Source of the DNA: Herbiconiux ginsengi
GTDB taxonomy: Bacteria; Actinomycetota; Actinomycetes; Actinomycetales; Microbacteriaceae
Assembly: GCF_900107435.1 (NCBI RefSeq)
Contig: NZ_FNPZ01000005.1
Span: 124,001-188,000 of the forward strand
Length of the DNA: 64,000 bases
Direction of reading: 5' to 3'
The notes under the pieces were generated by a model. It saw only the letters and a list, made by a program, of their open reading frames with translations. It ran no database searches and was not told where the DNA came from. The position numbers were made by a program, and so were the translations under genes. This document shows positions 1-64,000 of this stretch, piece after piece. The first letter of the stretch is position 1, and every line of letters begins with the position of its first letter.

Positions 1-2
1 AG

Positions 3-1400
3 AACCCTTTCACGGGCGAGCCATGGGCCATGATCAGCCGCGGCGACGGGATCGACGTTGATCTCGCCGTCGCTGCTGCGAAGCAGGCCGGAGAGGGCGA
101 ATGGGGAGCGCTCAGTGCGACCGATCGCGGCAGACTGCTCCGCGGACTGGCCGACCTGGTACGGGAGAAGGCACCGCATCTCGCACAGATCGAGATGACA
201 GACAACGGCAAGCTCTTCGCCGAGGCCCTCGTGCAGGCACGGTACATGAGCGACTACTTCCACTACTACGCCGGCCTGGCCGACAAGGTCGAGGGTCGTG
301 TGATCCCCACCGACAAAGCGGGCGTCTTCACCTACACGAAGTACGAGCCGAAGGGCGTGATCGGCATCATCACTCCCTGGAACTCGCCACTCTCCCTCGC
401 CAGCTGGAAGATCGCTCCCGCTCTCGCAGCCGGGTGCACCGTCGTGGTCAAACCGAGCGAGTTCACCTCCGCCTCGACCCTGGAGCTGGTGAGCCTGTTC
501 GAAGAGGCAGGCTTCCCGCCCGGCGTGATTAATGCCGTGACCGGGTTCGGAGCGGAAGTCGGTGAGCCGCTGGTGGTGCATCCGGATGTCGCGCACATCG
601 GCTTCACCGGAGGCGGGGAGGCCGGGCGTCGCATCTACTCCTCGGCGGCCTCGCATCTGAAGACCGTGACCTTGGAGCTCGGTGGCAAGTCGCCGAACAT
701 CATCTTCGACGACGCCGACCTCGATCAGGCCCTCAAGGGTGCCATCGCCGGCATCTTCGCGGCGACCGGGCAGAGCTGTCAGGCGGGTTCCCGCCTGCTC
801 GTGCAGGAGTCGATCCACGACGAGTTCGTGGAGCGGCTCGTCGCGTACGTCGCCGACATCACGCTTGGGGACCCTGCAGCGGCCGACACCCAGATCGGCC
901 CGGTGGCCAACCGGCCGCAGTTCGACAAGATCCTGCGCTACATCGACATCGCCACCTCCGAAGGTGCGACCTGCGTCGCCGGGGGCAGAGCGCGTCCGGA
1001 CATCGGATCCGGTCAGTTCATCGAACCGACCATCTTCACCGGGGTCGAGAACGGCATGCGCATCGCCCAGGAGGAGGTGTTCGGCCCGGTTCTGTCCGTG
1101 ATCCCGTTCAAAGACGAGGAAGACGCCATCCGGATCGGGAACGACGTCGTCTTCGGCCTTGCCGGCGCCGTCTGGACCAGGAGCCTGCGGCGAGCGATGC
1201 TCCTAACGGACAAGCTCAAGGCCGGAACGATCTGGGTCAACAACTACCGGGCCACGAGCTTCACCTCGCCCTTCGGGGGCTTCAAGCAGTCGGGTGTGGG
1301 TCGCGAGAGCGGTCAGGAGGCCATCAAGGAATACCTCGAGACCAAGTGCGTCTGGATCTCGAGTGATCTCGACGTCGCCAATCCGTTCGTGAAGCGCTGA
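3..1400 (+). CDS. Aldehyde dehydrogenase (NAD(P)+), 5'-truncated by window edge
   Basis: Oxidises an aldehyde to the carboxylic acid with NAD(P)+. The frame is open from base 3, and the residues before the first ATG (position 30; NPFTGEPWA) are typical ALDH N-terminal sequence, so the true start lies upstream of the window and about 15-25 residues are missing. Counting from the ATG at 30, the general-base Glu is E216 (LELGGK) and the nucleophile is C250 (GQSC). Their 34-residue spacing is the family norm. The NAD-fold stretch TPWNSP and the C-terminal SPFGGFKQSG motif are intact. It is the first visible gene of a plus-strand operon with a crotonase and a thiolase fold protein, so it probably oxidises an aldehyde released by side-chain or ring cleavage. 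Substrate unknown. Confidence 0.93.
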   Translation, partial: NPFTGEPWAMISRGDGIDVDLAVAAAKQAGEGEWGALSATDRGRLLRGLADLVREKAPHLAQIEMTDNGKLFAEALVQARYMSDYFHYYAGLADKVEGRVIPTDKAGVFTYTKYEPKGVIGIITPWNSPLSLASWKIAPALAAGCTVVVKPSEFTSASTLELVSLFEEAGFPPGVINAVTGFGAEVGEPLVVHPDVAHIGFTGGGEAGRRIYSSAASHLKTVTLELGGKSPNIIFDDADLDQALKGAIAGIFAATGQSCQAGSRLLVQESIHDEFVERLVAYVADITLGDPAAADTQIGPVANRPQFDKILRYIDIATSEGATCVAGGRARPDIGSGQFIEPTIFTGVENGMRIAQEEVFGPVLSVIPFKDEEDAIRIGNDVVFGLAGAVWTRSLRRAMLLTDKLKAGTIWVNNYRATSFTSPFGGFKQSGVGRESGQEAIKEYLETKCVWISSDLDVANPFVKR

Positions 1401-1413
1401 GAGAGGCTGGGGA

Positions 1414-2187
1414 ATGTCCATCGATTTCGACCTGGACGGCAACGCCGCCGTCATCACGATCAACCGCCCGGAGCGTCACAACGCCATGGACGCCGAGCAC
1501 TACGCCGGCCTCTCCGAGGCGTGGACCCGAGTGCGGGACGACAACGACATCCGGGCGGCCATCATCACCGGTGCCGGTGAGAAGTCCTTCACCGCGGGGG
1601 CGGATCTCAAGACCTTCGCCGGTCGCCAGGAGCCCTACGCCGACCTGTGGCTGACCCAGCGAGGGCAATTGCTCAATCGCGGACTCGAGGTCTGGAAGCC
1701 TGTGATCTCCGCCGTCAACGGGTACTGCGTGGGCGGCGGGATGACTCTGCTGTTCGCCACCGACATCCGCGTGGCCGTCGACACGGCGATGTTCAGCATC
1801 TCAGAGGTCAAGCGCGGCCTCATCGCCGCCAACGGCGGAACGCAGCGGGCGCTGCGACAGCTGCCGTACGCGATCGCCATGGAGCTGCTGCTCGTGGGTG
1901 ACAAGCTCAGTGCCGAGGAGGCACTGCGCTGGGGGCTGATTAACAAGGTCGTACCGCGGGCCGACCTGCTCGAGACGGCCTTGGACTACGCCCACCGGAT
2001 CTCGGCGAACGCCCCGCTGGCCGTGCAGGCGACGAAGGAGCTGGCGATCCGCAGCCAAGACGTCGACATCGCGACGGGCCTGCGTTTCGAGCAGCTGATC
2101 CAGCGCACACTCCGCAACACCACCGACGTCGCCGAGGGCGGGAAGGCCTTCGCCGAGAAGCGTCCCGCCGTCTTCCGCGGCGAGTGA
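1414..2187 (+). CDS. Enoyl-CoA hydratase/isomerase (crotonase) family protein
   Basis: Cytoplasmic crotonase-fold enzyme of 257 residues, acting on an acyl-CoA in a beta-oxidation-like pathway. The oxyanion-hole segments are visible (AGADLK near residue 62 and NGYCVGGG near 102). Of the two catalytic glutamates of classical hydratases, the second is kept (E131 in SEVKRGL), but the first is Thr (T111 in GGGMTL, exactly 20 residues earlier as in the family). It may therefore be an isomerase, hydrolase or retro-Claisen member rather than a standard hydratase. It starts 13 bp after the aldehyde dehydrogenase and its stop overlaps the GTG start of the thiolase-fold gene (GTGA), so the genes are cotranscribed and translationally coupled. 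Confidence 0.9.
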   Translation: MSIDFDLDGNAAVITINRPERHNAMDAEHYAGLSEAWTRVRDDNDIRAAIITGAGEKSFTAGADLKTFAGRQEPYADLWLTQRGQLLNRGLEVWKPVISAVNGYCVGGGMTLLFATDIRVAVDTAMFSISEVKRGLIAANGGTQRALRQLPYAIAMELLLVGDKLSAEEALRWGLINKVVPRADLLETALDYAHRISANAPLAVQATKELAIRSQDVDIATGLRFEQLIQRTLRNTTDVAEGGKAFAEKRPAVFRGE

Positions 2188-3320
2188 GGCGCGACGTCAT
2201 GGGCGAACGGATCGTGATCGCCGGAATCGGTCACACCGCCTTCGGTTCACTCCCGGGGCGCTCGACGGTGTCGATGACCGTTGAGGCCACGGCCAACGCG
2301 CTCGCCGATGCGGGCGTGGAGCGCGATGTCGTCGACGCCTTGTTCGTGAAGCCGCCGACATCGTTCTCGGAGACGCTGTACGGGGCGAAGATCGCGGAGG
2401 CGCTCGGGCTGAAGGGCCTCGGCATCTCCGGAGCCTGGGACCAGGGCGGAGCCGCGAACATCTCGCTCGTAAACTTCGCCTCCTACGCCTTGGCCGCCGG
2501 CCAGTGCAAGGTCGCGGTGATCGGTTTCGCCGACAACCCGAAGACCGGGAGTCGGGCCACCTACGCCCGCGCGCGGAACGCCGAGGACAACCTCTTCGGG
2601 TGGTACTCGACGATGGCCTACTTCGCCCTGTTCGCCCGCCGGCACATGCTACAGCACGGCACCACCCCCGAGCAGCTCGGGCACGTCGCCGTCACCATCC
2701 GGGGCAACGGCGCCCGCAACCCCGCCGCTCAATTGCAGAGACCGCTGACGCTGGACGACTACCTCGACGGCCGGATGGTGGTCGACCCGCTCCGACGCGA
2801 CGACTGCGCCCTCATCAGCGACGGCGGAGCAGCCCTCGTCCTGATGACCGAGAAGACGGCGGCCGAAGTGGGTGTGGAGCGCCCCGTTCCCATCCTCGGC
2901 TTCGGCCAGGGTCTCACGTCGCCGTCTCGGCCCGATCTCACAAGGACCGGACTAGCGGTCGCGGCGGCGAGCGCCTTCGCGATGGCCGGCCTCCGCCCAT
3001 CCGACATCGACGTCGCCCAGTTCTACGACTGCTTCACTCCAACCGTCATCACGGCGATCGAGGACTGCGGGTTCACCGCGAAGGGCACCGGCGGCCGGTT
3101 CGTCGAGGAGGGCCGGATCGCCCTGACGGGCGACCTGCCCGTGAACACCTCCGGTGGTCTTCTCTCGGAGACCGGTATGCCGGGCATGCAGCTGATCGTC
3201 GAGGCCGTCCGGCAGCTGCGCGGAACCGCCAATCTGCAGATATCCGGGGCCAGGAAAGCGCTCGTCACGGGCCAGGGCGGCGCGATGCAGACCCATTCGG
3301 CCATGATCCTGGGACAGTGA
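2184..3320 (+). CDS. Thiolase-fold protein, Ltp2/SCP2-thiolase-like (probable retro-aldolase)
   Basis: A 378-residue thiolase-superfamily protein. The classical N-terminal nucleophilic Cys motif is replaced by a stretch with WDQGGAANIS, and the C-terminal region reads NTSGGLLSETG without the usual GHP histidine. A YDCF motif lies near residue 276. These traits match the lipid-transfer-protein-like thiolases such as Ltp2, which work as retro-aldolases on side-chain beta-hydroxyacyl-CoA thioesters and need a DUF35 partner; a DUF35 gene follows one base after the stop. Assignment as aldolase rather than thiolase is inference. The GTG start overlaps the crotonase stop; an in-frame ATG at 2199 is an alternative start. 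Confidence 0.85.
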   Translation: MRRDVMGERIVIAGIGHTAFGSLPGRSTVSMTVEATANALADAGVERDVVDALFVKPPTSFSETLYGAKIAEALGLKGLGISGAWDQGGAANISLVNFASYALAAGQCKVAVIGFADNPKTGSRATYARARNAEDNLFGWYSTMAYFALFARRHMLQHGTTPEQLGHVAVTIRGNGARNPAAQLQRPLTLDDYLDGRMVVDPLRRDDCALISDGGAALVLMTEKTAAEVGVERPVPILGFGQGLTSPSRPDLTRTGLAVAAASAFAMAGLRPSDIDVAQFYDCFTPTVITAIEDCGFTAKGTGGRFVEEGRIALTGDLPVNTSGGLLSETGMPGMQLIVEAVRQLRGTANLQISGARKALVTGQGGAMQTHSAMILGQ

Positions 3321-3321
3321 G

Positions 3322-3750
3322 ATGACACCGAAACTCCCCGAAGCACCCGACCCCGCCGTCGAATACTGGCAGAACCTCTCCGAGGGTCGTCTGACCTTCG
3401 GCCGGTGCAGACAGTGCGACCACGCCTGGCTTCCCGTCTCCCGCGAGTGCCCCAGCTGCCTCGCTGCGGATTGGCGCTTCGAAGCGTCCACCGGCGATGC
3501 CGTCGCCCTGAGCTGGGTGGTCTACAACCACGCCTACAACGACCTGTGGGCAGACCGCCTCCCCTACGTCGTCGCCCTCATCGAACTCGCTGAAGGACCA
3601 CGACTGATGTCCAATCTCGTCGGCGACTTCGACCCGACGCAGCTCAGGATCGACCACCCGGTACGACTGGTGATCGAGTCCGAGGGAGACACTGCCGTGC
3701 CGCGATTCGTACCCATCGAGCAAGTTCCCGAAGACGGAGACACCACGTGA
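3322..3750 (+). CDS. DUF35 OB-fold / zinc-ribbon acyl-CoA-associated protein
   Basis: Small protein (142 residues) with a rubredoxin-like zinc ribbon (CRQC near residue 30, CPSC near 44) followed by an OB-fold acyl-CoA-binding domain. This is the layout of DUF35 proteins that pair with thiolase-fold enzymes (for example the ChsH2 DUF35 domain with Ltp2 in steroid side-chain degradation). It is encoded directly after the thiolase-fold gene and overlaps the next gene by 4 bases, so it is almost surely its stoichiometric partner. It has no catalytic role of its own by family knowledge; it stabilises the complex and may help bind substrate CoA. Confidence 0.88.
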   Translation: MTPKLPEAPDPAVEYWQNLSEGRLTFGRCRQCDHAWLPVSRECPSCLAADWRFEASTGDAVALSWVVYNHAYNDLWADRLPYVVALIELAEGPRLMSNLVGDFDPTQLRIDHPVRLVIESEGDTAVPRFVPIEQVPEDGDTT

Positions 3751-4886
3751 ACGACACCAGATCCCTTGACGACCCCACCACACCGCTCGCCGGGGTGAAG
3801 GTGGTGGAACTCGGGCAGATGCTCGCGGGCCCCTTCGCCGGAATGATCTTCTCCGACCTCGGCGCCGAGGTGCTGAAGGTCGAGAAGCCCACGGGCGGCG
3901 ACGACGGGCGCAGGATGGGCCCGTCGCACAAGGGCGGCGACGCCATGGTGTTCTTGGAGTTCAACCGCGGGAAGAAGTCCGTGACCCTCGACCTCGATGA
4001 TCCAGGAGATCGGGATCGTCTGCACGATCTGCTCGATGAGGCGGACATCTTCCTCCACAACATGCGTCCTGATGTGATCGAGAAGTTCGGCCTGACCTAC
4101 GACGACCTCGCCGACCGCCATCCCCGGCTGGTCTACTGCGAGCTGTCGGCCTTCGGACACGTCGGTCCCCGTCGCAACCAGCCCGGATTCGAGCCCCTGG
4201 TCCAGGCGTTCAGCGGGCTGTCGAGCATCAACGGCTACCCCGAAAATCCCCCCGTGCGCGTCGGACCGTCGGTGTGCGACCTGGGAACTGGGATGTGGCT
4301 CGCGATCGGAGCGCTGGCCGCCTTGCGCCAACGCGACCTCACCGGCCGCGGCGGCCGCGTCAGCACCTCGTTGTTCGAGACCGCGCTCACCTGGGCGATG
4401 TCGCCGGTCGACGCCTGGGTCAACGAAGATCGCGTCCCCCGTCGCTACGGCACAGGACAACCCAACCTGGTGCCGTATCAGACCTTCGCTGCGAGCGATG
4501 GCGACATGATGATCGCGGCGGGCAACGACCGGCTCTTCGGCAAGCTGGCCACGGTGCTCGGGCATCCCGAGTGGATCGACGACGACCGTTTCCGCGGCAA
4601 CCGTGACCGTTTGGCCGCCCGCGACGTGATCGTCGGGCTGGTCGCCGATGTCGTTCGTACGAGACCGCGCGACGAGTGGCTGCACGAGCTCTCCGCCGTG
4701 GGTGTTCCGGCCTCTCCCGTCAACACGATCCCGGAGGCGTTGGAGGAGGCGCAGTTCGCCGCCCTGCAGAACCTGCAGGCCGTTCCCGGCTCGGATCTGT
4801 CTCTGCTCGGGCTCCCGATCTCCTTCGGAGGCGAGCATCCCCGTATTCTGGGAGCGGCCCCCGCTCTGGGTGCGGACAACGGCTGA
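3747..4886 (+). CDS. CaiB/BaiF family III CoA-transferase
   Basis: Transfers CoA between an acyl-CoA donor and a free carboxylate through an aspartyl-CoA thioester. Length (379 residues) is normal for single-domain members. The N-terminal signature VKVVELGQMLAGPFAG and AEVLKVEKP are clear, and the catalytic Asp is probably D178 in VGPSVCDLGTG. GTG start overlapping the DUF35 stop, so translation is coupled. In the operon it would activate an acid formed after ring opening, or recycle CoA, saving ATP compared with the acyl-CoA synthetase at 7.6 kb. Acceptor unknown. Confidence 0.92.
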   Translation: MNDTRSLDDPTTPLAGVKVVELGQMLAGPFAGMIFSDLGAEVLKVEKPTGGDDGRRMGPSHKGGDAMVFLEFNRGKKSVTLDLDDPGDRDRLHDLLDEADIFLHNMRPDVIEKFGLTYDDLADRHPRLVYCELSAFGHVGPRRNQPGFEPLVQAFSGLSSINGYPENPPVRVGPSVCDLGTGMWLAIGALAALRQRDLTGRGGRVSTSLFETALTWAMSPVDAWVNEDRVPRRYGTGQPNLVPYQTFAASDGDMMIAAGNDRLFGKLATVLGHPEWIDDDRFRGNRDRLAARDVIVGLVADVVRTRPRDEWLHELSAVGVPASPVNTIPEALEEAQFAALQNLQAVPGSDLSLLGLPISFGGEHPRILGAAPALGADNG

Positions 4887-4904
4887 CGGAGAAGGAGGGC
4901 GAGC

Positions 4905-5825
4905 GTGAATCCGGCACCGGAGCAGCTCGACTGGCGGATGGTTCAGCACACCCATCCGGTGATCGGTGAGAATCCCATCTACGAACCGCGCAACGACTCG
5001 CTGTACTGGGTGAGTCTTTTCGAACCCGCCCTGAAACGGATCGGACTGAGCGACGGTGTCGCTCGGTCGTGGTCACTGCCGTCGGAGTACGTGGGGGCGT
5101 ATGCGCTGTTCGACGACGGTTCCGGGGCCCTGATCGCGGCGGCGACGGGGTTGTACGATCTCCAGTTCGACTCCGGCCGCACCGAGCTCGTGCACGACAC
5201 CCCCTACGACCAGCAGCGATCCTGGTTCAATGACGGGCGCTGCGATCCCTCGGGGCGATTCTGGGTGGGGACGTTCCCTCAGGTGCTGGCCGGCGCGACA
5301 CCCGGTCAGGAGCACTACTACCGGGTCGACGAACGCGGAGTGACCGCGCAGATCGACGGCATGACGATCGCGAACGGCACCGCCTTCTCGCCCGACGGGC
5401 GGCGGATGTACATCGCCGACCGAGTGAATCACCGCATTCTCGCCTATGAGTACGACCCCGTCACGGGTACCCCGAGCAACGGCCAGGTCTTCGTCACCGT
5501 CGCCGTCGCCGATGTCCCCGATGGAGCGGCCGTCGACGCGCGCGGGGGTTACTGGATCACGATGTACGGGGGCGGTCAAGTGCGCCGCTACACCCCGGAA
5601 GGCCGGCTCGATCGGGTGATCCGCACGCCCGTGTCCAGGCCGACCATGTGCGCCTTCGGAGGAAAGCGCCTCGACCAGCTGTTCGTCACGACGTCGAGGC
5701 TCTTCATGGATGAGGACCAGCAGGCGGCGGAACCGGACGCCGGCGCGGTGTTCGTGGTCGATGTCGGAGAGACCGGCATTCCCGAACCCCACTTCCCGAG
5801 GGCCTGGGCAGACAGCGCGCGATGA
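4905..5825 (+). CDS. SMP-30/gluconolactonase/LRE family lactone hydrolase
   Basis: Six-bladed beta-propeller hydrolase of 306 residues. The metal-binding Glu is E22 in GENPIY; the conserved WFNDGRCDPSGRFWVG and NGTAFSPDGRRMYIAD blades carry the Asn/Asp ligands of the SMP-30 family. Members hydrolyse lactones, which suits a pathway with Baeyer-Villiger monooxygenases. The GTG start has a good ribosome site (GGAG/GAGGG upstream). No signal peptide, so cytoplasmic. Last gene of the first operon; it converges with the next minus-strand gene with only nine bases between, and no terminator hairpin is visible there. Confidence 0.88.
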   Translation: MNPAPEQLDWRMVQHTHPVIGENPIYEPRNDSLYWVSLFEPALKRIGLSDGVARSWSLPSEYVGAYALFDDGSGALIAAATGLYDLQFDSGRTELVHDTPYDQQRSWFNDGRCDPSGRFWVGTFPQVLAGATPGQEHYYRVDERGVTAQIDGMTIANGTAFSPDGRRMYIADRVNHRILAYEYDPVTGTPSNGQVFVTVAVADVPDGAAVDARGGYWITMYGGGQVRRYTPEGRLDRVIRTPVSRPTMCAFGGKRLDQLFVTTSRLFMDEDQQAAEPDAGAVFVVDVGETGIPEPHFPRAWADSAR

Positions 5826-5834
5826 GTCTCGCGA

Positions 5835-6467
5835 TCAGGCGAAGAGCGACCAGTCCTCGAGCAGATCCCGCTGGTTGAGAGGAAGGTCTGGCGTGGGAGC
5901 CGTCGAGTTGACGACCCGCGGAACGAGCTCGGCCACGGTCCTGTAGTTGAACGTGAGCCGTTGCTCCGCGATCAACCATCGACCCCCCACCCGTCGCATC
6001 CGGTTGAGGTAGGTGCCGCCCACGATGCCGGGGGTGCCTGTCTCCCCCACCCAGAAGTTGATGTGGCGGGCGGTCAGCAGTGCGGCGTCCCGATCGTTGG
6101 GATCGAGCGTCACCAGTACGTTGGTGCCGTGGTGGATGATGAACTTCTGATTGGTCATCAGGTACTCGTAGGAGCTGCGCAGGCTCTCCTTGCCGATGAA
6201 GGTGCCCCGCCCGTTCACCTGGATCGCATCGTCGGTGAAGAGATCAAGGGTGGCTTCGAGATCCCGGCCCCCATAGAAGATGTGGTAGAGCCGGAAGGCG
6301 TCTTCGATGGCCTTGATGTCCTCGAGGCGGGCAAGCCTCTCCTCGATCCGGAGATCGGGGTCGACCGGTGTCGCGAGCAGCCTCTTGCCCTGCTCGATTC
6401 CTGGCCGCCAGATCCCCTCGGCCCAGCCTCTGACCTGCTGTTCGATATCGTTCTCGGTGTCGCTCAT
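5835..6467 (-). CDS. SnoaL/NTF2-like small-molecule-binding protein
   Basis: Protein of 210 residues with an NTF2/SnoaL-like cone fold: helix ERLARLEDIKAIEDAFRLYH, then LFTDDAIQVNGRGTFIGKE and a C-terminal beta-sheet. The family includes ketosteroid isomerases, dehydratases and cyclases as well as non-enzymatic proteins, so the reaction cannot be named. It is one of four stand-alone members in this island. It has its own promoter-like element (6491-6519) with a CGCAC/GTGCG operator different from the 16-bp palindrome seen elsewhere. Confidence 0.8.
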   Translation of the reverse strand: MSDTENDIEQQVRGWAEGIWRPGIEQGKRLLATPVDPDLRIEERLARLEDIKAIEDAFRLYHIFYGGRDLEATLDLFTDDAIQVNGRGTFIGKESLRSSYEYLMTNQKFIIHHGTNVLVTLDPNDRDAALLTARHINFWVGETGTPGIVGGTYLNRMRRVGGRWLIAEQRLTFNYRTVAELVPRVVNSTAPTPDLPLNQRDLLEDWSLFA

Positions 6468-6490
6468 GGTCCTACCTCGATTCCGTCTTC

Positions 6491-6536
6491 ACGCTAGCAC
6501 CGGCGCAAAATGCGCACAAGCGTGCGTAATGCGCAC
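6491..6536 (-). promoter_or_regulatory. Promoter with three alternating CGCAC/GTGCG half-sites
   Basis: On the minus strand, TTGTGC (6519-6514) and TAGCGT (6496-6491) stand 17 bp apart, 24 bp upstream of the SnoaL-like gene. CGCAC (6513-6517), GTGCG (6522-6526) and CGCAC (6532-6536) alternate across the -35 box, and the 10-mer AATGCGCACA occurs twice (6509-6518, 6528-6537). This looks like an operator for a regulator not encoded in the window. Confidence 0.5.
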
Positions 6537-6537
6537 A

Positions 6538-7422
6538 CTATCCCATCACTCGGAATCGGTCGCCCTCGCGCTCGAGATACAGCGCGGGGTGTGCCGCGAT
6601 GTGGCCGGCGAGCAGAGGCACGCCGCTGTCCGCGCTCTCTGCGAAGACACGCTTGCGGGTGGCAACGGCTTCGTCGGGGAGGGAACTGAACCGCGAGGTG
6701 AGCGCCGGATCCTCGAACTGCAGAGCGTGGTGGAAGACGTCGCCGGTGATGAGCGCCACGGTGCGACCCTCGTCGACGAGTCGAACGACGACGTGCCCCG
6801 CGGTGTCTCCGGGGCCGGGCTCGAGCCGCAGGTGCGCCGTCAGCTCGAGCGGCGCGTCGAAGACCTCGGCGAGACCCGCATCGAACACCGGGGTGATCGA
6901 GTCGGCGACGAAGTCGCCGTTTCGCGCGAGCGACTGCGTGACGCTGTCGTCGCCGAGGGCATCGATCTCCAGACGGTTGAACAGATACCGGGCCCGCGGG
7001 AACGTCGGAATCCACTGTCCGCCGTCGAGCCGCGTGTTCCACCCGACGTGGTCCATGTGCAGGTGCGTGGAGACGACGACGTCGACGTCGTCGGGGTCGA
7101 TCAATGCGGTGAGCTGCTCGTACCAGTCCGTGTCCATCTGCCGGAACATCGGCCGGAGGCGGTCGCGGGAGTTGCCCACCCCGGTGTCGACCACCAGCAC
7201 GAGACCGGGCACCCGCACGAGGTAACTGGAGGAGGAGAGCACGATCTTGGCCGCGGCCGCGTCGTACTCATCGGGGCCGAGGGTCACCACCGGATGCACC
7301 GCGGGATCGTAGTTCGCGAAGAACTCGTCCAGTCCGAACATCGGGAGGGTGGTCTCGAGTATGCGATCGATCCGAACATTCGGAGTCACAATCAAAGGCT
7401 GCGCATCGGCGGTGGATTCCAC
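6538..7422 (-). CDS. Metallo-beta-lactamase-fold hydrolase
   Basis: MBL-fold enzyme of 294 residues. The metal-binding HxHxDH motif reads STHLHMDHVGW near residue 122, with later ligands in GDTAGHVVVRL and TGDVFHH and a final His in AGHIAAH. Close to the N-acyl homoserine lactonase/quorum-quenching-like clan, so lactone or thioester hydrolysis is likely. It stands divergent from the acyl-CoA synthetase; the shared intergenic region carries one of the 16-bp palindromes. A second MBL-fold hydrolase lies at 32,339 and the two may act on different lactones. Confidence 0.88.
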   Translation of the reverse strand: MESTADAQPLIVTPNVRIDRILETTLPMFGLDEFFANYDPAVHPVVTLGPDEYDAAAAKIVLSSSSYLVRVPGLVLVVDTGVGNSRDRLRPMFRQMDTDWYEQLTALIDPDDVDVVVSTHLHMDHVGWNTRLDGGQWIPTFPRARYLFNRLEIDALGDDSVTQSLARNGDFVADSITPVFDAGLAEVFDAPLELTAHLRLEPGPGDTAGHVVVRLVDEGRTVALITGDVFHHALQFEDPALTSRFSSLPDEAVATRKRVFAESADSGVPLLAGHIAAHPALYLEREGDRFRVMG

Positions 7423-7466
7423 GAGGTTCTCCCTGTCGGTCAGATCACGATGTACCGCATTCTAGA

Positions 7467-7482
7467 TCTACTCACGAGTCAG
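7467..7482. promoter_or_regulatory. TetR-type operator candidate (site A)
   Basis: TCTACTCACGAGTCAG, an imperfect palindrome fitting TCNACT-N4-AGTCRA, in the divergent region between the MBL hydrolase and the acyl-CoA synthetase. It shares 14 bases (ATCTACTCACGAGT) with site B at 9303. Confidence 0.65.
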
Positions 7483-7647
7483 CAATCAACTCACGTGACG
7501 ACGAAGGTCGCTCGGCGGCGAGATCCCGACAGCAGACCGCGGGGATTCGGCGATAGAATCTGCACGCTCGCGATGTGGCGCCGCCTCCGGCACCTCGATG
7601 TGAGCGCACCCGAATGACGGCGACCACGATATCGGTGAGGAGTGGGA

Positions 7648-9294
7648 ATGGCCGACCACCGACCGGTCACCGAACCCGGCATCACCATCGCTCACCTCGA
7701 GGACCGCGACCTCATGTCGATGTTCCGGGCGACCCTGTCTCGCCATCCGACGCGGACGATGATCCGGTACTTCGACGGCGAACTCACCTTCCAGCGGATC
7801 GACGAGGAATCCGAGGCATTCGCCGCCGCACTGGAGAGCCGGGGCTTCACCCACGGAGATCGCCTCGCCATCGTGGCGAACAACATCCCGCACTTCGTCA
7901 TCACGATGATCGCGGCCTGGAAGCTCGGCGGCATCATCGTACCGATCCCGCCCGCTCTCGGCGACCACGAGATCCTCGAGCTCGTATCGCGATCAGGCGC
8001 CTCCACTATCGCCTGCGAGGAGGCCCGAATCGGCGACTGGATGGACGGCATCCCCCTCCCCACCCCGGTCATCTCGCTCTGCCCCCATGAGTACCACGAC
8101 GCCGGCAGCGAGGAGTTGATCCCCCAGCACGCCGCACCCCGGGCCGACACCGTGGAGTTCCGAGACCTGGTCAACCGCCACCGGGGCGAGCCGGTGGCGA
8201 TGGTGGTGCCGCACCCGGCCAGCGCCGCCGCGATCGTCTTCACATCAGGAACCACCGGCGCCCCGAAGGGCGCTGTGAACAGGCACGAGTCGCTGGCCTT
8301 CGTGGGGCAGGTCTATCGGGACTGGGTAGCGCTGACGGAACATGATCGGGTGCTGGAAGCTGCTCCCTTCCCCACCATCATGGGGATCGCGGCGGGGATC
8401 GCGCCGGCCATCGTCACCGGCTGCAGCGTGTCGATCAGCTACCGATTCCACGTCGCGACCCTGGCTCGGATGGCTCGGCAGCACCGAACGACCTTTCTCA
8501 TGGGCGCGCCCACCATGTACCTTTCCCTTCTGAACGAGCCCTCGATCCGACGCGAAGACCTCGAGTCCTTGAACCACCTCTACTGCGGAGCGTCGACCGT
8601 GCCTATGGTGCTGGTCGAGCGCTGGCGAAGCCGCTTCGGCCAGCAGATCGGAACGGCGTACGGCATGACGGAGGCGTCCGGGCCGACGCACCTCTCCCCG
8701 GCCGGTGTCGAGGTGCCCATCGATCCGGCCAGTGGCGCACTCGCCATCGGCATGCCCGTCTACTCGACGGAGAGCCGGATCGTCGACCCGGCGAGCCAGC
8801 CCGGCGACGAGCTGCCGGAAGGAGAGGTGGGTGAGATGGTGGTTCGCGGACCGCAGATGATTTCCCGGTACTGGAATTCGGGCGAGGACGCTGCCGGCAC
8901 CATCGCCGACGGGTGGATCCGCACGGGGGATCTCGCGATCCGCCGCGGTGACTGGTTCTACGTGCTCGACAGGATCAAGGACACCATCGTCACCTCCGGC
9001 AACAACATCTCTCCCAGGCAGGTGGAGGATTGCCTGCTCCAACACCCGAGCGTCGTCGAGGCGGCGGTGGTGGGCGTGCCGGACGGGCATCGCGGAGAGT
9101 CGGTCCAGGCGTTCGTCGTCGTCGACCGATCGCTCCCCGTCACCGCCGAAGAGCTCATCGAGCACTGCCGCAACCGACTGGCCTCCTACAAAGCACCACG
9201 CGTCGTGCGGTTCATCGAGTCGCTGCCCGTGAACCTCACCGGCAAGGTGCTTCGGCGTCACCTCAGAGAACTTGTCGCTTCGATCGATTCTTAA
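7648..9294 (+). CDS. AMP-dependent acyl-CoA synthetase/ligase
   Basis: ANL-superfamily ligase (548 residues from the ATG) that activates a carboxylic acid to acyl-AMP and then acyl-CoA. Visible motifs: phosphate loop FTSGTTGAPKG near residue 197, YGMTEASG near 338, GWIRTGDLA near 423, the hinge with DRIKDTIVTSGNNISP, and the C-terminal catalytic Lys in LTGKVLRR near 532. I chose ATG 7648, six bases after GGTGAGGAG, over the GTG at 7642. Single transcription unit downstream of operator site A. It probably primes the ring-opened or side-chain acid for beta-oxidation. Confidence 0.93.
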   Translation: MADHRPVTEPGITIAHLEDRDLMSMFRATLSRHPTRTMIRYFDGELTFQRIDEESEAFAAALESRGFTHGDRLAIVANNIPHFVITMIAAWKLGGIIVPIPPALGDHEILELVSRSGASTIACEEARIGDWMDGIPLPTPVISLCPHEYHDAGSEELIPQHAAPRADTVEFRDLVNRHRGEPVAMVVPHPASAAAIVFTSGTTGAPKGAVNRHESLAFVGQVYRDWVALTEHDRVLEAAPFPTIMGIAAGIAPAIVTGCSVSISYRFHVATLARMARQHRTTFLMGAPTMYLSLLNEPSIRREDLESLNHLYCGASTVPMVLVERWRSRFGQQIGTAYGMTEASGPTHLSPAGVEVPIDPASGALAIGMPVYSTESRIVDPASQPGDELPEGEVGEMVVRGPQMISRYWNSGEDAAGTIADGWIRTGDLAIRRGDWFYVLDRIKDTIVTSGNNISPRQVEDCLLQHPSVVEAAVVGVPDGHRGESVQAFVVVDRSLPVTAEELIEHCRNRLASYKAPRVVRFIESLPVNLTGKVLRRHLRELVASIDS

Positions 9295-9302
9295 ATCAGT
9301 TA

Positions 9303-9318
9303 TCTACTCACGAGTGGA
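9303..9318. promoter_or_regulatory. TetR-type operator candidate (site B)
   Basis: TCTACTCACGAGTGGA, 140 bp upstream of the flavin monooxygenase start, in the gap after the acyl-CoA synthetase. Together with site A it gives the clearest pair of copies of the palindrome. Its presence implies the monooxygenase has its own promoter and is not only read through from 7.6 kb. Confidence 0.62.
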
Positions 9319-9458
9319 AAAACGTACGCCCAGAAGGGTAGGATGGGGCGTCGAGACCACGCGGGCTGCGGTGCAGCGCCTGGGATCGTTGCGCCGCTCT
9401 CACCGTCGGCGTACCGGAACGATTCGAGAAGCATCCTCCGGGATGACGAGGACCGAAA

Positions 9459-10859
9459 ATGAGCGTCAAACGAGTAGCGATCATCGGCGGCGGAGCCGCC
9501 GGGCTCATCAATGCCCAGCGGTTCACCAAGGCCGGTGCCGACGTGGTGATCTTCGAGATCGGCACCAAGCTGGGTGGCCTGTGGATGTTCGGCAACGACA
9601 GCGGCCGAAGCTCGGCCTATCGGTCATTGCACATCAACACCACTCGCGATGCCACGCACTTCGACGAGTTCCCGTTCCGCACGGCGCCGAAGATGTTCCC
9701 GAGCCACGAGGACATGGCGGTGTACCTCAACACCTTCGCCGACGACAACGGACTCCGCGAGCGCACCCGGTTCCGCGCTGAGGTCAAGCGGGTCGAGCCC
9801 GTCGTCGAGGAGGTCGACGGAGTCTCGGTGACGAAGTGGTCGGTGACCGCGGCCGACGGCTTCGAGGGGGTCTTCGACACAGTCGTCGTGGCGACCGGGC
9901 ACCTCACCGAGCCCCGGATGCCGGCCTCCCTGAGCGCTTTCGGCGGCGAGCTGCTGCACTCGCACTCCTACACCGAGCCCCAGCCCTTCCGCGGAAAGCG
10001 CGTGCTGGTGATCGGCACCGGCAACAGCGCCTTGGACATCGCCGCGGACCTCGCCGTCGTCGCGGGCCGCACCGTGATCTCGGCCCGCTCACCCGAACTC
10101 ATCATGCCGAAGATCATCTTCGGGAACCCCGTCGGCAAGTACGAGGGGATGGTCAAGAAGAAGTGGCTGCCGAAAGACACTCACATCCTCGTCAGGCGCA
10201 TCATCACCCGCATCGTGCACGGCCGGATGGAGACCTGGGGCCTGCAGACCCCGAAGGGCCGCACGCACCCGATCTCGCACGCGACACTCGTGAACCACAT
10301 GGCCTACGACCGGGTCAAGGTGCGGCCCGGGATCAGGACCATCTCCGATCGGGCCGTGACCTTCACCGACGGCACCCGCGAGGAGTTCGACACGATCATC
10401 GCGGCGACCGGCTACGACCTATCCTTTCCCTTCTTCGACGAATCGATCGTCTCGCTGGACTCGGGGGGCAGCCTCAACCTCTACGGGCGAGCCGTCTCGC
10501 CCCGATGGCCCGGACTGTACTTCGCCGGCTACTTCAACACGACCGGGCTCTCGAATCTCCGCATCGACGACTACCAATCACGCTGGTTCGTCGCGCTGGA
10601 GACAGGAAAGACGATCCTCCCCGACCTCGCGACGATGAGGGCGGAGATCGATGAGGTCAAGGTCTGGGTGAAGCGTCGCTACCCGAACACGCCTCGTTAC
10701 GCGTTCGAGCTCGATCCGCCGCTCTACCTGAAGTTCCTGCAGCAGGAGGAGCGGCTCGGCCCCAAACGCATCGCCGAGTCCGGGAGGCCCGCCGCGTTCC
10801 TCGCCGCAAACCGCTCGGCTGCCGACCGGTCGACGCTGCGGTCCGCCTCGGCCGCATGA
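9459..10859 (+). CDS. Flavin-containing monooxygenase (FMO-type)
   Basis: Class B flavoprotein monooxygenase of 466 residues. FAD-binding GGGAAGL lies at residues 8-14, the NADPH-binding Rossmann motif VIGTGNSALD near 184, and an ATGYD-type motif (AATGYDLSFPF) near 320. It uses NADPH and O2 to insert oxygen into a nucleophilic or carbonyl substrate; a Baeyer-Villiger role is possible, but the BVMO fingerprint is not evident. Ribosome site GAGG eight bases before the ATG. Followed by the TetR regulator gene after 52 bp. Confidence 0.88.
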   Translation: MSVKRVAIIGGGAAGLINAQRFTKAGADVVIFEIGTKLGGLWMFGNDSGRSSAYRSLHINTTRDATHFDEFPFRTAPKMFPSHEDMAVYLNTFADDNGLRERTRFRAEVKRVEPVVEEVDGVSVTKWSVTAADGFEGVFDTVVVATGHLTEPRMPASLSAFGGELLHSHSYTEPQPFRGKRVLVIGTGNSALDIAADLAVVAGRTVISARSPELIMPKIIFGNPVGKYEGMVKKKWLPKDTHILVRRIITRIVHGRMETWGLQTPKGRTHPISHATLVNHMAYDRVKVRPGIRTISDRAVTFTDGTREEFDTIIAATGYDLSFPFFDESIVSLDSGGSLNLYGRAVSPRWPGLYFAGYFNTTGLSNLRIDDYQSRWFVALETGKTILPDLATMRAEIDEVKVWVKRRYPNTPRYAFELDPPLYLKFLQQEERLGPKRIAESGRPAAFLAANRSAADRSTLRSASAA

Positions 10860-10899
10860 CGCTCTTCGCGCCTTCGAGGCGCCTCAGGCGGGGAATCGG

Positions 10900-10905
10900 T
10901 AGAGT
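10900..10905 (+). promoter_or_regulatory. -10 box of a possible leaderless transcript
   Basis: TAGAGT ends six bases before the A of the regulator's ATG, and no Shine-Dalgarno sequence is visible. This is the usual geometry of leaderless mRNAs in actinomycetes. The small hairpin GCGCCT-TCG-AGGCGC (10868-10882) precedes it. Confidence 0.35.
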
Positions 10906-10911
10906 GTAACC

Positions 10912-11571
10912 ATGGCTCAACAACGCGACCTGTGGCTCTCGACGCCTGAGCAGGAGGGTCAGTCGCGGCAGCAGCGGCGGCGCGACCGCAAAGTCAACGA
11001 CATCATGGCATTCACGGCTCTGACGGTGGCCGAGCACGGGTACCACATGACCAGTCTCGACGACATCGCGGAGCACCTCGACCTCTCGAAGGCCTCGATC
11101 TACCACTACTTCAACGGCAAAGAAGCGCTTGTCCTGGCAACCCTCGAGTCATGTTCCGACTACTCCTTCCAGGAGTTGACCGCTGTTCTCAACAAGGGCG
11201 GCACGCCGACAGAGCGTCTGCAGGGCCTGATCCGCCGCCACATCCAGATGACCTCGATCGAGAACGTCGAGATGTCCCGACTGTTCCTGCAGCCCCTGGA
11301 TTGGCCGCCGACCATCGCCGAATCGGTGCTCCAACGCAACCGGGAGCACGTCGCCATGTTCCGCGACGTCATCCAAGAGGGAATCGATTCCGGCGAGTTC
11401 GAAGCCGGCGACGCCCGCGTGGCCAACATGTCCATCCAAGGGGCGATGATGCTCGCTCCGGTCTGGTACGGCAAGCAATTGCGTGGCCGCGGAGGCGCGG
11501 CCGTGCTCGACCGCCTCGTGCGGAGCCTGATGCTCCTCGTGGTGCCGGCGAAGGCCGCCGCGTCCGCCTGA
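10912..11571 (+). CDS. TetR/AcrR-family transcriptional regulator
   Basis: A 219-residue regulator with a canonical N-terminal TetR helix-turn-helix (residues about 46-67, including TSLDDIAEHLDLSKASIYHYF) and a helical C-terminal ligand domain (TetR_C type, QGAMMLAPVWY near 175). TetR proteins bind palindromes as dimers and release them on binding an effector, often a CoA thioester or pathway intermediate. It is the only regulator gene I can find between 1 and 44.6 kb, so it is the best candidate to bind the repeated TCNACT-N4-AGTCRA sites. No such site lies directly before its own start, so autoregulation by that motif is not evident. Confidence 0.93.
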   Translation: MAQQRDLWLSTPEQEGQSRQQRRRDRKVNDIMAFTALTVAEHGYHMTSLDDIAEHLDLSKASIYHYFNGKEALVLATLESCSDYSFQELTAVLNKGGTPTERLQGLIRRHIQMTSIENVEMSRLFLQPLDWPPTIAESVLQRNREHVAMFRDVIQEGIDSGEFEAGDARVANMSIQGAMMLAPVWYGKQLRGRGGAAVLDRLVRSLMLLVVPAKAAASA

Positions 11572-11605
11572 GCGAGCGCCCCGCAGCGGCCGCCCACCCC
11601 GAGGG

Positions 11606-12400
11606 TTAGCTGCCCTTGGCAGAGTCGGCGGGCCGCTCGTACTCCGTGGTCTCCGGCCCCCCGACGAACGAGCCGAACGACGCCCGCACGGCACCGCGCG
11701 GGGTCACCAGCGAGCTTCCACCGTCGGCGATGATCGTCTGGCCCGTGACCCAGTCCAGGGCCAGGATGCCCGCGATCGACTGCGCGAGCAGTTCGGGCGT
11801 GCCCACACCGTGCAACGGAGTGGTCTCCACCACGAGGTTCAGGTAGTCGCTCCGACTGAGCGTGCGTTCGGTCATCGGCGTTCGGGTGGCACCGGGGTTG
11901 ACGAGGTTCACCCGGATGCCGTGCTTGCCGAGCTCCACTGCCGCAAGTCTGGCCAGGTGGTTCAATCCCGCCTTGGAGACGGAGTACGGAACCGTCTCGG
12001 GGTCGGCGAGGACGCCCGACGTACTTCCGATCAGCACGATCGATCCTCCCGTGCCGGCCTCGATCATCGCCTTCGCCGCCGCCTGGAGTGTCAGGAAGGT
12101 GCCCCGGGCGTTGACCTCCATGATGCGGTCCCAGTCCTCGACCGTCGTCTCGACGAGCGGCCGTCGACCGTTGATGCCGACTCCGGCGACGAGTACGGTC
12201 GGCACGCCGAACGTCTTGACGGTCTCGGCCATGGCCGCAGTCACCGACTCGGGGTCGCGCACGTCGACCTGGACGTCGGCGCCGTCCGCGAGATCCCAGA
12301 CCACGACTCGAGCGCCCAGATCGGCGAGGTGCTCAGCGGTGGCCGCTCCGATTCCGGATGCTCCACCCGTGACGATGGCGATGCGATCTGTGAACTCCAC
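11606..12400 (-). CDS. Short-chain dehydrogenase/reductase (SDR)
   Basis: Classical SDR of 264 residues: NAD(P)-binding TGGASGIG at 11-18, NNAG-region variant VAGVGING near 73, and catalytic Y139/K143 in YSVSK. D36 after the second strand (VVWDLAD) suggests preference for NAD+. Oxidises a secondary alcohol to a ketone or the reverse. Divergent from the MFS transporter with operator site C between. Converges on the TetR gene with no clear terminator hairpin. Confidence 0.9.
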   Translation of the reverse strand: MEFTDRIAIVTGGASGIGAATAEHLADLGARVVVWDLADGADVQVDVRDPESVTAAMAETVKTFGVPTVLVAGVGINGRRPLVETTVEDWDRIMEVNARGTFLTLQAAAKAMIEAGTGGSIVLIGSTSGVLADPETVPYSVSKAGLNHLARLAAVELGKHGIRVNLVNPGATRTPMTERTLSRSDYLNLVVETTPLHGVGTPELLAQSIAGILALDWVTGQTIIADGGSSLVTPRGAVRASFGSFVGGPETTEYERPADSAKGS

Positions 12401-12417
12401 GGTGAACGTCCTTAGTC

Positions 12418-12433
12418 TTGACTCGAAAGTTGA
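12418..12433. promoter_or_regulatory. TetR-type operator candidate (site C)
   Basis: TTGACTCGAAAGTTGA, a good match to TYRACT-N4-AGTYRA (TTGACT/TCAACT arms), between the divergent SDR (start 12400) and MFS transporter. A TTG in this site opens the transporter frame, but the site is far better read as an operator. Confidence 0.65.
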
Positions 12434-12510
12434 ATATCATCATGGTAGTAGAATTACATCCGATCGCAAAGAGATCGATCGACATGCCTCGCGACGTCAG
12501 GAGCGCCTTC

Positions 12511-13953
12511 ATGGAAGCTGCCCGAGCCGCCCGGGAGCGCCGTCGCGGATTCGCGGTCTGCATCGCCGTCGCGACGCTCACGATCCTCGATCTCTCCAAG
12601 GTCACCGTGGGCGTGCCGTCCATCGAGTCATCACTGAAGGCGGCACCGTCTGAGCTGCAGCTCGTGGTGGCGGGCTTCGCGCTGGCGTTCGGACTCGCGC
12701 TGATCCCCGCCGGCCGCCTCGGCGACCTGCGCTCGAGAAAGCGCATGCTGATCATCGGCGTGGTGCTGTTCACCCTGGCGAGCGCGCTGTGCGCCCTCGC
12801 GCCGACGATCGAACTCCTTGTCGTCGCCCGGATCGCCCAAGGGGTCGCGGCGGGAATCCAGATGCCCCAGGTGCTCGGCATCATCCAACAGTTGTTCCAA
12901 GGCGATGATCGGGCCCGGGCCTTCGGAACCTTCGGCGCCACGGTCGGTCTCGCCACCGCGCTGGGCCCCGCGCTCGGCGGCCTGCTCATCGCGATCGGCG
13001 GCCCGGTCGACGGCTGGCGCTGGATGTTCTGGATGAACGTGCCGCTCGGAATCGCAGCGGCGCTCCTGGCGATGCGCTTCCTGCCCGGTGACGGCGCGCG
13101 CAAGCACGGACGTACCGACCTCGATCTGGTCGGTACCGGCCTGCTCGGCATCTCGACGGTCAGCCTGATGCTGCCCTTCGTGCTGACCACCGGTGGACCG
13201 GAGGACGACCCCCGTCGGTGGTTGTGGCTCCTCCTCTTCGCCGGCGCAGCGGCGGGTCTCCTCGGCTGGGAGCGGCGATACGTCAAGCAGGGCCGTTCTC
13301 CCGTGCTCGACGTGAGGCTGTTCTCGATCGCCTCGTACCGCAACGGACTCCTGGTCGTCACGGCGTACTACGCCGGCTTGCCGGCACTGTTCTTGCTCAC
13401 CACGCTTTTCCTGCAGCAGGGACTCGGCTTGCCCCCCGTGTTCGCCGGGATGGTGAGCATCCCCTACGCGGTCGCGGCGGCCGGCACCGCCTGGCTCGGG
13501 GGGAGGTTGATCGGCCGCTATGGACGGAGGGTCGTGCTGGTGGGGCTGGTCGTCGCCCTGGGAGGGACCGGTCTCATCGCGGCCGCTTCCACGCATCCGA
13601 CAGCAGCCACCGTCCCCTGGCTGATCGCCGCGGCGATGATCGTCGCGGGTCTGGGTGGCGGCCTGGTCATCTCCCCGAATCAGACCCTCGCGCTGGCCGA
13701 GGTCCCCCTGCCGGACGCCGGTCTGGCCGGATCCATGACCCAGGTCGGTCAGAGGGTGGGAACAGCGCTCGGTGTCGCGGTGGTCCTGTCCGTGTTCCTC
13801 GGAACTCTCGCGCGCCGGTCACCTGTCACCGGGGAGTCGGCGGCCTACCACGACGCCTTCATCCTCGGACTGGCCGCGACCATCTGCCTGATGGCCGTAG
13901 CGCTCGTGTTCAGCCTGTTCGACCTGAAGCACGGCCGGCGACGCGCCGGGTGA
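12511..13953 (+). CDS. MFS transporter, DHA2/EmrB-QacA-like (14 TM)
   Basis: Multidrug-type major facilitator of about 480 residues. Motif A-like GRLGDLRSRKRM follows TM2, and motif C-like GPALGGLLIAIGG lies in TM5. Hydrophobic segments fit 14 helices. The frame is open from a TTG at 12418, but AGGAG at 12499-12503 sits seven bases before ATG 12511, which I take as the start; ATGs at 12442 and 12484 are less well placed. In a catabolic cluster it could export toxic intermediates or import substrate. Its 3' end is two bases from the convergent FGD gene. Confidence 0.88.
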   Translation: MEAARAARERRRGFAVCIAVATLTILDLSKVTVGVPSIESSLKAAPSELQLVVAGFALAFGLALIPAGRLGDLRSRKRMLIIGVVLFTLASALCALAPTIELLVVARIAQGVAAGIQMPQVLGIIQQLFQGDDRARAFGTFGATVGLATALGPALGGLLIAIGGPVDGWRWMFWMNVPLGIAAALLAMRFLPGDGARKHGRTDLDLVGTGLLGISTVSLMLPFVLTTGGPEDDPRRWLWLLLFAGAAAGLLGWERRYVKQGRSPVLDVRLFSIASYRNGLLVVTAYYAGLPALFLLTTLFLQQGLGLPPVFAGMVSIPYAVAAAGTAWLGGRLIGRYGRRVVLVGLVVALGGTGLIAAASTHPTAATVPWLIAAAMIVAGLGGGLVISPNQTLALAEVPLPDAGLAGSMTQVGQRVGTALGVAVVLSVFLGTLARRSPVTGESAAYHDAFILGLAATICLMAVALVFSLFDLKHGRRRAG

Positions 13954-13955
13954 CA

Positions 13956-14972
13956 TCACCGTCCGCGCAGCCGGGGTGCGATGTCCCGTTCGAACAGATC
14001 GAGGAACCTCCGCTGGTCGCTACCGGGCGCATGGAAGACGAGGTGGTTGAAGCCCCAGTCCACATACTGTCCGATCGCGTCGACGATCTCATCCGGCTCG
14101 ATTCCGACGATCCACCGCCGCGCCACCGTCTCGATGGGCAGTGCGTCTGCCGCGGCCTCCATCTCGACCGGATCAGTGATGGAGTGCTTCTGCCCGGCAC
14201 TCAGCGACAACGGCGCCCAGAAGCGGGTGTTCGCGAGTGCCGCTTCCCTGGTGGTCTCGTAGGAGAGCTTGATCTCGATCATCCGATCGATGCCCTCGGC
14301 GGCGCGGCCGGCGGCGACCGCTCCCGCTTCGACAGCCGGCAGAAGCGCGTCCTCGTAGAGCTCACGCCCTTTGCCGGAGGTGCAGATGAAACCGTCGCCC
14401 GCCCGCCCGGCGTACTTCGCCACGACCGGGCCGCCTGCGGCCACATAGACCGGCACGCCCCCGCTCGGCACGTCGTAGATCGAGGCGTCGTGCGTCGAGT
14501 AGTAGTCACCCTCGAACGAGACCCGCTCACCGTTCCAGAGAGCGCGCATGAGGCGAATGCTCTCGCGGAGGCGAGCGAACCGTTCCTTGAACGGCGGCCA
14601 CTCCTGCTCACCCGCCCCGCGGAAGCCCGTTGCGATCTCATTGAGCGCCTCACCGGTGCCCACCCCCAGGAACACACGGCCGGGGTAGAGGCATCCGAGC
14701 GTGGCGAAGGCCTGGGCGAGCACAGCGGGGTTGTACCGGAAGGTGGGGGTGAGCACGCTAGTTCCGAGCGAGATCGTCGACGTGCGCTCTCCCACAGCGG
14801 CCATCCAGGCGAGCGAGAATGGGGCGTGCCCGTCCGTGTGGCGCCACGGCTGGAAGTGATCACTCACGACCGCTGTCTCGAAGCCGTGAGCCTCGGCTTC
14901 CACGGCCAGCTCGACGAGCTCGCGCGGAGCGAACTGCTCCGCCGAGGCCTTGTATCCCAGTTTCAGTTCCAT
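13956..14972 (-). CDS. fgd: F420-dependent glucose-6-phosphate dehydrogenase
   Basis: 338-residue luciferase-fold enzyme that reduces cofactor F420 to F420H2 with glucose-6-phosphate. The sequence follows the mycobacterial FGD1 pattern throughout: [16 protein letters not shown] at the N-terminus, SDHFQPWRH with the catalytic His/Trp near residue 40, [26 protein letters not shown] near 110, [25 protein letters not shown] near 180, and [13 protein letters not shown] near the C-terminus. It is the third gene of a minus-strand operon (SDR, esterase, FGD). Placing FGD in a catabolic regulon means F420H2 supply is induced with the pathway, presumably for the LLM reductases at 17.0 and 26.6 kb. No F420 biosynthesis gene is in the window. 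Confidence 0.9.
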
Positions 14973-14991
14973 GCCATGCCCTTCCGTCGGG

Positions 14992-15984
14992 TCAGTGAGC
15001 GTCTTCGAGCGCGCGGCTCACGAGCCGGCCCAGCTCGGCCACAGCCGGATAGGCGGCGTCGACGGAGTCGAACAGCGCCATGAAGCCGTGGATCTGCGTG
15101 TCGTAGTGGATGAGCTGAGAGGCGATGCCGGCGGCGTGCAGCCGTGCGTGGTAGATCGCCCCCTCGTCGCGGAGCGCGTCGAACTCCGCCGTGATGATGA
15201 TCGCCGGCGGGAGTCCCGTCAGGTCTGGCGCCGCCGCCGGCGAGAAGTACGGATTCGAGTCGAGTCCCGCCTGCGACCCTCTGTACTGAGCCCAGTACCA
15301 GCGCATGTGGTCAGCCGAGATGAAGTAGCCGGTTCCGTTCACCTCAGGCCGGTACGACTCCGTCGACATGCTCGCGTCGAGCACGGGATAGATCAGGGCC
15401 TGAAGTGCGATCCTGGAGCGACCGCGATCCCGGTCCCGCAGAGCCGACGCCGCGGCGAGGGCTCCTCCGGCACTGCCGCCCATGACCACTAGTTTCGAGG
15501 TGTCCGCGTCGAAGAGACGCTTTGCGTTGTCGGCCGCCCACTCGAGGGCGCTCTCGGCATCGTCGAGCGGCTGCGGGTACGGGTGTTCCGGCGCGAGGCG
15601 GTACTCGACGCTGACCACCACCAGGTGACCCTCGGCCGCGAGGATGCGGCACGTCGTGTCGTTCATGGCGATGCTGCCGGTGACGAAGCCGCCGCCGTGC
15701 AGGTACACCACCACGGGCAGGCCGGCGCCACCGGCCTCGGGAACGTAGCTGCGCAACGCGAGTCCGCTGTCGGACACGTGGTCTGCGACTTCCACCGCGC
15801 GGGCTTCCGGGCTCAGCAGCGCGCGACCGGGCGTCGAGAGCAGCTGAGCGCGCTCGCGCCCGATCTGGGCAGTGAGTTCGGGCTCGACATCAGCCCCTCC
15901 CTGCGGTAGTTCGAGAGCGGCTCCGTAGAGCTCGATGAACCGGGCGCTGGCAGCGTCCAACGGACCGCGATCCGGCCCGGGCAT
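14992..15984 (-). CDS. Alpha/beta hydrolase, hormone-sensitive-lipase (HSL) type
   Basis: Esterase of 330 residues. HGGGFVTGS (oxyanion hole) near residue 95, nucleophile Ser in [10 protein letters not shown] near 170, Asp in EFDALRDEG near 265 and His in IHGFM near 300 complete the triad. No signal peptide, so cytoplasmic. HSL-type esterases hydrolyse small esters and lactones, which fits Baeyer-Villiger products. It lies between an SDR and FGD in one operon with gaps of 39 and 19 bases. Confidence 0.9.
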
Positions 15985-16023
15985 CAGGCGGGCATCCGCT
16001 CGATGGCGACCGACACGGCCATC

Positions 16024-16854
16024 TCAGTCAGCCTCGGCGGGACCCGCCGGGAATCGACTGGTCAGCGCCTGCGAGACGCCGTCGGGGGTCCACGCATCGG
16101 AGCTCTCGATCAGCGAGACTGTCGTCTGGTAGACGCTCAAGTCTCGGGCGTCGAACCTGACGAGTGCGCCCGACACGGTGGCCGTGTCATCGGAGAGCAA
16201 CGAGACCACGACCGGCGCGACGCGATCTGGGGTGGGGAAGCGGCCCGGGTCTGCCTTCGTTTCATCGAGCGTGTCGATGGTCATCTGCGTCATCGCGAAC
16301 GGCGAGACCGCGTTGACCCGGATACCGCGTTCCGCTCCTTCGATCGCCCAATTCACCGTCATGCCGGCCACTGCACCCTTGCTCGCGCCGTACGCGCTCA
16401 TGCCCTTGAAGCCGTACATCGCACCGGAGACCACCGTCACGATCGATCCCCGGGTACCGGTGTCGATCATCGACCGCATCGCATGCCGGATGCAGAACTG
16501 CACACCGAGGATGTTGACCTCGGCGATGGCCCGCAACCGCGTCTCCTCCTCGGCCCAGGGCTCGACCATGTGCAGGATGGCGGCGTTGGCCACGAACCCG
16601 TCGATCCGGCCGAACTCGGCCACGGTCGTGTCGACCAGACGCTTTGCATCATCCCAGTCCGCGACGGAGCCGACGACGGCCAGAGCCCGGCCACCCGCCT
16701 CCGTCACCTGACGAACGGCAGCCTCGGCCGCGTGGGCGTTGACATCGTTGATCACGACGGTCGCTCCCACGGCGGAGCAGGCGAGTGCGTACTCGAGACC
16801 GAGACCGGTCCCCGAGCCGGTGATCACGACGATCTTGTTGTCCAGGCGGGTCAT
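16024..16854 (-). CDS. Short-chain dehydrogenase/reductase (SDR)
   Basis: SDR of 276 residues with cofactor motif TGSGTGLG (12-19), Asp after strand 2 (INDVNA) suggesting NAD+, NAA near 90, S143, and catalytic Y155/K159 in YGASK. First gene of the operon SDR-esterase-FGD. Divergent from the LLM oxidoreductase gene with operator site D in between. Substrate most likely a ring alcohol or ketone. Confidence 0.9.
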   Translation of the reverse strand: MTRLDNKIVVITGSGTGLGLEYALACSAVGATVVINDVNAHAAEAAVRQVTEAGGRALAVVGSVADWDDAKRLVDTTVAEFGRIDGFVANAAILHMVEPWAEEETRLRAIAEVNILGVQFCIRHAMRSMIDTGTRGSIVTVVSGAMYGFKGMSAYGASKGAVAGMTVNWAIEGAERGIRVNAVSPFAMTQMTIDTLDETKADPGRFPTPDRVAPVVVSLLSDDTATVSGALVRFDARDLSVYQTTVSLIESSDAWTPDGVSQALTSRFPAGPAEAD

Positions 16855-16946
16855 GTACGCGCTCCTCTGCTCAGCCCCATCGCTGCGCCGACAATCATCT
16901 GCGTCGTCGGCCCTGCATCGAAATTCATCGACGCTTCGTTCATATG

Positions 16947-16962
16947 TTGAACCTCTAGTTGA
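16947..16962. promoter_or_regulatory. TetR-type operator candidate (site D)
   Basis: TTGAACCTCTAGTTGA. The right arm (AGTTGA) is a perfect half-site; the left (TTGAAC) matches partly. It lies 93 bp upstream of the SDR and 80 bp upstream of the LLM oxidoreductase, which are transcribed away from each other. Confidence 0.5.
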
Positions 16963-17042
16963 CTATAGTGGCAGTTGCCCGAAGTGCGGATGCCGCGTTG
17001 GGCTTTCCTCCGAAACTGCTAGACAAGACCAAGGAGCAAGCG

Positions 17043-18128
17043 ATGAAGCTTGGAGTGTTTCTCATGCCGTCCCATCCGCCGGAGCGAGCGCCGTCCGACG
17101 CCTACGCGTTCGACCTCGACGTCATCGAATGGGCTGATCAATTGGGATTCGCGGAGGCCTGGCTCGGAGAGCACTTCACGGCGCCGTGGGAACCCGGCCC
17201 CGCACCCGATCTCATGATCGCTGCAGCGCTGAACCGCACCAGCCAGATCAAGCTGGCGCCCGGAGCGCATCTGCTCCCCTATCACCACCCTGCGGCTCTC
17301 GCCCATCGGCTCATGCAGTTGGACCACATGTCCGGCGGCCGGCTGATGGTCGGATTCGGTGCCGGCTCGGTGCCAACCGACTTCCCGCTCTTCGGCATCG
17401 ACCCCTCGACCGGTGTCCAGCGCACCATGATGATGGAGTCGCTGGAGATCATCCTGAAGATCTGGACCGAGGAAGGACCCTGGAAGTACGACGGCGAGTT
17501 CTGGAAAGTCGAACTCGCGGAGGAGTACCTGGGCTTCAAGCCCCACATGAAGCCGTTCCAGAGCCCGCATCCGCCGATCGCGATCGCCGGGCTCACCGAG
17601 CGCAGCAGCAGTCTGAAGTTCGCCGGAACTCGAGGCTACATCCCCCTCAGCCTGCTCTTCAACCCGAAGTACCTCAAGGGTCATTGGGACGTGTACGAAG
17701 AGGGCGCTGCAGAGAGCGGACAGACCGCGAGTCGCGACATCTGGCGGATCGTGCGGGACGTCTTCGTCGCCGACACCGACGACGACGCCTACGATCTGAC
17801 GGTCAACGGAAACCAGGGCCGCCAGTGGGAGGCCAACATGGTCGTCAACAACGCCGTCGGCTGGACGCAGTATCTGAAGCACGATCCCTCCGTGGCCGAC
17901 GAGGACGTGACCGTGCCGTATCTCGCTAAGAACCTCTGGCTCGTCGGTGCACCCGACACGGTTGCACAGAAGCTCCTGGACATCTACGACGCCGTGGGCG
18001 GGTTCGGCACACTGCTGATCGAGGAGTACGACTTCTTCGACAACCCCGGGCCGTGGCGGCATTCGATGGAACTCCTCGCCCAAGAGGTCGTTCCCCGATT
18101 CGATCGCCTGCTCGCGAAGAGGTCCTGA
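17043..18128 (+). CDS. LLM-class flavin/F420-dependent oxidoreductase
   Basis: Bacterial-luciferase-like TIM barrel of 361 residues from ATG 17043, which has AAGGAG nine bases upstream; the frame is open further up from a TTG inside operator D. Typical features: WADQLGFAEAWLGEHF near 40, GGRLMVGFGAGSVPTDF near 100, and the C-terminal LVGAPDTVAQKL segment. It resembles LimB-type limonene monooxygenases, so it may be an FMNH2/O2 monooxygenase or an F420H2 reductase. FGD in the divergent operon argues for F420, and the flavin reductase at 41.5 kb for FMN. The gene ends in a strong terminator. Confidence 0.87.
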   Translation: MKLGVFLMPSHPPERAPSDAYAFDLDVIEWADQLGFAEAWLGEHFTAPWEPGPAPDLMIAAALNRTSQIKLAPGAHLLPYHHPAALAHRLMQLDHMSGGRLMVGFGAGSVPTDFPLFGIDPSTGVQRTMMMESLEIILKIWTEEGPWKYDGEFWKVELAEEYLGFKPHMKPFQSPHPPIAIAGLTERSSSLKFAGTRGYIPLSLLFNPKYLKGHWDVYEEGAAESGQTASRDIWRIVRDVFVADTDDDAYDLTVNGNQGRQWEANMVVNNAVGWTQYLKHDPSVADEDVTVPYLAKNLWLVGAPDTVAQKLLDIYDAVGGFGTLLIEEYDFFDNPGPWRHSMELLAQEVVPRFDRLLAKRS

Positions 18129-18146
18129 CCTCTCAGAGGCCCACAC

Positions 18147-18184
18147 AGAATGGCCGGCCCGTCAGAGGACAGGCCGGCCATTCT
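18147..18184. terminator. Bidirectional intrinsic terminator
   Basis: Thirteen-base perfect arms (AGAATGGCCGGCC and its complement) around a 12-base loop, between the convergent LLM oxidoreductase and the flavin monooxygenase. Confidence 0.75.
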
Positions 18185-18206
18185 CGTCCGTAGCGGGAAC
18201 GATCCG

Positions 18207-20006
18207 CTACTGCGGGCGCTTCTCCGGATGATCGGGGTCGATGGGCTCGAGGCCCTCTTCGATCGCCTTGATCATGAGTGCGCTGAACTGGGAGTAGAAG
18301 CGGGCCATGCGGATGAAGCCCGCACCGAACCACAGCCCGGGCTGCGCAGAGCGACGCCAGGTGTTGGCGTACTCACCGTCATCCGCTCGGGAGTAGGCGC
18401 TCTCGATCTTCGAAGCCACCGATCCCAGTGTCGGCCCCATGTGGCCCCAGAACTGGTGGTAGCCGGTGGCGAACACGATGACGTCGACCTCGAGTTCCGT
18501 GCCGTCGCTGAACAGGACGGAGTTCCCACGGATCTCGGAGAGCTCGACACCATGCTTCAGGTGCACGGAGCCGTTCGCCACGAGCTGTGACGCACCGATG
18601 TCGATCTGGTACCCGTCACGACCGGACTGGTGCGCACCGAGCACGCCTGTGCCGTCAGGACCCCACTCGAGGGCGAACCCGGCGGAGACCAAGCCGTCCA
18701 GCAGCTCCTTGTCGGTCTCGGCGCCGTCCTTTACGAGCTGCTGGAAGCGGGGGATGTTCTTCACGAACGGCACGGCATTGCCGACCTGATCCGCGAACTC
18801 GGGAGCCATCGGCATGTCTTCGGTGAAGAGCGGATTCCAGTACTTGTGATACGACTCGTAACTCAGCACGTAGGTCGCGCTGCGCTGCAGCATCGTCACG
18901 TCCGCACCGTGCTCCCACAGGTCGTGAGCGATCTCGTGCGCGCTCACGCCGGCACCCACCACGAGCGCGCGCTTGCCGGCGAAACTCGCCCCGTCCTGGA
19001 ACTTGTCGGAGTGCATGGCCTCACCCGCGAAGGTGTCGAGGCCCGGGATGTCGGGCGTCTTAGGAGCCCCGAACATCCCACCGGCGACGAAGAAGTGTCG
19101 GGGGTGCAGCTCACGGATCGAACCGTCCGGCCGGCGGACGCGGATCGTCCAGCGCTGCGTGTCGTCGTGGTACTCGCCGCCCACGTACTCGGTTCCGGTC
19201 CACACGTTCAGGTCGAGGAGTTGGGCGTAGGACTCCAGCCAGTCGGCCCACTTGTCCTTGGGCGTGTGCGCCGTCCAGGTGGGAGGAAGCGGGAGGTATG
19301 GGAGGTGGTCGCCGAACACGCTGCTGTGCAGCGCCAGCGCGGCATAGCGGTTGCGCCACTGATCTCCGACGCGATCCTCCTTGTCGATCACGAGGGTGGG
19401 GACGTCGAGGGCACCGAGTCGGGCGGCGACGGCGAGGCCGTTGTGGCCGGCACCGAGAATGAGCACGGCAGGATCGCTGTCCTCGAATGCGGACTCCTTC
19501 GTGCGGTCGCTCCTCCACCTCGTGCGATTGGGAACCAGTCCGTAGACCTTCCCCTCCGGCCGGTTGTGTCCCGTCCGTTCGGGGAACTCCTGCAGCGAGA
19601 TGATCTGCGTCTGCATGCTCCTCGCCACGAAACGCGAGTCGACCCGTACCAGGTGCACGTAGCCGCGATCCACCCGATCGCGGGTCTGGAAGTCGAAGAA
19701 GCCCTGGATCGAGTCGCCGTCGGTCAGCGGTTCCTGATCGGTGTTGACGGAGAAGGCGGTCGCCTGCCAGACGGACGCCGCCTCCAGGAACGCCGGCACG
19801 AGCGACTCGCGGTCGAGCTGGTTGGAGAAGTCCCACCGGAAGGCCATGAAGTCGCGCCAACTCGCGTCGGCGTCGAACAGGCCCGCCAGTCCGTCCTGGT
19901 CCTGCGATTCGACCGCTCGGGCGAATTCATCGAGCCAGGTCGCGAAGAGGCGTGCCGCATCCGCCCGGTCGAGTTCGATCGGGGCCGTCATTAGCGTGTC
20001 AGTCAA
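18207..20006 (-). CDS. Flavin monooxygenase with N-terminal SnoaL-like domain
   Basis: Two-domain protein of up to 599 residues. Residues about 15-150 look like a SnoaL/NTF2-like domain (FDADASWRDFMAFRWDFSN); from about 180 it is a class B FAD/NADPH monooxygenase (GAGHNGLAVAARLG for FAD, GAGVSAHEIAHDL near 352 for NADPH, FATGYHQFWG near 520). It is a paralog of the protein at 33,275. The start may be TTG 20006, with AGGAG upstream, or ATG 19991. It begins 39 bases after the last ABC-importer gene and has no terminator before it, so it is probably cotranscribed with the transporter. Expected role: oxygenation of the imported substrate. Confidence 0.87.
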   Translation of the reverse strand: MTDTLMTAPIELDRADAARLFATWLDEFARAVESQDQDGLAGLFDADASWRDFMAFRWDFSNQLDRESLVPAFLEAASVWQATAFSVNTDQEPLTDGDSIQGFFDFQTRDRVDRGYVHLVRVDSRFVARSMQTQIISLQEFPERTGHNRPEGKVYGLVPNRTRWRSDRTKESAFEDSDPAVLILGAGHNGLAVAARLGALDVPTLVIDKEDRVGDQWRNRYAALALHSSVFGDHLPYLPLPPTWTAHTPKDKWADWLESYAQLLDLNVWTGTEYVGGEYHDDTQRWTIRVRRPDGSIRELHPRHFFVAGGMFGAPKTPDIPGLDTFAGEAMHSDKFQDGASFAGKRALVVGAGVSAHEIAHDLWEHGADVTMLQRSATYVLSYESYHKYWNPLFTEDMPMAPEFADQVGNAVPFVKNIPRFQQLVKDGAETDKELLDGLVSAGFALEWGPDGTGVLGAHQSGRDGYQIDIGASQLVANGSVHLKHGVELSEIRGNSVLFSDGTELEVDVIVFATGYHQFWGHMGPTLGSVASKIESAYSRADDGEYANTWRRSAQPGLWFGAGFIRMARFYSQFSALMIKAIEEGLEPIDPDHPEKRPQ

Positions 20007-20045
20007 TAGCCTTCAACTCCTCATTGATCAGATCGATGGGTTCGA

Positions 20046-20780
20046 TCATTGTGCCTCTACTTCGCTGCGTCCGAGGTAGGCGTCTCGAACGGCTGCGCGC
20101 ACTCCGGGCGCATCGGCGCGACTCGAGAACACGAGATGGCCGAGGTCGACGACGACCACATGCGACGCCAAGGAGAGCGCGAAGTCGACGGACTGCTCGA
20201 CCAGGACGATCGACATCCCTGTCTCCTGCAGTCGCGCCAGGGTGTCGAGCACGTCGCCGACGATCGCGGGTGCCAGGCCTGCTGACGGCTCGTCGACCAG
20301 CAGCAGACGCGGCTCCGGCATCAGCGCCTGGGCGATTCCGAGCATCTGCTGCTGCCCCCCGGAGAGCATCGCCGCCAAAGACGAGCGCCGGTCGCGGAGA
20401 ACGGGGAACATGTCGTACGCCCACTCCATCCGCGGAGCCAGCTGCCGCCGGTTCCACCGCTTGACGTTGGCCCCCAGCCGGAGGTTCTCGTCGACCGTCA
20501 TGTCGCCGATCAGCCGCTTGCCCTCCTGCACGAACCCGAGTCCGCGGCTGACCCGCTCATACGCGGGCAGCGATCCGAGATCGTCACCGTCGTATTCGAT
20601 GGAGCCCTTGTGCACGGCGTTCAGGCCCATGATGGCGCGCAGGATCGTCGACTTGCCGGCGCCGTTGCGGCCGAGGAGCGCCAGCACCTCGCCCTGCTCG
20701 ACCGAGAAGCTGACATCCCAGACCACTCGGAGGTCGCCGTAGCCCGTTGCGAGAGAATCGACCTTCAAGATCTCGCTCAT
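20046..20780 (-). CDS. ABC importer ATP-binding protein, LivF-like
   Basis: ATPase of 244 residues for a branched-chain-amino-acid-type (HAAT) importer. Walker A GRNGAGKST near 38, Q-loop, signature LSGGQQQML near 140, Walker B LLLVDEPSAGL near 160 and the switch region are all canonical. Start chosen at ATG 20780, which overlaps the stop of the LivMG fusion (ATGA); the frame is open further upstream only as read-through inside the other gene. Forms the ATPase pair with the C-terminal domain of the fusion protein. Confidence 0.93.
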   Translation of the reverse strand: MSEILKVDSLATGYGDLRVVWDVSFSVEQGEVLALLGRNGAGKSTILRAIMGLNAVHKGSIEYDGDDLGSLPAYERVSRGLGFVQEGKRLIGDMTVDENLRLGANVKRWNRRQLAPRMEWAYDMFPVLRDRRSSLAAMLSGGQQQMLGIAQALMPEPRLLLVDEPSAGLAPAIVGDVLDTLARLQETGMSIVLVEQSVDFALSLASHVVVVDLGHLVFSSRADAPGVRAAVRDAYLGRSEVEAQ

Positions 20781-22660
20781 GCGCGATCCTCCTTCTGCGA
20801 GGCCGTGGCGGAGGCCGCAAGCGGAGTGTCGTCCTGGTCGGACACCGTCGTGCCCGAGACACCGGCCCCGGATCCGAGGAACCGTTCGAGCACGTCCGGA
20901 TGCTCGGCGATGGTCTGCGGGCTCCCATCGGTGAGCACGGTGCCCTCGGCGAGCACGACCACGTGGTCGGCCAGGGACTGGACGAGACTGAAGTTGTGCT
21001 CGACCAGGATCACGGTCGCACCGGCGTCGCGCACCCGGCGCAGCACGGTGGCGAGCTCCTGCACCTCGTCGCGGTCCAGACCCGACGCGACCTCGTCGAG
21101 CAGCACGACGGACGGGTTCTCGCAGAGCGCCCGTGCCAGCTCGATCATGCGTCTCGTTCCGAGCGCCATCGACGCCGCCGGCGCATCGGCCAGAGCGGTG
21201 AGTCCGAGGATCTGCAGCCACTGCATGGCGACGCGGTGGTTCTCCTCAGCGTTCCGACGGTACTTCGGGGTGCGCAGGATGGTCGACAGCAGGTTCGCGT
21301 GGTGACCCTGGATCCGGCTCGAGGCGACCACGTCGACCACCGACAGATCGGTGGGGATCGCCGGCGTCTGGAACGTGCGCGACACCCCGTGGCGGGCGAT
21401 GCTCACCGCGGGTTGGCCGGTCACGTCCTCGTCACCGAGCAGGATGCGACCACTCGTGGGCTTCTGGAAGCCGTTGATCATGTTCAGGGTGGTCGTCTTG
21501 CCCGACCCGTTCGGGCCGATGAGAGCGGTGATCTGCCCGGCACGCGCCAGGAGGGAGACGTCTTTCACCGCCTTCACTCCGCCGAACGACTTCGACACCG
21601 ATTCCATGCGCAGATCCTTGCCGGCCAGCGCAGGGATCGAGATCGAGGTGTCGGCGACCATGCCGGCCACCTTCTCGGGCGCCGCCTGCTTGCGGAAGCG
21701 CCGAACGACCCACCTGCCCAGTCCCGAGACCCCGCTGCCGAAGGCGAGCCCGCCGACGATCAGGAACAGACCGAAGGCGACCTCCCCGAACTCGCCGAAT
21801 CGCGTCGACTGGGTGCTGATCACCTGAACGAAGGCGACTCCGACGAAGATCGCGAAGATGCTCCTGCGCCCGGCGACGATCGACGCCACCAGCACGTTGA
21901 TGATGAGTGCGAGCCCAAGACTCTCGGGTGCGATGATGCGGTCGGTGTAAGCGAACAGCGCACCCGCCATCCCCACCGGCATCGACGCGAAGGCATAGGT
22001 CGTGAGCTTGAGCCGATACCGCGACATCCCGAGCGACGGCGCGAGCACCGACCCGTGCTGCAGGATCAACAGGGAGTTGCCGAACTGCGACTTGACCGCG
22101 CTCCGGTAGATGGCGAACCAGACCGACGTGACGACGATCACCACGACGAAGAACCCGCTGCGATCGAGTTCGAGACCGAGGAGCGACGGTCTCGGAATGC
22201 CCGTGAAGCCCGACTGGCCTCCCAGGAACTCGAACGGGATCACCTGGAGCGTGGTCGGGATGAGCAGAACCAGGAGGAACGAGCTCACCGCCAGCATCCA
22301 GCCTCCGAGGCGGAGTCCGGGGATGCCGGCCAACAGCCCGACGAGCACCGAGGCGATCGCCGCCAGGACCAGGCAGAGCAGGATGTCGTTGAAGATGCGA
22401 CTGGCCATGTACCCGGTCAGGTACGCTCCGACCGCGTACATCGCGGGGAGCCCCATGTTAAGCTCGCCGGCCCAGCCCAGGTTCAGGTTCAGACCGATGA
22501 CCAGGAGCGACATCACCGACATCAGCAGCAGCGGCCGCGTCAAGGAGGGCGAGAGGCCAATCAGAGGAAGCACCGCCACGACCGCGGTGACCACGACCCA
22601 GATCAGCGGCAGGAGGAACTTGTTCCTCGTGCGCATCGGGGAGATCGTTGTTGCGCTCAT
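20777..22660 (-). CDS. Fused ABC permease-ATPase (LivM-LivG fusion)
   Basis: Single polypeptide of 627 residues. Residues about 15-330 form a LivM-type permease with many hydrophobic helices (GLNLNLGWAGELNMG is the conserved HAAT loop). Residues about 360-627 are a LivG-type ATPase: Walker A GPNGSGKTTT near 388, SRTFQTP Q-loop, Walker B SVVLLDEVASGLD. The ABC signature is unusual: SMALGTRRM instead of LS(Y/G)GQ. Overlaps livF and lies one base after the LivH-type permease gene. Fusion enforces equal amounts of permease and ATPase. Substrate unknown; by context a carboxylated alicyclic compound rather than an amino acid. Confidence 0.9.
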   Translation of the reverse strand: MSATTISPMRTRNKFLLPLIWVVVTAVVAVLPLIGLSPSLTRPLLLMSVMSLLVIGLNLNLGWAGELNMGLPAMYAVGAYLTGYMASRIFNDILLCLVLAAIASVLVGLLAGIPGLRLGGWMLAVSSFLLVLLIPTTLQVIPFEFLGGQSGFTGIPRPSLLGLELDRSGFFVVVIVVTSVWFAIYRSAVKSQFGNSLLILQHGSVLAPSLGMSRYRLKLTTYAFASMPVGMAGALFAYTDRIIAPESLGLALIINVLVASIVAGRRSIFAIFVGVAFVQVISTQSTRFGEFGEVAFGLFLIVGGLAFGSGVSGLGRWVVRRFRKQAAPEKVAGMVADTSISIPALAGKDLRMESVSKSFGGVKAVKDVSLLARAGQITALIGPNGSGKTTTLNMINGFQKPTSGRILLGDEDVTGQPAVSIARHGVSRTFQTPAIPTDLSVVDVVASSRIQGHHANLLSTILRTPKYRRNAEENHRVAMQWLQILGLTALADAPAASMALGTRRMIELARALCENPSVVLLDEVASGLDRDEVQELATVLRRVRDAGATVILVEHNFSLVQSLADHVVVLAEGTVLTDGSPQTIAEHPDVLERFLGSGAGVSGTTVSDQDDTPLAASATASQKEDRA

Positions 22661-22661
22661 C

Positions 22662-23519
22662 TCACACCAGCCTCAGGTTCTTGTTCCCGAACAGCCCACG
22701 CGACCGGAACAGCAGGACCAGCACGAAGACGATGAAGACCGCGTAGTCGCCGAAGAACGGACCGACGAACAGAGCGACCATGGACTCGATCAGCCCGATG
22801 ATGAAGCCGGCGATGATCGCCCCGACCTGACTTCCCAGCCCACCCAGCGCGAGCACGACGAAGCCCTTCAGAGCGAGACTCAACGCGAGATACGGGCTAG
22901 CCGAGGTTGAGACGAGCACCAGGGGCCCGACCAGCCCTGCGAAGATTCCCGCGATCGCGAACGCGCTCAATGAGAGCCACCGCACATTCACGCCCCGGAG
23001 CGTCGTCGCCTCGCGATCGAAGGCCTGGGCCCGGCTGTTCAGCCCGAACCGCGTGTGGTTCAGCAGCAAATGCATGGCCACACCGAACACGATCGGAAGC
23101 GCGATCAGGATGAGATCGATCGGCGAGACGCGGAATCCCAACAGCTCGAACGGCTGCTGCTCGAAGAGCACCAGCCGCTGGGGGTCAGACCCCCAGATGA
23201 TCGCGGTAAGCGCGGTGAGAACCGTGGCCGCGCCCAGTGTGGTGATCAGCTCGGCGTGGCTCCCCGCGGGCATGAACCGGATCGCGCCACGCTCGACCAG
23301 GGCCGAGACTACGGCGCACACGACGGCACTGATTAGCAGCGTCAACGGCAGCGGCAGGCCGGCGGCCGTCGCCGTAAGGGCGACGAACCCACCGAACACC
23401 AGCGTGTTGGCGAATGCAAAGTTCAGAACACCCGACGACGTCAGCGTGATGTTGTAGCCGATGGCGATGAGTGCATAGATGGCGCCGGTCGCCAAGCCGG
23501 CGATGAGGGCGATCATCAT
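22662..23519 (-). CDS. ABC importer permease, LivH-like
   Basis: Integral membrane protein of 285 residues with about eight hydrophobic segments and the HAAT permease signature near the N-terminus (GAIYALIAIGYNITLTSSG, NFAF). Partner of the LivM domain of the fusion protein. Follows the solute-binding protein gene after 69 bases and is nearly contiguous with the fusion gene. Confidence 0.92.
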   Translation of the reverse strand: MMIALIAGLATGAIYALIAIGYNITLTSSGVLNFAFANTLVFGGFVALTATAAGLPLPLTLLISAVVCAVVSALVERGAIRFMPAGSHAELITTLGAATVLTALTAIIWGSDPQRLVLFEQQPFELLGFRVSPIDLILIALPIVFGVAMHLLLNHTRFGLNSRAQAFDREATTLRGVNVRWLSLSAFAIAGIFAGLVGPLVLVSTSASPYLALSLALKGFVVLALGGLGSQVGAIIAGFIIGLIESMVALFVGPFFGDYAVFIVFVLVLLFRSRGLFGNKNLRLV

Positions 23520-23588
23520 GGTCGGTCACCTCTTCCTTCGGTGGTTACTCGCGGTGACGGGCGGGCGGGACCGGCCGGGGACAGGCGA

Positions 23589-24785
23589 TCAATCGACAAC
23601 GTAAAGACCGTCGACCTTCTCGGAGTCGCAGGGGATCAGCGTCAGGCTGCCCTCGCGCAACTCGGGGAACCGGTAGTCCGCCGTGTAGCTCGTGCCCGTC
23701 GGGAAGAAGGCCAGGTAGTCGGCCGGCACATCCTCGGAGACGATCGCATCGGTTAGCGCCTGAGCGCTGGTGTCGTCGCCGGCACGCTCGAAGGCGAGCG
23801 CGATCAGGTGGATCGCATCCCACCCGTAGCCCCCAGTCGCGACGCTCTGGTTACCACCCGCGAACGCCTCGTAGAGCGGCGCGAGGTAGTCGGGTTCTTG
23901 TTCCTGCTTGATCGTGAAGTTCGAGGCCGGCGCCTGGCATCCTTCCAGGGCTTCCTCCGACACTAGGGTCGCAATGGGCGAAGATGCCACGGATGCTCCG
24001 CCGTAGATCGGAATATCGGTCGCGCCGACGGCGACCCGAGCTTCGAGCGCGCGTGCGATGGTGTCGTAGCCCGTGAACTCGAAGTAGATAGCGTCGGGAT
24101 CGGCCGCCTGAACGCGCTGCATCTCGACCGTCAGGTTGAGCGCGGCCGGATCGGGCCGTTCGACGTCGACGATCTCGATTCCCGCGGCCTCCGCCGCATC
24201 CTGCATCCCACTACTCACTGAGTCACCGAAGGCGTCCCCGGACGTCACGACGCCAAGCTTCTTGACACCGTCGGCTTTGAGCTCGGTGACGACCGAGGCG
24301 ACGAGGTCGGCCTGGGTGGCGGAGTTGCCGAACACGAACGGATAGGTCGAGGGGTCGTTCACGAGCGGGTTCGTGGCCGACGTGGAGGTGAAGAGCTCGT
24401 CTTCGGTCGTCAGCGGCAGGAGGGCTAGTGCCTCGTTACTGACCGAGCCCGGGATGACGGCGTCGGGAAGACCTCCCGAGTCGATCGACTCGGTGAGAAC
24501 GCTGACCGCTTGCGTCGGATCGCTTCCGTCGTCTAGTGCCAGGACTTCGATCATGCGGCCGTTCACCCCGCCGTCGGCGTTGATGGCCTCGACCGCCGCG
24601 TCGACCCCTTTGCGAAGGTTGCCTGTGAAAGAGGAGAACTGACCCGTCTGGCCATAGACGAGCGTGATGTTGATGGGATCGTCTCCCGACGCGGTGGCGG
24701 CGTCCTCGCTCGTCCCGGAGCATCCCGCGAGCAGCAGCGCTGCAGACGAGCCGAGCGCGACCAGTCCGATGAAAGGGCGTTTCAC
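23589..24785 (-). CDS. ABC solute-binding lipoprotein, LivJ/LivK-like
   Basis: Periplasmic-binding-fold type I lipoprotein of 398 residues. The N-terminus has a basic start, a hydrophobic core and the lipobox LLAGC with Cys near residue 22, so it is anchored outside the membrane. INITLVYGQTGQFSSFTGNLRKG begins the HAAT domain. First gene of the operon SBP-permease-fusion-ATPase-monooxygenase. Divergent from the KstD-like gene with operator candidate E between. A second, unlinked SBP of the same family lies at 31,057. Confidence 0.92.
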   Translation of the reverse strand: MKRPFIGLVALGSSAALLLAGCSGTSEDAATASGDDPINITLVYGQTGQFSSFTGNLRKGVDAAVEAINADGGVNGRMIEVLALDDGSDPTQAVSVLTESIDSGGLPDAVIPGSVSNEALALLPLTTEDELFTSTSATNPLVNDPSTYPFVFGNSATQADLVASVVTELKADGVKKLGVVTSGDAFGDSVSSGMQDAAEAAGIEIVDVERPDPAALNLTVEMQRVQAADPDAIYFEFTGYDTIARALEARVAVGATDIPIYGGASVASSPIATLVSEEALEGCQAPASNFTIKQEQEPDYLAPLYEAFAGGNQSVATGGYGWDAIHLIALAFERAGDDTSAQALTDAIVSEDVPADYLAFFPTGTSYTADYRFPELREGSLTLIPCDSEKVDGLYVVD

Positions 24786-24901
24786 AGTGTAAGTCTCCTT
24801 TGACCTTCGGTTGTTCGATAACCAACTTGGAATTAGAATTCCGACTACTTGTTGGAACTGTATCGCATCACATTCATGTTGTCAGTTCTGAAGGCACATC
24901 C

Positions 24902-24917
24902 TCTACTTTGAGTTTGA
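24902..24917. promoter_or_regulatory. TetR-type operator candidate (site E, weak)
   Basis: TCTACTTTGAGTTTGA: left arm perfect, right arm degenerate. It stands in the 226-bp divergent region between the ABC importer operon and the KstD-like operon, about 95-117 bp from each start. The same region has TTGAAGTTCAA, an 11-bp palindrome overlapping its right side. Confidence 0.4.
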
Positions 24918-25011
24918 AGTTCAACCCATGATTAGAGTAAATTCGGTCGTAAAGTTGTATTCGGCGGAAGGCCCGCTCAATTTCACGACGAAGTGACGAG
25001 GAATTTCCCCT

Positions 25012-26646
25012 ATGACGCAGAAGCCATCAGACGACTCCTACGACGTAATCGTGCTTGGGAGCGGAGCGGCCGGGCTCACCGCAGCGTTCACCGCCGCCCA
25101 TGAGGGCGCCACCGTCGCCGTGTTCGAGAAGAACTATCGCGTGGGCGGCACTACCGCGTGGTCCGGCGGCCACATGTGGGTTCCCAACAACAATTTCATG
25201 GGAGACATCGGTCGTGCCGACAGCACCGAGGAGGCGGTCACCTACCTCATGTCGATGAGCCGCGGCATCGCGGACGAGACCCTGGTGCGCGCCTTCGTCG
25301 AGGCCGCCCCCAAGATGGCGGACTATCTCAGCGAGAACGGCGGAATCGCATTCTTCGCAGTGCCCACGCCTGACTACCACCCCGAGCACCCGGGCGGAAA
25401 GCCCACTGGCGGCCGCAGTTTGGGCAACGAGTTGTTCTCGTTTGACGAACTCGGCGAATGGCGCGACCGCGTGGAGGTCAGCCCGTACTACTCCGTCTAC
25501 TACCGCATGGACGAGCTGGGGATTGGGTCAGCGGTCCCCAAACCGCCGTCGGCCGCCGAACTGGCCCGCCGCGAGGTTAAGGACGAACGCGGAGCCGGAG
25601 GCGGGCTGATCGGCGCCCTGCTTCACGCGTGCCTGAGATCTGGAGTGCACGTGGAGGTCTCCACGCCCGCGGTCGACCTGCAGATCGAAGACGGGAATGT
25701 CGTCGGAGTCGTCATCGACTCGGAGCAGGGCCGCCGTACCATTCTTGCCCGGCGCGGCGTAGTCCTCGCCACGGGCGGATTCGAATGGAACGAGGAGTAC
25801 CGGCGCACTTTCCTCCGCGGAACAGTTCACAAGCCGGCATCGATCCATACCAATACCGGTGATGGGCTCCGCATGGCGATGAAGGCCGGAGCCGCCCTCC
25901 AGAACATGCGCGAGGCCTGGTGGATCCCCATCACCGTGCTGCCCGAGGGCATCAACAGCATGGACCTCGACATGATCAACGCCGACCGCACTCGACCCCG
26001 CAGCATCATGATTAACCGCCTCGGTATGAGGTACACCAACGAAGCCACCAACTACAACACGATTGTGGGGGCCTTCCACCAGGAAGACGTGAACGAATTC
26101 AACTACGCGAACCTTCCCACCTGGATCATCGTCGACCAGAGAAACATCGAGACCTACGGCTCGCGTGGCGTGCCCTACAACGGCACCACACCCGACTGGC
26201 TGATCGAGGGAGCGACCCTCCGCGAGCTGGCGGAGCGGCTTGGCGTGCCCGCCGACGCGCTCGAGGCAACCGTGGCCCGCTGGAACGCGAACGTGGCCGA
26301 CGGGGTGGACCCGGACTTCCATCGCGGCGAGAGCGCTCACGACCGCTGGTGGGGCGACCCCTACAAGAAGGGGTCGATCGATGGAACGCTCGGCCCCCTG
26401 GACACCGGCCCCTACTACGCGATGGAACTGAAGCCCGGGGTCATCGGCACCAAAGGAGGTCCGAAGGTCGACATCCACGCCCGCGTGATCGGCCTGGACG
26501 ATGAGGTCATCCCCGGCCTCTACGCCGTCGGCAACGCCTCGTCGCCGACAGGCGCCGGCTACGGCGGATCCGGCGGCACCCTTGGACCCGCCATGTCCTT
26601 CGGCTGGCTCGCCGGGCGTCACGCCGCACAGCGGGCCGAGCGATGA
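25012..26646 (+). CDS. FAD-binding dehydrogenase, 3-ketosteroid-delta1-dehydrogenase (KstD)-like
   Basis: Flavoprotein of 544 residues in the KstD/fumarate-reductase family. FAD-binding GSGAAGLTAA lies near residue 17, GGTTAWSGG near 45, LATGGFEWN near 250, and the C-terminal GPYYAMELKPGVIGTKGG near 465 carries the Tyr/Gly pair that in KstD sets up alpha,beta-desaturation of a ring ketone. It ends with GLYAVGNAS and GGSGGTLGPAMSFGW, the usual FAD-closing motif. Likely introduces a double bond next to a ketone in a cyclic substrate; steroid specificity is not proven. Overlaps the next gene by 4 bases. Confidence 0.88.
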   Translation: MTQKPSDDSYDVIVLGSGAAGLTAAFTAAHEGATVAVFEKNYRVGGTTAWSGGHMWVPNNNFMGDIGRADSTEEAVTYLMSMSRGIADETLVRAFVEAAPKMADYLSENGGIAFFAVPTPDYHPEHPGGKPTGGRSLGNELFSFDELGEWRDRVEVSPYYSVYYRMDELGIGSAVPKPPSAAELARREVKDERGAGGGLIGALLHACLRSGVHVEVSTPAVDLQIEDGNVVGVVIDSEQGRRTILARRGVVLATGGFEWNEEYRRTFLRGTVHKPASIHTNTGDGLRMAMKAGAALQNMREAWWIPITVLPEGINSMDLDMINADRTRPRSIMINRLGMRYTNEATNYNTIVGAFHQEDVNEFNYANLPTWIIVDQRNIETYGSRGVPYNGTTPDWLIEGATLRELAERLGVPADALEATVARWNANVADGVDPDFHRGESAHDRWWGDPYKKGSIDGTLGPLDTGPYYAMELKPGVIGTKGGPKVDIHARVIGLDDEVIPGLYAVGNASSPTGAGYGGSGGTLGPAMSFGWLAGRHAAQRAER

Positions 26647-27527
26647 GACTCGGCGTCGCCTTCCCGCAGAACGAGCTCGGCGGGGATCCGACGGCGTTCC
26701 ACCGATTCGGTGTCGCGGTCGAGCAGCTGGGATACGACCACATCCTGATGTACGACCACCTGGTGGGGGCCGTGCGCACCGGGCGCGACCCCTCGGTGCC
26801 CAAGCTGGCCTACGGCGAGAAGGACACCTTCCACGACCCGTTCGTCGCCCTGGGATACCTGGCCGCTATGACGGAACGGATCGAGCTCGTCACCGGGGTG
26901 CTCATCCTCCCCCAACGCCAGACCGTGCTGGTCGCCAAGCAGGCGGCGGATGTCGCGCTGCTCTCCGGAGACAGGCTCCGGCTCGGGGTGGGCCTCGGCT
27001 ACAACCCGGTCGAGTATCACGCGCTCGGCGAGGAGTTCACCACCCGAGGTCGGCGCATGGCCGAGCAGATCCCCTATCTCCGACGGCTGTGGACGGGCGA
27101 GCCGCAGAGCTTCGACGGCGAGTTCGACCAGATCGACCGGGCGGCCGTCATCCCCTCACCCGTCGATCAGATCCCGATCTGGTACGGCGGTTCCTCCGAA
27201 CCGGCGTTCCGCCGCGCCGCAGCACTCGCCGACGGCTTCATCTTCAGCTACGGCTTCCGCCAGCAGGCCGCCGACGCGTGGGCGCGCATCCAGGAGCTGC
27301 TCCACGAGGCCGGAAGGCCGGTGGAAGGGTTTCGATCGCTGTTCCACCTGCTCCCCGAAGAACCCGGGCCGTCGCTGGAAGCCAGCGTCGAGGCGCTCCC
27401 GCGCATCCGAGACCTCGGGGCGACCGACGTGTGCTTCGCCAGCACCAAGAACGGCCTCACGACCGTGGAACAGCACATCGACTTCATCGCCGAGCTGAAG
27501 GAGCGGGCAGACGTCGCCCTGCGCTGA
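26643..27527 (+). CDS. LLM-class F420-dependent oxidoreductase
   Basis: Compact luciferase-like TIM barrel of 294 residues. Starts at ATG overlapping the KstD-like stop (ATGA). Typical of the F420 subset: LGVAFPQNELGG at the N-terminus, YDHILMYDHLVG near 35, LVTGVLILPQRQ near 82, and GDRLRLGVGLGYNPVEYHALG near 110. Translational coupling to a ring dehydrogenase suggests a paired redox step such as enone reduction. F420H2 could come from FGD at 13.9 kb. The actual cofactor needs assay. Confidence 0.88.
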   Translation: MRLGVAFPQNELGGDPTAFHRFGVAVEQLGYDHILMYDHLVGAVRTGRDPSVPKLAYGEKDTFHDPFVALGYLAAMTERIELVTGVLILPQRQTVLVAKQAADVALLSGDRLRLGVGLGYNPVEYHALGEEFTTRGRRMAEQIPYLRRLWTGEPQSFDGEFDQIDRAAVIPSPVDQIPIWYGGSSEPAFRRAAALADGFIFSYGFRQQAADAWARIQELLHEAGRPVEGFRSLFHLLPEEPGPSLEASVEALPRIRDLGATDVCFASTKNGLTTVEQHIDFIAELKERADVALR

Positions 27528-27541
27528 ACAAGATCGATGAA

Positions 27542-27582
27542 CGACGAGGGGGGATGGCGGAGTCCGCCATCCCCCCTCGTCG
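27542..27582. terminator. Bidirectional intrinsic terminator
   Basis: Twenty-base arms, perfectly complementary, read through GACGAGGGGGGATGGCGG and its complement with only a tiny apex. Lies between the convergent LLM oxidoreductase and SDR genes. Confidence 0.8.
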
Positions 27583-27591
27583 CCGATCCGG

Positions 27592-28371
27592 TCACGCCAT
27601 GAAGCTTCCTCCGTTGACGTGGAGGGTGGTTCCCGTGGTCTGGTCGGAGTACGGGCCGCAGAAGTACAGCACCGCTCCCGCGATCTCGTCGGCGTCGATC
27701 AACCGGGTCGGCACGGTGATGTGACCACTCGAGCGCGCTTCATCGGCCTGGCTCTCCGGAGTGGGGAACACGCTCGCGAGCATCGGCGTCAGGGTGTTGC
27801 CGGGAGCCACGTTGTTCACGGTGATGCCCCACTCCGCCGTCTCCATCGCGAGCACTCGGCCATACGCGAGCATGCCGCCCTTCGCGGCGGCATAGGGCCC
27901 GTTGCCGATTCGCCCTCGGTGAGCAGCACGGGACGTGACGTTCACGATGCGGCCCCAGCGCCGGGTGCGCATGTCGGCCAGTACTGCCTTCGTCGCGACG
28001 AACATACTCCCGAGGTGAACGGCAACGACCCGATCCCAGGCCGCCTTCTCCAGGTCGACGGTGCGGTCGGTGGTCACGATTCCCGCATTGTTAACCAGGA
28101 TGTCGATCTTCCCGAGCCGGTCCAGGCCCGCAGCGACCAGCCATGCAACCTGACCCTCGTCCGTGCTATCGGTGGGGATCGCCACTGCGCGGCGCCCGAG
28201 CGCTTCGACCTCGGCCACCAGGCTCTCCCCGCCCTCGGCGTTGAGGTCGCAGACCACGATGTCCGCCCCCTCCCTGGCCAGCATCAAGGCGGTCGCCCGA
28301 CCTATCCCGCTGGCGCCCCCGGTGACCATTGCGACATGGCCCTCCACGTTGCCCCGCGATTCCGATGTCAT
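27592..28371 (-). CDS. Short-chain dehydrogenase/reductase (SDR)
   Basis: SDR of 259 residues: TGGASGIG (17-24), Asp in VVCDLNA (NAD+ preference), NNAG at 94-97, S147, catalytic Y160/K164 in YAAAK. Single-gene unit with its own operator-bearing promoter region (site F), closed by a terminator at the 3' end. One of five SDRs in the island; the different spacing and sequences show they are not recent duplicates. Confidence 0.9.
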   Translation of the reverse strand: MTSESRGNVEGHVAMVTGGASGIGRATALMLAREGADIVVCDLNAEGGESLVAEVEALGRRAVAIPTDSTDEGQVAWLVAAGLDRLGKIDILVNNAGIVTTDRTVDLEKAAWDRVVAVHLGSMFVATKAVLADMRTRRWGRIVNVTSRAAHRGRIGNGPYAAAKGGMLAYGRVLAMETAEWGITVNNVAPGNTLTPMLASVFPTPESQADEARSSGHITVPTRLIDADEIAGAVLYFCGPYSDQTTGTTLHVNGGSFMA

Positions 28372-28447
28372 TGTGATCCGTGCCTCTCATTCGTCGTGTA
28401 CCGTGTGTAGGCTACTGGCCGATCAAGTTCCATACAAGAGTTGATAT

Positions 28448-28463
28448 TCGACTTCTCAGTCAC
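28448..28463. promoter_or_regulatory. TetR-type operator candidate (site F)
   Basis: TCGACTTCTCAGTCAC, 77 bp upstream of the SDR start and overlapping the last codons of the upstream CoA-transferase gene. Arms TCGACT and GTGACT. Confidence 0.55.
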
Positions 28464-30906
28464 CTTTATACTGCTGATCCGGCATCCAGAACGCGCCCGA
28501 AGCCCGCAGGCCGTCGCGCTCGGAGTGCCCGAGCCGCAACCACTGCTCGAGCACTGAGTCGCCGTCCGAGCCCAACCTTGGCGCGCCCCGGGGGCGGCGC
28601 GGCGGGTCGCCCACCAGCCGGTGGACCGGCGCGATCATCCCGCACACGCCGAGGTCGGGATGGTCGACTTCGACGATCTCGCCCCGTGACCGCAACTGGG
28701 GATCTCGGAAGACGTCCTCGACGTTCTGCACCGGTGCGGCCGGGACGCCCGCGCCCTGCAGCAGTCGCGCCGCCTGAAACGGCGACCTGTCGTCCAGCCA
28801 GGCCTGAAGTGCGGCACGGAAGCCGGCGGGCTCGCCGTCGGCATCCCGCTCGACCACGCGGGTATCGGTCGCCCACCCCACAGCACCGGTCAGCGCCCAC
28901 CAGTCCGCATCCGTCTCGGCCTCGATCGCGATCCAGCCGCTCCCGCCGCACGGCAGCACGTCGGACCACACGGAGCCGGCCACGCGGTTCCCGCTCCTCA
29001 CCGGTTCGCGACCGTTCGCGGTCCAGTCGAGTACCATCGGACCCATGATCGAGCCCGCAGCGTCGATCATGGCGAGGTCGATGAAGATCCCCTCGCCGGA
29101 GCGATCCCGTGCGGCGAGCGCCGCCACCGCACCCAGAACCGCGTGCCCCTGCGCGACGTAGTCGAAGTGCACCAGGTTGGCGTACCCCCACGCCCTCGTC
29201 AGGCCCACGAAGGAGCACACCGTACCGCCGTAGGCGACATGGTGCGCCTTAGACGACCCCGTGTGCCCGTACCCGCTGATCGACACGTGGATCAACTGCG
29301 GGTTCACTTCGGCCAGCCGCTCGTGTCCGACACCCCACCCCTGCAGCACACGGGGGCTGAAGCTGTCGATCAACACATCCGCTTCACGCACGAGGTTCAG
29401 GAACAGGGCGATCGCCTCCGGATTCGTCATGTCCAGGGCAAGACTCCGCACGGAACGGTTGAAGCTGCCGAAATTCGGAGAGGTCGGCACCCCGGACGGT
29501 TCGCGAACCACGGGCGTTCCTGCCGGGGGCGCGACGAATCGCAGGGCGTCGGGCTGATTCGGATTCTCGATCTTCACGACGTCGGCTCCGAGATCGGCCA
29601 GAACCGCAGCGGCCTGGGCGCCGGCGAGCGCCGCGCCGAAGGAGAGCACCCGCATTCCCGAGAACGGAGCGACCGGGTGCGTCGGAGCTGCCGCGCGGGG
29701 CGAGGTCTCGCGCCATCGCTCCGCGACCGCTGCGGGAGACGCGCCCGGCAGCGCCGGCGCAGCCGAGCGGTAGAGATCGAGCAGCTTCGCACTGGAGCGG
29801 AACGGCGCGCCCGGTGCCCTCACCAGCCGTCCGGCCACATCGATGTCGACGAAGAACCCCCGGCTCGACGGCGGATCGTCTGAGGTGTAGTCGGCCATCG
29901 ACGAGACGATGGAACTGGGCACACCGGCCTCCTGTGCGCGGGAGACCACCTCCGCGCAGGTCATCGCGCCCAGGAGGGGTCGGACGATCCGCGTCAGCTC
30001 GTCGCATCGGGCACGCCGCACGGACGCCTCGGCGAACTCGGGCGCCGCGAGCCCGGCCGGCCGGCCGAGGAGACCGAGCAAGGCGTTCCATTGCCGCGCT
30101 GTGGTGGTGATCAGGATGACTTCGCCATCGGCACAGTCCCAGACACCGCCGTACTCGTTGACCTCGCCGGTGAACCGCTCGGGGATGTGACTGGAATGCG
30201 CGTAGGTCAGCAGGTCGAAATTCGTCGATCCGAGGATCTGATGGGCCGACAGCTCCGCAGCGATCCGCCGGGCCGGAAGGCCCGCCCGGCGAGACCGCTC
30301 CCGCTCCCGCAGGGCGACGAAGATCGTCGTCGCCACGTCGATCCCGACCCGCGCGTACATCTGCTCACCCGGGATGACCTGCGGCGGCCCGATCGGAGGA
30401 CCTTGCTGGCCGAGAAGCCCTGCCATCGCGCAGGACACCAGGTGCGTCGCCCGCCACCCGCGCAGCGGACCGGTGGAGCCGAGCGGGGTGATCGCCACCA
30501 CGATCGCGCCCGGCGGAGCCCAGTCGAGGAGGGTCTCGACCGGGTCGAAACCCACTACCGGGTTCTCGGTGCTCGGCGTGACCAGGATGACGTCGCAGTT
30601 CTCGGCGAGGCGCTTCAGCGTCTCACGCGACGACGATGCAGCCAGGTCGAGGCGGATTCCGGTCTTGTTGGCCTCGAAGTAACCGAAGGCGAGCGAGTCC
30701 TCTCCCGCATCACCCAGGAACGGCGGCTGGGTGCGCAGCGTCGCTCCCGCGATCGGTTCGATCTTCACGACATCCGCTCCGAAGTCGGCGAGAAGACGAC
30801 CGCCGTAGGCGCCCAGCCGATCGGTGGCGTCCAGAACCCGAATCCCGTCGAGGGGAAGCCCTGCGGTCCGATCGCCCACTGCCGCCACCTCCATCGATTT
30901 CACCAT
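28456..30906 (-). CDS. Tandem-fused CaiB/BaiF family III CoA-transferase
   Basis: Unusually long (816 residues) because two complete CoA-transferase domains are fused. Domain 1 (about 18-395) begins with LDGIRVLDATDRLGAYGG and FGADVVKIEP. Domain 2 (about 418-790) begins with FSGMRVLSFGAALAGAQAA and LGADVVKIENP, with a candidate catalytic Asp in NLVHFDYVAQG near 620; in domain 1 the candidate is in RVGIDVATT near 205. Fused versions occur in actinobacterial and proteobacterial catabolic clusters, where the dimer interface is made within one chain. Divergent from an SBP gene with site G between. Confidence 0.9.
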   Translation of the reverse strand: MVKSMEVAAVGDRTAGLPLDGIRVLDATDRLGAYGGRLLADFGADVVKIEPIAGATLRTQPPFLGDAGEDSLAFGYFEANKTGIRLDLAASSSRETLKRLAENCDVILVTPSTENPVVGFDPVETLLDWAPPGAIVVAITPLGSTGPLRGWRATHLVSCAMAGLLGQQGPPIGPPQVIPGEQMYARVGIDVATTIFVALRERERSRRAGLPARRIAAELSAHQILGSTNFDLLTYAHSSHIPERFTGEVNEYGGVWDCADGEVILITTTARQWNALLGLLGRPAGLAAPEFAEASVRRARCDELTRIVRPLLGAMTCAEVVSRAQEAGVPSSIVSSMADYTSDDPPSSRGFFVDIDVAGRLVRAPGAPFRSSAKLLDLYRSAAPALPGASPAAVAERWRETSPRAAAPTHPVAPFSGMRVLSFGAALAGAQAAAVLADLGADVVKIENPNQPDALRFVAPPAGTPVVREPSGVPTSPNFGSFNRSVRSLALDMTNPEAIALFLNLVREADVLIDSFSPRVLQGWGVGHERLAEVNPQLIHVSISGYGHTGSSKAHHVAYGGTVCSFVGLTRAWGYANLVHFDYVAQGHAVLGAVAALAARDRSGEGIFIDLAMIDAAGSIMGPMVLDWTANGREPVRSGNRVAGSVWSDVLPCGGSGWIAIEAETDADWWALTGAVGWATDTRVVERDADGEPAGFRAALQAWLDDRSPFQAARLLQGAGVPAAPVQNVEDVFRDPQLRSRGEIVEVDHPDLGVCGMIAPVHRLVGDPPRRPRGAPRLGSDGDSVLEQWLRLGHSERDGLRASGAFWMPDQQYKGD

Positions 30907-30917
30907 GGGTTAAGTTA

Positions 30918-30933
30918 TCGACTATTAATTCAA
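30918..30933. promoter_or_regulatory. TetR-type operator candidate (site G)
   Basis: TCGACTATTAATTCAA (arms TCGACT and TTGAAT), 12 bp upstream of the CoA-transferase start and 124 bp upstream of the solute-binding protein gene. Confidence 0.6.
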
Positions 30934-31056
30934 ATTTCGAGCCTTGACGGAAACTCAACTTGATGGTAAATACCAAACCACTTGATGAAATCTGACCGAT
31001 GGGTCACACTTTGTTCCACGCGCCCACACAGCGATATCAAGTCAAAGGAGACTGAG

Positions 31057-32265
31057 ATGCAACGAATGCCCCGCACCATGGTGGCTCTTGCCGCTTCGAC
31101 CGTTCTGCTAGCCGGCTGCGCGGCCGGCGGAGGAGGAGAGGGAGGAGGCGACTCGACGGACAGCGCGAGCGATCCGTTCAAGATCGCCTATCTCTACGGC
31201 GTCACCGGCCCAATGGCCGGATACGCCGAGAACTACTTCACCGGCGTGCACGCAGCCGTCGACCAGATCAACGCCGAGGGAGGAATCCTCGGTCGGCCGC
31301 TGGAGCTCAAGATCGTCGACACCAAAACGGATGCGACCATCGCCGTCAGCGCGCTGACCGAACTGCTCGACTCGGGATACAAACCCGATGCGGTCGTTCC
31401 GGGTGTGGTCGCCGGTGACGCCCTGGCTGTGCTCCCCATCCTCACCGAGGAGAACATCTTCACCGTCTCCCCGGCGGTATCGGCCAATCTGATCGATCCG
31501 GAGGCCTATCCGTACTTCTTCGACATCTCGCTGCTGTCCACCGGCCCCATCGGCGTCGTCGGCGCCGACATGAAGAAGAACGGCGTCACGAAGATCGGAG
31601 TGCTCGCGGGATCCGACGCCGCGGGCGACGACCACCTCGCCAGCATCAAAGAGGTGGCCGAGAAGAACGGCATCGAGATCACGGCGATCGAACGCCCGAA
31701 CCCGGAGGCGCTGAACTTCACGGTCGAGTACGAGCGCGTCATGTCGACCGGGCCCGACGCGGTGTTCGGCGACTTCAATACTCCCGACACCCTGGCGCGC
31801 ATCTTCACGGCGCGACAGACCGTCGGCGCGACCGACACGCCGTACTACGGAGGCATGTCCGTCTCGGCGAGCGAACCGTACACTCTCGTCGACCCGGCAG
31901 CGATCACCGAGTGCAAGATGCCTTCGATCGCCGAGATGATCACCCAGGAGTCACCGCCCGAGTACATCCAGCCCCTTCTCGACGCCTATGAGGGCAGCGG
32001 AACTGGCGCGTACCCGGGGGCGATCGGCTACGACTCCATCCGCCTCGCCGCCCTGGCCATCGAGCGGGCGAACGGGGAGACGACAGGCGAGGCGCTCACC
32101 GCGGCGCTGCTGTCGGAGCCGGTTCCCGCCGACTACCTGGCCGAGTACCCCGGAGGTCTGGAGTACACCGAGGACTTCCGCTTCCCCGTAGCGGTGGAGG
32201 GCGACCTCATCCTGATCCCGTGCGGCTCGTCGATCGAGAACGGCCTGTGGGTGACCGAGGAGTAG
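31057..32265 (+). CDS. Orphan ABC solute-binding lipoprotein, LivJ-like
   Basis: HAAT-type solute-binding lipoprotein of 402 residues from ATG 31057, which has AAAGGAG six bases upstream. Lipobox LLAGC near residue 18 follows a short hydrophobic stretch; a Gly/Glu-rich linker leads into the binding domain (FKIAYLYGVTGPMAGYAENYFTG is too typical of HAAT to be anything else). No permease or ATPase gene is adjacent, so it probably docks on the importer at 20-23.5 kb as an alternative receptor. It resembles the SBP at 23.6 kb in architecture, and both have PADYLAEYP/PADYLAFFP near the C-terminus. Confidence 0.9.
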   Translation: MQRMPRTMVALAASTVLLAGCAAGGGGEGGGDSTDSASDPFKIAYLYGVTGPMAGYAENYFTGVHAAVDQINAEGGILGRPLELKIVDTKTDATIAVSALTELLDSGYKPDAVVPGVVAGDALAVLPILTEENIFTVSPAVSANLIDPEAYPYFFDISLLSTGPIGVVGADMKKNGVTKIGVLAGSDAAGDDHLASIKEVAEKNGIEITAIERPNPEALNFTVEYERVMSTGPDAVFGDFNTPDTLARIFTARQTVGATDTPYYGGMSVSASEPYTLVDPAAITECKMPSIAEMITQESPPEYIQPLLDAYEGSGTGAYPGAIGYDSIRLAALAIERANGETTGEALTAALLSEPVPADYLAEYPGGLEYTEDFRFPVAVEGDLILIPCGSSIENGLWVTEE

Positions 32266-32277
32266 AGGTACGAACCC

Positions 32278-32327
32278 ACTGAAAAGGGTGGCTGGCCGGT
32301 GAGAACCGGCCAGCCACCCTTTTCAGT
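32278..32327. terminator. Bidirectional intrinsic terminator, 23-bp perfect stem
   Basis: Two 23-base arms, perfectly complementary, around GAGA. The outer part is A-rich on one side and T-rich on the other (CTGAAAAGGG / CCCTTTTCAG), so it works in both directions between the convergent SBP and MBL hydrolase genes. Confidence 0.88.
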
Positions 32328-32338
32328 TCCCCTCCGAC

Positions 32339-33181
32339 TCACACAGGCAGCTGCTCGTAGCGGTGGTGGTCGACCGCGTCTGTGACGAACCGCCCCCAGC
32401 GCATGCCGGGGAAGTGCGACGCGGCGAACGGGACCCCCGTGTCGAAGAGAACGCCCCTGAACTTCTCGATCGCCTCGATCGCAGCAGGACTGTCGATGTG
32501 GGCCCCCAGGGCCCAGTCGTCACTGAGTAGCTCGGTGTAGCCGTGAACCAGGTCGCCGATGATCAGCCCCGACTCCCGCGAGTCGCCCACCTGCAGCACC
32601 GTCGTTCCCGGGGTGTGGCCGGCGGCGTCGAGCGCCTCGAGCCCGGCGAACACCTCGCCGTCACCCTCCCAGAACTCCATCCGATCCGCGATGGGCGCCA
32701 GTCTCACCTGGGGTGCGTCGAACTCCGGCTTCGACAGGAACGGTTCCCACTCCGGCAGCTCGTACTCCGCAGCCATGAAATGGTTCCAGTCACGACTGTC
32801 ACAGCGATAGGTCGCGTTCCGGAAGAACGGCTTGCCCCCCAGCGAGGCCCAGCCGATGTGGTCAAGGTGCAGATGGGTGAACACGACATCGGTGATGTCG
32901 TCGGGATGCACGCCCAGCGCCAGCAGGCTCGACCGGAGGGCACCTCCCGAGAACGGGAAGGTCGGATTGTTTCCGAGACCCGCGTCGACGAGCACCAGCC
33001 GATCGGCGATGCCTTCGATCAGGAAACTGCCCACGGTCTGCACCGGATTGCCGGTCAGGTGACACAGCAGCGGTGAGAACTCACCCCACTCCTCGTTGCT
33101 GTGACCGGCCCAGACCCCTTCGGTGGGGATGGAGATCTCCCCGTCGATGATAGATGTGACAGTCAGACTTCCGATTCTCAT
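32339..33181 (-). CDS. Metallo-beta-lactamase-fold hydrolase
   Basis: MBL enzyme of 280 residues with FTHLHLDHIGW near residue 103 and later ligands in DAAGHTPGT (His near 189) and IGDLVHG (Asp near 208); the final His is in ASHFPG. Strong AAAGGAG ribosome site. Second MBL hydrolase of the island. Upstream, after a hairpin, is the SnoaL-FMO gene on the same strand; no copy of the 16-bp palindrome lies in the gap, so expression may depend on read-through. Two direct copies of TCATCACGACT (33197-33207, 33212-33222) lie in its leader. Confidence 0.88.
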   Translation of the reverse strand: MRIGSLTVTSIIDGEISIPTEGVWAGHSNEEWGEFSPLLCHLTGNPVQTVGSFLIEGIADRLVLVDAGLGNNPTFPFSGGALRSSLLALGVHPDDITDVVFTHLHLDHIGWASLGGKPFFRNATYRCDSRDWNHFMAAEYELPEWEPFLSKPEFDAPQVRLAPIADRMEFWEGDGEVFAGLEALDAAGHTPGTTVLQVGDSRESGLIIGDLVHGYTELLSDDWALGAHIDSPAAIEAIEKFRGVLFDTGVPFAASHFPGMRWGRFVTDAVDHHRYEQLPV

Positions 33182-33224
33182 GATCTTCTCCTTTGCTCAT
33201 CACGACTCTGGTCATCACGACTCA

Positions 33225-33256
33225 GACGCCCGGCCAGCGCGAGCTGACCGGGCGTC
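33225..33256 (-). terminator. Hairpin after the SnoaL-FMO gene
   Basis: Fourteen-base arms with one mismatch around GCGA, 19 bases downstream of the monooxygenase stop on the minus strand. No long T tract follows, so it may be a partial terminator or processing site. Confidence 0.5.
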
Positions 33257-33274
33257 CGGGTGATCTTCTCGTGT

Positions 33275-35080
33275 TCAGTGCGACGCGAGTTCCTTCTCCT
33301 TAGGAGTCTGGCTCGGGTGATCGGGGGAACGAAACGACTCGGGGACGATGCCCTCGAGCTCCGCCTGCACCTGCAGGGCGACGAGCGGGGTGTACCAGCG
33401 CCCCGGGCTGATGCCGCTCTCCATGATGATCAGCCTCGGCTGTCCCGGAATCGGGCGCAGGCAGCCGCGGAACGGCTCGCCTCCGGCATCGAAGCCGTCG
33501 ATCTCGCCGATCCGCTCGGCCACCTCGCTCCCGAAGAACCGCTCCAGGATCTGGTTCTGCTTCGCATACCCGGTGGCGAGTACGACCGCATCGAAGGGCA
33601 GAACCTCGCCGCTCTTCAGCCGCACCCCCTCGGGCACGAAACGATCGATGTCCGAGTACTGACGGACGTGGATGTTCCCGTCGATGATGGCCTGCGAAGC
33701 GCCGACGTTGATGTAGTAGCCCCCGGCGACCTCGTAGTACTTCGTGAACCAGCCGCCTTCATGCCAGTCGATCTTGAACCCGGCAGCCTCCAGTCCGCGG
33801 TGCAGCTCCACATCCGCTTCGTTGCCGATGGCCGTCGCCGTCTTGAAGCCCATCCTCACACGCGGTTCGATCATCGTGGACTGCCACCGCTTGTCGAGGG
33901 CTTCCGTCGGACGCTGGCGGGCGTTGTAGTGCCCGTAGTTGAGGTTCGCGGTCGGCAGATCGACGATGGCGACGGGGCCGCGCTGGAACATCGTGGCTTG
34001 ACCGCCGTGGTTGAAGACGTCGAAAGCGATGTCGTGCGCGCTGGTCGCTGCTCCGATGACCAGCACCCGCTTGCCGGCGTAGTCGGCGCCCGTCTTGAAA
34101 CCCTCACTGTGGCTGACCGTTCCGGCGAAGTCCGAGAGCCCGGGCAGGTTGGGGATCTGCGGCGTGCCACTGCCTCCGGTGGCGAGCACCAGATGCTTGG
34201 GGTGCAGGGTACGGGTGGCGCCGTCGGCCCGGCGGACCACGGCACTCCACTGCTTCGCGGCCTCGTCGTACTCGCCGTGGACGAACTCCGCCGACGTCCA
34301 GAGGTTGATGTCGAGCGCCGCGACATAGGCATCCAGCCAGTCCGCCATCCGGTCTTTCGCGACGTAGTCGGGGAAATTCTCGGGAAAGGGCATGAAGGGG
34401 AAATGGAGCATGCCGTGAGGCTGGTGCAGCACGAGGGCGTCGTACCGGTTGCGCCAGTTGTCGCCGGCACGGTCGTACTTGTCGACGACCAGAGTGTCGA
34501 TCCCGAGGCGACCGAGTGCCGCTGCGACGAAGAGGCCGTTGTGCCCGCCGCCGATCACCAGCACCTCGGGGTCGTGTTCGGCGTAGTCCGCACGGGCTTC
34601 CTTGCGGCGGCGCTCTTCGACCAGCTCGTCGTGGTTGTATCGCCCGAATCGCGGCCACACGGCATCGTGCCCCCGCAGCCCTTGGAGACGTGTGAACAGC
34701 AGATCGGCCCGGAAGCCGACGGGCGAGGTCTCATCGGGGACCACGTTGACGAGACCGTCGGCGTACCCGGCGGCGGTCTCGAAGGTGAAGTTGATCTCCC
34801 AGGTCTCGGTCTCGACGAATTCGACGGGCGAGACCGCACCTTCCACGAAGTCGATGTCGAGAGCGAAGTTGCTCGGCCGGATGTCGTCCAGCGTCGTCCA
34901 GATGTAGTCCCTGATCTCGGTCCGACCGTAGAATTGCCGGAAGTTCCACGTGAACGCGACCAGGTCACGCCAATCGCATTTCTCGAGGAAGAGGCTGTCG
35001 AAGAGACTGACGTCCCGATTCGTGATTGCGGTCTCGAATTGCTGCAGCCACCGCCCAGCGCTCTCGTAGATGTCCGTCAC
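33275..35080 (-). CDS. Flavin monooxygenase with N-terminal SnoaL-like domain
   Basis: Paralog of the protein at 18,207 with the same layout: N-terminal SnoaL-like domain (FDSLFLEKCDWRDLVAFTWN) over about 140 residues, then FAD-binding GGGHNGLFVAAALG near 173 and an NADPH Rossmann motif near 340 that reads GAATSAHDIAFDV, with Ala in place of the central Gly. The frame is open much further upstream, but GTG 35080 has AAGGGAG eight bases before it and gives 601 residues, matching the paralog, so I place the start there. Divergent from a stand-alone SnoaL-like gene, with site H between. Confidence 0.87.
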   Translation of the reverse strand: MTDIYESAGRWLQQFETAITNRDVSLFDSLFLEKCDWRDLVAFTWNFRQFYGRTEIRDYIWTTLDDIRPSNFALDIDFVEGAVSPVEFVETETWEINFTFETAAGYADGLVNVVPDETSPVGFRADLLFTRLQGLRGHDAVWPRFGRYNHDELVEERRRKEARADYAEHDPEVLVIGGGHNGLFVAAALGRLGIDTLVVDKYDRAGDNWRNRYDALVLHQPHGMLHFPFMPFPENFPDYVAKDRMADWLDAYVAALDINLWTSAEFVHGEYDEAAKQWSAVVRRADGATRTLHPKHLVLATGGSGTPQIPNLPGLSDFAGTVSHSEGFKTGADYAGKRVLVIGAATSAHDIAFDVFNHGGQATMFQRGPVAIVDLPTANLNYGHYNARQRPTEALDKRWQSTMIEPRVRMGFKTATAIGNEADVELHRGLEAAGFKIDWHEGGWFTKYYEVAGGYYINVGASQAIIDGNIHVRQYSDIDRFVPEGVRLKSGEVLPFDAVVLATGYAKQNQILERFFGSEVAERIGEIDGFDAGGEPFRGCLRPIPGQPRLIIMESGISPGRWYTPLVALQVQAELEGIVPESFRSPDHPSQTPKEKELASH

Positions 35081-35190
35081 GTCTGCCACTCCCTTGTGAT
35101 CGATCCGACTGGCTCGACGCGGCCGGTGGCCACGAGCCGAAGTTGGTCTAACGATACGAAGGATTTGGTTTTCATACAAGGGACATCTAT

Positions 35191-35206
35191 TCAACTCTAG
35201 AGTCAG
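35191..35206. promoter_or_regulatory. TetR-type operator candidate (site H)
   Basis: TCAACTCTAGAGTCAG with a perfect 10-bp palindromic core ACTCTAGAGT, the most symmetric copy in the window. 111 bp upstream of the monooxygenase and 71 bp upstream of the SnoaL-like gene. Confidence 0.68.
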
Positions 35207-35276
35207 CAATCCGTGCCTAGTATGTTTATTGGTCTTTGAGTAGAGTTCAGAAACACGGATACCAGCTGGAGGATCG

Positions 35277-35768
35277 ATGGAGATCTCTGACCTTGACCGA
35301 CTGATCGCGATCGAAGCGGTCAAGCGGCTGAAGTCCCGACGGGACCGGGCGCTGGACACGAAGGACTGGGCGACCTTCCGGTCCCTCCACGCCCCGGAGC
35401 ACGAGTCGGCGAACGACGGCTTCGCGTCGTGGAAAGGGCGCGACACCCTCGTGGAGCGGTCGATGGCCCTTCTCTCGGGCATGACGACCGTTCATCAGTG
35501 CCACACCCCCGACATCGTCATCGATGCTCCGGATCGAGCATCCGCCGTCTGGTACCTGGAGGACCAGCTCTACTGGACGCAGGACGATGAAGAGCACTGG
35601 ATCCACGGCTTCGGTTTCTATCACGAACGCTCTGAGCGTCGGGACGGCGAGTGGGTCTTCACGCACCGTCGCCTGCAACGCACGCTGCTGTTCGCCTCCC
35701 CCGGGGCCGAACACCCGGCGATAGCCGGAGCCAAGGCCGCCGGCGTCTTCCGCGCCGGCCACCGCTGA
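35277..35768 (+). CDS. SnoaL/NTF2-like protein
   Basis: 163-residue single-domain protein. An N-terminal helix (EISDLDRLIAIEAVKRLKSRR) is followed by RALDTKDWATFRSLHAPEHES, the usual NTF2-like helix-loop with an acidic pocket, and a beta-sheet. ATG 35277 with GGAGG upstream. Family members may be isomerases, dehydratases or ligand carriers; the reaction is not deducible. Lies in tandem with a second SnoaL-like gene and opposite the SnoaL-FMO fusion, so it may handle the same substrate. Confidence 0.8.
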   Translation: MEISDLDRLIAIEAVKRLKSRRDRALDTKDWATFRSLHAPEHESANDGFASWKGRDTLVERSMALLSGMTTVHQCHTPDIVIDAPDRASAVWYLEDQLYWTQDDEEHWIHGFGFYHERSERRDGEWVFTHRRLQRTLLFASPGAEHPAIAGAKAAGVFRAGHR

Positions 35769-35815
35769 ATCGACGCGCACAGGCCGCGTCGGACACCCCG
35801 AGGAGAAGAGACATC

Positions 35816-36307
35816 ATGACAGTCGATGACGCAACCCACATCCAGGTGCTGGAACGCCTCCAGCGCCTCGAGGACCGTCTCGAGATAGCCGAGCGGACGG
35901 CTCAGTACGGCCAGGCCGCCGACAGCGGAGCCGGAGCGACGGCTTCCGCGCTGTGGACGGAGGACGGGATCTACGACGCCGGAATCATGTCAATGCGAGG
36001 CAGCGCCGCCGTCGAGGAGATGCTCGCCGGAGACGTGCACCAAGGTTTTCTCGCCCAGGGAGTGGGCCACATCAGCACGACGCCGGTGATCTCACTGGAC
36101 GGAGACCGCGCCGTCTCGACCTGCTATTCGCTCGTGTTCCGACGTGATGAAGCGACTGACGCCTTCAGGCTCTGGCGGATGTCGGCGAACCGCTGGGAGT
36201 GGATCCGCACGCCCGAGGGCTGGCGCGTCACCTCCAGGGTCAACCGCCCACTCGACGGCACCGCCGACGCCCGAGAGCTGTTCCGGGCATCCTTCGACGC
36301 CCGCTGA
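35816..36307 (+). CDS. SnoaL/NTF2-like protein (paralog of 43,969)
   Basis: 163 residues from ATG 35816, preceded by GAGGAGAAGAG; the open frame extends upstream into the previous gene but without a ribosome site. Its C-terminal half (SANRWEW, RVNRPLDGT, ARELF) is very close to the protein at 43,969, so the two are paralogs produced by duplication within the island. The long N-terminal helix (LERLQRLEDRLEIAERTAQYG) is coiled-coil-like. Function unknown beyond the fold. Confidence 0.82.
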   Translation: MTVDDATHIQVLERLQRLEDRLEIAERTAQYGQAADSGAGATASALWTEDGIYDAGIMSMRGSAAVEEMLAGDVHQGFLAQGVGHISTTPVISLDGDRAVSTCYSLVFRRDEATDAFRLWRMSANRWEWIRTPEGWRVTSRVNRPLDGTADARELFRASFDAR

Positions 36308-36344
36308 TCGGCTCGATGCGGATCCGGTCACTCCCGGGGCGGTT

Positions 36345-37172
36345 TCAACCGAGACCGAGCTCGCTCTTGGAGAAGGGCAGCCGGTGGTAGAAGTCATCGT
36401 CATCCAGCGGCGCGGTCATGATGGCCTCGGTCATCCCCCCGTCGACCAGGATGCTGGTTCCGTTGATGAAACCGGCGTCCTCCGAGAGCAGGAACGCCGT
36501 CGCACTCGCGATGTCCTCGGGCGTGCCCAACCGCGGAGACGCGACCCGGCGCAGGAACGGCTGCAGCATCGGCTCCTCGGCCTCGGGGATGTTGCCGGTC
36601 ACGATTCGCCCGGGAATGACGATGTTGCACCGCACACCCTGCTTGCCCCAGCGCGCCGAGACGTGACGGGCGACGGCGAACAAGCCGGACTTGGCGATTC
36701 CGTAGGTCACCCGCGTCGGCTCCCCCTTGATTCCGGCTATCGAACTCGTCATGACGATCGAGCCGCCCCCGGCCGCGATCAGGTGTGGGATCGCGAACCG
36801 CGCGGTGAACACCTGGCCACGGAGGTTCACCTCGAGCAGGGTGTCGAGCAACCCGAGGTCGACGCTGACGATGTCCGTGTCGTCGGCTCCGTACATCGCT
36901 GCGTTGTTCACGAAGCCGTCGAGTCCGCCGAGCGCCTCGGCCGCGCCATCGACGAACGCCTGCGTCGAATCCGCATCGGCCAGATCGACCGCTGCGACTC
37001 CCGCGATCCGGTCGCGGCCGGCCAGATCGGCGGTCACCTGCAACCGCGACACGTCGCGGCCGCCGATGTACACGCGTGCACCCTCGGCGGCCAGGCGTGC
37101 GACGATGGCGCCGCCGATCTGACCCGGCGCCGCGCCGATTACGGCGATCCTTTTTCCTTCGAAGCGATTCAT
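36345..37172 (-). CDS. Short-chain dehydrogenase/reductase (SDR)
   Basis: 275 residues. Cofactor loop GAAPGQIG (13-20) is a variant of TGxxxGxG; GGRD after strand 2 suggests NADP+. NNAA at 89-92, S143/S144, catalytic Y157/K161 in YGIAK. Last gene of the transhydrogenase operon (pntAA-AB-B, EthD-like, SDR). If NADPH-linked, it would connect directly to the NADPH pool set by Pnt. Convergent with the SnoaL-like gene. Confidence 0.88.
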   Translation of the reverse strand: MNRFEGKRIAVIGAAPGQIGGAIVARLAAEGARVYIGGRDVSRLQVTADLAGRDRIAGVAAVDLADADSTQAFVDGAAEALGGLDGFVNNAAMYGADDTDIVSVDLGLLDTLLEVNLRGQVFTARFAIPHLIAAGGGSIVMTSSIAGIKGEPTRVTYGIAKSGLFAVARHVSARWGKQGVRCNIVIPGRIVTGNIPEAEEPMLQPFLRRVASPRLGTPEDIASATAFLLSEDAGFINGTSILVDGGMTEAIMTAPLDDDDFYHRLPFSKSELGLG

Positions 37173-37217
37173 CCTGCGGTTCCTCCGTATACGGCGGCGT
37201 CGACGACGCAGCCAGGG

Positions 37218-37541
37218 TCAGTCGTTGGTGATGAGGGGCGTGAGTTCGTCGTACACCACGGCACTGAACGTCGTGTGAAGGGAATCGCTGAGCACCATCC
37301 CCTGCGCGACGGCCTCGCTCATTCTCGCGAGAGCCTCGGTGGCGTCACCCTCGAGCTCGTACAGGGCCATGTACCTGAAGGGGGCGTCCTCGTTGACGTC
37401 GGAGGCGATGTACCGTTGCGCCGAGACGAAGCCGGGAACCGCGATGACGTCTTTCAGATGCTGGTTCGTGTACCAGTCGTTGTACTCGTCCTCCCGGCCT
37501 TCGACCGGGTTGCTGTGCACCACATAGTAGTTCTTCGGCAT
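37218..37541 (-). CDS. EthD/Dabb-like dimeric alpha-beta barrel protein
   Basis: 107 residues from ATG 37541, preceded by AAGGAGGAACAG. Pattern YYVVHSNPVEGREDEYNDWY-TNQHLKDV-PGF is typical of EthD-like and stress-responsive alpha-beta barrel proteins. Such proteins act as small dehydratases, monooxygenases or accessory factors in hydrocarbon degradation. No catalytic assignment is possible. Lies between pntB and an SDR in the same operon. Confidence 0.75.
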   Translation of the reverse strand: MPKNYYVVHSNPVEGREDEYNDWYTNQHLKDVIAVPGFVSAQRYIASDVNEDAPFRYMALYELEGDATEALARMSEAVAQGMVLSDSLHTTFSAVVYDELTPLITND

Positions 37542-37597
37542 GATCTTCTGTTCCTCCTTGAATCGGTCAACGTGTGGGCCCGGTCGTCGGGCGCACC

Positions 37598-39022
37598 TCA
37601 CAGTGCTTTCAGTTCCTCCGAGATGGAGGCCACCGACGCCTTCGCGTCACCGAACAGCAGCGACGTGAACGGTGCGGAGAAGAGCGGGTTGTCGATTCCC
37701 GCGAAACCCGAGCTCATCGAGCGCTTGAGCACGATCACCGATTTCGATTGGTCCACGTTGAGGATCGGCATCCCGTGGATGGGCGAACCGGGATCGTTGC
37801 GAGCAGCCGGGTTGGTGACATCGTTGGCGCCGATCACGATCGTGACATCCGTTCGCGCGAACTCGTCGTTGATGTCGTCCATCTCCTTCATCGCGTCGTA
37901 GGAGACGTCCGCCTCGGCGAGCAGCACGTTCATGTGGCCCGGCATCCGCCCCGCCACCGGGTGGATCGCGTACTTCACCTCGACGCCCCGAGCCTCGAGC
38001 ATCTTCGCCAGGTCTTTCACCGCGTGTTGGGCCTGGGCGACGGCCAAGCCGTAACCGGGAACCACGATGACCTGATTGGCATAGGCGAGTTGGATGGCCG
38101 CATCGGCCGCCGACGTCGCCTTGACCGGCCCTCGCTCCGAGGCGAGGGCACCCGCCGGTCCTCCGGCCGACGATGCACCGAAGCCGCCGGCGACGATGGC
38201 CGGGATCGACCGGTTCATCGCCTTCGCCATGAGATTGGTGAGGATCGTGCCGGAGGCGCCCACGATCATCCCCGCGACGATCATCGCGACGTTGTTCAGT
38301 GCGAGCCCGGCTGCCGCCGCCGACAATCCGGTCAAGGCATTCAGGAGCGAGATCACAACCGGCATGTCGGCGCCCCCGATCGGGAGCACGACCGTGAGAC
38401 CGAGAACGCTGGCCGCAGCCAGTACGATCACGAACCACCACAGCGGAGCACCTCCCGTCGCCGAGCCGATCCCGACGCCGACCCCCGCCGCGATGGCGAC
38501 GAGCAGCAGCACCAGATTCATCGGCTGCTGTACCGCGCCCAGGCTGATGGAGCGACCGGGCAGGATCTCCTGCAGCTTCAGGAAGGCCACGACGGATCCC
38601 CAGAAGGACAGCGCCCCGATGATCGTGGCGAACACCGACGCGATGATTATCGCCAGCACGGGGGTCGCGCTGTCCCCTGTGTGCGAGAAGCCGTCGCTCT
38701 CGAGGAACTCGGCGAACGCTATCAGGGCCACCGTTCCGCCGCCCAGCCCGTTGAACAGGGCCACCAGTTGCGGCATCGCCGTCACCTTGACGCGACGCGC
38801 CGGCGGGATGCCGAGTACGATCCCCACGACCAGACCGGCGATGATCAGGATCCAGTTGCCGGTCTCCCGGATCGAGATGAGTGTTGCAGCGACGGCCACG
38901 GCCATTCCGGCAGCGGCGACGAGATTCCCCCGCACAGCAGTCCTGGGCCCGGCGAGCCCCATCAAGCCGTAGATGAACAGCGCGAAGGCGATGACGTACA
39001 GGCCGTAGACGAGCGCGGTCAC
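37598..39022 (-). CDS. pntB: NAD(P)+ transhydrogenase, beta subunit
   Basis: 474 residues: about nine hydrophobic helices over residues 1-270, then the NADP(H)-binding domain III (VPGYGLAVAQAQHAVKDLA near 310, GRMPGHMNVLLAEADV, VIGANDVTNP and the GMPILNVD loop). Catalyses hydride transfer from NADH to NADP+ driven by the proton gradient. GTG start overlaps the pntAB stop (GTGA). In this island it would feed NADPH to the flavin monooxygenases while re-oxidising NADH from SDR and beta-oxidation steps. Confidence 0.95.
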   Translation of the reverse strand: MTALVYGLYVIAFALFIYGLMGLAGPRTAVRGNLVAAAGMAVAVAATLISIRETGNWILIIAGLVVGIVLGIPPARRVKVTAMPQLVALFNGLGGGTVALIAFAEFLESDGFSHTGDSATPVLAIIIASVFATIIGALSFWGSVVAFLKLQEILPGRSISLGAVQQPMNLVLLLVAIAAGVGVGIGSATGGAPLWWFVIVLAAASVLGLTVVLPIGGADMPVVISLLNALTGLSAAAAGLALNNVAMIVAGMIVGASGTILTNLMAKAMNRSIPAIVAGGFGASSAGGPAGALASERGPVKATSAADAAIQLAYANQVIVVPGYGLAVAQAQHAVKDLAKMLEARGVEVKYAIHPVAGRMPGHMNVLLAEADVSYDAMKEMDDINDEFARTDVTIVIGANDVTNPAARNDPGSPIHGMPILNVDQSKSVIVLKRSMSSGFAGIDNPLFSAPFTSLLFGDAKASVASISEELKAL

Positions 39023-39339
39023 GAGCGCTCGCCCTCTCGGCGCGTGCCCGGTTTGGCCTTGAACATCGACAGCATCCGGTCGGTCACCACGAACCCGCCG
39101 ATGACGTTCACCGTTCCGAAGACCAGCGCGACGAAGCCGACGATCTGCATCAGGAGGCTCGGCTCCGGCGTGGTGCCCAGAACGATGAGCGCCCCGAGCA
39201 CCACGATTCCGTGGATGGCATTGGTACCCGACATCAACGGTGTGTGCAGGGTGTTGGGCACCTTCGAGATGACGGCGAAACCGGCGAAGCCGGCGAGCAC
39301 GAGAATGGCGACGTTCGTGAGGAAGGCGGTGTAGTCCAT
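39019..39339 (-). CDS. pntAB: NAD(P)+ transhydrogenase, alpha subunit 2 (membrane)
   Basis: 106 residues with three or four hydrophobic segments; NTLHTPLMSGTNAIHGIVVLG is the diagnostic membrane motif of the domain II part of the alpha subunit. The split alpha subunit (AA plus AB) is the three-subunit form known from Rhodospirillum and many actinobacteria. Two bases downstream of pntAA and overlapping pntB. Confidence 0.95.
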   Translation of the reverse strand: MDYTAFLTNVAILVLAGFAGFAVISKVPNTLHTPLMSGTNAIHGIVVLGALIVLGTTPEPSLLMQIVGFVALVFGTVNVIGGFVVTDRMLSMFKAKPGTRREGERS

Positions 39340-39341
39340 GG

Positions 39342-40475
39342 TCAGCGGGCTCCTTCCGAGGCGGCCTCGGCCATCGGCCGCGCCCGGGCCACGCAGGATT
39401 CGGCGACGATCTGATCCGAGAAGTCGGGATCGAGTGCGCCGTCGGTGATTAGCAGCTCCAGAAGCGAGGTCACGTTCTTCGTGTAGAGCTCGCTGGCATG
39501 CTCGGGCATCGTCGCGGGGAGGTTGAGCGGCGAGGCGATGATGACGCCGTCGCGTCGGACCGTCTCGCCCGGCTCGGTGAGTTCGCAGTTGCCGCCCGAC
39601 TCTCCGGCGAGGTCGACGATCACGCTGCCCGGCTTCATGCCCCTCGCCGCGGCTGCCGTCACCAGTCGCGGCGCGGCCCGGCCCGGAACCAGCGCCGTGG
39701 TGATAACCACGTCGAACCCCATGATCGCGGTCTCGAGAGCCTTCTGCTGCGCCTCACGCTCAGCGTCGTCGAGCGCTCGCGCATACCCGCCCTCACCTTC
39801 CGCGGCGATGCCGAGATCGAGCCACTGCGCGCCGACCGACCGCACCTGATCTGCCACTTCCGGCCGCACGTCGTAGCCCGTGGCCCGCGCTCCGAGTCGC
39901 TTGGCCGTGGCGAGCGCCTGCAGTCCTGCCACGCCGACCCCGAGAACCAGGAGGCGGGCAGGCCGCACCGTTCCCGCGGCGGTCGTGAGCATCGGAAAGA
40001 ACCGCGTGCAGAGCGACGCCGCCAGCACCACGGCCTTGTAGCCGGCCACGTTGGCCTGCGAGGAGAGGGCGTCCATCGTCTGGGCGCGCGAGATGCGGGG
40101 GATGGCCTCCATCGCGAAGGCGGTCACACCGGCCGCCTCGAGCGCGGCGATGCGGTTGTCGGCACTTCGCGGGGACAGGAAGCCGATCAACGTGGATCCG
40201 GCTGCGAGCTGGGCCACCTCCCCCTCGGAGGGCGGTGCGACCTTCACGACGACCTTCGAGCGCCACGCCTCCGCACGGTCCACCACGGGGGCTCCGGCCG
40301 CGAGGTACTGGTCGTCCCCGATCAACGACGCCTGCCCCGCGCCCCGCTCGACCACGACCTGCATCCCGCTCGCGATCAGGCGCGCCGCGGCGGCGGGAAC
40401 GAGGGCGACCCTGGTCTCGCCGGCGCCGGTCTCGGCGACGACCCCCACGATCAGCCGGTCGGATCGATCGGTCAT
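39342..40475 (-). CDS. pntAA: NAD(P)+ transhydrogenase, alpha subunit 1 (NAD-binding)
   Basis: 377 residues from ATG 40475, which has GAAGGAGAAGC upstream; the open frame continues upstream without support. Soluble domain I of the transhydrogenase (alanine-dehydrogenase fold): ETRVALVPAAAARLIASG at the N-terminus, LVLGVGVAGLQALATAKRLGA near 170 for NAD(H), and VIVDLAGESGGNCELT near 280. First gene of the operon; site J lies 77 bp upstream, so transhydrogenase expression appears tied to the catabolic regulon. Confidence 0.95.
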   Translation of the reverse strand: MTDRSDRLIVGVVAETGAGETRVALVPAAAARLIASGMQVVVERGAGQASLIGDDQYLAAGAPVVDRAEAWRSKVVVKVAPPSEGEVAQLAAGSTLIGFLSPRSADNRIAALEAAGVTAFAMEAIPRISRAQTMDALSSQANVAGYKAVVLAASLCTRFFPMLTTAAGTVRPARLLVLGVGVAGLQALATAKRLGARATGYDVRPEVADQVRSVGAQWLDLGIAAEGEGGYARALDDAEREAQQKALETAIMGFDVVITTALVPGRAAPRLVTAAAARGMKPGSVIVDLAGESGGNCELTEPGETVRRDGVIIASPLNLPATMPEHASELYTKNVTSLLELLITDGALDPDFSDQIVAESCVARARPMAEAASEGAR

Positions 40476-40530
40476 GCTTCTCCTTCGAGGCCGGTGTGCG
40501 AGCGGAACGGTTCCTACCGCGGGTGAGTTT

Positions 40531-40567
40531 AGTCGACTTGCCGAACATTTATCAACCAATAAGTCAG
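40531..40567. promoter_or_regulatory. TetR-type operator candidate (site J) with AGTCGACT palindrome
   Basis: TCAACCAATAAGTCAG at 40552-40567 (right arm perfect, left arm one change) and a perfect 8-bp palindrome AGTCGACT at 40531-40538, both upstream of pntAA. Confidence 0.52.
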
Positions 40568-40616
40568 TTTACAACTCATAGATCAGCCAAGGCGGTATGG
40601 TTTCCGCCTCGCGGGA

Positions 40617-41396
40617 TCACCAGGTGGAATCGCCGCGGATGACGGCGTCGCTGCCGCCGTCGACGAAGACCACCTGGCCCGTGACGTGCGTTTTTTCCTC
40701 GCTCACCAACCAGGCCAGCAACCGGGCCGGAACGAGGGCGTCGGCGAACCCGCCGAGCGGCATCGGCACCGCCGCCCGCATCTGCTCCCGCCCTTCCTCC
40801 GTCGCGCGGAAGGGCGCTGTCCTGGGAGTGACGACCATTCCGGGCGCGATCGCATTGAGTGGGATGCCGGCTCCGGCCCATTCATCCGACACCGCGGCGC
40901 GGCGCACCCATTGGGCGAATGCCTTCTTCGTCGCCGGATAGATGAGCTGACCGACCTGGGGATCGGCCGCGAGCTCCTCTGCGCGGGTCAGCGCCCGTGC
41001 CTCGTCGCCCTGGCTCAGGAGGTCGACCAGTCCAGCATCCAGCGGCTGGATGCTGGACATGGAGGAGACCCCGACGGCACGCGGCGCCGATGACTGAAGC
41101 AGCAGGGGCCGAAGCAGCTCGAGTGTGGCGATCATGCCGAAGTAGTTGACGGAGACGGTCCCCGGAACGGGCGCCGCCAGACCCGCCGCCGCGACGACGC
41201 CGTCGATGCTCCCGTTCGCGTGCTCAGCCACCTGATCTCGGAAGGCGAGCCGACCGTCAGGGCTTCCGAGATCCGCCACAACGTCCGCGTTACGGAGGTC
41301 GACCCCGATCACCCGGTCACCTCGCTGCCGGAGCAAGCCGGCCACTGCCTCCCCGGTCCCCGACGCGGCACCGGTGACGACCATGGTTCTCGACAT
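40617..41396 (-). CDS. SDR resembling 3alpha-hydroxysteroid dehydrogenase/carbonyl reductase
   Basis: 259 residues. TGAASGTG (8-15), Asp in VDLRNADVVADL, VSVNYFG near 82-88, catalytic Y153/K157 in YPATK and a C-terminal DGGSDAVIRGD. This set of motifs, with the short sequence after strand 2 and a long insertion before the active-site Tyr, matches the Comamonas 3alpha-hydroxysteroid dehydrogenase type more than general SDRs. It supports an alicyclic/steroid-like substrate for the island but does not prove it. Divergent from the flavin reductase; site I lies between. Confidence 0.87.
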   Translation of the reverse strand: MSRTMVVTGAASGTGEAVAGLLRQRGDRVIGVDLRNADVVADLGSPDGRLAFRDQVAEHANGSIDGVVAAAGLAAPVPGTVSVNYFGMIATLELLRPLLLQSSAPRAVGVSSMSSIQPLDAGLVDLLSQGDEARALTRAEELAADPQVGQLIYPATKKAFAQWVRRAAVSDEWAGAGIPLNAIAPGMVVTPRTAPFRATEEGREQMRAAVPMPLGGFADALVPARLLAWLVSEEKTHVTGQVVFVDGGSDAVIRGDSTW

Positions 41397-41424
41397 TGAG
41401 CTTTCCCTGGTCCATCGACATAAT

Positions 41425-41440
41425 TCGACTAGTAAGTCAA
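41425..41440. promoter_or_regulatory. TetR-type operator candidate (site I)
   Basis: TCGACTAGTAAGTCAA, an almost exact consensus copy (arms TCGACT and TTGACT), between the divergent HsdA-like SDR (29 bp away) and flavin reductase (51 bp away). Confidence 0.68.
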
Positions 41441-41490
41441 TATTAGACGAACACTAGGTTTACAAACTTGATAGTCAAGAAAGGGAGACC

Positions 41491-42099
41491 ATGATCGCTC
41501 TCGCATCCGCCCCCCACCCCGGCGCCAATGACCCAGCCGAGCAGAACCTCGGAGGCGCTGCCGTCACCCCCCTCCCCGGAGGGCGATCCGTCTCTCCCGA
41601 CGAGTTCAAGGCCGCGTTCCGCAACCATGCCGCCGGTGTCGCAGTGATCACGGCCGACGCGGGCGACGGACCGGTGGCCCTCACCGCCACCTCGGTCTTC
41701 TCCGTGAGTGTCGAACCACCCCTGCTGGTATTCTCGGTCTCGGAGCTGTCCTCCAGCACGCCGACGATCCGTCGCGCTGAGACGGTCGTCGTGCACCTGC
41801 TCGGAGCAGGGCAGATCGACATCGCCAAGCTCGGGGCCACATCAGGAATCGATCGTTTCGCGGATGTCTCCATCTGGACGCGGCTGCCCACCGGCGAGCC
41901 TTGCTTCCCTGCGGCACACGCCTGGATCCGGGGCCGGGTCGTGAACACCATGGCGGCGGGCGGCTCCACGATCATCGCCGTGCAGGCCCTCGAGACACAC
42001 GCACCCGCACCGGAGGACATCTCGATCGCCGACGCGCGGCCGCTGGTCTACCACAACCGCACCTGGCACAGCTTGGATGAGCGGTCGCAGATCGACTGA
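41491..42099 (+). CDS. Flavin reductase (HpaC/DIM6-like)
   Basis: 202 residues. Flavin-reductase-like split barrel: FRNHAAGVAVITADAGDGPVALTATS is the typical first strand-loop, followed by PPLLVFSVSELSSS and a C-terminal YHNRTWHSL. Reduces FMN or FAD with NAD(P)H and passes free reduced flavin to a monooxygenase. Within the island the LLM proteins are the only candidate partners for free FMNH2, so at least one of them may be a two-component monooxygenase. RBS AAAGGGAGACC before ATG. Ends at a strong terminator. Confidence 0.9.
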   Translation: MIALASAPHPGANDPAEQNLGGAAVTPLPGGRSVSPDEFKAAFRNHAAGVAVITADAGDGPVALTATSVFSVSVEPPLLVFSVSELSSSTPTIRRAETVVVHLLGAGQIDIAKLGATSGIDRFADVSIWTRLPTGEPCFPAAHAWIRGRVVNTMAAGGSTIIAVQALETHAPAPEDISIADARPLVYHNRTWHSLDERSQID

Positions 42100-42103
42100 C
42101 ATC

Positions 42104-42149
42104 GCATCCGGAGCCGTGGGCGAGATCCGCCACCCACGGCTCCGGATGC
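42104..42149. terminator. Bidirectional intrinsic terminator
   Basis: Seventeen-base perfect arms (GCATCCGGAGCCGTGGG and its complement) with a 12-base loop, between the convergent flavin reductase and Baeyer-Villiger monooxygenase genes. Confidence 0.78.
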
Positions 42150-42153
42150 CGGA

Positions 42154-43800
42154 TCAGGTGAGGGTGAAGCCGGCGTAGCCCTGCTCGGTCGCCCGGTGCA
42201 CATGGAGCACGTACTCCTTCATGCCTCCGCTGAACGGCTGGAAGAACCGCGAACCGTCGTCGTTGACATGGACCATGTACTGATTCTCGGCCCTTCGGAT
42301 CGGGTAGAGCTCCTGCGCATAGCCGTCGACCGTGTGCATCCACTCCTCGGAGGCCGCGTCCGACGCCTCGATGGAGGAGAATCCCTGCGAACGGACGTGG
42401 GTGATGCACTCCGCGATCCAGTCCCCGAGGAACTCGGCGAGCAGCATCGCGTTTCCGAGCACCGAAGGGCTCCCGGCGTTGGTGACATGGAACATGTTGG
42501 GGAATCCGGGCGTCATCAGACCGAATAGGGTCCGGGGCCCGTTCGACCAGACGTCGGCGACAGTGGTGCCGGCCTCGTTGCGGATCCCGGCGTCCTCCAG
42601 CGGGCCGATGAAGGCGCGGAACCCCAGGGCGAACACCACGAGATCCGCCTCGTGGTCCCCCGCCGTCGTGCGCACTCCCGTCTCGGTGAGCTCGACGATG
42701 GGCGTCTCGAGCACGGAGACCAGATCGACGTTGTCCCGGGAGTACGCCTCGTAGTAGTCGATGTCGAGGATGAGCCGCTTCGTGCCTGCCGGATAGTTCG
42801 GCGTGAGTCTCTCCGCGAGTCGGCTGTCTCCGATGCGCTCGATGGTCATCTCCCGGATGAAGTCGGTGACGTACTGGTTGGACTCCAGGTTGGTCGTGGT
42901 GTCGGAGAAGACATAGGTGAGGCCGTGACCGCCGAACTCCCACTGCTTCTCGAGCACGTCCCGGCGCTGTGCAGGGGTGTAGCTGCTGGCAGGGCGGGCC
43001 GCCTCGCCGCTCGCGAACGCCCGCGGGCTTCCCGGCTGGTTGAGAGCCAGGGCATCGACGGTGGCGGCATCTACGGGGAGGAAGTCGCGGTAGGACATGC
43101 GAACCGCGTCACCGAGCGTGCTCGCGACTGCATCTTGTTCGGCCGACCCGAGCGGGCGGTTCCGCGCGGGGATCGACCAGTGCGGGTGGCGCTGGAACAC
43201 GGTCAACTGGTCCGCGTCCTGCGCGAGAGCCGGGATGGATTGGACCCCTGAGGATCCCGTGCCGATCACGGCGACCTTCCGACCCTCGACGTCGACGCCC
43301 TCCCGAGGCCAGTGCGCGGTCTGGGCCCACTGGCCCTTGAACCGCTCGAGCCCGGCGAAGGCGAGCTTCTTCGGCGCGCCGAGCGACCCCGTGCACATGA
43401 TCAGGAACTGAACCCGAATCTGATCGCCGTTGCTCGTGGAGAGGTGCCACCGCTGGGTGACGCTCGACCAGACAGCGCCCTCCAATCGCGTGTTGAAGCG
43501 AAAGTCATCGCGCACGCCGAGCTCGTCTGCCACGAAGTTGTGGTAATTCTGCAGCGTCGGTGCGTCTGAGTAGCGTTCGTGCCAGCGCCACTTCTCATAC
43601 AGCTCCTTCGAGAACTGCAGGCTGTAATCGACGCTGTCGCTGTCGATCCGCGCCCCGGGGTACCCGTTGTGGTGCCAGACACCTCCGAAACCCGCGCCTC
43701 CGTCGATGCCCACGACGGACAGCCCTTCCACCTTCAGGCGATAGGTGGTGTAGAGACCGGATTGCCCGGCACCAATGACTGCGGCATCGAAGTGCTCCAT
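42154..43800 (-). CDS. Baeyer-Villiger-type flavin monooxygenase (CHMO family)
   Basis: 548 residues from ATG 43800 (AAGGAAGG upstream); the upstream open frame lacks a ribosome site. FAD motif GAGQSG (10-15), BVMO-specific GGVWHHNGYPGARID near 45-58, NADPH motif GTGSSGVQSIP near 178. The fingerprint FxGxxxHxxxWP reads FKGQWAQTAHWP at 154-165, so the central His is Gln160. Baeyer-Villiger monooxygenases turn cyclic ketones into lactones using NADPH and O2. The fold is not in doubt, but the His-to-Gln change could alter activity. Preceded by site K. Confidence 0.9.
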   Translation of the reverse strand: MEHFDAAVIGAGQSGLYTTYRLKVEGLSVVGIDGGAGFGGVWHHNGYPGARIDSDSVDYSLQFSKELYEKWRWHERYSDAPTLQNYHNFVADELGVRDDFRFNTRLEGAVWSSVTQRWHLSTSNGDQIRVQFLIMCTGSLGAPKKLAFAGLERFKGQWAQTAHWPREGVDVEGRKVAVIGTGSSGVQSIPALAQDADQLTVFQRHPHWSIPARNRPLGSAEQDAVASTLGDAVRMSYRDFLPVDAATVDALALNQPGSPRAFASGEAARPASSYTPAQRRDVLEKQWEFGGHGLTYVFSDTTTNLESNQYVTDFIREMTIERIGDSRLAERLTPNYPAGTKRLILDIDYYEAYSRDNVDLVSVLETPIVELTETGVRTTAGDHEADLVVFALGFRAFIGPLEDAGIRNEAGTTVADVWSNGPRTLFGLMTPGFPNMFHVTNAGSPSVLGNAMLLAEFLGDWIAECITHVRSQGFSSIEASDAASEEWMHTVDGYAQELYPIRRAENQYMVHVNDDGSRFFQPFSGGMKEYVLHVHRATEQGYAGFTLT

Positions 43801-43935
43801 ACGGTGGTCGCCTTCCTTTTTCACGGGGGTACCGTGTTCGTGCCGCGGGCGCTCCCGGCGGCGTCGCCGGATCGGGTTCGACAGGCGTGGACGGCTCTCG
43901 GGCACCATCCAGTTTATCAACCCGATATTTGAGTA

Positions 43936-43951
43936 TTGAACTCAGAGTAGA
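43936..43951. promoter_or_regulatory. TetR-type operator candidate (site K)
   Basis: TTGAACTCAGAGTAGA, 136 bp upstream of the Baeyer-Villiger monooxygenase start. Left arm degenerate as in site D, right arm good. An overlapping TTGAGT..GAACTC arrangement adds dyad symmetry. Confidence 0.48.
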
Positions 43952-43968
43952 TCTTTTGCGATCGTCGG

Positions 43969-44499
43969 TCAAATGACGGGACGAGGTCGGCCGGCCGCGT
44001 TCGGCTGGAACGCCTCGGCGAACAGCTCCCGAGCCGCGGGGGTGCCGTCGAGCGGCCGATTCACGCGGCCCGTGACCTTCCAGCCGTCAGGCGTGCGGTG
44101 CCACTCCCACCGATTCGCCGAGATCCGCCAGGTGCGGAACCCGTCATTCGCCTCGTCTCGGTACAGAACCTGGGAGTAGGCGGTAGCCGTCGCCCGATCG
44201 CCGTCCAGCTGGATGAACGGGGCACTTAGCACGTGCGCCGCCCCGTTCGCGAGGAGCTGTTTGTGCTCGGGCGCCAGGAGGTGGGCCAGGATGTCCGGGT
44301 GCCCCTCCATCCGCAGCCCGGGAGCCGCGTCGAAGGGACTGTTAGCCTCGAACATCTGGATGACGACGTGCGGAAGTCCCGCATCCGCGGCTGGGCCGTA
44401 CGAGGCGATCAGCTGTGCAATTGCAAGACGATCTTCGAGCTCCTGCACGCGTTTCGCCAGCGCCCCTACGATCTCGATCAATGTGGGTTCCTCGGACAT
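43969..44499 (-). CDS. SnoaL/NTF2-like protein (paralog of 35,816)
   Basis: 176 residues from ATG 44499 with GGAGGTCAACGT upstream. N-terminal coiled-coil-like helix (AKRVQELEDRLAIAQLIASYG), NTF2-like core, and a C-terminal half nearly matching the protein at 35,816 (RISANRWEWHRTP, RVNRPLDGT, ARELF). First gene at the right border of the first island; it precedes the BVMO gene on the same strand, but site K between them suggests a separate promoter. Confidence 0.82.
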   Translation of the reverse strand: MSEEPTLIEIVGALAKRVQELEDRLAIAQLIASYGPAADAGLPHVVIQMFEANSPFDAAPGLRMEGHPDILAHLLAPEHKQLLANGAAHVLSAPFIQLDGDRATATAYSQVLYRDEANDGFRTWRISANRWEWHRTPDGWKVTGRVNRPLDGTPAARELFAEAFQPNAAGRPRPVI

Positions 44500-44562
44500 A
44501 CGTTGACCTCCATGATCGTGTCGATGGCCGCGGCCATCCCGTACCGACACTTTAGTCAATTC

Positions 44563-44578
44563 TCGACTGCTAGTTCGA
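44563..44578. promoter_or_regulatory. TetR-type operator candidate (site L)
   Basis: TCGACTGCTAGTTCGA with 64 bp to the SnoaL-like start. Left arm perfect, right arm shifted by one. AGTCAATTCTCGACT (44554-44568) upstream of it gives a second, overlapping dyad. This is the last copy toward the right; none is seen in the second island. Confidence 0.58.
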
Positions 44579-44579
44579 C

Positions 44580-46250
44580 TATTTCCGAGTGCGCCAGAGC
44601 GACTCGCACTATCCGGCGTGCCGGGACTTAAATGGGCGACGACGCCCTCGGGCGGGCCGCCGGGCGGTGAGAGCCCGAAGAATAAGGGGCGCGGCGCTTC
44701 TATGACTTAGAGCCGGGATCACCTAGCGCAATTCAAACTGTTCGGACCACGGCAGAGAACTCTGGGCCACCTGACAGCCACCGTCGAGCGTTGCCGAGTC
44801 CTGCTAGCCCGTTGCCACACAGCAACGGCCGAAATGCGGTCTGGATGCACCGACGTTGCGGGGTTGGTTGTTGCTCATGCCCGCAATCACCGTCGACCAA
44901 CGGCGTCCCCACGGTGGTTGGCAGACGTGTTTGGTCGGAAATGGCAGTGGCAGCTTCTGACCAAGAGTGTCTGTACAGCAGACGGTCGCGCAGGGACACC
45001 ACTCCCTTGCGGCTCGATCATCGAATTTCCGCGTCCCCCGCGTTCCTTCCGAACCGAATCCGGAGCCGGCTGCACAGCTGAGACGCCAGCTGGCGCAAAT
45101 CTCCGCGCTCGCGCCCAGTTCGAACACAGGAATTCTTCGAGACAGACACGCCAGGACGTCCCTCGTCCTTGGCCCTTTGCGGAACTGGCACTCAATCAAG
45201 CAGGCTTTCTCGGCATAAACGTGACGACCTGCGCGCACCGTCCTTTGGATCAGGCGCCTTCCTTCGCCCAAACTATAGTTGTTTGCCCCTTTCCGTGGAA
45301 AAGCTGCCGAGCCACTTCAAGGTAGGTTTAGGGGTTCGTTTGAACGTTCGTCGGTCCACCACGATAAGACCGAAGATCGGTCCCAGTGCCCACACTCATA
45401 GTTGTCGAGCAGACTCCAGTGTAGGTAGCCGCGAACACCTCCCCCGTCGTTGATAGCCGCCGACAAGTGTCCGAGCGCCAGTGCTTCCGCGCTCCTCGCG
45501 GACCTGAGGGAGAACTATCTGACGCCCGAGAACGTCGCCCTGTCGGACGTCAACTCCAGTCTGTGCGTGAGATTGTGACCACCACACGGGTGTTCTGCGG
45601 CTCCTCGCTCGGAAACGTTCGCGACGAGCGGGCAGTGGACGGGTGAAATCCTGACTACGCCGCCGGCGGTGGGTCTGCGGAAAGACCACGCCGTGTGCTC
45701 TATCGGCAGCGGCGTTGTGCTGCGAAGAGTGCCCGAAGCGGCGCAAAATGCTCATACTTCCGGGCTCGGTCACCCGTTAGCCAGGCCATAAGCAGCGGAA
45801 GCACCCAGGAGGTCTGGTCTCTCCGGACACTGAACGATAATGCCGAATGGACACGGAGACATAGAAAACGCTCAGTATCGAGTGGCCCCACGTGCTGGCC
45901 AAAGCGGTCGCACCGCGAGCGCGAGCATCGCGGGAAAGCACACGGAACTCGTAGTCGCAGCCGAACGCGTCGCGGACGCTCGCGTGGACCGACACGCGTC
46001 GCTCGCGGTTGCTGCAGGCGCGGCAGGGATTCTGCTTGCCACAGTCGAATCCACCCGTAGCATTTTCTCACTCCAGCAGAGTTGCATGCCGCCCGGTCGG
46101 TGACCACGGGCAGCGGCGTCGGGACCTGCAGAATCCAGCTTTGCGACGAGCATCGCGGACGAACTGGTGTCCATGACAGTCGTGCTCAGTCGACCGCGAC
46201 AGAGCACGCCCATCGCTCCGCGACGATCAGTCCACCTCCGCCGCCGCGAC
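44580..46250. other. Gene-poor, decayed-looking junction (1.67 kb)
   Basis: No open frame here has a ribosome site, a recognisable domain or the strong third-position GC bias of the flanking genes. Short fragments have coding-like composition (for example + strand near 45,490-45,575, reading LADLRENYLTPENVAL) but are interrupted. A small hairpin CCGTTGC/GCAACGG lies at 44809-44828. I read this as decayed sequence separating two independently acquired gene clusters. No tRNA, integrase or terminal repeat was recognised. Confidence 0.6.
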
Positions 46251-46313
46251 TTGACACGAAGACAGAATGGACCTAATGTTCCCGAACGGGAAGAGTATCT
46301 TTCCATTCGGGAA
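46251..46313 (+). promoter_or_regulatory. Strong sigma70-like promoter with two operator-like palindromes
   Basis: TTGACA (46251-46256), 17-bp spacer, TAATGT (46274-46279). TTCCCGAACGGGAA (46279-46292; 6-bp arms) starts on the last base of the -10 box, and an imperfect second copy TTCCATTCGGGAA lies at 46301-46313, about two helix turns downstream. This geometry fits a repressor controlling the peptide-type ABC operon. The leader to the ATG is about 180 nt. Confidence 0.7.
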
Positions 46314-46464
46314 CAAGCTTGCCGCTCACACTCACAAGGTCGTGGAGTGGCAACGATCGAACAGAGCTCCTCCAGCTCATGACAGCGATCGTGAAGACCG
46401 CGAAGCTGTCTTCAGGACGCATCCGCACCATGCAGTGCTCGTTACGCAACAAAGGGGTTTTACA

Positions 46465-47994
46465 ATGAAGTTCTCCCGTCTCGCGGCCTCAGTCGGTATC
46501 TTCGCGGCGCTCACGGCATCGGTCTCCGGCTGCTCGCCGAGCGCACCCGCCGACGTCGACCAGCCGTCGGATCACGTCCTCACCCTTTCCATGCCCGCAG
46601 CGCCTCCGTCACTGGCTGTGGGGTCGCTCGACCAAGGCGTGTCGTCCTACGTCTGGGCCAGCGTCTACGACTCGCTGCTCACCCGCGACCTCAGCGGCGC
46701 GGTCCAGCCGAGCGTCGCCGAAGAGTACGCGGTCGCCGACGATGGTCTTACCCTGACCTTCACAATCCGCGACGGCATGAAATTCAGCACCGGCGAGCCT
46801 GTGGACGCGGAAGCCGTGGCCGATTCCCTGACTTTCTCGAGCACGGCACCGGCAACCTCAGCCGCGTTCGCCAGCGTCGCCTCCATTGAGGCGACGGACG
46901 AGTCGACGGTCACTTTGTCGCTGAGCAGGCCTGACACGGCATTGCCGTATCAGCTGGCGCAGGCCGCGGGTGTCATCGGTGAGCCCTCAACGCTCGGGTC
47001 GGAGACCGCGGCGCTTGACCCAGTGGGTTCGGGACCTTACGTTCTGGACAACGACGCGACTACCGACGGTTCGACGTACACCTTAGAGCTGCGACCTGAC
47101 TACTGGAACGCGGATGCGTACAGTTTCAAGAAGGTCATAGTCTCCGTGATCGCGGACGCTACGGCCCAGCAGAACGCTCTGCAGGCGGGTCAGCTGGACT
47201 TCATGAGCCTCGCCAACCCTGCCCAGGGCGAGTCGTTGACGGCAGCGGGTTTCACCGTTCAGGAAACCGCGCCCGTCGCGTGGGGTGCCATCGTAATCGC
47301 GGACCGCGCGGGCGAAATCCAGCCTGCGCTCGGAGACGTACGCGTCCGACAGGCGATCAACCTCGCTGTTGATCGCGATGCGATCGTGGAGAAGCTTCTT
47401 GCGGGCGTCGGTGCGCCGACGGAGCAGATCTTCGACCCGGGCTCGGGTGCATACGACGCGGACCTAGACGGCACGTACGCGTATGACCTCGCCGAAGCGA
47501 AGGCGCTGATGGAAGAGGCCGGATATGCCGACGGGTTCACCGTCAGCATGCCCAGTTCCGTCCTGTCACAGACGATGGAGCCCACACTCACTCAGCAGTT
47601 GGGCGAGATCGGCATCACCGTCGAGTGGAAGCCGGTTCCCTTCGACCAGGTCGTGTCGGTGCTGGGATCCAAGACCTACCCGATGTATTGGTTCATCAAC
47701 GGGTACAACGTGCCTCAGATCGTGACCAATGACACGCTGACCCCCACGGGCTATCTGAACCCGTTCGGGGCAACAGATCCGGAGCTGACGGCCCTTCTGG
47801 AGACTGCAGCCGACGCATCAGCAGAGGACGCTGATACCGCGTACCGCGCGGTCAACCAGTGGAGTGTGGACAACGCCTGGTTCGCGCCGCTGTACGCGTA
47901 CGCGCAGCTGGTCGTCACGTCGAAGGCAGTGACCTTCACACCTCGCACCGTCGCCGGTCTCTTGACCGTCGAGCAGTTCCAGCCCGCTTCCTAA
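46465..47994 (+). CDS. ABC solute-binding lipoprotein, family 5 (Opp/Dpp-like)
   Basis: 509 residues from ATG 46465 (AAAGGGG upstream); the frame is open further up but only this start gives a proper signal peptide. Lipobox VSGC with Cys near residue 24. SBP_bac_5 features: LTRDLSGAVQPSVAEEY, LTFTIRDGMKFSTGEPVDAEAV near 100, RQAINLAVDRDAIVEKL near 300. Family 5 proteins bind peptides, nickel or various organic solutes. First gene of a four-gene importer operon driven by the promoter at 46251. Confidence 0.93.
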   Translation: MKFSRLAASVGIFAALTASVSGCSPSAPADVDQPSDHVLTLSMPAAPPSLAVGSLDQGVSSYVWASVYDSLLTRDLSGAVQPSVAEEYAVADDGLTLTFTIRDGMKFSTGEPVDAEAVADSLTFSSTAPATSAAFASVASIEATDESTVTLSLSRPDTALPYQLAQAAGVIGEPSTLGSETAALDPVGSGPYVLDNDATTDGSTYTLELRPDYWNADAYSFKKVIVSVIADATAQQNALQAGQLDFMSLANPAQGESLTAAGFTVQETAPVAWGAIVIADRAGEIQPALGDVRVRQAINLAVDRDAIVEKLLAGVGAPTEQIFDPGSGAYDADLDGTYAYDLAEAKALMEEAGYADGFTVSMPSSVLSQTMEPTLTQQLGEIGITVEWKPVPFDQVVSVLGSKTYPMYWFINGYNVPQIVTNDTLTPTGYLNPFGATDPELTALLETAADASAEDADTAYRAVNQWSVDNAWFAPLYAYAQLVVTSKAVTFTPRTVAGLLTVEQFQPAS

Positions 47995-48000
47995 ACAATG

Positions 48001-48033
48001 GGGTGCGGCGCCGGCGCTGCCGGCGCCGCACCC
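48001..48033 (+). other. Intercistronic hairpin between SBP and permease genes
   Basis: Fifteen-base perfect arms (GGGTGCGGCGCCGGC and its complement) around GCT, six bases after the SBP stop and without a T tract. Such hairpins stabilise the upstream mRNA end and lower downstream expression, giving SBP excess over permease. Confidence 0.65.
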
Positions 48034-48043
48034 AGGGGTTCAC

Positions 48044-48988
48044 ATGATCGCATTCGTTCTGAGAAGGATCGCCACCGGAGTGGTGCTGCTCTTCGTCGTG
48101 ACAACGCTCACGTTCTTCACCATTCAGCTGGCGGACATCCCGGTCGCGCGGAACATTCTCGGCAGCAGTGCCACACCCGAGCAGGTAGCCGCGCTCAACG
48201 CCCAGCTCGGCTTGGATCGCAGCGCACTTGAGCAGTACTGGTCCTGGATCACGGCAGCCGTGCGTGGAGACTTCGGTGTGTCGTACTTCACCAACGAGCC
48301 CGTGGCCGCCGCGCTGGAGAACCGCCTGCCCGTCACCTTGTCGATCGTGCTCCTCGCTCTGATCTTCACGGTCGTGTTCAGCCTCCTCCTCGGTGTGACC
48401 GCAGCATCCCGTGCAGGCGGCACCGTCGACCGCGTTTTGCAGGCCGTGTCCACGGTCAGCTACGTGTTCCCGCCCATCATTCTGGGCATCCTGCTCGTGC
48501 TGGTCTTCTCCATCACTCTGCATTTGGTTCCCGCAACCGGGTACGTCCCGATCGGCACGTCCTTCATCGGATGGTTCGGCAGTGTGCTGCTCCCTGCGGT
48601 CACTCTCATGTTCGCCTCCATCGCCAGCGTCGCCGGGCAAATCCGAGGGTCGATGATCGACGAGCTGCGCCGAGACTACGTCAGGACACTGCGCAGCCGC
48701 GGCGTGCCCGAAGGCACGATCCTTCTTAAGTACACGCTGCGCAACGCCGCATCCCCTGCGCTGACGACCTTGTCGCTCCAGTTCATCGGGATGATCGGCG
48801 GGGCGCTGTTCATCGAGCGCATCTTCGCCCTCTCCGGTTTCGGCACATATTCTTTCAACTCCGCCGTCCAAGGCGACCTGCCCGCGATCCTCGGAGTGGT
48901 CACGTTCAGCGTCATCCTCGTTGTCATCATGAACCTCCTCGTCGACCTCGTCAACGGCTGGCTGAACCCGAAAGCGCGTATCCAATGA
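48044..48988 (+). CDS. ABC importer permease, DppB/OppB-like
   Basis: 314 residues with six hydrophobic helices; MIAFVLRRIATGVVLLFVVT is the standard DppB start and the EAA-loop region (DYVRTLRSRGVPEGTILLKY) lies near 205-225. Inner-membrane half of the transport channel. Overlaps the next gene by 4 bases (ATGA). Confidence 0.93.
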   Translation: MIAFVLRRIATGVVLLFVVTTLTFFTIQLADIPVARNILGSSATPEQVAALNAQLGLDRSALEQYWSWITAAVRGDFGVSYFTNEPVAAALENRLPVTLSIVLLALIFTVVFSLLLGVTAASRAGGTVDRVLQAVSTVSYVFPPIILGILLVLVFSITLHLVPATGYVPIGTSFIGWFGSVLLPAVTLMFASIASVAGQIRGSMIDELRRDYVRTLRSRGVPEGTILLKYTLRNAASPALTTLSLQFIGMIGGALFIERIFALSGFGTYSFNSAVQGDLPAILGVVTFSVILVVIMNLLVDLVNGWLNPKARIQ

Positions 48989-50796
48989 GCGTCCTCATCC
49001 CCGACTCAGTCGAAAACATCCGGCGGCCGAATGTGTTTCGCCGGCTCCTAGGGAACCCGATGGCTGTCGGATCGATGGTGCTGATCGCCGCGGTGATCGT
49101 GCTCGGACTTCTCGCGCCAGTGCTGTCCCCGCACAGCCCCAACTTCAGCTCCCTCGACGCAGTCAACGCTCCCGTCGGCACTCCCGGCTATCTCTTGGGC
49201 GGGGACAGCAGCGGCCGCGACATCTTCGCGAGGCTCCTCGCTTCGGTCAACACAGCCATGCTGTCGGCGATCACCGGCGTCGCGGTCGCTCTGCTGATCG
49301 GGATCCCATTCGGACTTATCTCCGGATATGCCAAGCCTCGAACGGATTCGGTGTTCTCCTGGGTATTTAACCTGCTCATGACCTTCCCCGCACTCGTGCT
49401 GCTCATCGTGGCTTTCCCCATCACCGGGGGGTCCTACGTCGTGATGATGGCCATCTTTGGTTTCCTCTTCAGCCCCTCCATCTTCCGTCTTGTCCGCAAC
49501 CTGGTTGTCGCCGTCAAGCGCGAGCTGTACATCGACGCGGCACGCGTCTCGGGACTGTCCACGGCACGCATTCTGCGCCGACACATCCTCCCGGCCGTCC
49601 GAGGCCCCATCGTCATCACCGCGTCGTTCCTGGCTGGTGTGGCGATAGCTGTTCAAGCGGGACTGGCGTTCCTTGGCCTGGGCACCAACGACGTGCCCAG
49701 CTTCGGCAGCATGACCGCTGACGCCTTCGCGAACCTCTACGTCTACCCCATCCAGTTCCTGTGGCCCACCATCATGCTTGCCATCCTCAGCGGAGGCTTC
49801 GTCCTCATCGGCAATGGGCTGCGAGACGCGCTAGAAGACTCCTCCTTGGCGCCCACAAAGGCCCTGCGTCCCTCAAACCCGGAAGCCCGGCATGCAACTG
49901 CCCGCGCGCCGCACGGTCCCGCCCAAACCTCCGAGGGACCCTCACCGCTGCTGCGTATCCGCAATCTTCGCGTCTCCTACCCCACCACCGGCGGACAGAT
50001 GAAGCAGGTCGTCAACGGGATCTCCCTGGATCTCAACGCGGGTGGCGTCCTCGGCCTGATCGGCGAATCGGGTTCCGGGAAAACGCAGACGGCGTTCGCG
50101 GTACTGGGACTGCTCACTCAGGAAGCGCGCGTGGAGGCGGACGAGTTCACCCTCGACGGACATGACCTCCTGAGCGGGGACGCCGGGGACCTTAAGCGGC
50201 TCCGCACGTCGCTGCTGGCGTATGTTCCCCAGGAGCCGATGTCCAACCTCGCGCCCTCGTTCACCGTCGGCGCTCAACTCGTCGAAGGCATCCGGGCCAC
50301 CAAAGGCGGCACCAAGCGCGAAGCCCGACAGCTGGCTCTCGATCTGCTTCGACGAGTCGGAATCGTGGACCCCGCGCGCACCTATCGTTCCTACCCACAC
50401 GAGATATCCGGAGGAATGGCGCAACGCGTCCTGATCGCCGGCGCCATTGCCGCCGGCCCCCGACTCCTGATTGCCGATGAACCCACGACCGCGCTTGATG
50501 TCACTGTCCAAGCCGAGATTCTCGATCTTCTCCGCAACCTTCAGACGGATCTCAGCATGAGCGTCCTGCTCGTGACACACAATTTCGGTGTGGTCGCGGA
50601 CCTGTGTGACGAAGTCGCGGTCATGCGATCGGGCGAGATCGTTGAGGCCGGCAGTTACCGAAACCTTTACCGGCACGCCGAGCACGTGTATACAAAGCAG
50701 CTGATCGGGGCGATCCTCGACGAAGACACATACCGCACCGACCCCGTCGCCACATCTGCTTACCCCGACCATTCCGAAGGGAGCGTGGGACGATGA
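48985..50796 (+). CDS. Fused ABC permease-ATPase (DppC-DppD fusion)
   Basis: 603 residues. Residues about 10-290 are a DppC-type permease ([16 protein letters not shown] near 70, EAA-like [17 protein letters not shown] near 190). After a Pro/Ala-rich linker, residues about 318-603 are a DppD-type ATPase: Walker [12 protein letters not shown] near 360, signature [13 protein letters not shown] near 472, Walker [13 protein letters not shown] near 494. Dpp ATPases normally are separate proteins. The second importer of this window also has a permease-ATPase fusion, with an unrelated permease. Confidence 0.9.
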
Positions 50797-51617
50797 CGAC
50801 GCTACTAGCAGTTCGAGACCTAAAAGTGCAGTACCCCGGCAAAGGATTCCGGCAGCCGCCCAGCGAAGTCCTCCACGGCGTTTCGCTCACGATCGCGGCC
50901 GGCGAAACGCTGGGCCTAGTCGGCGAATCTGGCTCCGGAAAAACGACCCTGGGCAGAGCAGTCCTTGGGCTCGTTGAGACCAGCGGAGGATCCATCGAGT
51001 TCAACGGGCAACCGATTCAGGATCTGTCTGCCCGGTACCGTCGCAAACTCGCCAAGGACATTCAGGTGGTCTTCCAAGACCCCTACACATCCTTGAATCC
51101 TGCGCTGCTGGTCTCCGACATCCTGAGCGAACCTCTCCTCGCTCAGGGCCGGTCACGGCAAGACGCGGCCGCCTCAGTTGCAGGTTTGCTTGACCGGGTC
51201 GGGCTGCCGAAAGACGCCGGCAACCGGTACGCACGCGAATTCAGCGGAGGACAACGCCAACGCGTCGCGATCGCGCGCGCACTCGCCATCGCACCGAAAC
51301 TCATCGTGTGCGATGAGGCCGTGTCGGCACTGGACCTTGTCACTCAAGCACGCGTCCTGGACCTCCTGATCGAGATCCAACGCGAAACGAAGGTCGCGTA
51401 CCTCTTCATTTCCCACGACCTGACAGTCGTCCGGCACATCAGTCACCGCGTGGCAGTCATGTACCGCGGTGACATCGTTGAAACGGGCACAGCGCGCGAC
51501 GTCACCACAAGCCCTTCCAACCCGTACACACAACAATTGCTCCTCGCCGCCCCCGTCGCAGACCCAGCCGAACAAACCAAGCGGCGCCACGCCAGAATCG
51601 CGCTACGCACTTCCTAG
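50793..51617 (+). CDS. ABC importer ATPase, DppF/OppF-like
   Basis: 274 residues, shorter than the usual 310-330 because the C-terminal oligopeptide-transporter extension is reduced. Walker [12 protein letters not shown] near 46, signature FSGGQRQRVAIARAL near 149, Walker B LIVCDEAVSALD near 170, DLTVVRHISHRVAVMYRG near 207. Overlaps the fusion gene by 4 bases. Ends the importer operon; I saw no terminator in the 239 bases before the Fic gene. Confidence 0.92.
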   Translation: MTTLLAVRDLKVQYPGKGFRQPPSEVLHGVSLTIAAGETLGLVGESGSGKTTLGRAVLGLVETSGGSIEFNGQPIQDLSARYRRKLAKDIQVVFQDPYTSLNPALLVSDILSEPLLAQGRSRQDAAASVAGLLDRVGLPKDAGNRYAREFSGGQRQRVAIARALAIAPKLIVCDEAVSALDLVTQARVLDLLIEIQRETKVAYLFISHDLTVVRHISHRVAVMYRGDIVETGTARDVTTSPSNPYTQQLLLAAPVADPAEQTKRRHARIALRTS

Positions 51618-51856
51618 CCGCACGACGGAAACGTTCCACTGTTGAATAGGGGATTCGCGACCGGGTCGTAGGCGGCTGCTGCCAACCGAGACGATGGGCA
51701 GCAGCTGTCGAAGAACGCGGCGAACTTGGTGTCGCGGATACCGGGTTCGACGGCTTGAATCTCGTCGACCCCGGCGACGTCGACGGCCCGAGCGGCCGGG
51801 CGGGCTGCTGCCCAGACTGGCGAACGCGCGCAGCTACTCAGACCGTTCCGGGTGAG

Positions 51857-52465
51857 TCAGCCACCAGCTGTGCGCTGCACGATGCGGTCGAAGATCGCGC
51901 GCAGCTCGCCGAGGTCCTGCCGTTCCATCCCGGCCCGTGACGCCTGGTTGTTCTCCGCTCCCGTCACTCGGCTCCAGTCGAGGTCGAACCCGGCGCCCGC
52001 GGCGATCTGGGTCCAGAAGATCCGTTGCGTGCGGCCGTTGCCCTCCCGGAACGGGTGCAGGTAGTTCACCTGGTCGTAGTGGTGCGCCAGGCGCGCCACG
52101 AACCGGTCACGGTCCAGGCCGTGTAGCTGGTGCTCCTCCGCGAGCTCCGCAAACGCGAACCCCGCCCCGGACTCCAGCCGGGACACCGGCATGAAGAACT
52201 CCGCGGCGGGGTCGGTGCCCTTGCGGATGTCGACAGTGCGCAGCTGCCCGGCCCACTCGTACACGTCCTGGAACAGCTGCCCGTAGATTGATTGCAGCTG
52301 TCGGAGATCTCCGGTGACCTTCACCGCCCGCCCGATCATCTGTGCGCGACGTGCCTCCACCAGGTCGGCCTCGGCGACGTCGAGCGCCTGCAGAGTCGCG
52401 ATGCCGAGCCTGTTGCGAAGGATGCCCGATGTGGGCTCGAGGTACGGGTCGACGAACTCAGCCAA
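51857..52465 (-). CDS. fic: Fic-family AMPylating toxin
   Basis: About 202 residues if started at TTG 52465, which places VDPYLEPTSGILRNRLG, the usual Fic N-terminus, at the protein start; the frame is open further upstream, but that part lies opposite and inside the antitoxin. The active-site motif HPFREGNGRTQR is intact (His base, Glu/Asn metal contacts, two Arg), so the enzyme should transfer AMP from ATP to a target protein. QDVYEWAGQLRTVDIRKG is the typical flap region. Its start overlaps the antitoxin stop by 8 bases. Start codon uncertain. Confidence 0.9.
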   Translation of the reverse strand: MAEFVDPYLEPTSGILRNRLGIATLQALDVAEADLVEARRAQMIGRAVKVTGDLRQLQSIYGQLFQDVYEWAGQLRTVDIRKGTDPAAEFFMPVSRLESGAGFAFAELAEEHQLHGLDRDRFVARLAHHYDQVNYLHPFREGNGRTQRIFWTQIAAGAGFDLDWSRVTGAENNQASRAGMERQDLGELRAIFDRIVQRTAGG

Positions 52466-52661
52466 GGCCGTAACGCACGCGGGTGCGGGTGACCAGCTCG
52501 TCGGCGTCATACTCCCCCGCCACGAACGCGGCGGCGTCGGCACGATACTCCGGCGAGGCGGTAAGTCCTTCCATCGCGGAACTGTGCGCGGCGTCGGCCA
52601 CGACTCGCTCGCGCAACTCGCGCTCGGACGCAAAAATGGTCTTGGCGGTCCTGGCGCTCAT
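52458..52661 (-). CDS. Class I Fic antitoxin (VbhA-like)
   Basis: 67 residues from ATG 52661 with GGGGGAGG upstream. Carries the inhibitory helix motif (S/T)xxxE(G/N) as SSAMEG near residue 28; its Glu blocks ATP gamma-phosphate placement in the Fic active site. The C-terminal region (SPEYRADAAAFVAGEYDADEL) matches VbhA-type antitoxins. Encoded just before the toxin with an overlap, the normal class I order. Confidence 0.88.
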   Translation of the reverse strand: MSARTAKTIFASERELRERVVADAAHSSAMEGLTASPEYRADAAAFVAGEYDADELVTRTRVRYGLG

Positions 52662-52912
52662 GGTGGCCTCCCCCGTTACTTCCATTTTACTCGACTTGTT
52701 CAAAAGCCCACAGGACTGGTTTTGCACAGGACGGGGTCTTGACTGGGGTTTTGAGAATCTGCGCTTCCGCGGATTCCCGGCAGATGCACTGCGGGTCGGC
52801 GGCCCTGCTCAGAACCGATCGTTACAGGCACACATGCTGGCAGGGACACTCAGAAGGGCGACCTCAACAGAGATTCGCCCAGAACAAGTGAGTCGAAACG
52901 ACACACACTGAG

Positions 52913-53211
52913 AACCCGACAAGAAGACGGCCAAGCAGATGATGCAGGCCGTGATCGACACGATCACCACCGGAGTTCTCGCCGTTCTCATCGAGATCCG
53001 CAAGCTCGTCCGAACGATGAAGCAGCGCGCAACTGACATCCTCGCGTTTCGACCGGCCCGGCACCAGCAACGGCCCCACCTAGGCCATCAACGGCAGGCT
53101 AGAACACCTCCGCGGCTCCGCCCTCGGCTTCCGCAACCTTACGACCTACATCGCGCGGAGCCTGCTCGAGTCCGGAGGATTCAGACCCCACCTACACCCT
53201 GGAATGCGACA
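52913..53211 (+). pseudogene. ISL3-family transposase C-terminal remnant
   Basis: Pieces of a typical actinobacterial ISL3 transposase C-terminus can be read in two frames: EPDKKTAKQMMQAVIDTI and IRKLVRTMKQRATDILA in the first, then after a one-base insertion near 53046-53048 FDRPGTSNGPT, a TAG stop at 53081, and AINGRLEHLRGSALGFRNL, IARSLLESGGFRP in the second. The N-terminal two thirds are absent and I cannot see terminal repeats. The rest of the 52,662-53,416 gap (before and after) holds no recognisable gene. Confidence 0.82.
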
Positions 53212-53416
53212 AGCCACATTACCAGCGGCGGCGCGATAGCCGTGGACTGCGGGTCGGAAGACCCGGCAGACGAGCTCGACCCTGAAACGACCCCGCTGCT
53301 CGTTGATGAATCGGATCATCTCAGCCCTTGACTTATCACCAGTCCTCTGCCGCGGCGATCCTTCCATGAACCTTCATCCACGGACCGCGCCCGAGCATCG
53401 TGGTCCCGCCGAGTGA

Positions 53417-54247
53417 TCAGCGCAGCGAAGCTGAGAGACTCTCCCACGCGTTGTGGGCGGCCTGGTGGGGTGGTTTCTGCCAGAGCAGGTCGTTGAAGAT
53501 CTCGACTTCGATCGGTCCGGTGTAGTGGGCGTCGGCGGTGGCGGAGAGGATGCCGGTGATGTCGATGATCCCGTCGCCCGGAAGCACGCGGGTGAGGAAT
53601 GGTCCGTGTTCGTGCTCCCACGACCAGTCCGCGACCTGTACTGCTGCGATTCTGTTTTCCGCTCCGGCCCGGCGGATCTGCTCGATAAGCTCAGCGTCCC
53701 ACCACACGTTGAAGGTGTCGACGACTACCCCTGCCGTTTCGGGAGGAAACGGGGCCACGACATCAAGCGCGTGGCGGAGGGTGTTCACGACGGACCGACG
53801 GGCGGTGAACATAGGGTGCAGCGGTTCGAGTCCGAGCCGCACCCCGGCTTCCCCAGCTACGGTGGCGATGTCGGCGAACACCTCCGTGACCCGCGTGCGA
53901 GCTCCGGCAAGATCACGCGAGCCGGGCGGTAGTCCCCCGGCGAGCACGACCAACGCGGCGGCTCCGAGCTGATGCGCGTCATCGATCGCACGTCGTGCGT
54001 CTGCGACCGTGTGCCGATCGGTAGAAAGCACACACCGGCACAAGGTGGACACCTGAAGGCCGTGATCTGCCACGACCTTGGCCGCCTGCCTCGCCGTCTT
54101 TCCATCGTAGGTTTCTCGCCACAGCCCCACGTTTCGTGCTCCAGTGGCCGCGATCGCGTCGAGGGCGACGTGCAGGGGTGGATTTCCGAGGGTGACGGTG
54201 TTGATCGACAGGCGTGTTTCTGCCACTCGGCGTGGAAGTGCGTTCAC
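53417..54247 (-). CDS. Sugar phosphate isomerase/epimerase-like TIM barrel
   Basis: 276 residues from GTG 54247, which overlaps the GMC oxidoreductase stop (GTGA). AP-endonuclease-2-like TIM barrel: RLSINTVTLGNPPLHVALDAIAATG, GLEPLHPMFTARRS (metal Glu), VVDTFNVWWDAE and VEIFNDLLW with the last metal ligands. Members are epimerases, isomerases or lyases acting on sugars, keto-sugars and inositols. With a GMC oxidoreductase next to it, it may process the keto product. Last gene of the minus-strand operon. Confidence 0.85.
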   Translation of the reverse strand: MNALPRRVAETRLSINTVTLGNPPLHVALDAIAATGARNVGLWRETYDGKTARQAAKVVADHGLQVSTLCRCVLSTDRHTVADARRAIDDAHQLGAAALVVLAGGLPPGSRDLAGARTRVTEVFADIATVAGEAGVRLGLEPLHPMFTARRSVVNTLRHALDVVAPFPPETAGVVVDTFNVWWDAELIEQIRRAGAENRIAAVQVADWSWEHEHGPFLTRVLPGDGIIDITGILSATADAHYTGPIEVEIFNDLLWQKPPHQAAHNAWESLSASLR

Positions 54248-55806
54248 AGCGTGCTCTGTTGAAGTAGCCAGGCCGCTTGCCGGAGCGCAAGAGCGACTAT
54301 TGTGAGGGTCGGGTTGGCGGCGGCGCTGGTGGTGAACACGGACCCGTCCGAGACAAACAGGTTGGGTACCCCGTGCACGCGCCCCCACCTGTCTACGACG
54401 CCGTCGTCGGGGTGGGCACTCATGCGGGCGGTACCGAGGTTGTGGCCGGACGGCGTCGGAGGGGCAGTCGAGACGCTGGCAGCGTCCACAGCGCCATACA
54501 GGGCACGGGACTTTGTATAGGCGTCTTCGCGCATCGCCACGTCGGCAGGATGATCGTCGTAGTGCACATTGGGTACGGGCAGGCCATGCTGGTCGACCCG
54601 GTCACCGAGTGTGATCCGATTGGTCGCCTGGGACATGTCCTCACCGCTGATCCAGATGCCGGCCGTGTGGGAGTAGTGCTCCATCATTTCAGCGAACTCG
54701 CGCCCCCAACCATGCGGCTGCGCGAATCGGGCGAAGGCGATGGGGCCGAGCGCGATCAGTTCAAGGTAGTAGCCCCCCGCAAAAGCACGATGCGGGTCGT
54801 GGCGGGACTCATCGGCGATAATCCCAGCCATGGATTCGCCCCGGTGGAAGTTCACTGGCCGTTCGAACCGGGCGAACACGTTCCCGGACACGTGGCGTGT
54901 GTAGTGTCGCCCCACCTGATCGGAGTGATTGCCGAGCCCGGCGGGGGAACGTCGACTCGTAGATAGCAGCAGCAGCCGTGGAGTTTCGATCGCGTTGCCG
55001 GCAACAGCAACGGCCCGGGCCCGCTGGAACTGTACGGCTCCGGAACCGTCCAGGTAAGCCACCCCGGTGACCCGCCCGTTCTCACCTTGTTCGATGGAGA
55101 ACGCGTGCGAGTTGGCGCGCAGATCAAGGTTGCCCGTGGCGATGGCCCGCGGTATCTCGCTGACCAGCGGCGACCATTTGGAACCCTGTCGGTCGCCCTG
55201 GAAGTTGAATCCGTCCTGGACGGTACCGGGGCGACCGTCGTACGGGTCGACGTTGGTCGCGTAGGGCCCGGTGGCGAAGTGCCGGTAGCCCACTCTCTCG
55301 GCGCCTGCGGCGAAGACTTTGTAGTTGTTGTTCGCGGGCAGCGGCCGCCGGCCGTGCCGGTGCGATACACCGAGCCGACGCTCCGCTTCGGCGTAATGGG
55401 CGATCAGGTCGGGCAGGCCAATAGGCCAGTCCGCAATGCTGGTGCCGCTGATCTCACCGTAGGTTGTGCGCGCCGCGAACTCGTGCGCTTTGAACCGGGG
55501 GGTGAGTCCGGTCCAGATAAGTGTGGTCCCACCCACTGCTTTGACCATGTTCGCTGGACTACCGGGAAAATCGTTCCCGAGCTGCCAGGTACCGGAGGTT
55601 GTGCGCAGGTCGTTCCATCCCAGGAGGCGTTGCGCTTCGCGTTCATCGTTGACGAAGTCCTCCTTTGCCAGCCACGGGCCAGCTTCTAGCATCACGACCT
55701 TCTTGCCGGCCTGGGTGAGAACCGAGGCGAGGGTTGCGCCACCAGGACCGCTTCCAATGACAACGAGGACGTCTTCATCAGCGAGATCGAATCGTCTGCT
55801 CACCAC
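54244..55806 (-). CDS. GMC-family FAD oxidoreductase, large subunit
   Basis: 520 residues. FAD-binding GSGPGGATLASVL near residue 18, GGTTLIWTGLTPR near 92, and C-terminal SGHNLGTARM near 450 and AANPTLTIVALA near 495 with the His/Asn catalytic pair of GMC enzymes. It oxidises an alcohol or sugar hydroxyl. There is no Tat signal, so it is cytoplasmic. Paired with the small subunit-like gene at 55,800 (7-base overlap), as in gluconate/sorbitol-type dehydrogenases and actinobacterial glycoside 3-oxidases. No cytochrome subunit is present. Confidence 0.88.
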   Translation of the reverse strand: MVSRRFDLADEDVLVVIGSGPGGATLASVLTQAGKKVVMLEAGPWLAKEDFVNDEREAQRLLGWNDLRTTSGTWQLGNDFPGSPANMVKAVGGTTLIWTGLTPRFKAHEFAARTTYGEISGTSIADWPIGLPDLIAHYAEAERRLGVSHRHGRRPLPANNNYKVFAAGAERVGYRHFATGPYATNVDPYDGRPGTVQDGFNFQGDRQGSKWSPLVSEIPRAIATGNLDLRANSHAFSIEQGENGRVTGVAYLDGSGAVQFQRARAVAVAGNAIETPRLLLLSTSRRSPAGLGNHSDQVGRHYTRHVSGNVFARFERPVNFHRGESMAGIIADESRHDPHRAFAGGYYLELIALGPIAFARFAQPHGWGREFAEMMEHYSHTAGIWISGEDMSQATNRITLGDRVDQHGLPVPNVHYDDHPADVAMREDAYTKSRALYGAVDAASVSTAPPTPSGHNLGTARMSAHPDDGVVDRWGRVHGVPNLFVSDGSVFTTSAAANPTLTIVALALRQAAWLLQQSTL

Positions 55807-56261
55807 GGCTCACCGTCGCCTAGCGTGTGGTCGGGCCCGATCTCGATCATTGGCTCGGTGGATTCCGCAATGCGTGGTTCGGGCAGCCATGTCAGATCGT
55901 TGAATCCGCGGTGGAGGTATCCGCCAAGGTGATGCGACGGGCCTTCATATCCGATTCGCGCCCACACCGCCGGATCCCCGTAAATGCTGGGGATGACCAG
56001 TTGACGGAAGGCGCGGAACCAGTCTTCATCAGTTTGACCTTCCAGCCATGTCAGCAATAGCTCGTCGCTCGCATCCGGCTCCCTGATCTGTTCGAGCGCG
56101 CGGCGAATCCGCAGACCGACAAGAGGGTCGGTGGCAGCGTGTGCCAGCGCATCTGCGGCGGCACACCGGTAGACCTCGTCGGGGACGTCATGCGGAAAGG
56201 CGATCCGCGCGACGCGTGCCCCGATAGAGACGAGCTCGTCTGCGACTGAGTCGTGTTGCAT
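55800..56261 (-). CDS. Gluconate 2-dehydrogenase subunit 3-like small subunit
   Basis: 153 residues, helical at the N-terminus, ending in SIYGDPAVWARIGYEGP and HLGGYLHRGFNDLTWLPEP, which resembles the C-terminus of subunit-3-type partners of GMC dehydrogenases. No signal peptide, unlike the periplasmic gluconate dehydrogenase subunit 3. Gene overlap with the GMC subunit supports a complex. Family assignment is by local similarity only. Confidence 0.7.
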   Translation of the reverse strand: MQHDSVADELVSIGARVARIAFPHDVPDEVYRCAAADALAHAATDPLVGLRIRRALEQIREPDASDELLLTWLEGQTDEDWFRAFRQLVIPSIYGDPAVWARIGYEGPSHHLGGYLHRGFNDLTWLPEPRIAESTEPMIEIGPDHTLGDGEPW

Positions 56262-56284
56262 AAGAATGTTGTGTCGGTTGTGGC

Positions 56285-56716
56285 TTAGCCCAGTGCTGCC
56301 ACACCCGCCTCGGCGATCAGTTGGTCCTGCTCGTTGCTGCCTCCGCTGACACCTACCGCTCCGACGACATCACCGTCAGAGAGTACGGGGAGGCCGCCCG
56401 CGAGCGGGGTGAGGCGGTCGATGCTCTTCAGCCCGTAGCCGAATTCGGGGTCGCCCTGAGAGATGCCGTACCAGGCGTTGGTGGGTGTGTTGGTGCTGGC
56501 GGCGCTGAAGGCCTTATCTTGCGCGACCTGCACACTGGCAAACGGGGCATCGTCAAGACGTTCGAGCAGGATGAGGCGTCCCGCCGCGTCAGTGACCGCG
56601 ACGGTCACGGGGATGGAAAGGGACTGGGCGTGTTCGATAGCGGCACGCACGATGGCACGCGCCCCGTCGATAGTGAGCTGGCGAGTGGTGCGCACGAGGG
56701 CGTTGTGGGTAGTCAT
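56285..56716 (-). CDS. GlcG/HbpS-like small protein
   Basis: 143 residues of the GlcG/PduO-C/HbpS fold: VAVTDAAGRLILLERLDDAP, KAFSAASTNTPT, GGLPVLSDGDVVGAVGVSGG and DQLIAEAGVAAL are the standard conserved segments. Such proteins bind heme or corrin-like cofactors, or accompany alcohol and glycolate dehydrogenases; the exact role is usually unknown. GGAGAACCACA precedes the ATG. No export signal. Confidence 0.85.
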   Translation of the reverse strand: MTTHNALVRTTRQLTIDGARAIVRAAIEHAQSLSIPVTVAVTDAAGRLILLERLDDAPFASVQVAQDKAFSAASTNTPTNAWYGISQGDPEFGYGLKSIDRLTPLAGGLPVLSDGDVVGAVGVSGGSNEQDQLIAEAGVAALG

Positions 56717-56736
56717 TGTGGTTCTCCAGGTGGTGG

Positions 56737-57765
56737 TTAGGGGATGAGGAGGGGACGGCCCACGACCCGGCCAGCTCGCATGTCGCCGATGGCTGACTGG
56801 AAGTCTTCGAGCGCGTAGCTGGTGTACGGAGATCGGATTGCAGGTGCGCGGGTGTGGACGAGCGCTTCGAGTTCGGTGTGAGTGCCGACGAGGTTGAACA
56901 GGATGGTCAATTCGGCAACGACCGCGGTGAGTGTGTCGATGGTGAGGGTTCCTCCGGCGCCGACGATGGAGACCGTGCCGCCTCGGGCGGCGAGCGCGAC
57001 CGCGATGTCGGCGCTATCGGACGAGCCGACGAAATCGAACACCAGATCGTATCCATCCGGCGCAATCGTGCGTGCTTGATCCTGAGCGCGTGCGCCAACG
57101 CTCGTGACGACCTCGTTGGCGCCGAGCTCGCGGGCCAGAGCGGTCTTTGCGGGGTTCGGTTCCAACGCGACGATCCTGCCAGGAATTGCCGCGCGCAGGA
57201 GCTGCAGGCCGAACAGGCCAACGCCTCCTAAACCGATCACGGCGGCGTTGGTACCGGTCGGAAAAGTGCGGAGCGCCCTCTGGACCGCATGGTAGGCAGT
57301 CAGGCCCGCGTCGGTGAGTGGGCACAGCGCGAGCAGATCGGCGTCCGCGTCCACCCGGACGAGTGCTCGCTCGTCGACACGAATGTACTCCGCCCAGCCG
57401 CCTAGTGTGGACCCGTCCACGCCGGGGAAGGTTCGCGTGGGGCAGTACATGTCGGCGCCGCGTCGGCACGCGGCGCACACCCCACAGGTGGAGACCGGGT
57501 GAAGGATGACCGCATCACCGATGGCGACCGCCGTGACAGCCTCGCCAACTTCGCGCACCCACCCGGTTGTTTCATGGCCCGGCACGTAGGGGAAGTGCGG
57601 CACACCGTACGCGGCCACCAAACCCCCTTGCATCGTCTCGATATCGGTCTGGCACACCCCTGCCGCCGCGACCTGCACGATCACATCTGTCGGACGACGC
57701 AAAAGAGGCGTTTCGATATCCCTGAGCGCCACACGCCCGAATTCTTCGATGACGACCGCCTTCAC
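56737..57765 (-). CDS. Zinc-dependent alcohol dehydrogenase (MDR)
   Basis: 342 residues. Catalytic zinc ligands C38, H64/E65 (GHETTG) and a Cys near 148; structural zinc C94, C97, C100 and C108; NAD(P) motif GLGGVG near 175. GTG start overlaps the DapA-family gene stop (GTGA). Oxidises a primary or secondary alcohol to aldehyde or ketone. Fits between aldolase and GMC steps in the operon, but the substrate is not inferable. Confidence 0.92.
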   Translation of the reverse strand: MKAVVIEEFGRVALRDIETPLLRRPTDVIVQVAAAGVCQTDIETMQGGLVAAYGVPHFPYVPGHETTGWVREVGEAVTAVAIGDAVILHPVSTCGVCAACRRGADMYCPTRTFPGVDGSTLGGWAEYIRVDERALVRVDADADLLALCPLTDAGLTAYHAVQRALRTFPTGTNAAVIGLGGVGLFGLQLLRAAIPGRIVALEPNPAKTALARELGANEVVTSVGARAQDQARTIAPDGYDLVFDFVGSSDSADIAVALAARGGTVSIVGAGGTLTIDTLTAVVAELTILFNLVGTHTELEALVHTRAPAIRSPYTSYALEDFQSAIGDMRAGRVVGRPLLIP

Positions 57766-58775
57766 GCCGTCACCTCGAACGGGGCAAAGGTGCGATCCAC
57801 GGCGGCGAGCATGCGTTCTCGGTCTGCCTCCGCCACCGGCCGCAGAGGGGCGCGAAGGTGGGCCGCGTCGATGACACCAAGGTGCACGAGAGCCTCCTTG
57901 AGGCGAGAACGGTTGTCGCGGATCGGTTCGCCGTACATCACTGAGGCTAGCGGCGCGATCCGCTCAGCGTCCCAACGGATCGCCTCGGCGATACGGCCGG
58001 CGTGCACCAGGTCATGCAGCCGTAGAGTTGCCGCGCCTGCCAGGCCCGCGAAACCGAGGAGGCTGCCGTGAGCGCCGAGGATGTAAGACTCGAGGATGAA
58101 GTTGTCGCATCCGGTGAGAAGCTCCACGTTGGGGAAACTCTGCGTCAGCAAGTCGCGTGTGCGCACGTAGGCGCGCGCATCGAACGAGGCGTCCTTGACC
58201 GCAGCGATCAGGTCCGGCACCGCGCACAGCGGCGCGAGGGTGTCCGGTGTCAGGGTGACGCCACCCACATCGGCCATCAGGCTAAATGCGATCAGTGGAA
58301 GCCCCGCCTCCCGAGTGGCGGAGTAGTACCCGACAAGCGCGTCTGTGCTCACAGTCGTACCCGCGAACGCGGGCGGGGTGAACATGAGCAGAGCATCCGT
58401 CCCTGCCGTGGCAAGATCGCTCGCAAGCTGCTTCGCGGCACGGTCGTGGGTGGCGATCAGCCCTGACACGAGGTAGACGGTGTCCCCGAATTCTTCCCGC
58501 ACCGCGTCGGCCGTCCGCAGCCGCTCCGGGTTGTCCAAGTGTGCTCCTTCGCCGGTGTCGGCGTTGATCGCGAAGGCGGTTATGCCCTGCTCATCTGCCA
58601 GCCACCGCAAATATCGGCGGAAGGCAACGAAGTCAGGGTCTCCGTTGGCCGCCATCGGAAGGGCGACGGATGCGATCACCTTGTGGGACGCGATTGTCAT
58701 GTGGTGGGGTCCATTCTCTTCGGTCTCTTCCGCGAGGGTCGCGTTGGCGGGTGGATGGTTGCGGAGCTCTGTCAC
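57762..58775 (-). CDS. Dihydrodipicolinate synthase (DapA) family aldolase/lyase
   Basis: 337 residues if started at GTG 58775, which overlaps the RibB stop (GTGA) like its neighbours; an internal ATG at 58700 gives 312 residues, closer to the family length, but with a weak ribosome site. TIM barrel with Schiff-base Lys K194 in AVKDASFDA and YYSATREAGLP near 150. NADTGEGAHL is the usual GTTGE-type substrate loop in variant form. The family includes lyases for keto-acids and aromatic or heterocyclic intermediates, so it need not make dipicolinate. Confidence 0.88.
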   Translation of the reverse strand: MTELRNHPPANATLAEETEENGPHHMTIASHKVIASVALPMAANGDPDFVAFRRYLRWLADEQGITAFAINADTGEGAHLDNPERLRTADAVREEFGDTVYLVSGLIATHDRAAKQLASDLATAGTDALLMFTPPAFAGTTVSTDALVGYYSATREAGLPLIAFSLMADVGGVTLTPDTLAPLCAVPDLIAAVKDASFDARAYVRTRDLLTQSFPNVELLTGCDNFILESYILGAHGSLLGFAGLAGAATLRLHDLVHAGRIAEAIRWDAERIAPLASVMYGEPIRDNRSRLKEALVHLGVIDAAHLRAPLRPVAEADRERMLAAVDRTFAPFEVTA

Positions 58776-59446
58776 GGCACACGCTGCCTAGACGACGCGG
58801 GCCGATGCGGCTGCGTCCTATCGCGCTCATTCAGCCAATCGATCAGGCACTCGATAGAGGTCACGGGCAGGCCGTCCCGATCACCGGTGGTCAACAGTTC
58901 CGCCATCCGCATGGTGGAGCCATCGCTCGAGATCATCTCGCCGATTACGCCTACCGGCGGCAGGCCGGCCGCGCGCAGGAGCTCCACGGCAGCTTCAGTG
59001 TGGCCGGCTCGTTGGCGGACACCGCCGTCCACGGCGCGCACGGGCAGGATGTGTCCGGGTCGGATAAACGACGTAGCCGTCGAGTCCGCGGCCCCCAGAA
59101 GATTCAGCGTACGTGCCCGGTCGTGAGCGCTGATGCCGGTACCAATACCCGTCGCGGCGTCAATCGACACCGTGTAGGCCGTGCGACGAGGGTCCTGGTT
59201 GTCGCGGACCATGAGGGGAAGCTCAAGGGCGTCTGCGAGCTCCCCCGGCAGTGGCGCGCACAGATACCCGGAGGTGTTGCGGACCATCCACGCGATCCAG
59301 TGCGGTGTGGCAAGAGCCGCGGACATGATCGCGTCGCCTTCATTCTCCCGGTCGGCGGCGTCACAGACGAGGACGGGACGGCCGGCACGGAGAGTCTCGA
59401 GCACGTCGGGAACGGACGCCAGCGTGGATGGTGTGCTCACCGTCAC
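58772..59446 (-). CDS. ribB: 3,4-dihydroxy-2-butanone 4-phosphate synthase
   Basis: 224 residues. Motifs CDAADRENEGD (R33-E36), TGISAHDR near 105, GHTEAAVELLRAAGLPP near 150 and GVIGEMISSDGSTMR near 165 are those of RibB, with no GTP cyclohydrolase II domain. Makes the four-carbon riboflavin precursor from ribulose 5-phosphate. Its place between flavin reductase and aldolase, with GTGA overlaps on both sides, suggests it boosts FMN supply for the two-component monooxygenase rather than housekeeping synthesis. Confidence 0.9.
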   Translation of the reverse strand: MTVSTPSTLASVPDVLETLRAGRPVLVCDAADRENEGDAIMSAALATPHWIAWMVRNTSGYLCAPLPGELADALELPLMVRDNQDPRRTAYTVSIDAATGIGTGISAHDRARTLNLLGAADSTATSFIRPGHILPVRAVDGGVRQRAGHTEAAVELLRAAGLPPVGVIGEMISSDGSTMRMAELLTTGDRDGLPVTSIECLIDWLNERDRTQPHRPASSRQRVP

Positions 59447-59937
59447 GTCAGAGTCCGGAAGGCGCGGTCGAAAAACATGAGGGGACGCCGCGTCGTTCCC
59501 TCGATCAGGTCGCGGACGCCACCGACCGCGATCATGTGGTCCCCACCGTCGTGAGTGGCAACCAGCTCACACTCGATCCACGCGACACACCCCGCAAGAC
59601 GAGGCACCCCGGACCGTCCGGGTGTCCACTCGACGTTCTCGAATCTGTCGGTGCCCGATTTGGCGAAGGCGAGTGCCAACTCCTCCTGATGCTCCCCCAG
59701 CACGTTCACCACGAACCGACCTGAGTCGACAATCTTCGGCCAGGACGTGGAGGTGCGGGACACATTGACCGAGATCAACGGCGGAGCGAGCGACAGGGAC
59801 GAGAACGCCTGCAACGTGAAACCCACAGGGCCGTCATCAGTCATTCCGGTGATCACAGTCAACCCCGTGCCGAACAGGGCCATAGTTTCGCGCATAGCCG
59901 CCGCGCCGACAAGTTCCCGTGTTGCTTCCTGAACCAC
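59443..59937 (-). CDS. Flavin reductase (FMN reductase, DIM6/RutF-like)
   Basis: 164 residues: MALFGTGLTVITGMTDDGPVGFTLQAFSSLSLAPPLISVNVS is the typical split-barrel start, spread over residues about 18-60. Reduces FMN with NAD(P)H for the divergent group C monooxygenase at 60,251. GTG start preceded by GAGG. First gene of the eight-gene minus-strand operon. Confidence 0.9.
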   Translation of the reverse strand: MVQEATRELVGAAAMRETMALFGTGLTVITGMTDDGPVGFTLQAFSSLSLAPPLISVNVSRTSTSWPKIVDSGRFVVNVLGEHQEELALAFAKSGTDRFENVEWTPGRSGVPRLAGCVAWIECELVATHDGGDHMIAVGGVRDLIEGTTRRPLMFFDRAFRTLT

Positions 59938-60054
59938 GATGTTCCTCCACTCCTAGATCACCACGAGAAACACCGTCCCATGTGTGAAGGTTGCAGTTCA
60001 AGGGCGGAATGCCGGAAGAATCGACGCAGCTGAATGTGAAAACCCCACACCCAT

Positions 60055-60082
60055 TGGTCAAGCAAATGTGGCAGCTTGACCA
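60055..60082. promoter_or_regulatory. Inverted repeat in divergent promoter region
   Basis: TGGTCAAGC (60055-60063) and GCTTGACCA (60074-60082) are perfect 9-bp arms with a 10-base spacer. The 313-bp region 59,938-60,250 between the flavin reductase and monooxygenase genes holds no gene and this is its only clear symmetric element. Likely binding site of the PucR-type regulator encoded nearby. Confidence 0.55.
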
Positions 60083-60250
60083 TTGTCCTCACCATGCCAC
60101 CCCGCAAAACTGAACCATGATCGAACGACATCGTCGATGAACATGACGGTGATGAGATTCCGGGGCGACGATGCACCGACGTTCGAGACAGGTACTGGAT
60201 CCAACTCGCTCAGGGATGAGGGGGTTGGACGGACTGAAAGAGGATGATGA

Positions 60251-61459
60251 ATGGTCAACAACGGCTTCAAGACTGTCGAGACGATGCGCGGCCCCTTCGA
60301 CCCGGGCGGACAGCCGGACCTGGAAACGGGACAGCCCCTGCAGCTCGGATTCTTCGGCTGGAACGTACGCGCGGGGATGACGGCATCGAAGGCGGTCCTC
60401 ACGGACGAAGCGCGGCTCGCTGACTATTGGGTGTGGGAGCGCTCAAGCAAGCTCATCAAGCTGGCCGAAGATATCGGCTTCGATTACCAAGTGCCGTTCG
60501 GGCGGTGGATCGGTGGGGGCGGCGCCACCAACTTCAACGGCGCGGCGCTGGATTTCCTGGCCAGCGCTGCCGCCACCGCGCCGATCACCGAAAGGATGGG
60601 TGTGATCTCGACCGCACACATCACCTACGGTTTCCACCCCCTGCATATCGCGAAGTTCGGCGCCACCATCGATCACATCTCCAACGGTCGGTGGGGTTTG
60701 AACATCGTGTCGGGCTATCAGGCACAGGAGCGTGCGGCGTTCGGCCGCCTCGACGAACTTGACCACGACGAAGCGTACGACATGGCCGAAGAATTCGTCG
60801 TCCTCATGAAACACCTCTGGCATGAGAAGGAACGCTTCAACTTCGAGGGCAAGTACTACCAGTCCTATGGTGCCGTCGTCGCTCCTGGCCCGTCCCGCAA
60901 CCCTCGGCCGGTGTTGATGAACGCCGGCGGTTCACCCAAGGGCATCGACTTCGCGGTGCGTAACGTCGACGTCGTCTTCACCCTGGCCCCGTCGCTCGAG
61001 GGATACCGGGAAAAAGTGTCCCAAATTCGTGAGCTGTCCACGAAATACAACCGAAAAGTGAAGATCGCGACCATGTCATGGGCATCGATCGAGGCCACCG
61101 ACGAACTGGCCGAAGAACGCCTGGCATGGTACGAGGACCAGATCGACCTGGAGGCCGTCTACGGCTACTACCAGGCCCTCGCCGGAATCGACACCTTCGG
61201 CGCCGGCGACACATCCCCGAAATCAGACGACTACCCCGAGTACAAAGGACTGACCAAAGAGTTCGTCAAAACCTTCAGCCTCGGCATGACATCTCCCCGG
61301 CTCTACGGCTCCCCCGAAACCGTCGCGGAAAAGATTCGTGCACTCCATGATGTCGGCATCGAAAGCCTGTTCATCAACTTCGCCGACCCGCAGAAGGGCC
61401 TGCACCAGATGCAGGACGATGTCTTGCCGATCCTCCGCAAAATGGGGCTTCGCAAGTAG
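60251..61459 (+). CDS. Group C FMNH2-dependent monooxygenase (RutA/SfnG-like LLM)
   Basis: 402 residues. LLM TIM barrel with the layout of two-component monooxygenases: LQLGFFGWNVRAGMTA, LAEDIGFDYQVPFGRW near 75, GVISTAHITYGFHPLHIAK near 115, HISNGRWGLNIVSGYQ near 140, FEGKYYQSYG near 195 and NAGGSPKGIDFA near 222. Family knowledge: uses free FMNH2 and O2 to attack sulfones, pyrimidines or other heterocycles. The flavin reductase gene is divergent and adjacent. Substrate unknown; RutA, SfnG and pyridine monooxygenases all share this architecture. Confidence 0.9.
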   Translation: MVNNGFKTVETMRGPFDPGGQPDLETGQPLQLGFFGWNVRAGMTASKAVLTDEARLADYWVWERSSKLIKLAEDIGFDYQVPFGRWIGGGGATNFNGAALDFLASAAATAPITERMGVISTAHITYGFHPLHIAKFGATIDHISNGRWGLNIVSGYQAQERAAFGRLDELDHDEAYDMAEEFVVLMKHLWHEKERFNFEGKYYQSYGAVVAPGPSRNPRPVLMNAGGSPKGIDFAVRNVDVVFTLAPSLEGYREKVSQIRELSTKYNRKVKIATMSWASIEATDELAEERLAWYEDQIDLEAVYGYYQALAGIDTFGAGDTSPKSDDYPEYKGLTKEFVKTFSLGMTSPRLYGSPETVAEKIRALHDVGIESLFINFADPQKGLHQMQDDVLPILRKMGLRK

Positions 61460-61504
61460 ACCACCGATCAGAACAGACAGGTTCGCAATGCCGCCGCCCT
61501 CACC

Positions 61505-62842
61505 ATGTACGCACTGCAGGTCTGGGGAATCCTCTCGAGCGCGTGGGTGCGCCTACCGGAAACCGAACCGGATGAGAAAGCAAATGAGGAACAGTCGCGC
61601 GGCGATGTCACAGGCGGGTCTGAGCTGAGCGCCTTGCCTCTGCGGCGGTACGATGCCCGGGTGGCGTCCGAGTCCAAACTGAACTACACCCCCGATGTTG
61701 AAGCGATGACCACGCTCATCGTCGAGAAGGTGTGGAACGAGTACCCCGGATACTCTTCTGAGTTCTTTCAGCAGACGGATTTGATCCCCTCCACGAGGGC
61801 AAATCTGAACTTGGCGTTGCGTGTGCTGCGGGATGGGAAGGTCCCCACCTATGAGGACCTCTCCCACGCCCGCAGCGTCGGGGCAATTAGGGCGCGCCAG
61901 CTGGTGCCGCTGGAATCAGTCATCCAAGCCTTCCGGCTCACGGAACGGGTGCTGATGTTGGACTTGTTCGCGGACACGCGCGAGTTGGTCGATTTCCGGG
62001 CCGGGACAGTCGCTGATCTTCTGACCTCCACTTTTGATGCGCTCACACAACAGATAATCAATTCGTACCGCGAAACGTTCACCGCTGCCGAAGAGGCCCT
62101 GCGATCAGCGGAGAACCAACTGGTATCGACCGTCGCGAGCGGCCTGACCCTGAACGACGTCGAGATGGAAGACTGGCGACGGCTGCTCTCCGTAGACGTG
62201 GAGACCCCCGTCGTGTCGATCGCGATCTTATGGCCACCGGGGGTTGACCAGCTGGAAACGCAACGCGCACTGCGACGGCTCAAAACCCGGCTTGAACTGA
62301 CCAATCATGCACGGGTGCTCACCGGCAACGTGGCAGACGCAACCCTTGTGCTCGTCGTCGCAGCGGAGGAAGCAGATCAGGGGGACGCCGCTCTGAGAGC
62401 GGCGATCGAGGCGGCCAGGATTCCTGATGGGTGCGCGGTGGGAGTAGGGCAGCCAGCGCAGAACCTTCGCACCGCCAGCGCCGGCTGCCAACAATCCATC
62501 GATGCGGCAAAGGTTGCCGAGACCCGGCCCGCCGAGCGCGTTGCTTTCTACCATGAGGTGCTCATCGAACAGCTGCTGCGGGCACGGCCGCACATGAGCA
62601 ACCTCCTCGCGGCATCCCGGCTCAACGGTTTGGACAGCAACCCGCAGCTTCGAGAGACGCTCGTGTCCCTCATTGACAACAATCTCTCCCAAGCCAAGGT
62701 CGCCAGGCAGCTGTATGTGCACATCAATACTGTCGCGAACCGGGTGCGGCGAATACACGAGCTCACCGGGTTCGACCCGCTGAACCTCACAGACCTGATT
62801 GAGATGGCCGTCGCTCTCCGCTGGGAAAAACTTCAGGACTGA
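61505..62842 (+). CDS. PucR/CdaR-family transcriptional regulator
   Basis: Up to 445 residues. GGDEF-like middle region (VSIAILWPPGVDQLETQRAL) and C-terminal PucR helix-turn-helix with LIDNNLSQAKVARQLYVHINTVANRVRRI and TGFDPLNLTDL. The start is unsure: ATG 61505 is weak, and GTG 61661 would give about 393 residues beginning ASESKLNY. PucR-type proteins activate catabolic genes in response to substrate, often in purine or amine metabolism. Follows the monooxygenase gene by 45 bases. Confidence 0.88.
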   Translation: MYALQVWGILSSAWVRLPETEPDEKANEEQSRGDVTGGSELSALPLRRYDARVASESKLNYTPDVEAMTTLIVEKVWNEYPGYSSEFFQQTDLIPSTRANLNLALRVLRDGKVPTYEDLSHARSVGAIRARQLVPLESVIQAFRLTERVLMLDLFADTRELVDFRAGTVADLLTSTFDALTQQIINSYRETFTAAEEALRSAENQLVSTVASGLTLNDVEMEDWRRLLSVDVETPVVSIAILWPPGVDQLETQRALRRLKTRLELTNHARVLTGNVADATLVLVVAAEEADQGDAALRAAIEAARIPDGCAVGVGQPAQNLRTASAGCQQSIDAAKVAETRPAERVAFYHEVLIEQLLRARPHMSNLLAASRLNGLDSNPQLRETLVSLIDNNLSQAKVARQLYVHINTVANRVRRIHELTGFDPLNLTDLIEMAVALRWEKLQD

Positions 62843-62863
62843 CCCTCCCCAAACTGCCTCAAA

Positions 62864-62893
62864 ACCGCCGGTCAAGACATCCAGATCGGCGGT
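62864..62893 (+). terminator. Weak hairpin after the regulator gene
   Basis: ACCGCCG and CGGCGGT, 7-bp arms with a 16-base loop and no long T tract, 22 bases after the PucR stop. Confidence 0.35.
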
Positions 62894-62939
62894 CTTCGAG
62901 CGCGCCGCCGTGCGACTCAACTCGCTTCGCCGACAGGGG

Positions 62940-62964
62940 GCAACTGTGACGATCGCACAGTTGC
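62940..62964. promoter_or_regulatory. Inverted repeat upstream of the SRPBCC/permease genes
   Basis: GCAACTGTG and CACAGTTGC, perfect 9-bp arms with 7-base spacer, in the 315-bp gap 62,843-63,157. It could be an operator or a stem in the leader. No open frame in the gap has support. Confidence 0.45.
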
Positions 62965-63157
62965 GATGCGTCATTTCGTAGGCCGTTGATCCATTCCTTG
63001 CGACCGTGGAAAGTCCCATGCTGAGACAGCCCCGGGAGCGCGGCCCGTACCCACCCGTCCCGCTCAGCCCGGTGCGAATATCACAATTTCGCTCGTTCCT
63101 GACGGCACGGTCACCTACCGCACCGCCACGGTCACGAGCTAGACGGAAGGAACTGCC

Positions 63158-63610
63158 ATGCCCCACTCATTCGCCAGCACCGTCGTCGAGGCACCACCAA
63201 ACATCGTCTGGGACTTCTTGAAGAATTTCAACGGAACTCCGGACTACCTCGCGCTCGTCGCAGGGAGCATCATCACTGATGATCAACCCGTCGACCTCCT
63301 CGGCTGTGAACGCGTCATTACCCTCACCGATGGACGCGTCGTCAAGGAAACCCTCGTCGCACGCGACGACGTCGCTCGAACCCTGACCTATCACCTGACC
63401 GAAGGGCCATTTCCCTTCTCCAACTACTACTCCACGATGCGCGTCACCCTCATCTCCGACACCGGAGGCAGCTTCGTCGACTGGAGCAGCACCTACGACA
63501 GCGACGCCGCAGACGCCGCAGCAAACAACCACCTGCTTGCCGATCAGATCTACGGCGCAGGCCTGCAGCAGGTCAAAGTCCGCTTCGCGTCAACCCGCAT
63601 CCCTCACTGA
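63158..63610 (+). CDS. SRPBCC (START/polyketide-cyclase-like) protein
   Basis: 150 residues: STVVEAPPNIVWDFLKNFNG, then VVKETLVARDDVARTLTYHL and VDWSSTYDSDA are the standard Bet v1-like fold pattern. Hydrophobic-ligand-binding; some members are cyclases or dehydratases. ATG 63158 with GGAAGG upstream. Cotranscribed with the permease gene 35 bases on. Confidence 0.85.
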   Translation: MPHSFASTVVEAPPNIVWDFLKNFNGTPDYLALVAGSIITDDQPVDLLGCERVITLTDGRVVKETLVARDDVARTLTYHLTEGPFPFSNYYSTMRVTLISDTGGSFVDWSSTYDSDAADAAANNHLLADQIYGAGLQQVKVRFASTRIPH

Positions 63611-63645
63611 ACCCAACCTCTCACGCAGGTCAAAGGAGACCGAAA

Positions 63646-64000
63646 ATGTCCACCACCCGAACAGGCGAGAACTCGCTGCCCCCACTCGTTGTCCGAGACA
63701 CCGACGACCCGGACGTCGTCGCCGACGCTGGCCGCGATGACTACGCCGAGCACGTGGTGCCCCGAACCTGGCGCATCGGGCGTGCCGGGATGGCGTTCGC
63801 CTGGTCCTCGCTGCTCACCGCGATGTTCACCGTGGTGCTCGCCGCGACTGCAGCCTCGATCGTCGGGACCGCCGATGCCATCATCGGGATCGCCCTGGCC
63901 AGTGCCACCTACGGGGTGATTAACTACTTCATGCAGAAGACTGCCACCACATCGGGACTCACCGTCGGCCTCTTCTCTCGAAGCCTCTTCGGCTACTCCG
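63646..64000 (+). CDS. NCS1-type nucleobase/cytosine permease, 3'-truncated
   Basis: First 118 residues of a membrane transporter; the gene runs off the window. AAAGGAG stands seven bases before ATG 63646. After a hydrophilic N-terminus come FAWSSLLTAMFTVVLAATA and a second helix with IIGIALASATYGVINYFM, then TSGLTVGLFSRSLFGYS, a pattern seen in NCS1 (purine/cytosine/hydantoin) transporters. Together with a PucR regulator and RutA-like enzyme this suggests a nitrogen heterocycle substrate. Confidence 0.75.
   Translation, partial: MSTTRTGENSLPPLVVRDTDDPDVVADAGRDDYAEHVVPRTWRIGRAGMAFAWSSLLTAMFTVVLAATAASIVGTADAIIGIALASATYGVINYFMQKTATTSGLTVGLFSRSLFGYS

Follow-up and report, generated by a model that had tools for sequence, protein, structure and literature searches.

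What do the genes at the right-hand end of this stretch of Herbiconiux ginsengi DNA do together, and on which compound? A first-pass annotation of the window (the whole 64,000-nt stretch analysed) had described them as a catabolic island without a known pathway, and this description stands: no family-library match names any pathway, and our literature search on the gene combination, kojic acid, ribEBHA and both host species found no description of the cluster. The island comprises two divergent units. The minus-strand unit reads, in order, flavin reductase, RibB, a DapA-family lyase (DapA1), zinc alcohol dehydrogenase (ADH), HbpS-like protein, a small partner protein, GMC oxidoreductase and TIM-barrel isomerase, and is tightly packed, with adjacent genes either overlapping by 4-7 bp or separated by gaps of 20-23 bp. 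The plus-strand unit reads LLM-class monooxygenase, a second DapA-family gene (DapA2, deleted in H. ginsengi), PucR-type regulator, SRPBCC protein and permease, with an attached glycerate kinase gene that lies 258 bp beyond the permease, just outside the window. All of the families that had been named were found where they had been placed, with caveats for the partner protein and the permease (see below); the core genes for the flavin reductase, the stand-alone RibB and the HbpS-like protein had been overlooked, as had the kinase outside the window. Two gene starts were revised. First, the isomerase (53417..54247, minus; AP_endonuc_2, 113 bits) probably starts at GTG 54247 and not at 54388, since the longer frame runs into the GMC gene, with which the revised gene overlaps by 4 bp. 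Second, the PucR-type regulator (61661..62842, plus; HTH_30, 58.7 bits vs a cut-off of 27) probably starts at GTG 61661 and not at 61505, since the longer frame crosses the remnant of the deleted gene; its orthologues are called at 393-402 aa. A family 5 SBP ABC importer assigned by Pfam (46267..51617, plus) neighbours the island outside its core and is common to one Microbacterium rhizomatis copy only. No tRNA genes were found in the window.

The gene-neighbourhood search that the first-pass annotation had recommended revealed conserved co-occurrence in M. rhizomatis and Aeromicrobium ginsengisoli. All 13 core products, including the kinase, occur in the same order at two M. rhizomatis loci (the kinase is inverted in one of them); the grouping is therefore not due to chance. 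The A. ginsengisoli copy is rearranged and holds 11 of the 13 genes; it lacks RibB and DapA1, so neither is essential. The LLM protein is 98% and 92% identical in the two M. rhizomatis copies and 94% identical in A. ginsengisoli, the GMC protein is 93, 84 and 59% identical in the related islands, and the permease is 85-91% identical in three of them; the isomerase is 65-75% identical in M. rhizomatis, and the glycerate kinase is linked in four of four island copies. The housekeeping RibBA, in contrast, is just 65% and 52-55% identical in M. rhizomatis and A. ginsengisoli, respectively. Since the island is far more alike than this housekeeping protein, the block has moved horizontally. The LLM clade (E 1e-70) was found in 1 of 396 genomes at the phylum level, 1 of 16 at the genus level and 1 of 396 at the order level, each time the own genome, which is counted in these overlapping sets (at most four candidates per genome were scored in the phylum and order sets). 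The matching clusters are themselves uncharacterised, and no synteny with a characterised cluster was found. From these sequence comparisons, we read the island as a horizontally moved catabolic block centred on a two-component flavin monooxygenase, with its substrate as a candidate only, and give this whole reading an even chance of being correct. The pathway is rare and has moved recently; its gene set is now defined, and the strains M. rhizomatis JCM 30598 and A. ginsengisoli JCM 14732 are available for substrate screening.

The DapA-family genes bear on whether the island still works in H. ginsengi. DapA1 (57762..58775, minus; DHDPS, PF00701, 89 bits) shows the family fold, and its Schiff-base lysine, K194, is invariant in six aligned proteins. 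The tyrosine usual in this family is catalytic; at the aligned position, which we assigned by eye, DapA1 has Phe164, a residue common to all six aligned proteins, and its score against the DapA equivalog (66.9 bits) falls under the cut-off of 206.15. Both M. rhizomatis copies have an intact DapA2, and a jump in the DNA alignment marks its deletion in H. ginsengi, where about 33 recognisable residues remain (61484..61582, plus; 64% identical to DapA2 residues 261-293). The pathway may therefore be impaired, and this loss, together with a Fic gene and an IS481-type transposase region that fall in gaps of the M. rhizomatis match, would agree with an island that is decaying and no longer functional in H. 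ginsengi. We consider this improbable, because the remaining core frames are all intact, DapA1 is kept, and the A. ginsengisoli copy also has a single DapA-family gene at the DapA2 place. The latter is a different paralogue, as it is only 33% identical to the Microbacterium DapA2. DapA relatives on two other plasmids were located in unrelated clusters.

The LLM-class two-component flavin monooxygenase (60251..61459, plus; Bac_luciferase, 171 bits) is 54-62% identical to orthologues in a MAG, Rhodococcus and Nocardia, and scores below every NCBIfam subfamily cut-off. The closest NCBIfam model is SfnG (TIGR04021, 168.7 bits vs a cut-off of 382.95), and the RutA model (TIGR03612) gives 107.1 vs 498.3 bits. 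SfnG is also the closest solved structure (121 bits), which would suit an SfnG-like enzyme that desulfonates or cleaves an organosulfur compound; given the margin by which the SfnG cut-off is missed, a core without a recognised sulfur gene and the absence of the sulfur-type neighbours of a 34% identical LLM relative, we regard this role as very unlikely. Sulfur scavenging was likewise rejected from the neighbourhoods of LLM relatives that are 30-37% identical (seven stretches from five other genomes), which hold almost no island genes: besides the LLM gene, we found just one flavin reductase (33%) and, in another stretch, one GMC match (24%). A Caballeronia LLM relative occurs together with SfnB, and an unannotated Burkholderia plasmid carries a 32% LLM and a 32% DapA match about 17 kb apart. 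The flavin reductase (59443..59937, minus; Flavin_Reduct, 141 bits) is HsaB-like, scoring under the HsaB cut-off. Judged from their families, the flavin reductase and RibB define the predicted chemistry as two-component flavin oxygenation. A conserved stretch between the flavin reductase and LLM genes was considered as an operator but gained no support: it occurs exactly only once in the window, and its loose matches are less frequent than chance would give.

Why should such a block carry its own RibB? The stand-alone 3,4-dihydroxy-2-butanone 4-phosphate synthase (58772..59446, minus) passes the TIGR00506 cut-off (189.5 vs 177.45 bits), is 78% identical to the RibB half of the genome's housekeeping RibBA, and retains intact DRENEGD and GHTEA stretches. 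Its gene overlaps both the DapA1 and the flavin reductase genes, and the Aeromicrobium copy lacks RibB and DapA1 alike, as might be expected if RibB had been recruited to catabolism, to act on some ketose-like intermediate, rather than for flavin supply. This recruitment seems quite unlikely to us in view of the close match to the housekeeping enzyme with both motifs intact, and of the pairing of RibB with a flavin reductase, which is repeated at loci where LLMs are unrelated or absent. The pairing recurs on other catabolic plasmids: among 18 inspected of 25 listed plasmid loci, several chosen by eye and several near-duplicates, an annotated flavin reductase is adjacent to RibB in 11, NAD(P)H-dependent oxidoreductase and LLM genes are present in two, unannotated RibB pieces lie near LLM and flavin reductase in one, and the other four are ordinary rib operons. 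In the ipp operon of Rhodococcus sp. D-6, a RibB-like ORF lies between the genes for the oxygenase and the flavin reductase and is co-induced with a log2 fold change of 4.46, equal to that of the oxygenase itself (PMC12442392). The extra RibB would raise the riboflavin supply to the flavin reductase/LLM pair without being a pathway step.

The remaining genes offer hints about the substrate, which the first-pass annotation had left as a heterocycle or glycoside, with a nitrogen hint from the transporter and regulator and a sugar hint from the GMC/isomerase pair. The GMC oxidoreductase (54244..55806, minus; PF05199, 96 bits, and PF00732, both over the cut-off) is of the FAD-glucose/fructose dehydrogenase flavoprotein type, with 6a2u (139.3 bits) and 7w2j (127 bits) as best PDB matches; it is not closest to the C-glycoside/pyranose oxidase type, scoring 60.6 bits against 7dve, which we take to be a C-glycoside-acting GMC structure, and 65.9 bits against 8qve. 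The small partner (55800..56261, minus) had been called a subunit-3 protein. This name matches its position: on the three plasmids compared, a frame with 39-41% identity to it immediately precedes a GMC gene of the same type. The partner matches no Pfam or NCBIfam family, however, and a fold search with a weak model gave 9jqa_B only at E 6.6 and no hit at E 0.001. No cytochrome c subunit was found among the island genes. The zinc alcohol/polyol dehydrogenase (56737..57765, minus; ADH_N, 97 bits) has 47-48% identical orthologues in the Rhodococcus and Nocardia clusters, where relatives of the HbpS-like (GlcG/NahX type) protein (56285..56716, minus; PF03928, 116 bits; best PDB match NahX 9jth, 87.5 bits) that are 38-43% identical adjoin the LLM genes. 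The isomerase is sugar isomerase/epimerase-like (best PDB matches 7vpf, 3qc0 and 3ju2), and the SRPBCC protein (63158..63610, plus; Polyketide_cyc2, 57 bits) is closest to XoxI 3cnw (54 bits). The sugar hint is strengthened by two plasmid-borne sugar clusters: one on pAO1 contains the GMC/partner pair together with a glycerate kinase, and one on a Glaciihabitans plasmid combines the isomerase with a glycerate kinase. In the Pararhizobium and Thioclava plasmid regions (two of the four matched by the GMC/partner pair or the isomerase), DapA, isomerase and kinase genes are absent.

The nitrogen hint, in contrast, is weakened. The permease (63646..64000 and running past the window, plus; 545 aa in full) starts beyond the interval first assigned to the island, and only a remote match remains of its NCS1 assignment (TIGR00800, 21.7 bits vs a cut-off of 353.1); no Pfam or PDB match was found, and its structure model (pLDDT 34.5) was too poor for a fold search. 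Were the substrate a nitrogen heterocycle such as a pyridine or pyrimidine, this NCS1-like permease would import it, PucR would sense it, and the LLM enzyme would open the ring like RutA or the pyridine monooxygenases. A Hydantoinase_B end piece directly before the LLM orthologue in the MAG would fit, as would the isochorismatases and allophanate hydrolase 14-23 kb past the window, common to one M. rhizomatis copy, and the p2MP plasmid, which we take to be linked to pyridine breakdown, carries LLM, flavin reductase and RibB pieces. Yet the transferable core common to all copies holds no recognised nitrogen-releasing hydrolase, the LLM protein lies far under the RutA cut-off, and its 29% identity to the p2MP LLM over 118 residues is too little for orthology. 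We therefore treat a nitrogen heterocycle as a real but minor contender. A hydroxyl-rich, sugar-derived O-heterocycle or lactone, or a glycosylated small molecule, fits slightly better, and this choice is the weakest point of our reading.

In sum, the block appears to encode an O2-using breakdown of a small molecule, probably a sugar-related one. The permease would import the substrate and PucR would sense it. The flavin reductase would provide reduced flavin, with which the LLM enzyme could cleave the substrate or hydroxylate it. Hydroxyl groups would be oxidised by the GMC/partner complex and the zinc ADH, the isomerase would adjust a sugar-like intermediate, and the DapA-family lyase may split or dehydrate a keto acid via a Schiff base, with one product entering central metabolism as glycerate. 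Tentatively, and with the balance somewhat against it, we propose both that this LLM clade opens a sugar-derived O-heterocycle whose fragments become keto acids and glycerate in an undescribed pathway, and that two-component flavin monooxygenase operons have repeatedly and independently acquired an extra RibB or RibBA for cofactor supply. If a riboflavin-precursor gene is often part of operons that use free reduced flavin, it would mark flavin-limited oxygenase pathways and should aid their transfer to other hosts.

How does the island compare with known systems? Riboflavin catabolism also starts with an LLM-related flavoenzyme, riboflavin lyase, but the P450, thiamin-dependent decarboxylase, xanthine oxidase and Rieske enzymes outlined for it are absent from the island; with a different gene set and riboflavin lyase as only a distant LLM relative (63 bits), this role was rejected (PMC12746152). 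The Glaciihabitans plasmid cluster has the isomerase (45%) and a glycerate kinase (46%) in common with the island, next to a DapA-family gene, whereas LLM, flavin reductase, RibB and GMC genes were not recognised in the stretch read. The pAO1 cluster, which we take to be the oxidative xylose pathway cluster (Mihasan et al. 2013), shares the GMC (60%), the small partner (39%), a DapA-family gene and the glycerate kinase, whereas Gfo/Idh and aldehyde dehydrogenase genes replace the zinc ADH, and LLM, flavin reductase and RibB are absent from the stretch read; neither its DapA nor that of Glaciihabitans aligns with the island DapAs at E 1e-4. The ipp operon shares the placement of a stand-alone RibB-like ORF, while its oxygenase is HsaA-like rather than LLM and acts on 2-isopropylphenol (PMC12442392). 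A counterpart of the RutB isochorismatase is missing from the core, and the isochorismatases about 14 kb past the window score 28 and 45 vs 378 bits. With SfnG, RutA/RutF and NtaA, the island shares the fold family, a separate flavin reductase and a nearby regulator and importer, and it differs from them by its RibB, its HbpS-like protein and its sugar-type arm.

The region at 53417-63610 and the DNA just beyond it encode every family named in the first-pass annotation, which had proposed a catabolic island there; its gene list stood for these families but overlooked three core genes of the minus-strand unit. At 59443-59937 lies the gene for a flavin reductase (FR), at 58772-59446 that for a stand-alone DHBP synthase (RibB) and at 56285-56716 that for an HbpS-like protein. 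The thirteen core genes encode FR, RibB, a DapA-family lyase (DapA1, 57762-58775, minus strand), an ADH, the HbpS-like protein, a GMC oxidoreductase and its small partner, an isomerase, an LLM-class two-component flavin monooxygenase (LLM, 60251-61459, plus strand), a PucR regulator, an SRPBCC protein, a permease and a glycerate kinase. The minus-strand unit is densely arranged, with 4-bp overlaps at FR/RibB, RibB/DapA1, DapA1/ADH and GMC/isomerase, a 7-bp overlap at partner/GMC, and 20 and 23 bp in the remaining two gaps (spacings use the revised GTG start of the isomerase at 54247). The permease (545 aa) lies for its larger share past the window end, followed in convergent orientation by the glycerate kinase (PF02595, 350 bits). 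This gene framework is well supported, and the island is an uncharacterised yet conserved, mobile catabolic gene set; the complete mechanism that we propose for it has even chances of being correct.

The LLM protein was scanned against genome_contigs (84,980 species) with six short peptide patterns, which detect close relatives only, and relatives were found at five loci in four genomes: two in M. rhizomatis (98% and 92% identity) and one each in A. ginsengisoli (94%), Nocardia carnea (62%) and a proteobacterial MAG (54%). On plasmids, two records matched at 60-80% identity (R. jostii RHA1 pRHL1 and R. opacus pRho-G13) and the remaining 1363 were below 60%. The LLM superfamily is widespread (79 of 99 genomes, host counted), with a top match of 37% identity among the other 98. 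Both M. rhizomatis loci contain all 13 core genes in the same order at 59-98% identity, the glycerate kinase being inverted in the second, and both carry a further DapA-family gene (DapA2) that separates LLM from PucR. The A. ginsengisoli copy has 11 of the 13 in a rearranged order, some at identities well under that of its LLM (GMC 59%, HbpS 58%, ADH 51%, kinase 38%); RibB and DapA1 are absent, and LLM is followed by a different DapA-family gene, whose product shares 33% identity with DapA2 and 41% with the Rhodococcus DapA-family protein.

The alignment to M. rhizomatis skips from 11249 to 12038 of its contig (L021), with 8 window bases counted on both sides, and about 33 C-terminal residues of DapA2 are still recognisable at 61484-61582. 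The host genome's other DapA2 matches have 28% (DapA1 itself) and 26% identity. By these sequence traces, DapA2 has been lost from this island.

Blocks of DNA matching one M. rhizomatis contig extend from 46.2 kb of the window to ~24.8 kb past the window end. Mean third-position GC of ORFs of at least 150 aa is 0.853 left of 45 kb (n = 36) and 0.746 from 46 kb to the contig end (n = 36); the left border of the lower region lies at 44560-46267. No tRNA was found in the window. Host housekeeping RibBA shares 65% identity with its M. rhizomatis counterpart, and against A. ginsengisoli two pieces give 52% and 55%; LLM identities of 94-98%, far above the values of this one housekeeping protein, point to horizontal transfer. 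Two genes lie in gaps of the M. rhizomatis match: a Fic/DOC-family gene (51857-52633, minus strand), which for this reason looks like a later insertion, and an IS481-type transposase gene (14485-15357, minus strand, of L008, host DNA past the window end) that separates the glycerate kinase from a glycosidase group.

The glycosidase group (L060:521-7780, also host DNA past the window end, 5-12 kb beyond it) encodes GH3, an MFS transporter, GH43 with an F5/8 domain and a 716-aa protein that matches GH65 weakly. At 13-24 kb (L060:8619-19712) lies a urea/allophanate-type nitrogen group with allophanate hydrolase and UAAP1, both over cut-off, two isochorismatase-type hydrolases (BiuH-like, below cut-off), and MFS and ABC importers. 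Since both groups are present beside one M. rhizomatis copy and absent from the other, we treated them as neighbours of the island, not parts.

The glycerate kinase is linked in all four copies (host, both M. rhizomatis loci, A. ginsengisoli), and the core genes include no recognised nitrogen-releasing hydrolase; together these favour a carbon-and-oxygen substrate. A nitrogen compound would fit the remote NCS1 match of the permease, the PucR regulator and the Hydantoinase_B end piece adjoining the MAG LLM orthologue. With low confidence, we place an oxygen-heterocycle or sugar-like substrate slightly ahead. As a side observation, on Paraburkholderia aromaticivorans plasmid pBN1 (L052:9007-11399), a distant DapA-family relative directly precedes a dihydropyrimidinase gene.

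The GMC is closest to FAD-glucose and fructose dehydrogenases, and matches occur in 450 plasmid records, among which we read three GMC-pair neighbourhoods and a Paracoccus one. On pAO1, the GMC and partner are followed by aldehyde dehydrogenase, Gfo/Idh, DapA-family and glycerate kinase genes, and a Glaciihabitans plasmid has Gfo/Idh, DapA-family, isomerase (45%) and glycerate kinase (46%) genes one after another. The DapA proteins of both gave no match to DapA1 or DapA2 at E 1e-4; the DapA part of this analogy is therefore at family level only. In two further plasmids with the GMC pair, the rest of the sugar module is absent. The Rhodococcus and Nocardia clusters share LLM, FR, ADH, HbpS and a DapA-family gene with the island, but their GMC is a different one, they have a class II aldolase, and RHA1 has a LysR regulator.

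The island RibB, above the RibB cut-off, is 78% identical to the RibB half of the housekeeping RibBA, which is encoded on host contig C11; it may supply cofactor for the flavin monooxygenase system. A RibB match occurs in 307 plasmid records; 25 of them were listed and 18 of these 25 inspected (all but H126, H136, H137, H141, H144, H146 and H150): six chosen by eye, one since its listing named a flavin reductase, and then further annotated rows, with near-duplicates (H128/H129, H147/H148, H139/H142/H143). Four of these 18 loci are ordinary rib operons, 11 have an annotated flavin reductase adjoining RibB (LLM gene in view at five), and at two an NAD(P)H-dependent oxidoreductase and LLM genes lie nearby. 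At the remaining locus, on plasmid p2MP of Arthrobacter sp. 68b, two unannotated pieces side by side match RibB (L078:9001-9550, 53% and 57%); an LLM gene is 2.4 kb away and an FR gene 4.2 kb away. The island LLM is 21-30% identical to five LLM proteins of these loci (R. rhodochrous, M. branderi, R. oxybenzonivorans, p2MP, Paracoccus) and Paracoccus SsuD, so the RibB pairing probably arose more than once. The island is a novel form of two-component flavin monooxygenase pathways, and its built-in RibB is its most general point. In the ipp operon, a 214-aa RibB-like ORF lies between the oxygenase and reductase genes and has the same log2 fold change as the oxygenase (4.46), in a report whose main text does not use the word riboflavin (PMC12442392).
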